49,343 nucleotides of DNA, from positions 1 through 49,343 of the forward strand of contig PXSQ01000030.1 in NCBI GenBank assembly GCA_003022725.1, in the 5' to 3' direction. Shown here one piece after another: positions 1-49,343 of this stretch. Each line of letters starts with the position of its first letter. The stretch's first letter is position 1. The notes beneath the pieces were generated by a model. It saw nothing but the letters and a program-made list of their open reading frames with translations, was not told the origin of the DNA and did not search any database. Both the position numbers and the translations under genes were made by a program. The DNA comes from Halobacteriales archaeon SW_7_65_23. Lineage in GTDB: Archaea > Halobacteriota > Halobacteria > Halobacteriales > Haloarculaceae.

Positions 1-18
1 CGTATCGACCGAGAGCTG

Positions 19-264
19 ATGGACGAACCCCACCTCCGGGGCCATCGCGTCTCGGTCCGGCGCGTCCACGCACTCGTCGAGGAACGCGGCCTCGAACCCC
101 GTACCGTTGCCGACCGACTCGGGCTGGCTCTGGCGGATGTCTACCGGGCGCTGGCGTACTACCACGACAACCCCGGGGAGATGCACGAACTCGAACAGCG
201 CCGAGCAGAACGGATCGAACAGTCACGCGAGAGTGGGGCGATCAGGGGACCCGAGGACCTGTAA
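19..264 (+). CDS. DUF433 family antitoxin-like protein (may start upstream of window)
   Basis: Translation ...RVSVRRVHALVEERGLEPRTVADRLGLALADVYRALAYYHDNPGEMHELEQ...IRGPEDL matches the DUF433 pattern and resembles the second DUF433 ORF at 14483. Confidence 0.8.
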   Translation: MDEPHLRGHRVSVRRVHALVEERGLEPRTVADRLGLALADVYRALAYYHDNPGEMHELEQRRAERIEQSRESGAIRGPEDL

Positions 265-396
265 ATGGGCGTTTCGCTGTTGCTCGACGAAATGAATGGC
301 AGGGTCAGTTCACGCTCCGAATTCGAGGAGGCTACACTCGATCGACTCTCCCCCCGTCGACGTGCGTGTGCCTCCGGAGAGACCGTTCCGCTGTAG
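265..396 (+). pseudogene. Possible truncated DUF5615-like toxin remnant following the DUF433 gene
   Basis: ATG immediately after the DUF433 stop encodes MGVSLLLDE-MNGRVSSRSEFEEATLDRLSPRRRACASGETVPL*; only the first ~9 aa resemble the DUF5615 N-terminus (MRLLADEHIP at 14779). Confidence 0.35.
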
Positions 397-451
397 TGGT
401 CAGGGAACGTCTCCAAAAGATACGATATCCGAGAAGAATTTACCCTACGCT

Positions 452-481
452 GGTATCCCTAATTTGGGGTACCGGGATACC
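452..481. repeat. Inverted repeat GGTATCCC-N14-GGGATACC upstream of the giant surface protein
   Basis: Perfect 8-bp arms at 452-459 and 474-481. Confidence 0.5.
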
Positions 482-609
482 TATCCCGTAATGAGTCAGT
501 TCGTCAGTTGCGGGAATGAACCGCACCCGAACACGTCGTCTCACGGGCTGAAACACCCTTCCGGGGTCGCACGGAGCGCGACTGGAACAGGGCCGCATCG
601 GAATCACAG

Positions 610-3210
610 GTGGTCGGCGTGAAACGCCGCGCGCTGGTGCTGGCAACGGTACTCGTCGTCTCGCTGGGCGTGGGCGTCACTGCCTTCTCCGGAACGGTAG
701 CAGCCGGAGCGCCGAACTGTGCCGATGTCGGCTACGAGGGAGCTGGAACGTCCGACAACCCGTATCAAGTCGGTAATGTCTCCCAACTCCAGTGTATCGA
801 GGAGCAGGGTCTCGATAATCACTACAAACTCACGCAGGATATCGACGCCAGCGGGACGAGCAGTTGGAACGACGGCTTCGATCCGATCGCAAACGACAGC
901 GAGTTTACGGGGACGTTCGACGGCGATGGACACACCGTCTCCGGTCTGACGATCGCACGACCCGCCGCAAACGAGACGGCACTGTTCGGTAGGGTCGGCG
1001 GCGACGGGACCGTCGAGAACCTCACGCTCGCCGACGCCGATATAACCGGACAGAACCAGGTCGGGACGGTCGTCGGCAACAACACCGGCGGCACCGTGCG
1101 GTTGGTCTCGGCCAGCGGCACCGTCAGCGGTGAGAACGACGCCGGCGGCCTCGTCGGCCGCAACAGCGGGACCGTCAACCGCTCGAACGCGTCGGTGGCA
1201 GTCGAGAGTTCGGGCGGGAGTGTCGGCGGACTCGTCGGCGGGAATATCGCCGGATCGGTGACGGAGTCCTACGCCACGGGCGACGCCGGAGCCCCCAGCG
1301 CGACATCAGTCGGTGGGCTCGTCGGGCTCTCCACGGCAGGGACGGTGAACGAGTCTTACGCCATGGGCAACGTGACAGGCGATTCGTATGTCGGCGGGCT
1401 CGTCGGTGACGTGCGGACTGAGGCCGGCAGTACGAGTGTCGTCGAACGCTCCTACGCGACGGGCACCGTGACGGGGAACACGAACGTCGGCGGTGTCGTC
1501 GGTGGGATGGCAGGTGCCTCGTTCAGCGACGAGTCCGTCCTCCGCGATTCCTATTTCGACGAACTGTCGACGAACCAATCGAGTGCGGTCGGATTCGCGT
1601 CGTTCGGGACGACCGTCGAAAACAACCAGGGATTCAATACGAGCGACGGGACGGGACGAGCGACCGAGATGACCGGTGTGGACGCGCCGGATAACATGAC
1701 CGCACTCGCCTTCCCCGGAACGTGGGCAGTTCGATCCGACGGGTATCCAGCGTTGGCGTGGCAGACAGTCGGTATCCAAGAACCAGCCGTTTTCGAGGTG
1801 AACGTCACCGATACGAACGCTCCCGTCACCGAAAGTGAGACACTGATAGTCACTGCGAACATCACCAACACGGGTTACGTCCAAGACACCCAGACGGTGA
1901 CGCTGAACGATACCGGCTTCAGTGACACCGAGCGGGACGCGGTTGACGTGACGCTGGCAGGTGGCGCGTCCAACGAATCGGTCGTGCTTGAGTGGACGAC
2001 CAGCGAGGGCGACGCCGGGACTGGTGATGTGACCGTCGCCAGCGAAAACGACTCCGCGACCCAGTCGGTCACCGTTCAGGAGCCGGCGAACTTCACCGTC
2101 GACGTGGTCGGGACCAACGAGCCAGTCGTCGAGGGTGACACCCTGGAAGTGACAGCCAACGTCACTAACACCGGTGACGTCCAGGCCACCCAGACCGTCA
2201 CGCTGACTGACACTGGATTCGCCGACTCACAGCGGGACGCCGTCGACGTGACGCTGGCAGGTGGCGCGTCCAACGAATCGGTCGTCCTGGAGTGGACGAC
2301 CAGCGAGGGCGATGCCGGCACCGGCGATGTCACGGTCGCGAGCGAAAACGACTCCGCTACTCAGTCCGTCACGGTCCAAGAACCGGCGAACTTCACCGTC
2401 GACGTCCTCAGCACGACCGCACCCGTTACCGAGGGTGACACTCTGGAAGTGACTGCCAACGTCACCAACACCGGCGACGCTCAGGCCACGCAGTCGATTA
2501 CCCTCACCGACACCGGATTCGCCGACTCACAGCGGGACGCCGTCGACGTGACGCTGGCGGCTGGCGCCTCCAACGAGTCGGTCGTGCTTGAGTGGACGCC
2601 GGCGAGCTTCACCGTCGACATCCTCAGCACGACCGCTCCGGTGACGGAGGGCGACACCCTGCAGGTGACCGCCAACGTCACTAACGCCGGTGACGTCCAG
2701 GCGACTCAGACCATCACGCTGACTGACACTGGATTCGCCGACTCACAGCGGGACGCCGTCGACGTGACGCTGGCAGGCGGCGCTTCCAACGAATCGGTCG
2801 TGCTTGAGTGGACGACCAGTGAGGGTGACGCCGGCACTGGTGACGTGACCATCGCGAGCGAAAACGACTCGGCTACCCAGTCCGTCACCGTCCAGGAACC
2901 GGCAGAGTTCACGGTTGATGTCATCAGTACGACTGCACCCGTTACCGAGGGTGACACCCTGGAAGTGACCGCCAACGTCACAAACATCGGCGACGCTCAG
3001 GCCACGCAGACCATCACCCTCACCGACACCGGATTCGCCGACTCACAGCGGGACGCCGTCGACGTGACGCTGGCGGCTGGCGCCTCCAACGAGTCGGTCG
3101 TGCTTGAGTGGACGCGTGGAGGGCGAGACCCTCGAAGTGACGGCGAACGTCACCAACACCGGAGACGTACAGGACACCCAGACGGTGACGCTGAACGATA
3201 CCGGGTTTGA
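610..3210 (+). CDS. N-terminal fragment: signal peptide + GLUG + CARDB-like repeats
   Basis: ORF track; repeat homology is lost after ~3112 (VVLEWTRGGRDPRSDG...). Confidence 0.8.
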   Translation: MVGVKRRALVLATVLVVSLGVGVTAFSGTVAAGAPNCADVGYEGAGTSDNPYQVGNVSQLQCIEEQGLDNHYKLTQDIDASGTSSWNDGFDPIANDSEFTGTFDGDGHTVSGLTIARPAANETALFGRVGGDGTVENLTLADADITGQNQVGTVVGNNTGGTVRLVSASGTVSGENDAGGLVGRNSGTVNRSNASVAVESSGGSVGGLVGGNIAGSVTESYATGDAGAPSATSVGGLVGLSTAGTVNESYAMGNVTGDSYVGGLVGDVRTEAGSTSVVERSYATGTVTGNTNVGGVVGGMAGASFSDESVLRDSYFDELSTNQSSAVGFASFGTTVENNQGFNTSDGTGRATEMTGVDAPDNMTALAFPGTWAVRSDGYPALAWQTVGIQEPAVFEVNVTDTNAPVTESETLIVTANITNTGYVQDTQTVTLNDTGFSDTERDAVDVTLAGGASNESVVLEWTTSEGDAGTGDVTVASENDSATQSVTVQEPANFTVDVVGTNEPVVEGDTLEVTANVTNTGDVQATQTVTLTDTGFADSQRDAVDVTLAGGASNESVVLEWTTSEGDAGTGDVTVASENDSATQSVTVQEPANFTVDVLSTTAPVTEGDTLEVTANVTNTGDAQATQSITLTDTGFADSQRDAVDVTLAAGASNESVVLEWTPASFTVDILSTTAPVTEGDTLQVTANVTNAGDVQATQTITLTDTGFADSQRDAVDVTLAGGASNESVVLEWTTSEGDAGTGDVTIASENDSATQSVTVQEPAEFTVDVISTTAPVTEGDTLEVTANVTNIGDAQATQTITLTDTGFADSQRDAVDVTLAAGASNESVVLEWTRGGRDPRSDGERHQHRRRTGHPDGDAERYRV

Positions 3211-3694
3211 CAGCGCCCAGCGAGACGCGGTGGACGTGACCCTGGCGGGTGGCGCCTCCAATGAATCGGTGACACTGGAGTGGGCGACTGTCGACGGCGA
3301 CACGGGCACGGGTAATGTGACTGTCGCCAGCGAGAACGACACGGACACGGAGCCGGTGACAGTGCAGGAACCGGCGTCGTTCGCGGTGAACGTCACGGAC
3401 ACGACCTCGCCGGTGGCTGAGGGTGAGACGCTGACTGTCACAGCCAACGTGACCAACGTGGGCGACGTCCAGGCCACCCAGACCGTGACGCTGGAGGACA
3501 CTGGATTCGACAGCCTCGAACGTGACGCGGTGGACGTGACGCTGGCGGCTGGCGCCTCCAACGAGTCGGTCGAACTCGAATGGGCGACTGCCGATGGCGA
3601 TGCGGGCACGGGCGACGTGACCGTCGCCAGTGAGAACGACACTGCGACCGAGTCATCACGAACACAGGTGACGTGCAGGAGACCCAGACGGTGA
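3104..3694 (+). CDS. CARDB-like repeat fragment of the giant protein
   Basis: VEGETLEVTANVTNTGDVQDTQTVTLNDTGF... in frame 2, between two frame-breaking junctions. Confidence 0.7.
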   Translation: MSGRVEGETLEVTANVTNTGDVQDTQTVTLNDTGFDSAQRDAVDVTLAGGASNESVTLEWATVDGDTGTGNVTVASENDTDTEPVTVQEPASFAVNVTDTTSPVAEGETLTVTANVTNVGDVQATQTVTLEDTGFDSLERDAVDVTLAAGASNESVELEWATADGDAGTGDVTVASENDTATESSRTQVTCRRPRR

Positions 3695-6600
3695 CGCTGG
3701 AGGACACTGGGTTCGGTGGCGCCGAGCAGGACGCAGTCGAGGTGACGCTGGCGGGCGGCGAATCCAACGAGTCGGTGGTTCTGGAGTGGACCACTGCCGA
3801 TGGCGACGCGGGGACTGGTGACGTGACCGTCGCGAGTGAGAACGACACCGCGACTGAACCCGTAACTGTCGAAGAGCCCGCATCCTTCGACGTGGCGATC
3901 ACGGATACGAACGAACCAGTCATCCAGGGCGAGACCCTGTCGGTGACGGCGAACGTCACCAATACCGGAGACGCCCAGGCCACCCAAACGATCACGCTGG
4001 AAGACACTGGGTTCAGTGGCACCGAGCAGGACGCGGTAGACGTCACCCTGGCCGGCGGTGCCTCGAACGCGTCGGTGACTCTGGAGTGGGCAACAAGCTC
4101 GGGTGACGCCGGTAGCGGCGATGTTACGGCCGCAAGCGAGAACGACACCGATAGCACGCTAGTGACGGTGCAGGACCCGGCGTCGTTCGCGGTCGAAATC
4201 GTCGATACCACCTCGCCGGTCGTGGAGGGCGAGACGCTGTCGGTCACCGCGAACGTGACGAACACAGGTGACGTGCAGGAGACCCAGACGGTGACGCTGA
4301 ACGATACCGGGTTCGGTGGCGCCGAGCAGGATGCGGTGGATGTCACCCTGGCTGGCGGAGCGTCCAATGCGTCCGTGGTTCTGGAATGGACGACGGCGGA
4401 CGGCGACGCAGGCACGGGCGATGTTACGGTCGCCAGCGACAACGACACCGAATCCCGAAGCGTGACCGTCGAGGAGGCCCGGGCGAACTTCTCGGTGTCC
4501 ATCGACAACACGAGCGCACCCGTCGTCGAGGGTGATACCCTCTCGGTCAACGCCACCGTCAAGAATGTCGGCGACGCGACCGGCGCCCGGGATGTCAACC
4601 TCACCGACTTCGACGGGGCGGAGGTCGATACCCAGTCCGTGAGTCTCGCGGCGGAGGAGAAAACGACGGTCACGCTCAACTGGAGCACGAGCACCGGCGA
4701 CGCCGGCTCCGACAACGTGACGGTCGCCAGCGACAACGACAGCGCTTCACGGAACGTGACGGTCAACGCACCCGCGTTCTTCGCAGTCACGATCGACAGT
4801 GCCAACGCCTCGGTAACCGAGGGCGAGGATGTCGTCGTCGACTACACCGTCGAAAACACTGGCGGCGTATCCGATACCCAGGACATCATTTTCCGGGTGA
4901 ACGGGACGCAGAACGACACGGAATCCGGGGTTACCCTGAACGCTGGCGGGACGTTCAGCGACTCCTTCGTCTACCCGACGGGGGACAGTGATGTCCCCGC
5001 GATCACGGTGAACGTCAGCAGCGACGACGACGGCGCCGAGCGAACCGTCACCGTCAACGGCGTTCTGACAGCCCAGAACGACAGTTACACGGTTGACGAA
5101 GACGGGTCGCTGTCAGTGTCGGAATCGAACGGAACACTCGACAACGACACCGATCCCGACGGTGACTCGCTGTCGGCGTCGCTGGATTCGGATGTCTCGA
5201 ACGGGACCCTGACGTTGCACGACAACGGGAGCTTCGAGTACGTTCCAGACTCCGATTTCAACGGCGAGGACAGCTTCACCTACAAGGCTGACGACGGGGC
5301 GGGCGGGACCGACACCGCGACGGTGACGATCACGGTCAACGCGATCAACGACGCACCGACAGCCAACGACCTCTCGGTTACGACTGACGAGGACACCGCA
5401 GTCTCCGGAACATTCGACGCGAGCGATCCTGACGACAGTTCGCTGTCGTACTCGATTGCGAGTGCTCCGAGCAACGGAACAGTGTCGGTTAGCGGTGACG
5501 GATTCACCTACACACCTGATTCCGACTACGCTGGCAGTGATTCGTTCACATACGAGGTCAGCGACGACGACGGCGCGACGGACATGGCGACGGTGACGAT
5601 CACGGTCAACGCGATCAACGATGCGCCGATCGCAGCCAACGATAGCTACACCGTTGACGAGGACGGAACGCTGTCAGTGTCGGAAGCGAACGGCACGCTC
5701 GCCAACGACACCGATCCCGACAGCGGCGCGCTGTCGGCAACGCTGGCCTCGGATGTCTCGAACGGCTCGCTGACGCTGTACGCCAACGGGAGCCTCACGT
5801 ACACGCCCGACGACGGGTTCACTGGAACGGATTCATTCACCTACGAGATAACCGACGGCAACGGCGGCTCGGATACAGCGACAGTGACGTTCAACGTCAC
5901 AGCGACTGCGACCTCACAGTTGGACCAGGACGAGTACGTCCTGGAGTCCGACAGCGGCCAGACGATCACCGGCACCTCCACGAAGGCCGCCGGTAGCGAG
6001 GTCACTGTCCGCATCGAGAGTGAGGACCTGAACAACCCGTTCGTTGACCGCCAGACGGTCAGCGTCGAATCCGACGGCACCTTCAGTGCCGAGTTCGACG
6101 TGAGCTCCCTGCCGGAGGGAACGAACCTCACGGTCCAGCTCTTCAACTCCAACGGCAACGAGATCGACACCGCGACGGCTCGCATCGCGCAGCCGGCGAG
6201 CTTCGAGGTCTCCAACCTCGACGCCCCGTCGACCGCGGTGATCGGCGACACCGTCACGGTGACGGCTGACGTCACGAACACCGGTGACGTCGAAGGCACG
6301 ACGGACGTCGAGTACGTCTTCGCCGGCGACGTCATCAGTGAACTGACGCAGTCGGTCACGCTCTCGGGTGGCGCGACGGAGACCGTCACCTTCGAGATCC
6401 TGATCATCGAGGACATCCCGCCGGGCACCTACGAGCACGGTGTTCGGGCTGGCGACGGCTCGCGGTTCGCGGAGATCACGATCCTGGAGGAGCAGCCGGC
6501 GAGCTTCGAGGTCTCCAACCTCGACGCCCCGTCGACCGCGGGGTTCGGCGACACCGTCACGGTGACGGCTGATGTCACGAACACTGGCGACATCCAAGGC

Positions 6601-9600
6601 AGGACGGTCGTCGAGTACGTCTTCGCCGGCGACGTCATCAGTGAACTGACGCAGTCGGTCACGCTCTTTGGTGGCGCGACGGAGACCGTCACCTTCGAGG
6701 TGCCGATCAGCGAGGACGTCCCGCCGGGCACCTACGAGCACGGTGTTCAGGCTGGCGACGGCTCGCAGTTCGCGGAGATCACGATCGAGGAGCAGCCCCC
6801 GCCGACCGCCGAGAACGACAGCTACACTGTCCCGGAGGACGCGACGCTGTCGGTGTCGACGGAAAACGGCACGCTAGCCAACGACACCGATCCCGACGGC
6901 GACGCGCTGTCGGCGACGCTGGTTTCGGACGTCTCGAACGGCTCGCTGACGCTGTACGCTAATGGAAGCTTCGAGTACGTTCCAGACCCCGATTTCAACG
7001 GTGAGAACAGCTTCACCTACGAGGCGAGCGACGGGTCGGGCGACACGGATACAGCGAGTGTCACGATCACGGTGTCGGCGGTCAACGACGCCCCGGAGAT
7101 CACGTCCGGGCCCGCGAACGCCACTATAGACGAGGAGAACGCGACGGTACTGTCAGTGGCCGCGAACGACGCCGACGGGGACGCACTCTCCTACGACTGG
7201 AATCTGAGCGGGATCGGAAGCCTGAACGCGACGTCCGGGGCCTCGGTCAGATACGACGCCCCCGACGAACTGGCTTCGGAAGATACCGCGACGATAACGG
7301 TCACTGTCAACGACAGTACCACCGAGATCACGGCGACGGCCACGATTACCGTGCGTCCAGTCAACGACGCCCCGGAGATCACGTCGCCACCGATGAACGC
7401 GACGGTCGATGAGGAGAACAGTACCGTTCTCTCGGTGACTGCGACCGACAACGACACTACCGATACGCTCTCCTACAACTGGACCCTGACCGGCAACGGC
7501 AGCCTAAATACGACGACCAGCACGTCCATCAGATACGACGCCCCCGAGGAACTCACCTCGAACGGGACCGCGACAGTGACGGTCTCGGTCAACGACAGCG
7601 AGGCGAACGCGACCGCCACGGCCACGATCACGATTGTAGCGGTCAACGGCGCGCCAACCGCAGCCAACGACAGCTACACCGTCGACGAGGATGGGACGCT
7701 ATCCGTGTCGGCAGCGAACGGTACGCTTGCCAACGATACCGACCCAGAGGGCGGCTCGCTGTCGGCGTCGGTCGTCTCCTGGCCCTCTAACGGCAGCCTG
7801 ACGCTTTTCGCAAACGGCTCCTTCGAGTACACGCCCGATACTGACTTCAACGGCCAGGATAGCTTCACCTACGAGGCGAGCGACGGGTCGGGCGGCACGG
7901 ATACAGCGAGTGTCACGATCACGGTGTCGGCGGTCAACGACGCCCCGGAGATCACGTCCGGGCCCGCGAACGCCACCCTCGATGAGGAGAACAGTACCGT
8001 TCTCTCGGTGACGGCGACCGACAACGACACTACCGATACGCTCTCCTACAACTGGACCCTGACCGGCAACGGCAGCCTAAATACGACGACCAGCACCACC
8101 GAGGTCACAGCGACGGCCACGGTCACGGTCAATCCAGTCAACGACGCCCCCAAGATCACGTCCTCGCCTGCGAGTGCTACCGTCGACGAGGAGAACAGTA
8201 CCGTTCTCTCGGTGACGGCGACCGACAACGACACTACCGATACGCTCTCCTACAACTGGACGCTGACCGGCAACGGCAGTTTGAACGCCTCCTCGGGAAC
8301 AGCCGTCAGATACGACGCCCCCGACGAACTTGCCTCGCAGGAGGACGTGACGCTGACCGTCACTGTCAATGACAGCATCACAGAAGTCACGGCGACGGCG
8401 ACGGTCACGGTCAATCCAGTCAACAACGCTCCCGAGATCACGTCGGCACCCGCGAACGCCACCGTCGATGAGGGTAACGAGACCGTGCTGTCGGTGGAGG
8501 CGACCGACAACGACGGTGACGCGCTCTCCTACAACTGGACACTGACCGGTAATGGAGGGCTCAATGACACCTCCGGAACCGCCGTGCGGTACGACGCCCC
8601 CGACGAACTCGCCTCGCGGGAGAACGTGGCGGTTACCGTCACGGTCGACGACGGAACCGCGAACGTGTCGGCCAACGCTACCGTGACGGTCAATCCGGTC
8701 AACGACGCTCCCGAGATCACGTCCGGGCCAGCGAACGCCACCGTCGACAAGGGGAACACGACGGTGCTGTCGGTGACTGCGGCCGACAACGACACCACAG
8801 ATACGCTCTCCTACACTTGGACGCTGACCGGCAACGGCAGTCTGAACGCCACATCCGGGACGTCGGTCAGATACGACGCTCCGGACGAACTCGCGGCCAA
8901 CCGGACTGCGACCGTGCGAGTCAACGTGAGCGACGGGACGACGAACGCGACCGCAACGGCAACGATCACCATCGTCGCGGTCAACGATGCGCCGACCACA
9001 GCCAACGACAGCTACAGCGTTGACGAGGACGCGACCCTGTCGGTGTCGGCGGAAAACGGCACGCTGGCGAACGACACCGACCCCGACGGCGATATCCTGA
9101 ACGCCTCGGTTGTGCGTGGTCCGTCGAATGGGAGCTTGACGCTTTTCACCAACGGATCCTTCAAGTACGTGCCCGACCGCGATTTCAACGGGGAGGACAG
9201 CTTCACCTACGAGGCCAGCGACAGAGCGGGCGGGACCGACACGGCGATGGTCACGATCACGGTTTCCGCAGTGAACGACGCCCCCGAAATCACGTCGGCG
9301 CCCGCGAACGCCACGGTTGAGGAGAAGAACTCCACCGTCCTGTCGGTGGAGGCGACGGACGCCGACGGCGACACGCTCTCTTACACTTGGACGCTGGCAG
9401 GGAACGGCAGTCTGAACGCGACATCAGGCACGTCGATCAGATACGACGCCCCCGAGGAACTCGCCGCGAACGAAACCGCGACGGTGACTGTCTCGGTCAA
9501 CGATAGCACGGCGAGCGCGACCGCGACGGTGACGATCACGGTCGTCGCGGTCAACGACGCGCTGACCGCAGCCAACGACAGCTACACCGTCCCGGAAGAC

Positions 9601-11676
9601 GGGACACTGTCTGTATCAGCGGCGAACGGCACGCTCGCCAACGATACCGATCCCGACGGCGATGTGCTGAACGCCTCGGTCGTGAGCGGTCCGTCGAACG
9701 GGAGTCTCACGCTGTACGCCAACGGCTCCTTCGAGTACACGCCGGCTCCCGACTTCAACGGCGAGGACAGCTTCACCTACCAGGCAAGCGATGGAGCGGG
9801 CGGGACCGATACAGCGACGGTGACCATCAACGTTTCCGGAGTCAACGACCCACCCGAGATCACGTCCGAGCCCGCGGACGCGACCGTCGACGAAGGGAAC
9901 GCAACAGTGCTGTCGGTGGACGCGACGGACGCCGACGGAGACGTGCTGTCGTATGCCTGGAATCTCTCGGGGACCGGCAGCCTGAACGAGACGTCGGGGA
10001 CGGCAGTCAGATACGACGCTCCCAATGATATCGACGCAACGACCGACGTGACCGTGACGGTCACGGTGGACGACGGGAAGGAAACCGACTCGGCGACGGC
10101 AATCGTGACGGTCGAACCGGTCAACGAGCCGCCGACCGCCGAGAACGACAGTTACAGTGTGGACGAAGGCACGACTCTGGCGGTGTCGGCGGCGAACGGG
10201 ACGCTGGCTAATGACGCCGATCCGGACGGAGATTCCCTATCGGCGTCGGTCGTCTCCGGGCCGTCGAACGGCACGCTCACTCTCCACGCCAACGGCTCAT
10301 TCGCGTACGCGCCCGATTCGGGCTTCACCGGGACCGATTCGTTCACCTACGAAGCGAGTGACGGCAATGGTGACAGTGATACGGCGACAGTGACAATCAC
10401 TGTAACCGGATCGCAACCCACGCCAGCGAACTTCACGGTCGTGATTACAGACACGAACGCGCCGGTCGTCGAAGGGGAGACACTGACAGTCACTGCGAAC
10501 ATCACCAACACGGGCGATGTCAAAGCCACACAGACGGTGACACTGACCGATAGCGGCTTCGACGGTATCGAGCGGGACGGGATAGACGTGACGCTGGCTG
10601 GCGGCGAGTCCAACGCGTCGGTGGTTCTGGAGTGGACCACCACCGAGGGCGATGCCGGGACTGGTGATCTGACCGTCGCTACCCAAAACGATTCGACGAC
10701 TGAAGCGGTGACCATCGAGCCAGCCGACACCAACGCTCCTCCGACAGCGACTGATGATAGCTATACTGCCACCGAAGGCGAGACGCTCACGGTGAGTGTA
10801 CCAGGCGTCCTCGACAACGACACCGACCCCGATGGTGACGATCTCACCGTTTCGACGCCCGCAGAAACCGACACCGAAAACGGAACGCTCACACTGAACG
10901 CCGACGGGAGCTTCGAGTACACGCCCGATGACGGCTTCACTGGCACCGACTCATTCACCTACGAGGTGACCGACGGCAGTGGTGGGTCAGACACGGCGAC
11001 AGTAACGATCAACGTCACAGCGACTGCGACCCCGCAGTTCGCGGTCAGCATCACGAATACGAACGCACCGGTGACCGAAGGCGATACCCTCACAACGAGC
11101 GTCACCGTCAACAACGTCGGGGGTGCCGCTGGAACGCAGACGATCACGCTCGAAGCGTTCGATAGCTCCCAGGTCGACAGCCAGTCCGTCTCGCTGAACC
11201 CGGACGAAACAGCAACGATCACGCTTGAGTGGGCGACCCAAGTCGGAGACGCAGGTAGCGGCGATCTCACCGTCGCAAGCGAGAACGACACGGCGACACG
11301 GAGTGCAACAGTCAACGCTGCCGACACGAACGACCCGCCGGTCGCCAGCGACGATAGCTATACCACGCCCGAAAACGAGACACTGGCAGTCTCCGTGCCG
11401 GGTGTCCTCGAAAACGATACCGACCCGGACGGTGACAGCCTCACTGTGACGGTCCTCAACGCACCGTCGAACGGCGGACTCGACCTAAGAGCTGACGGCT
11501 CATTTGAGTACACGCCCGACGCAGGGTTCACCGGCCTCAGCACTCTCTGGACTCTCAATCGCCGGTCAGGGAATGTCGGCGACGATCACCGAAGGCGACG
11601 ACGAGAACGTCGCAGTCACCGTCGAAAACACGGGCGAGCAATCCGGGGCGTTCACGGTCACGCTCAATATCGGTAA
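3673..11676 (+). CDS. Central fragment: CARDB-like, tandem-95/cadherin-like and PKD-like repeats
   Basis: Continuous repeat protein; homology ends at ~11531 (...DAGFTGLSTLWTLNRRSG). Confidence 0.8.
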   Translation: MQETQTVTLEDTGFGGAEQDAVEVTLAGGESNESVVLEWTTADGDAGTGDVTVASENDTATEPVTVEEPASFDVAITDTNEPVIQGETLSVTANVTNTGDAQATQTITLEDTGFSGTEQDAVDVTLAGGASNASVTLEWATSSGDAGSGDVTAASENDTDSTLVTVQDPASFAVEIVDTTSPVVEGETLSVTANVTNTGDVQETQTVTLNDTGFGGAEQDAVDVTLAGGASNASVVLEWTTADGDAGTGDVTVASDNDTESRSVTVEEARANFSVSIDNTSAPVVEGDTLSVNATVKNVGDATGARDVNLTDFDGAEVDTQSVSLAAEEKTTVTLNWSTSTGDAGSDNVTVASDNDSASRNVTVNAPAFFAVTIDSANASVTEGEDVVVDYTVENTGGVSDTQDIIFRVNGTQNDTESGVTLNAGGTFSDSFVYPTGDSDVPAITVNVSSDDDGAERTVTVNGVLTAQNDSYTVDEDGSLSVSESNGTLDNDTDPDGDSLSASLDSDVSNGTLTLHDNGSFEYVPDSDFNGEDSFTYKADDGAGGTDTATVTITVNAINDAPTANDLSVTTDEDTAVSGTFDASDPDDSSLSYSIASAPSNGTVSVSGDGFTYTPDSDYAGSDSFTYEVSDDDGATDMATVTITVNAINDAPIAANDSYTVDEDGTLSVSEANGTLANDTDPDSGALSATLASDVSNGSLTLYANGSLTYTPDDGFTGTDSFTYEITDGNGGSDTATVTFNVTATATSQLDQDEYVLESDSGQTITGTSTKAAGSEVTVRIESEDLNNPFVDRQTVSVESDGTFSAEFDVSSLPEGTNLTVQLFNSNGNEIDTATARIAQPASFEVSNLDAPSTAVIGDTVTVTADVTNTGDVEGTTDVEYVFAGDVISELTQSVTLSGGATETVTFEILIIEDIPPGTYEHGVRAGDGSRFAEITILEEQPASFEVSNLDAPSTAGFGDTVTVTADVTNTGDIQGRTVVEYVFAGDVISELTQSVTLFGGATETVTFEVPISEDVPPGTYEHGVQAGDGSQFAEITIEEQPPPTAENDSYTVPEDATLSVSTENGTLANDTDPDGDALSATLVSDVSNGSLTLYANGSFEYVPDPDFNGENSFTYEASDGSGDTDTASVTITVSAVNDAPEITSGPANATIDEENATVLSVAANDADGDALSYDWNLSGIGSLNATSGASVRYDAPDELASEDTATITVTVNDSTTEITATATITVRPVNDAPEITSPPMNATVDEENSTVLSVTATDNDTTDTLSYNWTLTGNGSLNTTTSTSIRYDAPEELTSNGTATVTVSVNDSEANATATATITIVAVNGAPTAANDSYTVDEDGTLSVSAANGTLANDTDPEGGSLSASVVSWPSNGSLTLFANGSFEYTPDTDFNGQDSFTYEASDGSGGTDTASVTITVSAVNDAPEITSGPANATLDEENSTVLSVTATDNDTTDTLSYNWTLTGNGSLNTTTSTTEVTATATVTVNPVNDAPKITSSPASATVDEENSTVLSVTATDNDTTDTLSYNWTLTGNGSLNASSGTAVRYDAPDELASQEDVTLTVTVNDSITEVTATATVTVNPVNNAPEITSAPANATVDEGNETVLSVEATDNDGDALSYNWTLTGNGGLNDTSGTAVRYDAPDELASRENVAVTVTVDDGTANVSANATVTVNPVNDAPEITSGPANATVDKGNTTVLSVTAADNDTTDTLSYTWTLTGNGSLNATSGTSVRYDAPDELAANRTATVRVNVSDGTTNATATATITIVAVNDAPTTANDSYSVDEDATLSVSAENGTLANDTDPDGDILNASVVRGPSNGSLTLFTNGSFKYVPDRDFNGEDSFTYEASDRAGGTDTAMVTITVSAVNDAPEITSAPANATVEEKNSTVLSVEATDADGDTLSYTWTLAGNGSLNATSGTSIRYDAPEELAANETATVTVSVNDSTASATATVTITVVAVNDALTAANDSYTVPEDGTLSVSAANGTLANDTDPDGDVLNASVVSGPSNGSLTLYANGSFEYTPAPDFNGEDSFTYQASDGAGGTDTATVTINVSGVNDPPEITSEPADATVDEGNATVLSVDATDADGDVLSYAWNLSGTGSLNETSGTAVRYDAPNDIDATTDVTVTVTVDDGKETDSATAIVTVEPVNEPPTAENDSYSVDEGTTLAVSAANGTLANDADPDGDSLSASVVSGPSNGTLTLHANGSFAYAPDSGFTGTDSFTYEASDGNGDSDTATVTITVTGSQPTPANFTVVITDTNAPVVEGETLTVTANITNTGDVKATQTVTLTDSGFDGIERDGIDVTLAGGESNASVVLEWTTTEGDAGTGDLTVATQNDSTTEAVTIEPADTNAPPTATDDSYTATEGETLTVSVPGVLDNDTDPDGDDLTVSTPAETDTENGTLTLNADGSFEYTPDDGFTGTDSFTYEVTDGSGGSDTATVTINVTATATPQFAVSITNTNAPVTEGDTLTTSVTVNNVGGAAGTQTITLEAFDSSQVDSQSVSLNPDETATITLEWATQVGDAGSGDLTVASENDTATRSATVNAADTNDPPVASDDSYTTPENETLAVSVPGVLENDTDPDGDSLTVTVLNAPSNGGLDLRADGSFEYTPDAGFTGLSTLWTLNRRSGNVGDDHRRRRRERRSHRRKHGRAIRGVHGHAQYR
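6190..6797 (+). repeat. 303-bp (101-aa) tandem duplication inside the giant gene
   Basis: CAGCCGGCGAGCTTCGAGGTCTCCAACCTCGACGCCCCGTCGACCGCG begins at 6190 and again at 6493; the units are nearly identical. Confidence 0.85.
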
Positions 11677-14428
11677 CGGGACCGTCACCGAATCAGCGAC
11701 GACTGCCGAACTCGCTGCTGACGAAACGGACACCGTCACATTCGAAAACGTCACGGGGAGCCTCAGTCCCGGAGAATACGAGGTTGATGTGACGACTCCA
11801 GATGACGAACTGACCGGAACCCTATCGGTCTCTCAAGAACTGGAGCCAGCGACGTTCGACGTCACGATCGATACCATACCCGATACCGTTACTGCCGGTG
11901 AAGAGCTGGTCGTCGAGTACACCGTCGAGAACACTGGTGACGAGACCGCAACGCAGGACATCGTGTTCCAGATCAACGGGAGTCAGACAGCAGTTGACGA
12001 TACCGTCCAACTATCGGGTGGAGAGAGTAGCACTGGACAGTTCACCTACCGCACCGACGAGAGTGATATCCCGACCGTTGAAGTAACAATACTCAGCGAC
12101 GATGACGCGGCAACTACGAGTGTCTCCGTCGACACGACAGAGACTAACTCCCCGCCCGAGGCAAGCAATGACAACTACACCGTCTTCGAAAATGAAACAC
12201 TCTCAGTGAATGCGCCGGGTATCCTCGCCAACGACTCCGACCCCGACGGCGACGATCTCACGGTCTCGATACCGGCTACAACACCGCCCGACAACGGAAA
12301 CCTCTCTCTGAACGCCAACGGGAGTTTCGCGTACACGCCCGATAATGGCTTCACTGGCGAGGATACGTTCGCCTATGAGGTGACCGACGGCAACGGTGGG
12401 TCGGACACAGCGACAGTAACCATCACTGTGACGGAGGGAGCGGCTCCTGCCGAACCGGCACTCTCCGACCTCTCGATCGCTGGTCAAGGCACGTCGGCGA
12501 CGATCACCGAAGGCGACGACGGGAACGTCGCAGTCACCGTCGAAAACGTCGGCGAAACCAGTAGCACGTTCACGGTCACGCTCAATATCGGTAACGGGAC
12601 CGTCACCGAATCAGCGACGACTGCCGAACTCGCCGCCGACGAAACGGACACCGTCACCTTCGAGGGAGTCACTAGCGGTCTCGCGCCCGGTGAGTACGAT
12701 GTTGCAGTTACAGCCGATGACGCGAACCAGACCGGCGCGTTGACTATCTCCGAGGCATCTGACCCACCGGAGCCCGATCCCGCCGAATTCGATACGACGA
12801 TCACCAACGTGAACGACTCGGTCGTCGCTGGTGATACCGTTACGGTCGCCTATACCGTCGAAAACGTTGGCGATGAGACCGGCACGCAGGATGTCACGTT
12901 CACAGTGAACGGAACCGTCGAGACAACGGTTGCGGATATCGCTCTCGACGGGAGTGAATCGACGACTGGAACGGTCACGTACGAGACGAACGCCAGTGAC
13001 ACACCGGCCATTTCGGTTGCTATCGAAAGCGACGATGACACCGCGACTGAGACAGTCACCGTCCAAGGCGTTCCCGAACTCACCATCGGCGAGTTCGATG
13101 ACGAGTTCCCGAACGCGACGGAAGAGACCAACTACGGAACGGTTGCAATTCCGGTCGCAGAAACCGCTGGCGTCGAATCGTCGAATCTCACTGTCCAGTT
13201 AGTCATCGCGGGCGACGACGGTGAGCTCGTCAACGAGACGATCGCCGACCGTGAACTGGCGAACGAATCCGCAACGTTCGAGTTCGATGTCGGAACGATC
13301 GATGCCCCCGACGAGTACACGGCAACTGTGAGCGTCGACGCCGAAACCGCAGACTCAGTCTCCGCACGCCACGTCTTTGCGGTTGCTGCTGACGACGATA
13401 GTTCTGACTCGGACGATAGTTCTGACTCGGACGACAGTTCAGACGACGAGTCGGAACTTGAGATCGACCAACGTGACGACGGCTCGGCAGAGCGTCTGCT
13501 CCTGACGGTCCAGAATCCCGCCGACGGGGAGCAATTCGAGATCGATCTCGCAGCCGAAAACCGCCCACTAGCGACAGACATTGTGACTATCGACGCACTC
13601 ACATTCAATGCATCGAGCCAGCAGGACCTGGAGCTGACGCTCACTGCGACCTCGACGCCGACGGAGACGACACCGAATCAGACTGTGCCAGCCCAAAGCG
13701 ACGTGACGCTCGGGTATCTCAGCGTCGAGAACGGCTCCGCCGTCGAGAACGTCTCCTTCGAGTTTACACTCGACGAAGAGACGCTTGACGAGCAGGGCGC
13801 ACCGCCCGAGACGGTCGTCTTCCACCGGTACAACGAAACGTCCGAGACGTGGGTAGCGAAGAACACGACGCTCCAGAACCGCTCGAACGGAGAACTACGG
13901 TACCGGACGGTCGTCGAGTCGTTCTCCGAGTGGGTGGTGACCGCCGACCGGCCAGAGCTTACGGTGACGAACACGGCGGTTGCGACGACGACGGCTACCC
14001 CCGGTGAGTCCGTTGCGGTCGACGTGACGGTCACAAACGACGGGAATGCTGCTGGCAACCGGACGGTCGAACTGATCGCTGACGGGCAGGTCGTTGCCAC
14101 CGAAACGGTCAGTCTCGACGGGGGAGAGACACGGGACGTGTCGCTTTCGACAACGTTCGACGACCCGGGTGAGTACGACCTCGCAGTCGGCGACACTACT
14201 GTTGGCTCGGTCACGATCCAGTCCGAGACTGGCACTCCCTCAGATCCAGGAACGCCAACGGATGGGACCGACGAACCGACAGAAACGAACGAACCTGACA
14301 CGGAAACAGAGCCGTCCGACGGCGACGGAAGTGGATTCCCGTGGTGGACGGTTGTTGTCGGTATCGTGCTCACCGCCATCATCGCAGCTGCCGCCCTCTG
14401 GTACCGGAACGACAAGACTACGGAGTAA
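11504..14428 (+). CDS. C-terminal fragment: CARDB-like repeats, Asp/Ser-rich linker, PGF-pre-PGF-like domain, C-terminal TM
   Basis: SGLSIAGQGMSATITEGDD... through ...GSGFPWWTVVVGIVLTAIIAAAALWYRNDKTTE. Confidence 0.8.
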   Translation: MSTRPTQGSPASALSGLSIAGQGMSATITEGDDENVAVTVENTGEQSGAFTVTLNIGNGTVTESATTAELAADETDTVTFENVTGSLSPGEYEVDVTTPDDELTGTLSVSQELEPATFDVTIDTIPDTVTAGEELVVEYTVENTGDETATQDIVFQINGSQTAVDDTVQLSGGESSTGQFTYRTDESDIPTVEVTILSDDDAATTSVSVDTTETNSPPEASNDNYTVFENETLSVNAPGILANDSDPDGDDLTVSIPATTPPDNGNLSLNANGSFAYTPDNGFTGEDTFAYEVTDGNGGSDTATVTITVTEGAAPAEPALSDLSIAGQGTSATITEGDDGNVAVTVENVGETSSTFTVTLNIGNGTVTESATTAELAADETDTVTFEGVTSGLAPGEYDVAVTADDANQTGALTISEASDPPEPDPAEFDTTITNVNDSVVAGDTVTVAYTVENVGDETGTQDVTFTVNGTVETTVADIALDGSESTTGTVTYETNASDTPAISVAIESDDDTATETVTVQGVPELTIGEFDDEFPNATEETNYGTVAIPVAETAGVESSNLTVQLVIAGDDGELVNETIADRELANESATFEFDVGTIDAPDEYTATVSVDAETADSVSARHVFAVAADDDSSDSDDSSDSDDSSDDESELEIDQRDDGSAERLLLTVQNPADGEQFEIDLAAENRPLATDIVTIDALTFNASSQQDLELTLTATSTPTETTPNQTVPAQSDVTLGYLSVENGSAVENVSFEFTLDEETLDEQGAPPETVVFHRYNETSETWVAKNTTLQNRSNGELRYRTVVESFSEWVVTADRPELTVTNTAVATTTATPGESVAVDVTVTNDGNAAGNRTVELIADGQVVATETVSLDGGETRDVSLSTTFDDPGEYDLAVGDTTVGSVTIQSETGTPSDPGTPTDGTDEPTETNEPDTETEPSDGDGSGFPWWTVVVGIVLTAIIAAAALWYRNDKTTE

Positions 14429-14482
14429 ACGGCTGCTCGCTACCCGCCAGCCTTTATTATTGGCAGGGCCGTAGTTTTCTCT

Positions 14483-14782
14483 ATGGCTGAAATCGTCTCG
14501 ACGGCTGATACGCTGGGTGGTGCGCCCCGGATCAAGGGCAGGCGTATCGGCGTCCATCACGTCGCCAAACGGGTAATCGATGCTGGCGAATCTCCCGAAC
14601 AGGTTGCCGCCGACTACGACCTCGATATCGCTGACATCTATCGTGCTCTCGTGTACTACTACGATCATGCTGAAGAGATGCGGCGGGTTCAAGCCGAACG
14701 GCAGACCGCCTCTGACGAGTTCTCTGTTATTCGCGGTCCTGACGATCTCGACACAAAGACCCAGTCAGAGCCCGAAGCATGA
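14483..14782 (+). CDS. DUF433 family antitoxin
   Basis: IKGRRIGVHHVAKRVIDAGESPEQVAADYDLDIADIYRALVYYYDH; overlaps the next gene by ATGA. Confidence 0.85.
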   Translation: MAEIVSTADTLGGAPRIKGRRIGVHHVAKRVIDAGESPEQVAADYDLDIADIYRALVYYYDHAEEMRRVQAERQTASDEFSVIRGPDDLDTKTQSEPEA

Positions 14783-15114
14783 GGCTCCTGGCTGACGAAC
14801 ACATCCCGCCAGCGATCGTTTCTGCACTCCGTGGTGAAGGTCACGATATCGCAGTTGTCGGGGATGATATCGACCTCGGAGCTGAAGATACAGTCCTCTT
14901 GGAATACGCACGTGACACGGACCGTCTCATTCTGAGCGAAGATACTAACTTTCGCGGAGCCGATCCTGACCTGGATGTCGAGGATCAGCCGGGGATTCTT
15001 GCGTGTGAGACGGCTGCCTCACCGGGAGAAATCGCTGCGGCAATCCGTCGAATCGAGACATTCACTGACGACCTCACGGGGACCGTTCTGTACGTGCCGG
15101 GTGACTGGCTGTGA
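14779..15114 (+). CDS. DUF5615 PIN-like toxin
   Basis: MRLLADEHIPPAIVSALRGEGHDIAVVGDDIDLGAEDTVLLEYARDTDRLILSEDTNFRG: typical DUF5615 N-terminus and DxxF motif. Confidence 0.85.
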   Translation: MRLLADEHIPPAIVSALRGEGHDIAVVGDDIDLGAEDTVLLEYARDTDRLILSEDTNFRGADPDLDVEDQPGILACETAASPGEIAAAIRRIETFTDDLTGTVLYVPGDWL

Positions 15115-15183
15115 GAATTCGCTCCAGTTCGGAGCTATCCAGACATCCTACCACCTTTCAGAATTATTACGTAATCAATGTCG

Positions 15184-15336
15184 GGGCACTGTCTAGTTCA
15201 GCCATCGGCGATCTGCGATTTATCGTAACCTGAACGCGAATATGGCAACAGAAGCGTTCTGCCGCTCGAAATAGTAACCCTCACAGAGAAAATTACGGTA
15301 ATTTCCCGAACCGCCTCGCTCAACTAGACAGTACCC
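15184..15336. mobile_element. 153-bp MITE-like element, TIR GGGyACTGTCTAGTTsAGC, with 5-bp direct repeat TGTCG
   Basis: Left GGGCACTGTCTAGTTCAGC, right end reverse complement GGGTACTGTCTAGTTGAGC; flanked by TGTCG at 15179-15183 and 15337-15341; AT-richer interior without ORF. Confidence 0.75.
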
Positions 15337-15394
15337 TGTCGGTAATCTCGGAAATTCACTGATACAGTTGATAGTATGATAAGAAAGGCCGCTG

Positions 15395-15504
15395 ATACTG
15401 GTGGCTGTAAGTACGTGAAAACTCGAATTAAGAATCCAGGCGGAGCGGGTCTGTATCCGCAGATAGCAGGGACTGGTGAGTAAAAGAATTACAGCCACCA
15501 GTAT
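15395..15504 (-). mobile_element. 110-bp MITE, copy A (reverse orientation)
   Basis: Termini ATACTGGTGGCTGTAA...TTACAGCCACCAGTAT; reverse complement differs from the 45523-45632 copy at only a few positions. Confidence 0.85.
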
Positions 15505-15646
15505 GAGAAGGGATCCGAAGCAGTTTCTGATCGCGGATTTGGGCGAGACTACGCATCACAGTCTCCCTATACCCCGTGTAGTCTCAACTTCCATGGTCCC
15601 TCGGCGAGGAAAATGGTATGTTCGGTGCGGGTGTAGCGTGATCTGT

Positions 15647-15964
15647 ATGTCATACAATCAGCAACACTACAGCAACGTCGAAGAACTGGCACCGGGAATG
15701 CACTTTCTCAGGGACGAACTCGACTGCGAGAACCTGGGGATCACCGTCCTGGATGTCGACGGCAAGTGGGAGGGGAAACAGCACGATCACGCCGACGAAG
15801 GGCAAGAAGAGGTCTACCTGCTCATGGAGGGATCCGGTTCGCTCACAGTCGACGGCGAAAAGATCACACTCGGACCAGGCAAAGCGGTTCGGGTAGACCC
15901 GGAGGCTACGCGCAAACTCTTCTTCACAGAAGAGAGTACGATGGTAATCGTCGGCGCGCCATAG
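15647..15964 (+). CDS. Cupin domain protein
   Basis: HDHADEGQEEVYLLMEGSGSLTVDGEKITLGPGKAVRVDPEATRKLFF; start set at the internal ATG because the upstream ORF extension lies in the MITE. Confidence 0.85.
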   Translation: MSYNQQHYSNVEELAPGMHFLRDELDCENLGITVLDVDGKWEGKQHDHADEGQEEVYLLMEGSGSLTVDGEKITLGPGKAVRVDPEATRKLFFTEESTMVIVGAP

Positions 15965-15980
15965 CGAGCTCCGGCGCCCT

Positions 15981-17366
15981 CTAGTCCAGATTGTCCACGA
16001 GTTCGTCCGCAATCCCGACGTACTCCGCGGGCGACAGCGCCTCCAGTTCTTCCCGGACCTCCGCCGACACGTCGAGATCGTCGAACAGCTCCCTGAACTC
16101 CGCGAGCGACATTGTCTCGCCGCGAGTGAGCTCTTTGACCTGCTCGTAGGCGTCCGCGTGCCCCTCCCGACGGAGGATGGTCTGGACTGCCTCCCCGATC
16201 ACCGCCGGGTTCGCCTTCAGGTCCTCGCGCATCACTGCTTCGTCGGGGACGACTTTCGACAGCCCAGTCCCGAGTTTCTCGTAACCGATCAGGCAGTGGG
16301 CGAGCGCTGCCCCGAGGTTTCGCTTGACAGTCGAGTCCGAAAGGTCCCGCTGGAGCCGCGATTTCGTGAGATAGTCGCCCAGGAACGCCAGATCGGCGTT
16401 CGCCTTCGAGAGGTTTCCCTCGCTGTTTTCGAAGTCGATCGGGTTCACCTTGTGGGGCATCGTCGACGATCCGGTCTCGCCGGCGGTCGCCTCCTGGCCG
16501 AGGTACCGGTCGGAGACGTACAGCCACACGTCGAGGTCTAGATCCAGCAGGACGTTGTTGATCCCCCGCAGCGCGTCACAGAGTGTGGCCAGGTCGTCGC
16601 AGGGGTTGACCTGCGTGGTCAGCGGTTCGTGGTCCAGCCCGAGGTCGGCAACGAACGAGCGGGCAAAGGCTTGCCAGTCGACGTCCGGATAGGCGGCAGT
16701 GTGGGCAGCGTAAGTCCCGCTGGCTCCCGCGAGTTTCCCCGAGAGCCCGGACACTGCGCGCTCGACCCGGCCGAGTTGTCGCCCGAGCCGGGAGGCGTAC
16801 ACCGCCATCTCCTTGCCGAACGTTGTGGGCGTGGCTGGTTGACCATGCGTGCGCGCGAGCATCGGGACTGCCCGATACTCGCGGGCCATTCGAGTCAAGG
16901 AGTCGCGAACCTCGCGAACTGACGGCACGAGGACATCCTGCACCGCCGGTCCGAGCAGCAGCCGGTAGGCGAGGTTGTTGACATCCTCGCTAGTCAGCCC
17001 GAAGTGGATCCACTCCTCACAGTCGAGATCAGCCGGCAACCGCTCGCGGACGAAGTATTCGACGGCCTTGACATCGTGATTCGTCGCCGGGTACTCGCCG
17101 TACCCCTCCGTTTCGAGCTGCTTGAGGAGCGCCGCGTCGTCACCGTCGAACTCCCGGTAGAGGTCCCGTAACTGCTCGCGTTCCTCGGATGGGACCTCCA
17201 GTGGGGTCGTCTCAAGGTCGGCGAGCGCGAGCAGATACTCTACCTCGACTTCGACGCGGGCGCGGATCAGCGCCCGTTCGCTCGCGTACTCCGTGAGCGG
17301 TTCCGTGTATCGTGCGTAGCGGCCGTCCAGTGGCGAGACAGCCTCGAGCGGCCCCCGGTGGCTCAT
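15981..17366 (-). CDS. purB: Adenylosuccinate lyase
   Basis: SPLDGRY, HFGLTSEDVNN, ARTHGQPATPTTFGKE and GSSTMPHKVNPIDFENSEGN signatures. Confidence 0.97.
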   Translation of the reverse strand: MSHRGPLEAVSPLDGRYARYTEPLTEYASERALIRARVEVEVEYLLALADLETTPLEVPSEEREQLRDLYREFDGDDAALLKQLETEGYGEYPATNHDVKAVEYFVRERLPADLDCEEWIHFGLTSEDVNNLAYRLLLGPAVQDVLVPSVREVRDSLTRMAREYRAVPMLARTHGQPATPTTFGKEMAVYASRLGRQLGRVERAVSGLSGKLAGASGTYAAHTAAYPDVDWQAFARSFVADLGLDHEPLTTQVNPCDDLATLCDALRGINNVLLDLDLDVWLYVSDRYLGQEATAGETGSSTMPHKVNPIDFENSEGNLSKANADLAFLGDYLTKSRLQRDLSDSTVKRNLGAALAHCLIGYEKLGTGLSKVVPDEAVMREDLKANPAVIGEAVQTILRREGHADAYEQVKELTRGETMSLAEFRELFDDLDVSAEVREELEALSPAEYVGIADELVDNLD

Positions 17367-17455
17367 GCTCGTACGTCCACGACTCGCTCGAAAAAGCCTG
17401 CCGATAGCCGGTCGAGATGCGGAGCTTTAATCGGTTCCGGCAATTACTGGATCTC

Positions 17456-17908
17456 ATGGGAAGCGTGACGCTGATCGGGACGCGGCTTGCCGAGGCCGGC
17501 GAGGAGTTCGTGTACAACGGCGAATCGTCGGCCTGTGAGGGCTGCCCGTACCGCGATCAGTGTCTCAATCTCACCGAAGGCCGCAGGTACAAGGTGTCCG
17601 AGGTCCGGAACGGTGCCAAGACCCTGGAGTGTGCGGTCCACGACTCAGGCGTCACTGCCGTCGAGGTCGAACCGGTGCCAATCCGGGCGAACGTCCCCTC
17701 GAGTGTCGCGTTCGCCGGGAGCAAAACGTCGCTGGCGGGGCCGTGCCCGCACACGAGCTGCCCCAGCCACGAGTTCTGTGTGCCGTCGGGCGCGGAGTTC
17801 GACGAGGAGTACCGTATCGACACCGTCGTCGGCGACCCGCCCCACGAGCACTGCGAGCTGGACCGCGACCTCATGATGGTCGAGTTCGAACCACCCGACG
17901 ACGCCTGA
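17456..17908 (+). CDS. UPF0179 family protein
   Basis: MGSVTLIGTRLAEAGEEFVYNGESSACEGCPYRDQCLNL, Cys-rich motifs of UPF0179. Confidence 0.9.
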   Translation: MGSVTLIGTRLAEAGEEFVYNGESSACEGCPYRDQCLNLTEGRRYKVSEVRNGAKTLECAVHDSGVTAVEVEPVPIRANVPSSVAFAGSKTSLAGPCPHTSCPSHEFCVPSGAEFDEEYRIDTVVGDPPHEHCELDRDLMMVEFEPPDDA

Positions 17909-17966
17909 CTACTGGAGTATTTTCCCCGAGGGCCAACTTCAAGACGGTGCCTCGCCAACTGCGTCC

Positions 17967-18152
17967 ATGGTGACGATCGATCCGCCGACAGAACGCCGCT
18001 GTGAACGCTGTGGCCGCGTCGAAACCTGGGACGAGGGCACGGACGCCTGGGTCGCGGTGGAACGCGACGGCGACGTTCTCCGCGGGAACCCCCACTGCGT
18101 TCACGTCTGGAACATCACCGGCTCGTACAACCCGATCGGGAACACGAGCTAG
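17967..18152 (+). CDS. HEWD-like small zinc-ribbon protein
   Basis: CERCGRVETWDEGTDAWV...GNPHCVHVWNITGSYNPI. Confidence 0.7.
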   Translation: MVTIDPPTERRCERCGRVETWDEGTDAWVAVERDGDVLRGNPHCVHVWNITGSYNPIGNTS

Positions 18153-18198
18153 CGGCGTCACCGATTACGGGGGGAACGCACTCTGAAGCCCATGTTCG

Positions 18199-19275
18199 TC
18201 AGATTTCCGGGTACGGGACCGGACCGGCGTCGAACACACCGGCCGCGACGAGCACCGCCAGCAGGAGGCTCGTCAGGACGATCGAGACAGCGGGCGGGTC
18301 GATGTGGGTGTCGCCGTGGGCGTACAGCGTCCGCTGTGCAAGTTCGCCGGCAAGTGCCCCGATTGCGCCGAAGGCGCCGGCAACCAGGAGTGCGCCGACA
18401 GCGGAGTCCGCGTCCACGAAGAACGCAAGCGCAGCGATGCTCGCGGGCAGTGCCATGTGGTGTGTGACCGGGAGGTCGTACAGTCCGAGTGCGAGAAACA
18501 GGAGGCTGGCGGCGGTGATCCCGAACGCGAGGAAGACGCTGCCGGTAACCAGCGTGACGTACCCCGAGGCGACGCCGACGCCGCCGCCGAGGACAGCCAG
18601 CCGGACCCAGTCAGAGTGCTCGGGGAGCCACGGTTCGACGACCTGGCGGCCGCCAGTCCCCTGCGCGGTTTCGTGATCAGGCTCGCCCCACCGCTCGTTG
18701 CGGTCTGCCGGCGACATATCGAGCACCGAGGTCTGGAGTTCGCGCACCCGGCCGATCAGCGGATAGCCGAACGCAAGCCGGTGGGCGAACCCCGAGAGGA
18801 CGATCGCCAACATCACTGGGTCCACCGGAATCCCGGCGTCAGCGACGATACGTGCGACCAGGACACCGAAGAGGCCGAACGCGCCGCCGACCAGCAGGAC
18901 GTCGGGGCTGCTCCCCAGCGGCTTCGTGATCTTCTTTGCCTGGTGGTACCGGAACCCGGTGTCGATCGTCTCGCGGCGGCCGAGGTACGCTGCGGCCGCG
19001 ACCCCGCCGGCGAACGCGACGTGTGGGCCCAGCACGGGGCCGAAGCCGACGCTTCCCGCGACGCCGGTGGCCTCGAGCGGCGCCGGATCGACTCCGAACA
19101 CCTCGCCTACTGGGCCGTCGCCGGGTGACCCTACTCCCCCCAGATTTGTGACTTCCCCGACAGTGATGACGATGCCTGCGAGACTGAGCGCCGGCAGTGC
19201 GCCGACCGCGGCGCCGATCATACCACCTGCGACGCCGGCGATCACCACCTCGATCGTGAGCTGTGCGGTGACCAT
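18199..19275 (-). CDS. Haloarchaeal multi-pass membrane protein of unknown function
   Basis: Multiple hydrophobic segments; no family recognised with confidence. Confidence 0.8.
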   Translation of the reverse strand: MVTAQLTIEVVIAGVAGGMIGAAVGALPALSLAGIVITVGEVTNLGGVGSPGDGPVGEVFGVDPAPLEATGVAGSVGFGPVLGPHVAFAGGVAAAAYLGRRETIDTGFRYHQAKKITKPLGSSPDVLLVGGAFGLFGVLVARIVADAGIPVDPVMLAIVLSGFAHRLAFGYPLIGRVRELQTSVLDMSPADRNERWGEPDHETAQGTGGRQVVEPWLPEHSDWVRLAVLGGGVGVASGYVTLVTGSVFLAFGITAASLLFLALGLYDLPVTHHMALPASIAALAFFVDADSAVGALLVAGAFGAIGALAGELAQRTLYAHGDTHIDPPAVSIVLTSLLLAVLVAAGVFDAGPVPYPEI

Positions 19276-19435
19276 CGTTACCCCCGCTGGGTCGCGCTAG
19301 CACGGCGATTCCTCGTCGATACGGCCGTCGCAACGAACCAGTTCTGTCCCGGTTGCATAGCCAGATGCCTCTGCGTCCAGCGGGGTCATAGTTGTGGCGT
19401 TGTTCGGTCATCGCCGCCTGCGACCCCTCGCCACG

Positions 19436-19525
19436 ATGCGGGGAGAGACCTTTCTCGATCAGTTTCCGTGCCGTCCCCTCGTCGTCGACGGTGACGTCGG
19501 TGTCGGGCAGCCTGACGGTCAGCAC
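19436..19525 (-). pseudogene. Possible fragment of a SAMP2-like beta-grasp (ubiquitin-like) protein
   Basis: GTG-start reading LTVRLPDTDVTVDDEGTARKLIEKGLSPHR resembles the SAMP2 pattern VDD[DE]GT...L...(x)LSPH but no C-terminal half or diglycine follows. Confidence 0.35.
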
Positions 19526-19634
19526 CGGACAGGTCGTGTCTGACGATCCGTTCCTGGTCGGCCGCGGCCTCCCCCAGCAGCGACGTCAGGTCCGGTGAGA
19601 TTCAGCCCCAAACCGGTCGATTCCTGTGGCCCTG

Positions 19635-19716
19635 ATAGTGATTATTGTGACTGTTTACCGGGTCGACCGCACGCAGTCGCGCGGTCGATCCCGGAACGAC
19701 TCACAATAATCACTAT
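19635..19716. repeat. 82-bp near-palindrome with perfect 16-bp terminal arms
   Basis: ATAGTGATTATTGTGA...TCACAATAATCACTAT; inner arms ACCGGGTCGACCGC / GCGGTCGATCCCGG also nearly complementary. Confidence 0.85.
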
Positions 19717-19732
19717 GAGATGACACTCGGAA

Positions 19733-19750
19733 TTTTTAGGCAGGCTTAAA
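19733..19750. promoter_or_regulatory. Degenerate DtxR/Idr-type box
   Basis: TTTTTAGGCAGGCTTAAA, imperfect palindrome similar to the three stronger boxes. Confidence 0.45.
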
Positions 19751-19828
19751 TAAGTGTACCGACGAGTGATTGATAGCCAGTCCGGAGCCGGTTTTCCTGC
19801 TCGCTGTGCCGTTGAGAGACCGACAGCC

Positions 19829-19849
19829 TTTTTTAGGCCGACCTAAAAA
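19829..19849. promoter_or_regulatory. DtxR/Idr-type iron-responsive operator
   Basis: TTTTTTAGGCCGACCTAAAAA palindrome ending 9 nt before the ATG at 19859. Confidence 0.75.
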
Positions 19850-19858
19850 CCTGAGTCG

Positions 19859-21016
19859 ATGAGCCAGGACATCTGCGTGGTCGTCCCGACCATCAGGGAG
19901 TACGACTGTGTGCGGGCGTACGTGGAAAACGCCCGCGAGCACGGGTTCGACGTTTCCCGCCTGTACTTCCTGCTGGTCACGGAGGACTTCTGCGAGACGG
20001 ACGCGATGCGGTCGATGCTTGCGGAGGAAGGCGTCGCCGGCGAGGTGTACGACGGCACCCGGCGGGTGGAGTGGTACGACAAACAGGACATTCCGGAGTA
20101 CGGGCACGTGGTGCCAGCTGGGAGTCACGCGGAAACGAGCTTCGGCCTGCTGTACATGTGGGCGAACCCGCAGTTCGAGTACGGCGTGTTCATCGACGAC
20201 GACACGCTGCCCCACGAGGGGACGGACTTCTTCGGGACTCACCTCGCGAACCTCGGGTTCGAGGGGCGGATCCGCAGCGTCGCCTCGGACGAGCAGTGGG
20301 TCAACGTTCTCTACCAGGGCGCGGACGACCACGGCCTCTACCCGCGGGGGTACCCCTACTCCGCGATGGACGAAACAGTCGAGACGGACACTGCCGAGGT
20401 TGACGGCGGCGAGATCGTCGCCTCACAGGGGCTGTGGACGAATGTGCCGGATCTGGACGCCGTCCGAATCCTGATGGATGGCGACCTCCAGGGGCAAGCC
20501 CAGACGCGCACCACTGCGGCGGATTTCGGGGAGGACTTCGTCGCGGCACGTGGCAACTACCTCACCGTCTGTTCGATGAACCTCGCCTTCCGGCGGGAAG
20601 TGATCCCGGCGTTCTATCAGCTTCCGATGGACGACAACGAGTGGGACGTGGGGCGGTTCGACGACATCTGGAGCGGCGTGTTCCTCAAGCGCGCGTGCGA
20701 CGTTCTCGGAAAGCGCATCTACAACGGCCAGCCGCTCTGTGAGCACAACAAGGCGCCCCGCTCGACGTTCGACGACCTCCACAACGAGGTGGCGGGGCTG
20801 GAGCTGAACGAACACGTCTGGCGGCTGATCGACGACGCCGGCGCCGGCGCTGGCGACTACGTCGGGGTCTACCGGGCGATGGCCGACGCGCTTCTCGGGG
20901 CGGACGCGGAGGCGTACCGCAACGGGGAGTTCTTCCACTTCGTCGGCGAGCACATGCACGACTGGCTGGACGCGCTCGCGGCGCTCGAGCGGGTGCCGGC
21001 GGCAGCGGACGACTGA
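19859..21016 (+). CDS. RGP family (alpha-1,4-glucan-protein synthase / UDP-arabinopyranose mutase-like) glycosyltransferase
   Basis: CVVVPTIREYDCVRAYVENA...YGVFIDDDTLPHEGTDFFGTH...YPRGYPYS. Confidence 0.85.
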   Translation: MSQDICVVVPTIREYDCVRAYVENAREHGFDVSRLYFLLVTEDFCETDAMRSMLAEEGVAGEVYDGTRRVEWYDKQDIPEYGHVVPAGSHAETSFGLLYMWANPQFEYGVFIDDDTLPHEGTDFFGTHLANLGFEGRIRSVASDEQWVNVLYQGADDHGLYPRGYPYSAMDETVETDTAEVDGGEIVASQGLWTNVPDLDAVRILMDGDLQGQAQTRTTAADFGEDFVAARGNYLTVCSMNLAFRREVIPAFYQLPMDDNEWDVGRFDDIWSGVFLKRACDVLGKRIYNGQPLCEHNKAPRSTFDDLHNEVAGLELNEHVWRLIDDAGAGAGDYVGVYRAMADALLGADAEAYRNGEFFHFVGEHMHDWLDALAALERVPAAADD

Positions 21017-21042
21017 ACCGATACCACTCAGGAGCGACAGTC

Positions 21043-22260
21043 ATGACAGATCTACCACAGACGGCACAGACCGGCGACGAGGGACAGCGCGACGGACAGA
21101 GCGGTACCGCGACCGACCGGGAGAGACAGACGAACCGACGGCGGTTCCTCGCGGGCGCCGTCGCAGCTGGCACGGCGAGCATTGCGGGCTGTGCTGGGCT
21201 GTCTAGCGACGAGAACGGCGACGGCGAGGACACCCAGTGGGAGCTCTCGGATTTCCGCGGGTCGGGACCGCTGGTGGCCGACCGCGCCGCTCCGGGCGGG
21301 ACCTCGATCTCGGACCTCCCACCCCTCGAGGGCGAACTCAGCTTCTATCTGGGCGGCGGCGAGGGCGGCCTGTACCTCGAACTCATCGAACGGTTCGAGG
21401 AGATCTACGGGGACTTCACGTTCGACCACACGATCGACAGCTCCAGCCAGCTGTCGAACCGGATCACCGAGGAGGTCGAGGCCGGCGCGAGCCAGGCCGA
21501 CCTCTTCCTGGCAGTCGACGCCGGCTCGCTCGGCAACGTGGCCGAAAACGACGCTGCACAGTCGCTTTCGGACGAGGTGGTCGGCGACGTGCCCGAACAG
21601 CTCCGCGCTGATACCTGGGTCGGCTTCGCCGGTCGCGCCCGTGCTGTGCCCTTCAACACGGAGCAGCTCAACCGGTCAGACGTGCCCGACACGGTCCAGG
21701 AGTTCCCCGATACCGAGGCGTTCCAGGACAGCATCGGCTGGGCCCCAACCTACGGCGCGTTCCAGTCGTTCGTCACCGCGATGCGGTTGCTCCGCGGCGA
21801 GGACGAGACGCGGGCGTGGCTCACCGACATGCAGGACGCCGGCGTCGAGGCGTTCCCCGACGAGTTCCGCGTCTCCAACGAGGTGGCAAACGGCGCGCTG
21901 GCCGGCGGCCTGGCGAACCACTACTACGCGCTCCGGGTCCGGAACGCCCGCGGGAACGCCCCCGTCGACCTCGCGTTCACCAGCGGCGACGCGGGCGCAC
22001 TGATCAACGTCTCCGGCGCACAGCTCATCGAGGGCGCAAGCGACGTCGAGCTGGCGGAGACGTTCATCCGTCACCTCCTCTCGGCGGAGGCCCAGGAGTT
22101 TTTCGCCACACGAACGTTCGCATACCCGACCGTCCCCGGCGTCGAGCCCGTGGCTGATCTCCCCTCGATCGAGGAGCTGAACCCTCCGGACGTGGACCTG
22201 ACCGAGCTCGCTGACACCGGACCGACGCTCGACCTCCTCGACGAAACCGGAATCCTCTAA
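21043..22260 (+). CDS. Fbp-type (iron) ABC transporter substrate-binding protein, Tat lipoprotein
   Basis: NRRRFLAGAVAAGTASIAGC Tat/lipobox; LSFYLGGGEGGLYLELIERFEEIYGDFTFDHTIDSSSQLSNRI...; GAQLIEGA..VELAETFIRHLLSAEAQEFF. Confidence 0.85.
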   Translation: MTDLPQTAQTGDEGQRDGQSGTATDRERQTNRRRFLAGAVAAGTASIAGCAGLSSDENGDGEDTQWELSDFRGSGPLVADRAAPGGTSISDLPPLEGELSFYLGGGEGGLYLELIERFEEIYGDFTFDHTIDSSSQLSNRITEEVEAGASQADLFLAVDAGSLGNVAENDAAQSLSDEVVGDVPEQLRADTWVGFAGRARAVPFNTEQLNRSDVPDTVQEFPDTEAFQDSIGWAPTYGAFQSFVTAMRLLRGEDETRAWLTDMQDAGVEAFPDEFRVSNEVANGALAGGLANHYYALRVRNARGNAPVDLAFTSGDAGALINVSGAQLIEGASDVELAETFIRHLLSAEAQEFFATRTFAYPTVPGVEPVADLPSIEELNPPDVDLTELADTGPTLDLLDETGIL

Positions 22261-22267
22261 CTCGCCG

Positions 22268-23938
22268 GTGCCGAAGCTCCGACGAACCGGCATGGACGGG
22301 AACACAGACGAAGACACTCGCGGCGCCGGGAGGCGACTGCTCCCCGAGGCGATCCGCCGCGGACTCGGGGACGCGAGAGGGTCGATGCTGGGTCTCCTGA
22401 CTGTGCTGATCGCGCTGGTACTTTTGACGCCGTTCGCGTGGCTCGTCCTCGAAGCCAGGGGCGTCGGCCGCGATCGCGCCGTCTCGATGGTGTTCAGCGC
22501 CGACACGGCGGAGATTGTTGTCAACTCGCTTTTACTTACGGTCGGCGTGACGGGCTGCTCGATCCTGGTCGGCGTCCCGCTGGCGATTCTGACCGCCCGG
22601 ACGGACCTGCCGTTCCGGCGGTTCTGGACCGTCATGGCCGCCCTACCGCTGGTGATTCCCAGCTACATCGGCGCCTTCGCGTTCGTCTCGGCGTTCGGCC
22701 CGCGCGGCGTGTTGCAGGACGCCCTCGCCCCGCTGGGAGTCGAGGAACTCCCGGCGATCTACGGGCTGTTCGGGACGACGTTGGTCCTGACGCTTTACAC
22801 CTACCCCTACGTCTACCTGACTACCCGGGCGTCGCTTCTGTCGTTCGATGGAACCGTCATCGAGGCGGCGCGGACGCTGAACCAGACCCGCTGGGAGGCG
22901 TTCCGGCGGGTGACGCTGCCACAGATCAAACCCGGCGTCGCGGCCGGGTCGCTTTTGATCGCGCTGTACACGCTGTCGGATTTCGGGACCCCACAGATCA
23001 TGCGCTACGACGTGTTCACGCGGATGATCTACGTCTGGTACGACAACAACTTCCTCGGGCGAGCAGCGCTGCTCTCGCTGTTGTTGCTGGCGATGACGGT
23101 CGTGATCCTGGCGCTTGAGTCACGCATCGGCGCCAGCGACGAGGGCGATCACGTCTCCAGCGGTGACCGGCCGCCGGGACAGATCAAACTGGGGCGGTGG
23201 CGGTGGCCGGCACTTTGCTTCTGTGTGTCGGTTGCCGGCCTCGCGCTGGCAGTCCCGCTGGGCATCCTCGCGATGTGGCTCCGACGACCCTCGCCCGGCT
23301 ACGCCGAGGGCGGGTTCGCCTTCGAGCCCGGGTACGCGGTCAACTCGGTGAGCCTCTCGCTGGCCGCGGCGATTCTCGCCGTGACTGTCGGGTTGCCGCT
23401 GGCGTACCGCTCCGCACGGAGCACGTCGCGGCTCGGATCACTGCCCGAACGCGCGAGCTACATCGGCTACGCCACGCCCGGGGTCGTCGTCGGCCTGGCA
23501 CTGATCTTTTTCGGCCTCCGGTTTGCGAGCGTCCTCTACGGGACGGTGGTCCTCCTAGTGTTCGCCTACGTGGTCCGGTTCGTCCCGCAGGCTGTCGGGA
23601 CGATGAAGTCCTCGATTCTGCAGGTCGACCCGAAACACGTCGAGGCGGCGCGGCTGATGGGTGACGGCCCGGTCCGGTCGTTCCGGCGGGTGGTATTGCC
23701 ACAGATCGCGCCGGGGGGCGTCGCCGGCGCCGCGCTGGTGTTTCTCACGACGATGAAGGAACTGCCAGCGACGCTTTTGTTGCAGCCGCTGGGCGAGGAG
23801 ACGATCGTCACCTACATCTGGCAGATGCAGGAGGCCGCCTACTACGGCCGGGCAGCGGTCCCGGCGCTGGTTCTGGTCTGTGTCTCGGCGTTCTCGATGC
23901 TCATCATCCTCCGACAGGACGGGTACGATGGCACGTGA
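22268..23938 (+). CDS. Iron ABC transporter permease (FbpB-type, duplicated permease domain)
   Basis: Two EAA-type loops (EAARTLNQTRWEAFRRVTLPQIKPG and EAARLMGDGPVRSFRRVVLPQIAPG) and ~12 TM segments. Confidence 0.93.
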   Translation: MPKLRRTGMDGNTDEDTRGAGRRLLPEAIRRGLGDARGSMLGLLTVLIALVLLTPFAWLVLEARGVGRDRAVSMVFSADTAEIVVNSLLLTVGVTGCSILVGVPLAILTARTDLPFRRFWTVMAALPLVIPSYIGAFAFVSAFGPRGVLQDALAPLGVEELPAIYGLFGTTLVLTLYTYPYVYLTTRASLLSFDGTVIEAARTLNQTRWEAFRRVTLPQIKPGVAAGSLLIALYTLSDFGTPQIMRYDVFTRMIYVWYDNNFLGRAALLSLLLLAMTVVILALESRIGASDEGDHVSSGDRPPGQIKLGRWRWPALCFCVSVAGLALAVPLGILAMWLRRPSPGYAEGGFAFEPGYAVNSVSLSLAAAILAVTVGLPLAYRSARSTSRLGSLPERASYIGYATPGVVVGLALIFFGLRFASVLYGTVVLLVFAYVVRFVPQAVGTMKSSILQVDPKHVEAARLMGDGPVRSFRRVVLPQIAPGGVAGAALVFLTTMKELPATLLLQPLGEETIVTYIWQMQEAAYYGRAAVPALVLVCVSAFSMLIILRQDGYDGT

Positions 23939-24094
23939 GATGGGCTCCCGTGGGACTGTTCGAGCTCGGACCGCGAGACAGGCCTGTCAGCTCCGGGAGG
24001 GACTGATTCGTCGATATCCGGCGGTGCAGCCCCACAGCAGTCCGGCCGAGGATACCCCGCAGACGGCGCCACTCAGATCGCCTTCCCCTGAACG

Positions 24095-26152
24095 ATGAGG
24101 ACCGGTCAATCAACAGCCAGGCACGCCGGCGAACGCCTCGCGGAGGCGCGCCGATACCTGCGCGAGCGCTGGCAGATTGCGCTGGTAGCCCTGGCCGCGG
24201 GCCTGGTCGTCTTTCTCGTCGGCGAGCAGGTGTTTCCGTACCACACGTTGAACCACGACGAGGGGGTCTACCTCCAGCAGGCTGAGCTGCTGTTGGAGGG
24301 CCGGCTGTTCCTGGAGCCGCCGGTTGCCGAGTCGTTCCGGCCCTGGTTTTTCGTCGCCGACGACGGCGGGCTCTACCCGAAGTACACGCCCGTGACGGCG
24401 ACGTTCTTCGCGCTGGGCGGGCTGGTTGGGTCGTATCGGCTGGCAGTGGCCGCCATCGCGGCGGTGGCCGTGGTGCTCACCGCCGCTATCGTGACCGAAC
24501 TGTTCGACCGTCGGATCGGGTTGCTCGCGGCTGCGATCCTCGCAGTCTCCCCACTGTTTATCGTTCAGGCGGTCGTCTTTCTCCCGTACGTCCCGGCGTT
24601 CACACTGAATCTGCTGTTCGCCTGGGCGTACCTCCGCGCGGACAGAACTGACAGCGTTCGCTTCGCCGCCCTCGCTGGCGGTGCGATCGGGTTGTCGTTC
24701 TGGGCCCGGCCCTACACTGCGGTGTTGTTCGCGACGCCGTTCGTCTGTCACGCACTCTGGCGGCTGCGCTCGGTCGAACGGGCCGTACTGCTCCGACAGG
24801 GGATCACCGCCGCGCTCGGCCTGGTGGGGGTAGCGGTGGCGCTTACCTACAACGCGATCGTCACTGGCGACCCGCTGTTGTTTCCCTACGAGGCGTTCGC
24901 CCCGCTGGACGGGCTCGGCTTCGGTCACCGGGAGATCGTCGGCTACGAGCGCGAGTACACCCCCTCGCTCGCGCTGGAGGCAAACGCCCGCAACCTCTGG
25001 CAGTTCGCCACCGCGTGGGGGCCGGCGGGCTGGCTCGGCACACTCGTCGCCGTGGTGGGGCTGGCGACCGTTGCCCGCCGTTCAGAGTGGCGGGATTCGC
25101 GCGTGCTCGCGGTGCTTGCCCTGCTGGTGACGATCGCCGTGGGGAACCTCTACTTCTGGGGGACGCTGAACGTGCTGGGTGACCTCTCGGATCCGAACGA
25201 CGGGCTGATCGCTACGCTCGGCCCGTACTATCACGTCGGCCTCCTGCTGCCGACAGTGACGCTGGCTGCGGTCGGCCTCCGACGGATTGTCGATGGTGTG
25301 CGGGCAGCACGCGCCCGGATAGACGACCGCCGAGTCGCCCACTCCTTGGTCGCGGTGGCGCTCGTGCTGGCTGTGGTCGCGAGCGGTGTCGCCGCGGTCG
25401 CGCTCGCACAACCGCTTTCGGACAACTACGAGACGACCCGTCAGTACGAACGGGCATACGAACCGTTCGATGACAGGGAGTTCGAGAACGGGCTGGTGTT
25501 CTTGCCGACGCCGTACGGCGACTGGCTCAACCATCCGTTCCAGGTCCTGCGCAACGACCCTTCCTTCGACGGCGCGGCGGTGTACGCACTCCAGCACCGG
25601 GAGTTCGCCGTCGTCGACGCCTTTGCGGACCGCCAGCTATACCGGTACAGCTACCGCGGCCCGTGGCTGCCGTTCGCCGGGCAGTCAGTGACGCCGCGGC
25701 TTCGCGAGATCGAGCACGTAGCGGGTGAACGCGTCCGTCTCGATCTCTCCCTCGGCCTCCCGGATGCGGTCGAGACGGTCGACGTCAGCACGAGCGCCGG
25801 GACCGGTGCGAACGGCACCTCGGCTGCGGTCGGCTCCGAACTGAACGTGACGGTGGTCGCCGAGAACGGGACGGTAACGGCACGCTCGGAAGCGTTCGCG
25901 GAGCCCATCACGGTCGCCCACGACGGCGAGTCGCCCGTAGAACTGGTCGCGTTCGTCGATTACGGGGCCCTGGGCGGGTTCGACTACGTCGTCAGGCTGC
26001 CGCTGGTGTCCGAAGAGGGAGGGTACCGGGCGATGACACCGTATCTGGAGGTGTGTGATTCACCCGGGCTCTGTGGGGGCGAGGCCGCATACGTGCCTGG
26101 CGAACACCGCAGCGGCGTGGCGATGAACGCGACACTGTCGGCCTCCGATTAG
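24095..26152 (+). CDS. GT39/PMT-like membrane glycosyltransferase
   Basis: LNHDEGVYLQQAELLLEGRLFLEPP...YTPVTATFFALGG...SFWARPYTAVLF, multi-TM. Confidence 0.8.
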   Translation: MRTGQSTARHAGERLAEARRYLRERWQIALVALAAGLVVFLVGEQVFPYHTLNHDEGVYLQQAELLLEGRLFLEPPVAESFRPWFFVADDGGLYPKYTPVTATFFALGGLVGSYRLAVAAIAAVAVVLTAAIVTELFDRRIGLLAAAILAVSPLFIVQAVVFLPYVPAFTLNLLFAWAYLRADRTDSVRFAALAGGAIGLSFWARPYTAVLFATPFVCHALWRLRSVERAVLLRQGITAALGLVGVAVALTYNAIVTGDPLLFPYEAFAPLDGLGFGHREIVGYEREYTPSLALEANARNLWQFATAWGPAGWLGTLVAVVGLATVARRSEWRDSRVLAVLALLVTIAVGNLYFWGTLNVLGDLSDPNDGLIATLGPYYHVGLLLPTVTLAAVGLRRIVDGVRAARARIDDRRVAHSLVAVALVLAVVASGVAAVALAQPLSDNYETTRQYERAYEPFDDREFENGLVFLPTPYGDWLNHPFQVLRNDPSFDGAAVYALQHREFAVVDAFADRQLYRYSYRGPWLPFAGQSVTPRLREIEHVAGERVRLDLSLGLPDAVETVDVSTSAGTGANGTSAAVGSELNVTVVAENGTVTARSEAFAEPITVAHDGESPVELVAFVDYGALGGFDYVVRLPLVSEEGGYRAMTPYLEVCDSPGLCGGEAAYVPGEHRSGVAMNATLSASD

Positions 26153-26922
26153 CGGAACCGCTCGTCGAGTGCGACCCTCAGGATCGACTTCGCGATGGCG
26201 TCCCCCCCCTCGATGGGATCGAGCTTCGACTCTCCGGCGCGCTCCCGGTAGTCGATCGGATGCTCGCGGACGTCGTACCCCCACATTAGCGGCCTGATGA
26301 GTAACTCCGCAGAGAGCCCGGTGTTCTCCGTCCACTCGATGGATTCGACGACCTCGCGTCGGTATGCGCGCATCCCCGTGGTCGTGTCGTGGACGCGAGT
26401 GCCCATCAGCACGCTCGCCGCGAGGGCGAACAGGTGGTTCCCCAGGCGGTTGAGCGCCGGCATCGCCTCGGCGCCGTGGTACAGCCGGTCCCCGCTCACC
26501 ACGTCGTACCCCTCGTTGATCAGGGCCAAAAACTCCGGCAACTGTTCCATCGGGTAGGTGTCGTCGCAGTCCGTGGTCACAACGACCGGCCGGTCAGGCG
26601 CGAGGATCGCTTCCCTGACTGCCACGCCGTACCCCTGGGGTTCCTGATCGATCACCCGGGCACCGTGCTCGCGGGCGATCTCCGGCGTCCGGTCGGAGGA
26701 ACCGTCGACGCAGACGACCTCCGCGTTCCCGTCGGTCACCGCTTCGATGTCCCTCAGGACGGTCCCGATGGCCTCCTCCTCGTTGTAGGTCCCCATCACC
26801 ACACTGACGTCCGCGAACGTGTACTCGTTGCCCGACTGCTCGCCACCGCCCGGGTCAGTTTCCCCGCTGTCGGCCCCGTCACTGACCGGAATATCGCCGG
26901 CTGTACTGGCTGTGTCGCTCAT
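26149..26922 (-). CDS. GT2 family glycosyltransferase (dolichyl-phosphate hexose synthase-like)
   Basis: VSVVMGTYNEEEAIGTVLRDIEAV...TTDCDDTYPMEQLPE...TGMRAYRREVVESI. Confidence 0.9.
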   Translation of the reverse strand: MSDTASTAGDIPVSDGADSGETDPGGGEQSGNEYTFADVSVVMGTYNEEEAIGTVLRDIEAVTDGNAEVVCVDGSSDRTPEIAREHGARVIDQEPQGYGVAVREAILAPDRPVVVTTDCDDTYPMEQLPEFLALINEGYDVVSGDRLYHGAEAMPALNRLGNHLFALAASVLMGTRVHDTTTGMRAYRREVVESIEWTENTGLSAELLIRPLMWGYDVREHPIDYRERAGESKLDPIEGGDAIAKSILRVALDERFR

Positions 26923-26953
26923 TACTCCGGGTTCCGTGGCCGCGACGCTTAAG

Positions 26954-26972
26954 TTTTTAGGTTTGCCTAAAA
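26954..26972. promoter_or_regulatory. DtxR/Idr-type iron-responsive operator
   Basis: TTTTTAGGTTTGCCTAAAA palindrome upstream of the minus-strand GT2 gene. Confidence 0.75.
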
Positions 26973-26982
26973 TACTGGCGGG

Positions 26983-28596
26983 CTACCGGAGTGCAGCGTC
27001 GACGGCGTCGGCCACACGCAGCGCGAGCGCCGCGATAGTGAGCGTCGGGTTCATCGCCCCGCCGGTCGGGAAGACGCTGCTGGACGCGATCCAGCAGTTC
27101 TCGAGGTCGTGGGTCCGGCAGGCGGGATCGACGACGCTGTCGGCGGGATCGGTGCCCATCCGCGTCGTTCCCATGTGGTGGTACGCCGGCCCCGTCTCGT
27201 CGGGGCCGACAGTCCAGGTGACCTCCGCGCCGAGTTCTTCCAGGATCGACCGCTGAATCTCGTTGGCCCGTTCGATCGTCCGCAGCGCGCGGTCGCCGAC
27301 GTGCCAGTGGACATCCGGCACCCGGTTGCCGCGGTCGTCGGTCCGCTCGGGAGCCAGTCCGACGTAGCTGTCCTCGCGGGGCAACTGCTCGACGAGGGCA
27401 CCGACGGCGACGTGGTTGCCGTACTCCGACCGGAGCCGCTCGAGCAGGTCGTCACCCCAGTCCTCGCCCGTCAGCGCCAGTTCGACCGGCGACGGCCCGG
27501 CGTAGTTGAAAAACTCCAGCTTGAACGGCCCGATATCCTCGCCGGCATCGTCGTAGAACTGGTGGGACTCGCTGGTCAGAAAGCCGACGTGGTTCTGGCG
27601 GGTCGGTTCGTCGAGTATCCCGCCGACGCCGGCGAACAGGTGGTCCATGAAGTACTTGCCGACCAGCCCGCTTTCGTTCGCCAGCCCGTCGGGGAACTGA
27701 TCGGAGTCGGACATGAACAGGAGTCGTGGTATCTCTACACCGCCGCAGGCGAGCACGAACGCGTCGGCCTCCTGGCGGTGCCTGGCGCCGTCCGGTGTGG
27801 TGTACGTTGCCGCCCGGATGCTGTCCGCATCGTGGGCCAGCTGTTCGACCCGCGCCCTGTCGATGACAGTCGCGCCCTGCTCCGCGGCGGATTCGACGTG
27901 GACGGTGGCGTCGTACTTCGCGCCCGACGGGCAGACGGGCTGGCAGGTCCCGTAGCCGACGCACTCGCTCCGGCCGTCGTAGGGCTCGGAGTTGCGCGCG
28001 TTCGGGACCGAGTGCATCGCGATGCCGAGTTCGTTGCAGGCCTCGGCGAACAGCGAGTCGCTGTATGACGGCCGAAATGCGGGCATCGGGTGGGGCTGCT
28101 CCCGCGGCGGTGCGAACGGGTTGTCGGCCCCGCCTGCCACGCCGAGTTCGCGCTCGGCCGCAACGTAGTAAGGGGGAAGGTCGGCGTAGTCGATCGGCCA
28201 ATCGGGACCGACGCCGCGCTCGGTGCCCGAGTTGAAATCGGCCTCGTGGAGTCGCATCACCATCCCCTGCCAGTGAAGCGTCGATCCGCCGATTCCCTTG
28301 ACTCGGGCGTGATTGAGGGGGTAGAACCACTCGCCGCTTGCGGCGTGGGCGTCGCGCTCACCACCCATTTCCCAGACGTCAGGCCGATCGTACGCCGGTC
28401 TGATTGCCCGCTCCTGGCGTTCCAGACGATCCGCCTCGTCGAACCGTGGCCCCGCCTCCAGCACCACGACCTCGTGTTCATCCGCGAGGCTGTCGGCGAC
28501 CAGCCCGCCTGCGGGCCCGGCCCCGATCACGCACACGTCGGCGTTGGGCACCGGTGACCGGTCACGCTCCTGTCCCCGGTTTGCGCTCTCCGTCAT
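26983..28596 (-). CDS. GMC family oxidoreductase
   Basis: DVCVIGAGPAGGLVADSLADEHEVVVLEAG; ARVKGIGGSTLHWQG; C-terminal GPAYHHMGTTRMGTDP...SSVFPTGGAMNPTLTIAALALRVAD; start ATG overlaps upstream stop. Confidence 0.93.
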   Translation of the reverse strand: MTESANRGQERDRSPVPNADVCVIGAGPAGGLVADSLADEHEVVVLEAGPRFDEADRLERQERAIRPAYDRPDVWEMGGERDAHAASGEWFYPLNHARVKGIGGSTLHWQGMVMRLHEADFNSGTERGVGPDWPIDYADLPPYYVAAERELGVAGGADNPFAPPREQPHPMPAFRPSYSDSLFAEACNELGIAMHSVPNARNSEPYDGRSECVGYGTCQPVCPSGAKYDATVHVESAAEQGATVIDRARVEQLAHDADSIRAATYTTPDGARHRQEADAFVLACGGVEIPRLLFMSDSDQFPDGLANESGLVGKYFMDHLFAGVGGILDEPTRQNHVGFLTSESHQFYDDAGEDIGPFKLEFFNYAGPSPVELALTGEDWGDDLLERLRSEYGNHVAVGALVEQLPREDSYVGLAPERTDDRGNRVPDVHWHVGDRALRTIERANEIQRSILEELGAEVTWTVGPDETGPAYHHMGTTRMGTDPADSVVDPACRTHDLENCWIASSSVFPTGGAMNPTLTIAALALRVADAVDAALR

Positions 28597-29132
28597 TGTG
28601 GCCCTCGCTGATACGTGTCGGTCCCCCCTGGGTGTCCCTGCGGGTTCTCGATCCCCACCAGTTCGCCGCCAGTCGGCGACGCGTACAGCGCCAGCAGGAG
28701 GTCGTTGACGAGGTAGTACCTGACGCGCTCGGCCACGGTCCCCTCGGGGTCCTCCTCGGCGGTATCCGTCCCCAGTTCCCGTAGCACCCGATCCCGCGTG
28801 TTGTCGTCCAGATTGACGTACTGCTCGCCGTGCCACTGCTGTGCGTGATCGTCCACCGTCGCGACTGCCTCACGAACGCCGTCACTGTGACCCTCCCGCG
28901 ACAGGCGCGCACTCAGAAACTCCGAGACGAACTCATCGACGCCCGTCACTGCCGAGGGGTACAGCACTTCCGCCACGGCGACCGCGACGGCTTCGACGTG
29001 GGCGTCGTCGGGGAGCTCGGCTTCGGGCGGGCCCTCGGACCCGGAGTCGCCGACCTGTGAGATGCCGACGGCTCCGGCGCCGATTCCCAGGGCGGCCAGC
29101 GCCGCGACCGCGTCCCGCCTCGACAGCTCCAT
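28593..29132 (-). CDS. Gluconate 2-dehydrogenase subunit 3 family protein
   Basis: MELSRRDAVAALAALGIGAGAVG twin-arginine-like N-terminus; VAEVLYPSAVTGVDEFV...GHPGGTDTYQRGPQ; overlaps the GMC gene (ATGA). Confidence 0.85.
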   Translation of the reverse strand: MELSRRDAVAALAALGIGAGAVGISQVGDSGSEGPPEAELPDDAHVEAVAVAVAEVLYPSAVTGVDEFVSEFLSARLSREGHSDGVREAVATVDDHAQQWHGEQYVNLDDNTRDRVLRELGTDTAEEDPEGTVAERVRYYLVNDLLLALYASPTGGELVGIENPQGHPGGTDTYQRGPQ

Positions 29133-29143
29133 TGTCGGCCGAG

Positions 29144-29159
29144 TTAGGCAAACCTAAAA
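29144..29159. promoter_or_regulatory. DtxR/Idr-type iron-responsive operator
   Basis: TTAGGCAAACCTAAAA, reverse complement TTTTAGGTTTGCCTAA identical to the core of the 26954 box; 11 nt upstream of the minus-strand start at 29132. Confidence 0.75.
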
Positions 29160-29283
29160 CTTATATCCGTCGGAGCGAGCCCGACCAGGTATGGAGAGTG
29201 GCGGAGGCGAGTCCAGGATCGCCGGCTACAGAGGCTGCTTCCGGATGAAAGATACTTACCCCGGGCTTGCCTATATATGATCG

Positions 29284-29853
29284 ATGGACCTGTTCCGATC
29301 GAACGAGCTGCTGGGGATCGCCGGGGAGACGCTGGATTTCATCCTGCGCGCCTCCGAAGACACTCACCCGAACGAGTACATGGGGTTTCTCCGCGCGACG
29401 GACGGGGCCCACCTCGACCTCGACAGGGACGGGCAGGTGATCACGGACGTGCTGGTCATCCCCGGAACGGAATCGAGCCCGACCAGCGCGACAGTCCAGG
29501 AGTTCATGCGGCCGAACAACGTCCAGTCCGTCGGGTCGGTCCACTCCCACCCCAGCGGCGTGCTCCGGCCGAGCAACGCCGATCTGGGCACGTTCGGCCA
29601 GGGCGACGTCCACATCATCGTCGGCGCCCCCTACGGCTGGACCGACTGGCAGGCGTTCGACAACGACGGCTCGCCGGTCGAGCTGGACGTGATCGACGTC
29701 GAACTCCCCGACGACGAGTTTTTCGAAGCCACCCGGGAGGCGCTGGGCGAGGATGTGCCGGCGACGGCCGATCTTGACGGCCGGGACACAGCACGAGAGG
29801 AACCGGACGAGCGGGAGAGAGGCGGCGGGTTCCTCTCGTGGCTGCTGCGCTGA
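29284..29853 (+). CDS. JAMM/MPN (Mov34/PAD-1) family metalloprotease-like protein
   Basis: NEYMGFLRA...SVGSVHSHPSGVLRPSNADLGTF (JAMM HSHP...S..D). Confidence 0.9.
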   Translation: MDLFRSNELLGIAGETLDFILRASEDTHPNEYMGFLRATDGAHLDLDRDGQVITDVLVIPGTESSPTSATVQEFMRPNNVQSVGSVHSHPSGVLRPSNADLGTFGQGDVHIIVGAPYGWTDWQAFDNDGSPVELDVIDVELPDDEFFEATREALGEDVPATADLDGRDTAREEPDERERGGGFLSWLLR

Positions 29854-29874
29854 GCGGCGGGCCCCACTGGGACG

Positions 29875-30406
29875 CTATTCGGCCGACTGGCCTTCTGACA
29901 TCTCCCGGTCGCGTTCGAGTTCGCGGTCGATCTCGTCTCTGACGTTCGCGAACGATTCGACTGTCAGGACGTTCCCCCCGCCGGGATCGACCACCACGAC
30001 TTCTTCACCCTCCTCGATCTCGCCGTCGACGCTCCGGGCCTGGTAGTAAGGGTTGAACCCGCCTTCGTTCACCTTGACCTCCCCACTCGTGGGGGTCACG
30101 CGCTCGGTCACCCGGCCCGTCTGCCCGCGGAGTGAGGAGGAGTCTTTGGTCTGTCCTTCGCCCGTTCCACCCCAGATGTCCATCCGGCGGTAGGCGAACA
30201 ACGTCGCTGCCGCCGAGGCGATCACGACGAAACACTGCGAGCGGACCTGTAACGGGGAGGAGGTACCCCACGAGGCCAGCCGCGAACAGGGCGACCCCGA
30301 CGACGAAGAAGTGGGCACCTGGTGCGAACGCCTCCGCGATGATCAGGCCTGCTCCCACGAGTACCAGAAACAGTGGAAGATTACCCAGCACGAGGTCCAG
30401 TACCAT
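29875..30406 (-). pseudogene. NfeD family membrane protein, single-base frameshift
   Basis: N-terminal TM part in ORF 30005-30406 and C-terminal OB-like part (GQTGRVTERVTPTSGEVKVNEGGFNPYYQARSVDGEIEEGEEVVVVDPGGGNVLTVE) in another frame; removing one T near 30230 restores AVFVVIASAAAT. Confidence 0.8.
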
Positions 30407-30510
30407 ACTGGAACTTACGATGGAGAACAGATAACAGTTCGGGGTTGATTTCTGCGGCGGCCCCCACAGCGTCTGTCATCCGTCCCGGCATCGCGTGGAT
30501 CTCACATCGA

Positions 30511-30726
30511 TTACCAGTAGGGGGTCCGTTTCCGCCGGCGCCAGGGTCGTCCGGCTGCCGCGAACGTGACGAGCGTGACCAGGACGATTCCCAGCGAGAG
30601 GGCGGCTGCGAACTGCCAGTCCGAGCCAGTAAACAGGTCGTTTTCCGTCAGGAAGTTCGCCAGGATGCCGCCGACCGCCCCCGCAACGAGCACGACTGCG
30701 AGGCCGCTTCCAATCCGGGTGAGCAT
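30511..30726 (-). CDS. Small membrane protein (2 TM), unknown function
   Basis: MLTRIGSGLAVVLVAGAVGGILANFLTENDLFTGSDWQFAAALSLGIVLVTLVTFAAAGRPWRRRKRTPYW. Confidence 0.7.
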   Translation of the reverse strand: MLTRIGSGLAVVLVAGAVGGILANFLTENDLFTGSDWQFAAALSLGIVLVTLVTFAAAGRPWRRRKRTPYW

Positions 30727-30788
30727 AGTGGGGCTATCGAACGCGAGGAATAATAAACGCCAAGGATCCAGGCAGCGGACGGGGAGGT

Positions 30789-31517
30789 ATGACTACAGTA
30801 GTGGTGCTGGCCGAGCCGCCGGTGGCGGGCGAGACGCTGCCGGAACTGCACGACGCGCTCTCGGCGGCGGGAGCCAACTCGCTGTACGCCGCGATGCTCG
30901 CCGACGTTTGCGAGACGCTCCAGCACGGTGAGGCCGAAGTGGTGGTCAATTATCCGCCCGTGGACGAGGTCCCGGACGGCGTCGACCCCGAGGAGGCGCT
31001 CCGGGACGTGCTCGACCCTGCCGTGCCATCACCGGAGGACCTGCGCTACGAGGTGCAGGTGGGCACGGGCACGGCGGCGCGGGTCGGCAACGCTGTGACG
31101 CACCTACTCGAAACCGAGGGCTCGGAGACGGCCGGCGTCGTCGCGCCTACGGCGCCGTTCCTGCGACGTGAGCACGTCGGCAGCGCGGCGATGAAACTCC
31201 GGTCGAGCGACGTGGTGGTCGGGCCGGCGACCGACGGCCGGATCACCTTCGCCGCGGTCCGCGAGCCGATCGACTTCACCGACGTGTTCGCGCCGCCGGC
31301 CGTCGAGACTGTGACGGATCGCGCCGTCGACGCGGGTCACGACGTCGACTTCCTGGCGCTCCTTCCGCGAGTCGAGCGACCGTCGGATCTCGCGACCGCT
31401 CTCCCGCTGTTGGGAGCCAGGCAGTCGGCCGGTCGCCTCGTCCCTGCCCGGACGGCCGGCGTTCTCGCCGACCTCGACGTGCCGACGGAGCTCCACTCGG
31501 AGACGGGGCCAGCCTGA
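30789..31517 (+). CDS. DUF2064-like / nucleotidyltransferase-fold hypothetical protein
   Basis: TTVVVLAEPPVAGETLPEL...VVAPTAPFLRREHVGSAAMKLRSSDVVVGPATDGRITFAAV. Confidence 0.65.
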   Translation: MTTVVVLAEPPVAGETLPELHDALSAAGANSLYAAMLADVCETLQHGEAEVVVNYPPVDEVPDGVDPEEALRDVLDPAVPSPEDLRYEVQVGTGTAARVGNAVTHLLETEGSETAGVVAPTAPFLRREHVGSAAMKLRSSDVVVGPATDGRITFAAVREPIDFTDVFAPPAVETVTDRAVDAGHDVDFLALLPRVERPSDLATALPLLGARQSAGRLVPARTAGVLADLDVPTELHSETGPA

Positions 31518-31528
31518 TCGGCCCCGTC
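31502..31528. terminator. Stem-loop overlapping the stop codon of the upstream gene
   Basis: GACGGGGCC-N9-GGCCCCGTC; stop TGA at 31515-31517 lies in the loop. Confidence 0.5.
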
Positions 31529-31530
31529 TC

Positions 31531-31565
31531 ATACTGGTGGCTGTACGTACGTGAAAACTCGAATT
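31531..31565 (-). mobile_element. Truncated end of the 110-bp MITE family
   Basis: ATACTGGTGGCTGTACGTACGTGAAAACTCGAATT matches the first 35 bp of the 15395 copy, then diverges. Confidence 0.75.
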
Positions 31566-31705
31566 CAAACTCCCGTTCACAGACCTGCCGAGTTTCCCAC
31601 ACGGACAGTTAAGTGACAGGCCGCCCTACGTCGATGTAGGAATCACTCGGAACGGAGCGGATTCCGAACCGTCCTCCGGATGTAGACGGAACCGAGAGCC
31701 GAGCG

Positions 31706-32308
31706 ATGACGGACGGGACACCCTGGAAGGGGATCGAGGCAGTACTGTTCGACCTCGACCACACGCTTGTGGAGTACAGACGGACGTCGGGCGAACTGCT
31801 CGCGGCGAGTTTCGAGGCGTGCGACCTCGAACCGCTGTTCCCCGTGGGAGCGTACTACGAGCGGTTCGACGACCTCCGGGAAGAGCACGACTCGATCGAG
31901 GCGCTCCGGGCGGCCTGTTTCGCGGAGTTGGCAGCCGAGCGCGGCCACGACCCGGACCTGGGACGGCAGGTGGCGGCTGCGTACTCGGAGATGCGCGACC
32001 AGACGAACGTCGCGTTCGTCGACGGGGCCCGGACGGTGCTGGTGTACGCCGGCGAGGAGGTGCCGGCGAAGCCGGCCATCGCCCCGTTCGAGCGCGCGCT
32101 GGATCGCCTCGACGCCGAGCCGGAGTCGACGATCCACGTCGGCGATTCGCTGTCCAGCGACGTCGCCGGCGCGAACGCCGCCGGGCTGCGCTCCGTCTGG
32201 CTGGCCGACACTGACAATCCGACCGGCGCTGACGGCGCTGCCGAACACGCGCCGGCACACCGGATCAACGCCATCGACGAGTTGCTTCCGCTGCTGGGCG
32301 TGGAGTAG
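31706..32308 (+). CDS. HAD family hydrolase with apparent internal deletion
   Basis: VLFDLDHTL (motif I), VPAKPAIAPFERAL (motif III), STIHVGDSLSSDVAGANAAGLRSVWL (motif IV) present; motif II segment missing between DGARTVL and VYAGEE. Confidence 0.8.
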   Translation: MTDGTPWKGIEAVLFDLDHTLVEYRRTSGELLAASFEACDLEPLFPVGAYYERFDDLREEHDSIEALRAACFAELAAERGHDPDLGRQVAAAYSEMRDQTNVAFVDGARTVLVYAGEEVPAKPAIAPFERALDRLDAEPESTIHVGDSLSSDVAGANAAGLRSVWLADTDNPTGADGAAEHAPAHRINAIDELLPLLGVE

Positions 32309-32389
32309 TCCCTTGCGTCCGCCGCAGCAGGGTGGCACACACTGCCGGTGTCACCGGGGATTTACTACGTCGGGTCGTAGGCACGGTCA

Positions 32390-33207
32390 GTGAAGGGGAA
32401 CATCCTCGAGACGATCGGCTCGCCGCTGGTCGAGGTCAGCTCCCCGGCGGGGACGACTATCGCCGCGAAAGTCGAGTCGTTCAACCCCGGCGGCTCGGCG
32501 AAGGACCGGCCGGCGCGAGCGATGGTCGAGGCGGCCGAAGCAGAGAGGGCGCTCGAACCCGGCGACACCATCGTCGAGGCCACGAGCGGCAACACCGGGA
32601 TCGGGCTGGCGATGGTCGGCGCCGCGAAAGGGTACGACGTCCGGCTGGTGATGCCGGAGGGCCGCTCCGCCGAGCGCCAGCAGATCATGCGGGCCTATGG
32701 CGCCGATCTAGAGCTGATCGACGGTACCATCAGCGACGCACGCGACCGCGTCCGGGACCTCGCTTCACAGTCGGATTACGTCGGGATGAAGCAGTTCGAG
32801 AACCCGGCCAACCCCGACTCGCACTACCGGGCGACCGGTCCCGAGATCCTCGACCAAATCGGCGACCGGACCGTCGACGCGCTCGTGGCCGGCATCGGCA
32901 CCGGCGGCACGATCAGCGGGGTTGGCAGGGGATGGGGCCGGGGTTCGTCAGCGAGAATCTCGACCGGGAGCTGCTCGACGGCGTCGAGACCGTCCCACTC
33001 CCGGAGGCGGAGGCGGAGTGTCGCCGCCTCGCCCGCGAGGAGGGGATCTTCGTCGGGCAGTCCTCCGGCGGGTCGAACCTCGCCGCCAAGCGCGTCGCCC
33101 GCCGCCTGCGCGACGACGGCGATGGCGAGGAGCCGTTCGTGATCACCGTCTTCTGGGACTCCGGCGAACGGTACGTCTCGACCGGGATGTTCGAGGATCC
33201 GGAGTGA
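32390..33207 (+). pseudogene. Cysteine synthase / PLP-dependent beta-replacement enzyme, internally deleted and frameshifted
   Basis: GTG-start frame gives ILETIGSPLVEV...ESFNPGGSAKDRPA...EATSGNTGIGLAM...GIGTGGTISGVGR; C-terminal GMGPGFVSENLDRELLDGVETVPLPEAEAECRRLAREEGIFVGQSSGGSNLAA continues in another frame after ~32930. Confidence 0.85.
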
Positions 33208-33338
33208 TTGGAAACGAGAGTCTCTGGAGCCAGCTGCTCGCGACGGCGATCCGTGGGCCGGCCACGGGGACGGAGCTGGCACTCGTCGGCTCCACCACGT
33301 CGACCTGGGACGCCTGGCTCGAACACTACCCAGGTTGA
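33204..33338 (+). pseudogene. Short fragment resembling a DUF3179 domain
   Basis: NESLWSQLLATAIRGPATGTELALVGSTTSTWDAWLEHYPG* resembles the LW..L...AI.GP..GT.L.......T.W..W...P pattern of DUF3179. Confidence 0.5.
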
Positions 33339-33382
33339 GTTAGGGGCAAAAATACTTGCACTGCCGGGACTGAGTACCGACA

Positions 33383-34198
33383 ATGGAAGGCAGCGAGGCG
33401 TCGGATGCCCGGACGGAGCTACTCCGGAGCAAGCGCAACGCGACCCGGTACCAGATCCTCGTCCAGATCGCGGAGCGCCAGCCGGCAGTGAGCCAGCAGG
33501 AGATCGCCGGGGCGATCGACATCACCGCCCAGGCGGTGAGCAACTACCTCCAGGAGCTGATCGAGGCGGGCCACGTCGAGAAACACGGCCGCGGCCGCTA
33601 CGAGATCACCAAGGAGGGCGTCGACTGGCTCATCTCCCGGACAGACAACCTCCGTTCGTTCGTCGACCACGTCTCCGAGGAGGTGATCGGCCAGGTCGAC
33701 GTCGAGAGCGCCATCGCGGCCGGCGGCGTGACCGAGGGCCAGCGCGTCTCCCTCGCGATGCGCAACGGATACCTGCACGCGCTCCCCAAAGAAGACACCG
33801 GCGCGACAGCCGTCGCGGTCACCGACGCCGCAACTGGGCAGGAAGTTGGCCTCACCGATTTCGAGGGCGTCGTCGACTACGACCTCGGGACGGTCACCGT
33901 GCTCTCGGTCCCGTCGATCCGCAACGGCGGGAGCGCTGCCGTCGAACCCGACGTCGTTGCGCGGTATACCGGCGACCAGGACTTGATCGCTGTCGCCGGC
34001 GCGGAGGCGCTCGCGGCCGCCCGCCGCTGCGAACTCGAGCCCGACGTCCGCTTTGGCACCCCGGAAGCGGTCCGCGAGGCCGCGACAAAAGGGCTCGACG
34101 TCCTCCTGCTGGTTGTGACCGGCCAGCTCTCCATACACACCGACACGCTCCGGGACGGCAACATCAGCTACGAAGTGATCGACGCAACTGACGAGTGA
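33383..34198 (+). CDS. MarR/HTH-type transcriptional regulator with C-terminal sensory region
   Basis: RNATRYQILVQIAERQPAVSQQEIAGAIDITAQAVSNYLQELIEAGHVEKHGRGRYEITKEG winged HTH. Confidence 0.85.
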   Translation: MEGSEASDARTELLRSKRNATRYQILVQIAERQPAVSQQEIAGAIDITAQAVSNYLQELIEAGHVEKHGRGRYEITKEGVDWLISRTDNLRSFVDHVSEEVIGQVDVESAIAAGGVTEGQRVSLAMRNGYLHALPKEDTGATAVAVTDAATGQEVGLTDFEGVVDYDLGTVTVLSVPSIRNGGSAAVEPDVVARYTGDQDLIAVAGAEALAAARRCELEPDVRFGTPEAVREAATKGLDVLLLVVTGQLSIHTDTLRDGNISYEVIDATDE

Positions 34199-34926
34199 TC
34201 GCGGCCATGACGCTCCAGTTCGGACCTGTCGGCGTGCCCGCGGCCACGCTCGCCGTCGCCGTTGCTCTTTCCCTCGACGGCATCTGGGGTGAACCCCCAG
34301 CGAGCGTCCACCCCGTCGCGCTTTTCGGTCGCCTCGTCGGTCGGGTCGATCGGCAGTACGCGCGACCGGGCCCCGCCGGGGTCGCGATCGCGGCCCTCCT
34401 GCCAGTGGGGTTCGCGGTTGCCCTCGCGGCGCCGACCGAGGCAGCCCTGGCGCTGCACCCGTTTGCCGGTGCGATCGTCGGGGGCACCGCGCTGTTCGTG
34501 ACGCTGAGCTTGCGGCTGCTCCTGTCGGAGGGGCAATCAGTGATCGGACTGACCGAGAGTGATCCCGTGGAGGCCCGGACTGCGATCAGATCGCTCGTCG
34601 GGCGGGACACTGCCGACCTCACGCCGGCGGAGCTCCGCAGCGGCGCCGTCGAGAGCCTTGCGGAGAACCTCGCCGACGGCCTGGTCGCGCCGCTGTTCGG
34701 GTTTCTGATCGGCGCGCTCGTCTCTCTCCCGGTCGCCGTCGCCGCCGCGGCCTGGATCAAGGGAGTAAACACGCTGGACTCGATGCTCGGCTACCCCATC
34801 AAACCGGTCGGGCGCGCGAGCGCACGCCTGGACGATGCCGTGATGTGGCTACCGGCGCGGGCGAGCGCACTGCTGCTCGCTCTCGCCGCCCGCACACCCA
34901 GCGCGCTTGCTCGGGCCTGTCGGTGA
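34195..34926 (+). CDS. cbiB: Adenosylcobinamide-phosphate synthase CbiB, C-terminally truncated
   Basis: LDGIWGEPPASVHPVALFGRLVG; SGAVESLAENLADGLVAPLFGFLI; KGVNTLDSMLGYPIKPVGRASARLDDAVMWLPAR; the usual NSGWPMA...LEKPGAY C-terminus is absent. Confidence 0.85.
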   Translation: MIAAMTLQFGPVGVPAATLAVAVALSLDGIWGEPPASVHPVALFGRLVGRVDRQYARPGPAGVAIAALLPVGFAVALAAPTEAALALHPFAGAIVGGTALFVTLSLRLLLSEGQSVIGLTESDPVEARTAIRSLVGRDTADLTPAELRSGAVESLAENLADGLVAPLFGFLIGALVSLPVAVAAAAWIKGVNTLDSMLGYPIKPVGRASARLDDAVMWLPARASALLLALAARTPSALARACR

Positions 34927-35429
34927 TGCGCGACACGACCGTCGGCGTCGGTGCTTTCCTCCTGATCACCCTCGCGGTCGCCGGACTCACGCTCGCGGGC
35001 CTCGCACTGGCCGGGGAGGTGTCGACGGCGAGCATTATCATTGAAGGGGGTTCCTTCGAAGGAATCGAATCTGCGGTCACAGCGCTCGGCGTCGTCGTCG
35101 CGGCGGAGGTCGGTGCCAAACTCGTGATGGTCCTCCTGGTGTGTGCCGGGACGGCGACCCACGAGGGGATGGCCGCAGAACTGCTGGGGGAGGCGGGTCC
35201 GCGGGACGCTGTCCTCCCGGCGCTGCTCGCGCTCCCTGCCGGTGCACTGACCTGGCCGCATCCGGCTGCGGCGGTCGCGCTGGCCGGCGCCCTCCTCGGG
35301 GCGGTCCCCGTCTGGCTCTGGTCGACACGGAATCTCGGTGGTCTGAGCGGTGACGTGATCGGCGCGAGCAACGAGATCGCCCGACTTGCCGGGCTCCACG
35401 CGGGGGTGATCGCATGGACGGTCTGGTGA
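34926..35429 (+). CDS. cobS: Adenosylcobinamide-GDP ribazoletransferase CobS, N-terminally truncated
   Basis: MRDTTVGVGAFLLITLAVAG... corresponds to the middle and C-terminus of CobS; upstream conserved GxxHLDGxxDxxD segment absent. Confidence 0.8.
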   Translation: MRDTTVGVGAFLLITLAVAGLTLAGLALAGEVSTASIIIEGGSFEGIESAVTALGVVVAAEVGAKLVMVLLVCAGTATHEGMAAELLGEAGPRDAVLPALLALPAGALTWPHPAAAVALAGALLGAVPVWLWSTRNLGGLSGDVIGASNEIARLAGLHAGVIAWTVW

Positions 35430-36022
35430 TGTGTGGCGGCCGCGGCACCCGCCTCGACGCCACTGTCGAGAAGCCACTGTTCGAAATCGCGGGCACTCCG
35501 ATGATCGAGCACGTCTACGACGCACTCGCGGGGAGCGACCTCGGTACGGTGTACACAGCCCCGTCACCACAGACGCCGGACACCCGCGAGTTCCTGAACT
35601 CCCGAGCGATCCCCTATCTCGGGACACCGGGAGAGGGGTACGTCGCTGATCTCGACGCCGCACTCTCCGAACTGGACGGGCCCGTGCTGACTGCCGCCGC
35701 CGACCTGCCGTTGCTCTCGCCGGACCCCGTCGATCGCATCCTCGCCCGGCACGATCGCGGCTCCCTCGCGGTCGCCGTCCCGGCGGCGCTCAAGAAGGCC
35801 CTCGGCGTCAGCTACGACCACTCGTTCGATCACAGGGGCCAGGAGGTGGTGCCGGCAGGGATCAACGTGGTCGGCGACGCGGAGGAGGAGACCACGGTTG
35901 TCTCCCACGACGCACGCTTCGCCGTGAACGTGAACCGCCGCTCCGACGCCCGGATCGCGGAGATTTTGATACCCACGAGGGAAGAAAAATCTTCGGGGTC
36001 CGATGGAAGGGATCAGCCGTGA
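35414..36022 (+). CDS. cobY: GTP:adenosylcobinamide-phosphate guanylyltransferase
   Basis: MDGLVMCGGRGTRLDATVEKPLFEIAGTPMIEHVYDAL; LTAAADLPLLSPDPVD. Confidence 0.93.
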   Translation: MDGLVMCGGRGTRLDATVEKPLFEIAGTPMIEHVYDALAGSDLGTVYTAPSPQTPDTREFLNSRAIPYLGTPGEGYVADLDAALSELDGPVLTAAADLPLLSPDPVDRILARHDRGSLAVAVPAALKKALGVSYDHSFDHRGQEVVPAGINVVGDAEEETTVVSHDARFAVNVNRRSDARIAEILIPTREEKSSGSDGRDQP

Positions 36023-36052
36023 TCGGAAGTCGGTGCCGGGAGGTGGTCAGCT

Positions 36053-37063
36053 GTGGATCCTGAATCCATCGATAGCGTGGCGCCGGTCACGCACGGCAGC
36101 AGCGACGACCCCGACCTGCTGGATTTCAGTGCGAACACCAACCCGGTGATTCCGGAGGGAGTGGAGAACGTATACCGGGACGCCGTCGAGGCCTCGACAC
36201 GTGCTGAGTTCCCGTCTATCGAGCAGTTTCGGAGAGTAGCTGCCGCGGCCGTCGACTGTGACCCGACGGCTATCGTCCCGACGTGGGGCGGCATCGAGGC
36301 GATCCGGCTCGCGGTCGCGCTGACGGTCACACCCGGCGACTCCGTGCTCGTGCCGGCACCGAGTTTCGGCGAGTACGCCCGCGAGGTCGAACTCCAGGGC
36401 GGGACGCCGACGTTCGCGCCGGCCGAGGGGATCGTCGACGAGGATCCCGCGGACCACGCCCTGGTGATCGTCTGCCAGCCGAACAACCCGACCGGGCGAG
36501 CCGTCGACGCCGACCGTCTCCAGTCGTTTGCCGCCCGGTGCCGGGCGGCCGACACGCCGCTGTTGATCGACGAAGCGTTCCTGGACTTCACCGGCCGTGA
36601 CTCCCTGGCGGGGGTCCCGGGCGTGATCGTCGCTCGCTCGCTGACCAAGATGTACGGTCTGCCAGGTCTGCGGGTCGGCGACGCCGTCGCAACGGGGACT
36701 CTCGGAGAACGGCTGCGAACGGCGAGCCAGCCCGGGGCCATCTCGCCACCCGCGCTAGCCGTCGGCACGCACTGCCTGCAGCAGGAGGAATTCGTCGCCG
36801 AGACGACGCGTCGAGTGCGGTCTGAACGCGAACGGATCCGGGAAGAACTCTCCGAGCAGTTCGACGTGTACCCCTCAGAGGCCCCGTTTCTGCTGCTGGA
36901 CGTGGGTGAGCGTGACGTCGACGGCCTGCTCGCGCGGGCACGCGAGCGAGGGCTCGCACTCAGGGACGCGCGGACGTTCCGGCGGTTGGACTCGCACGTC
37001 CGCATCGCTGTTCGTCTTCCTGAGGAGAACGACCGACTGCTGGAGGCCCTGAGTGATGTTTGA
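36053..37063 (+). CDS. cobD: Threonine-phosphate decarboxylase (CobD/HisC-like aminotransferase)
   Basis: LLDFSANTNPVIPEGVE...VIVCQPNNPTGRAVD...DEAFLDFTGRD...ARSLTKMYGLPGLRVG. Confidence 0.88.
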   Translation: MDPESIDSVAPVTHGSSDDPDLLDFSANTNPVIPEGVENVYRDAVEASTRAEFPSIEQFRRVAAAAVDCDPTAIVPTWGGIEAIRLAVALTVTPGDSVLVPAPSFGEYAREVELQGGTPTFAPAEGIVDEDPADHALVIVCQPNNPTGRAVDADRLQSFAARCRAADTPLLIDEAFLDFTGRDSLAGVPGVIVARSLTKMYGLPGLRVGDAVATGTLGERLRTASQPGAISPPALAVGTHCLQQEEFVAETTRRVRSERERIREELSEQFDVYPSEAPFLLLDVGERDVDGLLARARERGLALRDARTFRRLDSHVRIAVRLPEENDRLLEALSDV

Positions 37064-37814
37064 GGCGACCGTCAGCGAAGGCGTGCTGTGCGTCCGCCGG
37101 CCCCGAACCCGCTGGCTCTCGACCGGGTGGAACGGCGGTTTCAGCGAGGGGAGCGCTGCCTACAACGTCTCCGTCCCCGAGGGCTGGCCCGAGGTCGACC
37201 TCGCGGTCTACACCCGGGAGCGGCGCCGCAAGGCCGGCTTCGGGGATCCGGGCCCGACGCTGCTCACGGGCGTCGCCCTCGAACACGCCCGCTGTGCGCG
37301 CCTGGACTCGGTTGCGGTGTTCGCCACGGCAGGGCTGTCCAATCCCGCACCGCTCCCGATGAATCCGACCGGTGGAGACGGGACGGGTGACTCGTCGGCG
37401 CCTGGAGAGGAGTCACCGAGGTCGGAGGACGACTCACTGCCGGAGCCGGGCACGGTGAACCTGCTCGTCGGCACGGACCGGGCGCTCGACGACGCCGCGA
37501 TGGCCAACCTCGTCGCGGTCGCCGCGGAGGCGAAAGCCGCGACGCTGCTCGCCGAGACCGGCTTCCCGGGGACGACCACCGACGCGGTCGTCGTCGGCTG
37601 TGACCCGGACGGGGAGCCGGCGGCGTTCTCCGGGAGTGCGACGGCCATCGGCGAGGCGGCGCGAGTCTGCGTGCGCGATGCGGTCCGGGCGAGTCTCCAG
37701 TCGCGCTATCCCGACAAGTCGTTTCCCGAATCTGTCGAGGCCGCCGAGCACGGGAGCCGGGTCGACCGCGAGTCGACAGTCTCACCGGTCCGGGGCGACG
37801 AGAGTGAGCCATGA
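37056..37814 (+). CDS. cbiZ: Adenosylcobinamide amidohydrolase CbiZ
   Basis: LSTGWNGGFSEGSAAYNVSVPEGW...TAGLSNPAPLP...GTVNLLVGTDRALDDAAMANLVAVAAEAKAATL...TGTTTDAVVVG-like motif (PGTTTDAVVVGCD). Confidence 0.92.
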   Translation: MFEATVSEGVLCVRRPRTRWLSTGWNGGFSEGSAAYNVSVPEGWPEVDLAVYTRERRRKAGFGDPGPTLLTGVALEHARCARLDSVAVFATAGLSNPAPLPMNPTGGDGTGDSSAPGEESPRSEDDSLPEPGTVNLLVGTDRALDDAAMANLVAVAAEAKAATLLAETGFPGTTTDAVVVGCDPDGEPAAFSGSATAIGEAARVCVRDAVRASLQSRYPDKSFPESVEAAEHGSRVDRESTVSPVRGDESEP

Positions 37815-38521
37815 GCGAGTATACCCACGCGAGCGATGAGAGCGACGAAACTCGTGTCGACGGCGGAACTGACGGGGCGGAGGCAGAGCCGCTCGAACCG
37901 CAGCCGATCGAACCGGCCGCACCCGAGGAGTTCGGGCTGGTCCAGGCCTGGTGGGGCGACGGCAAGGGCAAGACGACCGCGGCGCTGGGGATGGGGTTCC
38001 GGGCCGCGGGTCACGGCTACCGCGTCCACATGCTCCAGTTCCTGAAGGGCGGCACCGCCAGCGTCGAGGACGTCCGCGGCGAGTACAACGCCGTCGCGCA
38101 GTTCCCCGGCTTCAGCTACGAGAACTCGGGCCACTACGGCTGGCACAGGCTCCCCGACGGCTCCGACGACGAGCGCCACGAGGCGAACGCCCGTGCCGGC
38201 TTCGAGCGGGCCGAGGAGCTGGTCGAAGCCGCCGACAAGGCCGATCTCTCCGGCCCGCTCGCACTCGACGGGCCGCCCGAAGACGGCTGTCACATGCTGA
38301 TCCTCGACGAGATCCTCTACGCGCTGGGCCGGGGGCTCGTGAGCGCCAAGGAACTGATCGAACTGATCGAGGCGAAGCCGGAGGACCTCGAACTCGTGTT
38401 GACCGGCGGGCACGACGAGCCCGCCGCCATCGTGGAGCACGCCGACCTGGTGACCGAGGTCAGCAAGGGGAAACACCCGATCGACGCCGGACAGCCCGCG
38501 CGGAAGGGCACCGAATTTTAG
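37811..38521 (+). CDS. cobO: Cob(I)yrinic acid a,c-diamide adenosyltransferase (CobA/CobO/BtuR)
   Basis: GLVQAWWGDGKGKTTAALGMGFRAAGHGYRVHMLQFLKGG...LILDEILYALGRGLV...LTGGHDEPAAIVEHADLVTEV. Confidence 0.95.
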   Translation: MSEYTHASDESDETRVDGGTDGAEAEPLEPQPIEPAAPEEFGLVQAWWGDGKGKTTAALGMGFRAAGHGYRVHMLQFLKGGTASVEDVRGEYNAVAQFPGFSYENSGHYGWHRLPDGSDDERHEANARAGFERAEELVEAADKADLSGPLALDGPPEDGCHMLILDEILYALGRGLVSAKELIELIEAKPEDLELVLTGGHDEPAAIVEHADLVTEVSKGKHPIDAGQPARKGTEF

Positions 38522-38536
38522 CGAGTCGCCGCGGGC

Positions 38537-41323
38537 CTACTCCTCGATCTGGATGCCGGGCCGGCCGGACGTCGCCTTCGCCGCGAGGTCCTCGGGCGCC
38601 TCGCCGGGCTCGGAGACGACCACCTCGGCGTCGAACTCGCGTTCGAGCAGCCAGACCGCGCGCGTCAGCGCCTCGTACTCGCGCTCGGGCGGGAGCTGTT
38701 CGTCCAGGTGGCCCTCGCCGGCGAGGGCCTTCGCGTAGTCGGCGGCGGCCTCGCCGTGGCGCTGGAGCCGCTCGTCGCCCATCAGCTGGCCGACGACGTT
38801 TCCGTCGAGGTCGCGGGCCTGCTGGCGGGCGTAGTGCTTCCACTCGGGGGCGACCGCGATCTCGATCAGCGACGGGTCCTCGATGCCCGCCACGCCGACG
38901 ATGTCCCGGACGTCCTCGCGGGTGTTCTCGACGAGCAGGCGCGCAGTCTCGTAGCCTGCCGGCTCGTCCGCCTCGGGCCAGTCAGCCTCGGCGATCAGGC
39001 CGTCGTGGCCGAGGTGGTCCCACAGCTCCTCGGCGACGTGGGGCGCAACCGGCGCGAGCAGCCGCGAGACGGTCGACAGCCCGCGCTCGAACGTCCCCCC
39101 GTCGGGCTCGGTGTAGTCGACGTAGCGGCGCAGCAGCGACACCAGCTCGCGGATCGCCTGCAGCGCGTGGTTGAAGCGGAACGCCTCGAACTCCTCGGTC
39201 GCCGTGGCGGCCGTCGCCGTGATCTCACGGGCGACGTACTCGTCGATGGTGCCGCCGTCGCCGGCCGCGGCGGCGTCGCGGGTGTCGATCGCCCCCTCTG
39301 CGTACCGAGCGACCAGGTCGTGGACGTTCTGCAGGAACGCGTGGGCGGACTCGGCGCCCTCTTCGGTCCAGTCCAGCGCCTTCTCGGGCTGTGCGGCGTT
39401 CAGCATGAACAGCCGGCCGGTGTCGGCGCCGAACCGCTCGACGAACGGCGCCGGCGAGACGACGTTGCCCGACGAGGAGCTCATCGCCTCCCCGTCCTTG
39501 CGGACCATCCCCTGTGTGAGCAGGTTCTCGAACGGCTCGCGGACCCCGTCGAGCATCTCCAGGTCGTCGAGCACCTTCGTGAAAAAGCGCGAGTAGATCA
39601 GGTGCATCGTCGCGTGCTCGATGCCGCCGACGTACTGGTCGACCGGCATCCAGTCGGTGGCCTGCTCGCTGTCGAACGGCGCGTCATCGAGGTCCGGCGA
39701 GATGAAGCGCAGGAAGTACCACGACGAGTCGACGAACGTGTCCATCGTGTCGGTCTCGCGCTGGGCCGGCCTGCCGCAGTCCGGACAGGTCGTCGTCTTC
39801 CACTCCTGGGCCGCGTCCAGCGGGTTGCCAGTCGTCCGGATGAACTCCGGCAGTTCGATCGGCAGATCCTCCTCGGGCACCGGGATGTAGCCACAGTCCG
39901 GGCACTCCACGAACGGGATCGGCGTCCCCCAGTAGCGCTGGCGGGAGATACACCAGTCACGGAGGCTGAACTCCGTCCGGTGCTCGCCGTCGAACGCCTC
40001 GACGAACCGATCGCGGGCCTCGGCGCTATCTAGCCCGTCGAACTCGCCGCTGTCGACCAGCACGCCGTCGGACTCGTCGCTGTTGACCAGCACGCCGTCG
40101 GACTCACTTCGCTCGTCCGATGAACCCTCGATCTCCCCGAGATCGAGGACGCCGTCCTCGGTGTAGGCTGCCTCCTGGACGTCGACCTCCTCGGGATCGA
40201 CCGCTGTGTTCCCGGCCGGCTCGACAACCTGCTGGATCGGGATGTCGTGCTCCTCGGCGAACGCGTGGTCGCGGTCGTCGTGGGCGGGGACGGCGTACAG
40301 GGCGCCGGTGCCAATGTCCTCGAGTACGTAGTCCGCGACGTAGACGGGGATCTCCTCGTCGGTCGCGGGATTGGTCGCGTACTCGTCGGTGAACACGCCC
40401 GAGGTCTCGTCGATCTCCTCCTCGTCGGCGTGCTCGACGCGGTGGATGTACTCGGCGATGTCGTCGTCCTCAGCAGCGAGTTCCTGTGCGACCTCGTGAC
40501 CGGGCGAGAGTGCGAAAAACGTCGCGCCGTGGATGGTGTCGAGCCGGGTCGTGAAGATGTCGACGCTGTCGCCGGTCGTCAGCTCGAACTCGACGGAGGT
40601 GCCCTCCTGCTTGCCGATCCAGTTGTGCTGCATCTCCCGGACGTTGTCCGGCCAGCCGTCCATCTCGTCGAGTTCGTCGTACAGTTCGTCGGCGTAGTCG
40701 GTGATCGTGAAAAACCACTGTTCGAGTTCGCGGTGCTCGATGGCGGTGTCACACCGCCAACAGATCTCGACGCCACCTTCGGTGTTGACGTTCTCGTCGG
40801 CCAGCACCGTCTCGCAGCTGGGACACCAGTTGAGTTCCGTTTCTTTTCGCTCAACCAGCCCTGCCTCGTAGAACTCCTGGAACAGCCACTGGTTCCACCG
40901 GAAGTACTCCGGCTCGCAGGTCGTGACCTCCCGCTGCCAGTCGAACCCCAGGCCCATCACGTTCATCTGGTCTTTCATTGCGGCGATGCAGTCCATCGTC
41001 CACCCGCGGGGGTCGACGTCGCGCTCGTTGGCAGCGTTCTCCGCGGGGAGCCCGAACGAGTCCCAGCCCATCGGGTGCAACACTGCCTCGCCCTGCATCC
41101 GCTTGTAGCGGGCGAACGCGTCGGTGATCGCGTAGTTGCGGACGTGGCCCATGTGCATCTCGCCCGACGGGTAGGGGAACATCGCGAGGACGTAGCTGGG
41201 GTCCTCGGCCCCGTCTTCGATGTGGAACACCTCCTCGTCGTCCCACCGCTGTTGCCACCGCGGCTCGATCTCCGCCGGATCGAACCGTCGCTCCTCCTGA
41301 TCCGTCGCGTCGGCTCTACTCAT
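38537..41323 (-). CDS. leuS: Leucyl-tRNA synthetase
   Basis: MFPYPSGEMHMGHVRNYAITDAFARYKRMQGEAVLHPMGWDSFGLPAENAA; MVRKDGEAMSSSSGNVVSP (KMSKS-like). Confidence 0.97.
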   Translation of the reverse strand: MSRADATDQEERRFDPAEIEPRWQQRWDDEEVFHIEDGAEDPSYVLAMFPYPSGEMHMGHVRNYAITDAFARYKRMQGEAVLHPMGWDSFGLPAENAANERDVDPRGWTMDCIAAMKDQMNVMGLGFDWQREVTTCEPEYFRWNQWLFQEFYEAGLVERKETELNWCPSCETVLADENVNTEGGVEICWRCDTAIEHRELEQWFFTITDYADELYDELDEMDGWPDNVREMQHNWIGKQEGTSVEFELTTGDSVDIFTTRLDTIHGATFFALSPGHEVAQELAAEDDDIAEYIHRVEHADEEEIDETSGVFTDEYATNPATDEEIPVYVADYVLEDIGTGALYAVPAHDDRDHAFAEEHDIPIQQVVEPAGNTAVDPEEVDVQEAAYTEDGVLDLGEIEGSSDERSESDGVLVNSDESDGVLVDSGEFDGLDSAEARDRFVEAFDGEHRTEFSLRDWCISRQRYWGTPIPFVECPDCGYIPVPEEDLPIELPEFIRTTGNPLDAAQEWKTTTCPDCGRPAQRETDTMDTFVDSSWYFLRFISPDLDDAPFDSEQATDWMPVDQYVGGIEHATMHLIYSRFFTKVLDDLEMLDGVREPFENLLTQGMVRKDGEAMSSSSGNVVSPAPFVERFGADTGRLFMLNAAQPEKALDWTEEGAESAHAFLQNVHDLVARYAEGAIDTRDAAAAGDGGTIDEYVAREITATAATATEEFEAFRFNHALQAIRELVSLLRRYVDYTEPDGGTFERGLSTVSRLLAPVAPHVAEELWDHLGHDGLIAEADWPEADEPAGYETARLLVENTREDVRDIVGVAGIEDPSLIEIAVAPEWKHYARQQARDLDGNVVGQLMGDERLQRHGEAAADYAKALAGEGHLDEQLPPEREYEALTRAVWLLEREFDAEVVVSEPGEAPEDLAAKATSGRPGIQIEE
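40049..40108. repeat. 30-bp tandem duplication within leuS
   Basis: CGCTGT[C/T]GACCAGCACGCCGTCGGACTC occurs twice in tandem (ESDGVLVNSD-ESDGVLVDSG). Confidence 0.85.
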
Positions 41324-41384
41324 ACTTCTCCCTGGGACGTGCCCGGATTTCTATCTTTTGACAGCGCCGCCACAGCCGTGCCGG

Positions 41385-43301
41385 CTACTCAAGCTCCGCA
41401 ACGGCCGAGACGCCGGTAATCTCGAAGCGGGCACCGCCCGCGTTGCTCTCCGTGACCTGGATCTCCCAGCCGTGGGCCTCGACGACGTTCTGGACGATCC
41501 CCAGCCCGAAGCCCGTCCCGTCCTCGCTGGTCGTGTACCCCGAGTCAAACACCTGCTCGCGCTCCTCGGCCGGGATGCCGGGGCCGTCGTCGGCGGCGTA
41601 GAAACCCTCATCGAGGTCGCCGACTGTGACGGTCACGTCGCTCCCGCCGGCACCCGGATCGTCAGCCGGAGGCTGTCGGCTCGTGGAACCGTGTTCCACG
41701 GCGTTGCGAAACAGGTTCTCGAACAGCTGCTGGAGGCGGTCCGGGTCGGCGCTGATCGTCGCCGTGGTGGTGACAGAAAGCGTCGCGTCGCCAGTGTCGA
41801 CCGTCTCCCAGGCCCGCCGTGCGACCGCCGCCAGCTCGACCGGCTCCACGCCGCCGATGGTCTCGCCGGCACGGGCCAGCCCGAGGAGCTCCTCAATCAG
41901 CGTCTCCATTCTGTCGTGCGATCGCTCGACGGCCTCGAGATGCTCCCTGCGGTCGTTGGTGTCGTCGATCGCCAGTGCCATTTCGAGTCGGCCCTGGGCC
42001 ACGTTCAGCGGGTTCCGGAGGTCGTGCCCGACGATGCTGGCGAACTCCTCGAGCCTGTCGTTCTTCCGTTTCAGCTCCCGCTCGCGTTCGATCCGGTCGA
42101 GCGCGCTCCGCGTGTGGCTCAACAGCAGTTCGGCGAACTCGACGTCGTCGTCGTCGAAGGCGGCGCGCTCGGTCCGCACCGCCTGGAACACCCCGTGGTC
42201 ACCGATCGGGACGCTGATCCCCGAACGGTAGTGCTCTTTCGCCGGATCCGTGTCCTCGTCCGCCGCGGCGTCGTCGACGATATACGACTCCCGCGTCTGA
42301 TAAGTCTTGCCCGCCAGCCCCAGTTCGATCCGCATCGGGCGGCTGCCGTCGGGGAGCATCTCCGAAGAGGTCGCTCTCGGGACGAGCCACTCGCCTTCGC
42401 GGATCACCACAGTACAGAGGTCCATGTTGAGAATCTCGGTTGCAGCCTCGACGGTCTGGCCACAGATCCCCTCGACGCTGTCCTCGGCCTGGATCGCCGG
42501 CGCGACCCGGTGGAGCGCGTGAAGCACCGTCTGGCGCTGCTTGCGGGCGGTGATGTCCTGGATCGACCCACGGACACTGACGACCTCGCCGTCGACCGTC
42601 TCCGGGGAGCCACGACTCCGGATCCAGCGTCGCTCGCCGTCGTCGTCGATCAGCCGCAGCTCGAGGTCGTACGGTTCCTGCGCCTCGATCGCGCGCTCAA
42701 ACGCCGCTCGGATCGTCGGCTGATCGTCCGGGTGGTAGTACTCCTGGAACTTCTCCGGAGACAGGTCCGCCCCGGGGTCGAGCCCATGGATGCGCAACAC
42801 CTCGTCGGTCACGTACGATGTGTCTTCCCGCACGTTGTACTCCCAGACGCCGATGTTCGCGACTTCCTCCGCCTCCGTCAGCAGGTCCAGCTGCTGCTCC
42901 AGCGCCTGTTCCGTCCGGTACCCCTCGACGGCGTTGCGGATCCGGTTGAGCAGCAGCTCGTACTGCTCGGTCCCGCCCCGCTTCTGCAGGTAGTCGGTCA
43001 CACCCGCCGAGATCGCCTCGCTCGCCACCGTCTCGCTGCCTTTCCCGGTGAACAGGACGAACGGGAGATCCGGATACACTGCCCGCACCTGTTCGAGGAA
43101 CTCGATCCCGTTCGCCCCTGGTATATCGTAATCGCTAACGACGGCGTCGTACCGCTCGTCGCCGAGCATGTCGAGGCCGTCGCTCGCATTCGTCGCTGTC
43201 TCGACTGTCACCTGCTCGTCCTCGCGTTCGAGCACTGTCGTGGTCAACTTCCCGAAGTCCGGGTCGTCGTCCACGTGCAGCACTCGAATCCCGCGCTCCA
43301 T
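41385..43301 (-). CDS. Hybrid sensor: receiver-PAS-GAF-histidine kinase
   Basis: MERGIRVLHVDDDPDFG receiver; YYHPDDQPTIRAAFERAI PAS; FASIVGHDLRNPLNVAQGRLEMA HisKA; NLFRNAVEHGS, DDGPGIP, TGFGLGIVQNVVEAHGW ATPase. Confidence 0.95.
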   Translation of the reverse strand: MERGIRVLHVDDDPDFGKLTTTVLEREDEQVTVETATNASDGLDMLGDERYDAVVSDYDIPGANGIEFLEQVRAVYPDLPFVLFTGKGSETVASEAISAGVTDYLQKRGGTEQYELLLNRIRNAVEGYRTEQALEQQLDLLTEAEEVANIGVWEYNVREDTSYVTDEVLRIHGLDPGADLSPEKFQEYYHPDDQPTIRAAFERAIEAQEPYDLELRLIDDDGERRWIRSRGSPETVDGEVVSVRGSIQDITARKQRQTVLHALHRVAPAIQAEDSVEGICGQTVEAATEILNMDLCTVVIREGEWLVPRATSSEMLPDGSRPMRIELGLAGKTYQTRESYIVDDAAADEDTDPAKEHYRSGISVPIGDHGVFQAVRTERAAFDDDDVEFAELLLSHTRSALDRIERERELKRKNDRLEEFASIVGHDLRNPLNVAQGRLEMALAIDDTNDRREHLEAVERSHDRMETLIEELLGLARAGETIGGVEPVELAAVARRAWETVDTGDATLSVTTTATISADPDRLQQLFENLFRNAVEHGSTSRQPPADDPGAGGSDVTVTVGDLDEGFYAADDGPGIPAEEREQVFDSGYTTSEDGTGFGLGIVQNVVEAHGWEIQVTESNAGGARFEITGVSAVAELE

Positions 43302-43405
43302 ACCAGTTGTATTCGACTTGGTGAGTATAGTGTTTGGGCCGCTGACCGGTCCCGAGTCGTCCGGCCAGCGACACCTCTTTGCCGCGCCTCCTGAAAGAGG
43401 CGGGT

Positions 43406-45523
43406 ATGGAAGCGAAGCGGGAGCTGACGAGCGTCGACATCGCGGCCCTCGCGGGCGAGCTTGGCGCCTACGAGGGCGCCCGCCTGGAGAAGGCGTACCT
43501 GTACGACGACGGGTTCGTCCGGCTGAAGCTGCGCGACTACGACCGCGGCCGCCTCGAGCTGTTGATCGACACCAGCGACACCAAACACGTCCGGCTCGCC
43601 GAGCCCGAACACGTCCCGCCGGCACCCGAGCGGCCGCCGAACTTCGCGATGATGCTGCGCAACCGCATGGAGGGTGCCACCCTCTCGGGCGTCGAGCAGT
43701 TCGAGTTCGATCGCATCCTCCAGCTATCCTTCGAGCGCGACGACGGCCACACCACGCTCGTCGCGGAGCTGTTCGGCGACGGCAACCTCGCCGTGCTGGA
43801 CGGCGCCGGCGAGGTGATCGACTGCCTGCAGACGGTCCGGCTCAAGTCCCGCACCGTCGCGCCGGGGGCACCTTACGAGTTCCCCGACGCCCGGTTCAAT
43901 CCGCTGTCGGTCGACCGCGAGGGGTTCGCGGCCAGGCTCCGCCAGTCCGACACCGACGTCGTCCGGACGCTCGCAACGCAGCTGAACTTCGGCGGGCTCT
44001 GGGCCGAGGAGCTGTGTACCCGCGCCGGCGTCGAGAAGACCCTCGACATCGAGGAACTCGGAGACGACGACGTCGACCGCCTGTACGAGACCGTCGGCGA
44101 CCTCGCCGACCGCCTGCGCGCCGGCGACCTCGATCCGCGGGTGTACCGCGAGGACGACCGCCGGGTCGACGTCACGCCCGTGCCGCTGGAGGAGCACGCT
44201 GCCCTCGACGCCGACCGGTTCGATGCGTTCACTGCCGCGCTCGACGACTACTTCACGCACTTCGAGACGGACGCCGACGAGGAGCCGGTCGACAGCGGGC
44301 CGGACAGGCCGGACTTCGAGGCCGAGATCGAGAAGAAACAGCGGATCATCGAACAGCAGGAGGGTGCCATCGAGTCCTTCGACGAGCAGGCCGAGGCCGA
44401 GCGCGAAAAGGCCGAACTGCTGTACGCCAACTACGACCTCGTCGACGAGGTGCTGTCGACGATCCGCGGCGCCCGCGACGAGGGGGTCGGTTGGGACGCG
44501 ATCGCCGAGCGGTTCGAACAGGGCGCCGAACAGGGGATCGCCGAGGCGGAGGCCGTCCAGTCGGTCGACGGCAGCGAGGGGACGGTCACCCTCCGGATCG
44601 ACGACCACGACGTCACGCTTGACGTCTTCGAGGGCGTCGAACGCAACGCCGACCTCCTCTACCAGGAGGCAAAGCGGGTCGAAGAGAAAAAAGAGGGCGC
44701 CAAGGCAGCCATCGAGAACACCCGCGCGGAACTCGAGGAGATCAAAGAGCGCCGCGAGGAGTGGGAAGCACGCGACCGAAACGGCGACGACGGGAAGGGC
44801 GGCGACGACGAGGACGAGGAAGCGAAAGACATCGACTGGCTCGCACGCGCGTCGATCCCGATCCGCAAATCCGAGGAGTGGTACGAGCGGTTCCGGTGGT
44901 TCCACACCAGCGACGGCTTCCTGGTGATCGGCGGGCGCAACGCCGACGGGAACGAGGAGATCGTCAAGAAGTACCTCGACCGCGGCGACCGGTTCCTGCA
45001 CGCCCAGGCCCACGGCGGCCCGGCCACTGTGCTGAAGGCGACCGGACCCAGCGAGTCCTACGACGACGACGTCGAAATTCCACAGACCTCGCTGCAAGAG
45101 GCCGCGCAGTTCGCGGTCTCATACTCCTCGGTCTGGAAGGACAGCAAGTACGCCGGCGACGTGTACGTGGTCGACGACGACCAGGTGTCGAAGACGCCCG
45201 AGAGCGGCGAATATCTGGAGAAGGGCGGCTTCGCAATCCGCGGGGACCGCACGTACTTCGACGACATAGCCGTCGGCGTCGCGGTCGGCATCACCTGCGA
45301 GCCGGAGACGCGGGTGATCGGTGGCCCGCCGTCGGCGATCGACCCCCGCGCCGAGACCACGATCGCGGTCGAACCCGGGAAGTTCGCCCAGGGTGACGTG
45401 GCCAAGCGGTGCTACCGTGAGTTCCGCGGGCGGTTCGCCGACGAGTCGTTCGTCCGGAAAGTCGCCAGCCCCGACCTGATCCAGGAGTTCCTGCCGCCGG
45501 GGACGAGCACCATCTCCGAGTGA
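43406..45523 (+). CDS. NEMF/Rqc2 (RqcH, NFACT) ribosome-associated quality control homologue
   Basis: KRELTSVDIAALAGEL...RPPNFAMMLRNRMEGATL...NFACT-R region IRKSEEWYERFRWFHTSDGFLVIGGRNADGNEEIVKKYLDRGDRFLHAQAHGGPATVLK. Confidence 0.95.
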   Translation: MEAKRELTSVDIAALAGELGAYEGARLEKAYLYDDGFVRLKLRDYDRGRLELLIDTSDTKHVRLAEPEHVPPAPERPPNFAMMLRNRMEGATLSGVEQFEFDRILQLSFERDDGHTTLVAELFGDGNLAVLDGAGEVIDCLQTVRLKSRTVAPGAPYEFPDARFNPLSVDREGFAARLRQSDTDVVRTLATQLNFGGLWAEELCTRAGVEKTLDIEELGDDDVDRLYETVGDLADRLRAGDLDPRVYREDDRRVDVTPVPLEEHAALDADRFDAFTAALDDYFTHFETDADEEPVDSGPDRPDFEAEIEKKQRIIEQQEGAIESFDEQAEAEREKAELLYANYDLVDEVLSTIRGARDEGVGWDAIAERFEQGAEQGIAEAEAVQSVDGSEGTVTLRIDDHDVTLDVFEGVERNADLLYQEAKRVEEKKEGAKAAIENTRAELEEIKERREEWEARDRNGDDGKGGDDEDEEAKDIDWLARASIPIRKSEEWYERFRWFHTSDGFLVIGGRNADGNEEIVKKYLDRGDRFLHAQAHGGPATVLKATGPSESYDDDVEIPQTSLQEAAQFAVSYSSVWKDSKYAGDVYVVDDDQVSKTPESGEYLEKGGFAIRGDRTYFDDIAVGVAVGITCEPETRVIGGPPSAIDPRAETTIAVEPGKFAQGDVAKRCYREFRGRFADESFVRKVASPDLIQEFLPPGTSTISE

Positions 45524-45632
45524 TACTGGTGGCTGTAATTCTTTTACTCACCAGTCTCTGCTCTCTGCGGAGACAGACCCGTTCCGCCTGGATTCTCAAT
45601 TCGAGTTTTCACGTCCTTACAGCCACCAGTAT
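45523..45632 (+). mobile_element. 110-bp MITE, copy B
   Basis: ATACTGGTGGCTGTAATTCTTTTACTCACCAG...CGTCCTTACAGCCACCAGTAT; begins at the last base of the Rqc2 stop codon. Confidence 0.9.
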
Positions 45633-45800
45633 CACTTGAGGCGGAGACGACAGCGAACGTACATTGGGACCCCGAAGTCGCAATTGTCGCCCCATAGACA
45701 GGTTGTATCTCGGTTCGGACGTCACCCCGAGAACAGATGTCTTTACGGGAACGCCGATACAATCCGGGCTGACACGACTGGTAGACGACGTTGCTGGCGC

Positions 45801-47012
45801 CTACACGAGGCCTTTACCCTGGAGTTCGCGGGCGATGATGTTCTTCTGGATCTCGGTGGTGCCCTCGTAGATCTGGGTGATCTTCGCGTCGCGGTAGAGG
45901 CGTTCGACATCGAAGTCGTCGACGTAGCCGGCACCGCCGTGGATCTGGACCGCCTCGTCGGCGACGTCGACGGCGATCCGTGAGCCGTACTCCTTGGCCA
46001 TCGACGCCAGCATCGTCAGGTCGTCGTCGTTGCCGGTGTCGTCACACCAGGCGGACTTGTAGGTGAGCAGGCGCGCGGCCTCGATCTTCGTGAACATGTC
46101 CGAGAGCTTGTGCTGGATCGCCTGGAACTCGCCGATCGACTGGCCGAACTGCTCGCGCTCCTCGGCGTACTCGAGGGCGCGCTCGGCGGCGCCGCGGGCG
46201 ATGCCGACGCCCTGTGCGGCGACGGCGGTCCGCGTCTCGTCGAAGAACTGCATCTGCTGGAGGAAGCCGGCGCCGCGGTGGCCCACGAGGTTCTCCTCGG
46301 GCACGCGCACGTCGTCGAGGATCAACTCGGCGGTGTCGGAGGCCCGAATGCCCAGCTTTCCGGTGATCTTCTCGGCGGTGAACCCGTCGCGGTCAGTCTC
46401 GACGATGATCTGGGAAAAGCCGTTGTACCGTCCCTCCGCATCGGGGTCGGTCTGGCAGAGCATCACCACGTAATCGGCGACGGTGCCGTTGGTGATCCAC
46501 ATCTTGTTGCCGTTGATCACCCACTCGTCGCCGTCCTGGTTCGCCTCCGGCGAATCACGGCTCGGTGAGCTCTGCTCGGCGGTGTCCTTCTCGGCGCGGG
46601 TCGAAATCGAGGAGACGTCCGACCCTGCGTGGGGTTCGCTGATCGCCGCGCCGGTGATCGCCTCGCCGCGCGCGACGGGTTCGAGGAACTCCTCTTTTTG
46701 CTCCTCGCTGCCGTGGCCGACGATCGCCTCCGTTCCGAACGACGTCGAGAGGACCGACAGCCCGATCCCGGGGTCGGCGGCGAACAGCTCCTCGGTGATG
46801 ATCATCATGTCCAGCGTCGAGTAGCCGGCGCCGCCGTACTCGACGGGGATCGCGGCCCCGGTTAGCCCCATCTCCGCGGCCTTGTCGACGACCTCGTGAG
46901 GGTACTTTTCCTCGCGGTCGTACTCGCTTGCAACCGGCTTGATCTCGTTTTCGGCGAACTTCCGCACCTCGTCTCTGATCTGTTTCTGTTCCGCTGAGAG
47001 CCCAAACTCCAT
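45801..47012 (-). CDS. Acyl-CoA dehydrogenase
   Basis: [38 protein letters not shown]...[16 protein letters not shown]...[21 protein letters not shown]...[18 protein letters not shown]; start set at 47012. Confidence 0.95.
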
Positions 47013-47132
47013 GTGTGGGTCCAACGCGGGAACGCTGATAACCGTTTTCGCACGACTGGAACGTTTACGATAGTTTCCGGGCGCAAAAAAGACAACGTTA
47101 AAATCTCGCGCGGGTGTGGTCCCAGACGAATC

Positions 47133-49100
47133 ATGGAACTCGATGACATCGAACGGATCACTGTTCTCGGCGCTGGAACGATGGGCCACGGGATCGCCGA
47201 AGTGGCCGCGCTCGCCGGTTACGAGGTGAATCTGCGGGACATCAACGAGGAGCTGGTGTCGGACGGCTACGAGCAGATCGAGTGGAGTCTCGACAAGCTC
47301 GCCGAAAAGGACCGGATCAGCGAGGAGGCGCGCGACGCGGCAAAGGAGAACGTCACGCCGATCGTCGACCTCGAGGAAGCCGTCGAGGACACAGATGTCG
47401 TCATCGAGGCGATCGTCGAGGAGATGTCCATCAAGCAGGAGGTCTACGAGGAACTCGACGGGTATGCGCCCGACCGGACGATCTTCGCCTCGAACACCTC
47501 CAGCCTCTCGATCACCGACCTCTCGGAGGTGACCGACCGGGCCGAACAGTTCTGCGGGATGCACTTCTTCAACCCGCCGGTCCGGATGGAGCTGGTCGAG
47601 GTCATCAGCGGTGCCCACACGAGCGAGGAGACGATGGACGTCGTCGTCGACCTCGCCGAGTCGATGGACAAGACGCCGGTCCGCGTCCGCAAGGACCGCC
47701 CGGGCTTCATCGTTAACCGGATCCTCGTCCCGCTGATGAACGAGGCCTGCTGGATCGTCGAGGAGGATGTCGCCTCCATCGCGGAGGTCGACTCCACCAC
47801 CAAATACGGGATGGGCCTGCCGATGGGGTCGTTCGAACTCGGCGACCAGGTCGGCAACGACGTCTCCCTGCACGTCCTGGAGTACATGCACGACGTGCTC
47901 GGCGCGGCCTACGAGCCCTGCCCGCTGCTCGAACGCAAGGTCGACGACGAGGAACTCGGCAAGAAGACCGGGAAGGGCTTTTACGACTACGAGAACGGCG
48001 GCGTCGACATCCCGACCGACGCCATCCGCGAGGACGTCACCGGGCGCCTGCACGCCGTCCTCGCCAACGAGACAGGCAAGCTGCTCGCGGAGGACGTCGC
48101 CCCCATCGAGGACATCGACAAGGCTGTCACGCTCGGCGCGGCGTTCCCGAAGGGCCCGGGTAAGCTCTGTGACGAGGCCGGCCTCGACTCGATCGTCGCG
48201 ACGCTCGAAGAACTCCAGGAGGAGGTCGACGAAAACCGCTACGCCGTCTCCGACGGCCTGCGCGAGGCCGCCGAAGATGGTGGCTTCTACGGCGGCGACG
48301 AGGAGGACGACACCGTCGAGTTCGACACTGTCCGCCTCGAGTACCCGACCGAGATGGTCGGCCACATCGTGCTCGACCGCCCCCAGCAGATGAACACCGT
48401 CAACCCCGAGATGCTCGAGGAGTTCTCGCAGGCGGTCGACCTGCTGGAGGACGACGACGGCGTCCGCTCGATCCTCGTCACCGGCGCAGGCGACCGCGCA
48501 TTCAGCGCCGGCGCCGACGCGATGGGGATGGCCGGCTCCGCGAACCCGATCGACGCGATCAAGCTCTCCCGGAAGGGTCAGCAGGCCTGGGGCAAGCTCG
48601 AGGAGTCCGCGATGCCGGCGGTCGTCGGTATCGACGGCTACGCACTGGGCGGCGGCATGGAACTCGCGACCTGCGCGGACATGCGGATCGCCACCGAACG
48701 CTCGACGTTCGGCCAGCCCGAGTTCGACCTCGGCCTGCTGCCCGGCTGGGGCGGCACCCAGCGGCTTAAACACCTCATCGGCGAGAGCCGGGCCCGCGAG
48801 ATCATCTTCACCGCCGACCACTACGACGCCGACACGATGCACGACTGGGGCTTTGTCAACCGTGTCGTCGGCAACGACGAACTCGAAGAGAAAGCGATCG
48901 AACTCGCCGACGACCTCGCCCGCGGCCCGCCGCTGGCGATGGAGTACACCAAGAAGGCGATGCTCGCCGGCCGCGACGACACCGACGCCGGCCTCGAAGT
49001 CGAGGCCCAGGCCTTCGGCCACCTCATCCACACCGACGACGTAATGGAGGGCATCTCCAAGCTCCAGAGCGACGAGGACCCCGAGTTCGAAGGGAAGTAA
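47133..49100 (+). CDS. 3-hydroxyacyl-CoA dehydrogenase / enoyl-CoA hydratase fusion protein
   Basis: [24 protein letters not shown]...[16 protein letters not shown]...[15 protein letters not shown] plus C-terminal crotonase [16 protein letters not shown]...[32 protein letters not shown]. Confidence 0.95.
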
Positions 49101-49149
49101 GCATCGGGTAGTAAGTCGCTCGCTGAGCGATCCGACTCTGTACTTTCTC

Positions 49150-49343
49150 ATACTGGTGGCTGTAATTCTTTTACTCACCAGTCTCTGCTAGACAGCCAGA
49201 CGTGATTCAGATACGCCATGCCGTCCCAACTCCCGTTGTTCGGGCCATGACACAGCCGATGGACTGTCCTGGCACTGGACGGAGTCACGTCTGGCTGTCT
49301 ATCTGCGGAGACAGACCCGTTCCGCCTGGATTCTCAATTCGAG
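49150..49343 (+). mobile_element. 110-bp MITE family, copy C, interrupted and truncated by window end
   Basis: ATACTGGTGGCTGTAATTCTTTTACTCACCAGTCTCTGCTA at 49150-49190, resuming TATCTGCGGAGACAGACCCGTTCCGCCTGGATTCTCAATTCGAG after the insert. Confidence 0.9.
49191..49299. mobile_element. 109-bp second MITE nested in copy C, TA target site duplication
   Basis: Inverted termini GACAGCCAGACGTGA...TCACGTCTGGCTGTC; flanking TA at 49189-49190 and 49300-49301; copies A and B show the uninterrupted site. Confidence 0.85.

Follow-up and report, generated by a model that had tools for sequence, protein, structure and literature searches.

The question raised by this locus is whether a single metal-responsive regulon joins glycan genes and a GMC oxidoreductase to iron import, as a first-pass annotation of the window (the whole 49,343 nucleotide stretch analysed) had proposed. 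Box conservation and gene co-occurrence support such a regulon, and the classical iron genes that the box heads in relatives indicate that the metal is iron. The features of the island are collected in Table 1.

Table 1. Genes and iron boxes of the island, in order of position within the window.
Feature	Position	Strand	Evidence or remark
One-mismatch iron box TTAGGCAGGCTTAA	19736..19749	+	Likely remnant of the promoter of a flippase-like gene since lost
Exact iron box TTAGGCCGACCTAA	19833..19846	+	Overlaps likely TATA region of RGP operon; kept in 126/133 relatives
GT75 protein (RGP), predicted NDP-pyranose/furanose mutase	19859..21016	+	PF03214; MtdL structures 7yua/7xpr, E 3e-24
FbpA-type ferric-iron-binding lipoprotein (SBP)	21043..22260	+	7w3w, E 6e-41; other FbpA chains
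FbpB-type two-domain iron ABC permease	22268..23938	+	9j4r, E 8.5e-79; two BPD_transp_1 stretches
GT-C membrane glycosyltransferase (GT39; PMT_2 + DUF7846)	24095..26152	+	AlphaFold model, pTM 0.77
Dolichyl-phosphate hexose transferase (DPH, GT2)	26149..26922	-	NF041391 equivalog, 407 bits (cut-off 375); 5mlz, E 2e-11
Exact iron box	26957..26970	-	Heads DPH
GMC dehydrogenase, FAD-glucose/fructose dehydrogenase type, predicted 3Fe-4S cluster	26983..28596	-	6a2u, E 2e-85
Gluconate_2-dh3 small subunit (GDH3)	28593..29132	-	PF13618; twin-arginine-type signal SRRDAV at N-terminus
Exact iron box	29144..29157	-	Between TATAAG (29160-29165) and GDH3 start codon

Iron boxes and their promoters

The core palindrome, TTAGGNNNNCCTAA, occurs in three exact copies in the window and, together with the site that carries one mismatch, these account for all four palindromes previously reported. 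The exact boxes lie 12 bp from the ATG of RGP (19859), 34 bp from that of DPH (26922, minus strand) and 11 bp from that of GDH3 (29132, minus strand), in agreement with the earlier figure of within about 35 bp. Their assignment to an RGP/SBP/permease unit, a GT2 gene and a GDH3-GMC unit also holds, given PF03214, NF041391 and the other domain matches. A first-order Markov model built on the window predicts approximately 0.0017 exact boxes per window and 0.09 per 2.63 Mb; only six were counted in the 2.6 Mb assembly, three of them in the island. A pattern with a five-base gap (TTAGGNNNNNCCTAA) gave no exact site, the true gap being four bases. It should be noted that sigma-70 promoter scans have no meaning for archaea.

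The weaker palindrome, which had been placed at 19733, is present but has no gene of this genome behind it. In relatives a flippase-like gene (PF03706) with a box of its own stands upstream of RGP, and in Halovenus and Natrinema this gene is headed by TTAGGTGGGCTTAAATAT, which has the same form as the site at 19736. Neither this locus nor the two closest MAGs have the gene, and a homologue (48%) is found elsewhere. Because the form is shared and the gene is missing, the weak box is probably the leftover promoter of the lost flippase-like gene. That this neighbour of RGP might be the missing importer ATPase was also considered and rejected, as its Pfam assignment is flippase-like LPG_synthase_TM.

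Glycan, importer and dehydrogenase genes

By family RGP belongs to GT75 and is a predicted mutase, with NDP-furanose as its expected product. Asp113-115, Arg163, Arg266, Asp269 and His296 are invariant in 135 sequences and the residues checked include the DDD motif, the glycosylated arginine, the catalytic Asp and the Mn-ligand His. Every catalytic residue checked is thus kept as in MtdL and the plant UAM/RGP enzymes (PMC9937993), whereas throughout the island RGP family Arg289 is replaced by Lys and His292 by Arg (MtdL numbering). The structure matched by DPH, 5mlz, is a dolichol monophosphate mannose synthase. For the GT-C protein a profile search against PDB sequences gave no useful match, and the model was folded and compared instead; its fold matches OST, ALG12, ArnT and AftD with E values of 1e-5 to 5e-3 and modest TM-scores (0.35-0.44). 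The set resembles the AglD-AglR-AglS terminal-sugar pathway of Haloferax volcanii (PMC3871713) in having a dolichyl-phosphate sugar synthase and, as candidate partners, a flippase-like protein (seen beside RGP in relatives) and a putative outward-facing transferase, but the island adds a GT75 mutase, carries the iron box and has lost the flippase-like gene from the window. The type member of the flippase-like family, HVO_1859 of Hfx. volcanii (PMC5898192), is up 11.6-fold under iron starvation (PMC11349517); its orthology to the flippase-like gene of this system is uncertain. In the literature searched, no paper was found on RGP in archaea, on the dolichyl-phosphate hexose transferase or on GMC enzymes of haloarchaea.

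The Fbp-type uptake assigned to the island stands as regards its lipoprotein and permease, but no ATPase gene is found within the island or the window. A candidate partner, 61% identical, is encoded on another contig (C103:22133), and 77 bp upstream of it lies a box with one mismatch. As in FbpABC/HitABC, the permease is fused and two-domain, the SBP carries a Tyr-Tyr pair (Tyr294-Tyr295, in 129/130 sequences, the remaining one having a gap), and in Haloarcula and other genera an FbpC-like ATPase is part of the importer operon. Unlike in those systems, the candidate ATPase of this genome lies on another contig, and glycan genes stand in the same operons as the SBP and permease.

The GMC oxidoreductase assignment was likewise correct, except that the most likely start of the gene is 28596 rather than the GTG that comes first in the longer open reading frame. 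Cys212, Cys218 and Cys222 align to the cluster cysteines of 6a2u and are invariant in 83 sequences. A GMC large subunit with a GDH3 small subunit, Cys-x5-Cys-x3-Cys 3Fe-4S ligands, and a catalytic His and Asn are all shared with Burkholderia FAD-glucose dehydrogenase and fructose dehydrogenase; the differences are iron-box control and the lack of a cytochrome c subunit among the island genes, which suggests that GDH3-GMC works like the two-subunit core only. A sequence search of PDB with GDH3 returned no credible match.

Conservation and co-occurrence across Halobacteria

Conservation was assessed in 134 non-redundant loci. The exact box was found upstream of RGP in 126/133 and a box upstream of SBP in 92/129; with one mismatch allowed, DPH had a box in 101/107 loci and GDH3 in 75/99. 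The boxes are therefore kept before the orthologues; a lack of such conservation had been named at the outset as grounds for giving up the proposal. Operon-internal genes seldom or never have their own box (GMC 1/73, GT39 0/132), and shuffled upstream regions contained no exact box. The arrangement is kept across Halobacteria, among others in Haloarcula, Natronomonas, Halovenus, Natrinema, Halorubrum and Halorussus. DPH is transcribed separately and keeps a box of its own also where it is not linked to the island (L136), and GMC genes unlinked from the island have a box 10-11 bp upstream.

In complete relatives the box also heads genes for FeoA, FeoB, a FecCD permease, siderophore-binding proteins, IucA/IucC, SufC and DtxR, and it is on account of the FeoA/FeoB, siderophore and DtxR genes that we call it an iron box. 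A DUF5059-halocyanin protein belongs to the box regulon both here and in relatives. The genome encodes a complete DtxR-family protein (L106, ORF 1246-1677, minus strand; Fe_dep_repress and Fe_dep_repr_C). Haloarchaeal DtxR-family (Idr, SirR, TroR) iron regulons similarly have a palindromic operator at siderophore, Fbp/Fec and Feo promoters and a box-controlled DtxR gene; the island regulon appears to differ in taking in the dolichol-phosphate glycan pathway and the GDH3-GMC dehydrogenase.

The proposed coupling of the glycan genes with the GMC enzyme is supported by co-occurrence. Of 101 near-complete genomes of the family, 98 have all of RGP, GT39 and DPH and the rest have none of them, and the presence or absence of RGP and GMC is concordant in 293/300 Halobacteria genomes. 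In at least six genera whose members otherwise possess the pair, some genomes lack RGP and GMC alike, and the two are inherited together also where they are not linked. In four genomes sampled from a single genus, RGP, GT39 and DPH occur with no boxes, importer or GDH3-GMC, which indicates that the glycan function can do without iron control.

Proposed regulon and alternative readings

The explanation that we consider likely is a DtxR-controlled iron-starvation regulon that combines the uptake of ferric iron with AglD/AglR/AglS-like glycosylation of the surface and with an exported dehydrogenase. With sufficient Fe2+ a DtxR-family repressor dimer would occupy the 14-bp palindrome, which overlaps or adjoins the TATA/start region, and block three transcripts, which would be expressed together when iron is short. 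One output would be a ferric importer of the Fbp type, for which the island would supply lipoprotein and permease and another part of the genome the ATPase. Another would be a dolichol-phosphate sugar pathway, in which the GT75 mutase would supply NDP-furanose, the GT2 enzyme would load the sugar onto dolichyl phosphate, the flippase-like protein (encoded beside RGP in many relatives but lost from this locus) would turn the loaded lipid outwards and the GT-C transferase would pass the sugar to what we infer to be a surface acceptor. The third would be a Tat-exported GDH3-GMC (FAD and 3Fe-4S) oxidising an external sugar, which may be the newly placed surface sugar or one whose electrons help to mobilise iron. 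As one box stands before importer, lipid-linked sugar pathway and exported dehydrogenase, iron starvation probably changes the cell surface besides raising iron uptake. In its fullest form, a dedicated remodelling system of Halobacteria in which a furanose is delivered via dolichyl phosphate to the surface and oxidised there by the exported 3Fe-4S dehydrogenase, the modified glycan aiding iron capture or reduction near the importer, this reading is tentative and unlikely.

The alternatives differ in how much of the island they leave under iron control. It is possible, if hardly probable, that GMC electrons pass outwards to reduce Fe(III) and that the glycan or importer handles the released iron; dehydrogenases of this kind, with Fe-S and FAD, reduce one-electron acceptors, the DUF5059-halocyanin protein is common to the regulon here and in relatives, and FeoA/FeoB belong to it in some of these. 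The adjoining importer is however FbpA-type and binds Fe(III), the island has no cytochrome or ferric-reductase gene, and reductive uptake alone leaves unexplained why GMC is largely missing where RGP is missing. That iron homeostasis involves only the importer and GMC unit, the glycan genes being carried along by historical operon linkage, is unlikely: such a history would suit the four genomes holding RGP, GT39 and DPH alone and a GT39 that never has its own box, but not the separately transcribed DPH with a box of its own, the position of RGP as first gene behind its box, the second box often found before SBP, or the co-inheritance of GMC and RGP.

That the boxes respond to manganese by way of an MntR-like protein of the DtxR family, and not to iron, is very unlikely. 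The best DtxR protein of this genome does score slightly higher on MntR than on DtxR models, although far below both cut-offs, and GT75 mutases use Mn2+ (PMC9937993); against this, the box in relatives stands before genes for making and taking up siderophores and before those of FeoA/FeoB and SufC. Shared promoter composition could yield AT-rich palindromes near haloarchaeal TATA boxes, but with the same genes carrying the box across Halobacteria, the shuffles empty and the Markov expectation so low, a chance origin is ruled out and the idea of generic promoter sequence has next to no probability.

Surface glycans of Haloferax vary with salinity, and the effect of other environmental factors has been raised as a question (PMC3871713). 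A conserved iron box on the whole dolichol-phosphate glycan pathway makes this question testable with iron, for which Haloarcula, Natrinema and Halorubrum are suitable culturable genera. The proposed regulon further predicts an archaeal source of NDP-furanose, and gives a regulatory setting to a GMC dehydrogenase present in 60 of the 77 sampled genera.

Conservation and identity of the palindromic box

The 14-bp palindrome TTAGGNNNNCCTAA occurs within 19.7-29.2 kb of the window in three exact copies and one copy with a mismatch. As the first-pass annotation had reported, strong palindromes lie near three start codons of the island, the exact copies being 11-34 bp 5' of RGP (19859, + strand), DPH (26922, - strand) and GDH3 (29132, - strand). 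The Markov expectation is 0.0017 copies per window and 0.09 per genome; six exact copies were found in the whole assembly (2.63 Mb, 79% complete; closest relatives the Halovenus-like MAGs SW_10_66_29 and QS_4_66_20), of which the window is contig C30. The remaining three precede two genes on other contigs (see table). One of these, the DUF5059-halocyanin gene, belongs to a family in which the box is also present in two relatives (G013 and G074), and its product may carry electrons in the iron response.

Features of the window and of other contigs of the same assembly
Feature	Location	Strand	Remark
DUF5059 + halocyanin domain gene	L011, 3083-4709, contig C3		two tandem exact iron boxes upstream
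DUF7260 gene	L012, 4622-5457, contig C57		exact iron box 36 bp 5' of start
Orphan FbpC-like ATPase	L014, 2471-3749, contig C103		best homologue, 61%; one-mismatch box TTTGGCCTCCCTAA 77 bp 5' of start codon
358-aa ORF	window, 18199-19275	-	adjoins island; no Pfam match
2667-aa open frame, unusually long	window, 3673-11676	+	
MITE-like element	window, 19637-19714		14-bp inverted repeat AGTGATTATTGTGA...TCACAATAATCACT

Conservation of the box in related haloarchaea was assessed by scanning 200 bp upstream of every gene in the retrieved loci (60 around RGP homologues from the same family, 20 around GMC homologues from other families, and 80 with organism names), with counts taken over 134 non-redundant loci. 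Exact boxes proved to be conserved 5' of the orthologues of RGP (126/133), SBP (92/129), DPH (71/107, or 101/107 if one mismatch is permitted) and GDH3 (70/99), and were also found 5' of the permease gene in 51 of 102 loci. The operon-internal genes GT39 and GMC, which served as controls, had an exact box upstream in 0/132 and 1/73 loci, and shuffled upstream regions gave zero. Where GMC lies outside the island (L112, L122, L128, L138), a separate box is found 10-11 bp 5' of it.

Judged by its neighbours the box is an iron box, because exact sites in relatives adjoin siderophore, Feo, Fec and DtxR-type genes. Inspection of the remaining exact sites in seven complete relatives identified 11 genes for siderophore-type binding proteins, a FecCD permease, IucA/IucC with a diaminobutyrate aminotransferase, FeoA, FeoB, two DtxR-family genes and SufC; part of the sites had no obvious iron gene alongside. 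The names given to FeoB, SufC and the aminotransferase come from visual reading of their sequences or from general Pfam hits. The two DtxR-family genes beside boxes suggest autoregulation, and the genome under study encodes a DtxR-family protein with DNA-binding and metal-binding domains. It is very probable that an iron-responsive DtxR-type repressor regulates the island and that all three units belong to one regulon; the metal-responsive regulon proposed earlier gains support from the conserved boxes and their iron-gene companions. This type of regulon is already known; its arm of glycan and dehydrogenase genes seems not to have been described, as far as an incomplete check against earlier literature goes. 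Groups of boxes were seen at L146 and L116: a 15 kb stretch of G096 carries four siderophore-type binding-protein genes with one box each, and a siderophore synthesis cluster of G013 carries six.

Ferric importer and glycan genes

SBP matches ferric-binding proteins (7w3w, 6e-41), with the Tyr-Tyr pair kept in 129/130 homologues (the remaining one is an alignment gap), and the permease matches the iron ABC permease 9j4r (8.5e-79), so that ferric import is predicted with high confidence. An ATPase is encoded within the same operon in Haloarcula and other genera, and none is present in the island of the window; the orphan FbpC-like ATPase of contig C103 is the likely third part of the importer.

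The nearest match of RGP is MtdL, a GT75 NDP-pyranose mutase (PMC9937993). MtdL residues Asp109-111, Arg159, Arg257, Asp260 and His287 correspond to RGP Asp113-115, Arg163, Arg266, Asp269 and His296, all invariant across 135 sequences. DPH scores above the cut-off of the dolichyl-phosphate hexose transferase model and also matches dolichol monophosphate mannose synthase. The predicted model of GT39 has a GT-C architecture resembling, at modest TM-scores, oligosaccharyltransferases, ALG12, ArnT and AftD, the last an arabinofuranosyltransferase. These genes would probably transfer a dolichol-phosphate glycan to the outside, and the sugar is predicted, with somewhat less assurance, to be a furanose.

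Many relatives have, upstream of RGP, a flippase-like gene (PF03706) headed by a separate box, which often takes the form TTAGGTGGGCTTAAATAT. The gene is missing in the window and in the two closest MAGs, and the weak box TTAGGCAGGCTTAAAT at 19736 has the TTAGGTGGGCTTAAATAT-type form; it is therefore most simply read as a relic promoter. Synthase, flippase and outward transferase recall the AglD-AglR-AglS route by which Haloferax volcanii attaches its final mannose (PMC3871713), a likeness of working parts which does not imply orthology. HVO_1859 of Hfx. volcanii, type member of the flippase-like family PF03706 with a predicted role in glycosylation (PMC5898192), is up 11.6-fold in iron starvation (PMC11349517); a control search found an RGP-family protein there too. 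This response is an independent hint from the literature, orthology of HVO_1859 to the island's flippase-like gene being only possible.

Dehydrogenase and co-inheritance

GMC belongs to the Burkholderia glucose dehydrogenase / fructose dehydrogenase type (2e-85). Its Cys212, Cys218 and Cys222, invariant in 83 sequences, align with positions which we take to be the 3Fe-4S ligands of the Burkholderia enzyme, and both His473 and Asn516 are conserved in 82. The twin-arginine-type signal at the N-terminus of GDH3 suggests that the GDH3-GMC pair is exported; no cytochrome subunit is encoded near it in the island.

The same 98 of 101 near-complete family genomes contain RGP, GT39 and DPH, such genomes being relied on because one missing contig can mimic joint absence in draft MAGs. 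Among 300 Halobacteria genomes RGP was found in 238 and GMC in 235 (both 233, RGP only 5, GMC only 2, neither 60; Fisher p 2e-54, counting genomes as independent and ignoring relatedness). Both are absent from some members of g13, g15, g30, g37, g44 and g46, genera in which other members carry both, so a single ancestral event does not account for the pattern. In many of these 300 genomes GMC is unlinked to RGP, and co-occurrence of unlinked genes speaks for shared function and not just position. That GMC acts on the island's predicted surface glycan is a tentative reading of rather low probability, and its rival, that GMC serves ferric reduction, is of comparable weight. In the four sampled genomes of genus g4 (L069, L074, L078, L081) RGP, GT39 and DPH are kept adjacent with no boxes, no importer and no GDH3, and GMC was not found in the g4 genomes searched. 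The glycan module therefore does not depend on iron control, which has been gained or lost. The g4 loci constitute a natural experiment separating glycan from iron functions.

The MITE-like element has 58 matches per strand genome-wide (up to one mismatch), in two sizes with a spacing of about 64 or 93 bp between the arms, and was not seen at the corresponding site in L169 and L170. Among the compared loci, homologues of the 358-aa ORF (77%) are confined to the two closest MAGs.
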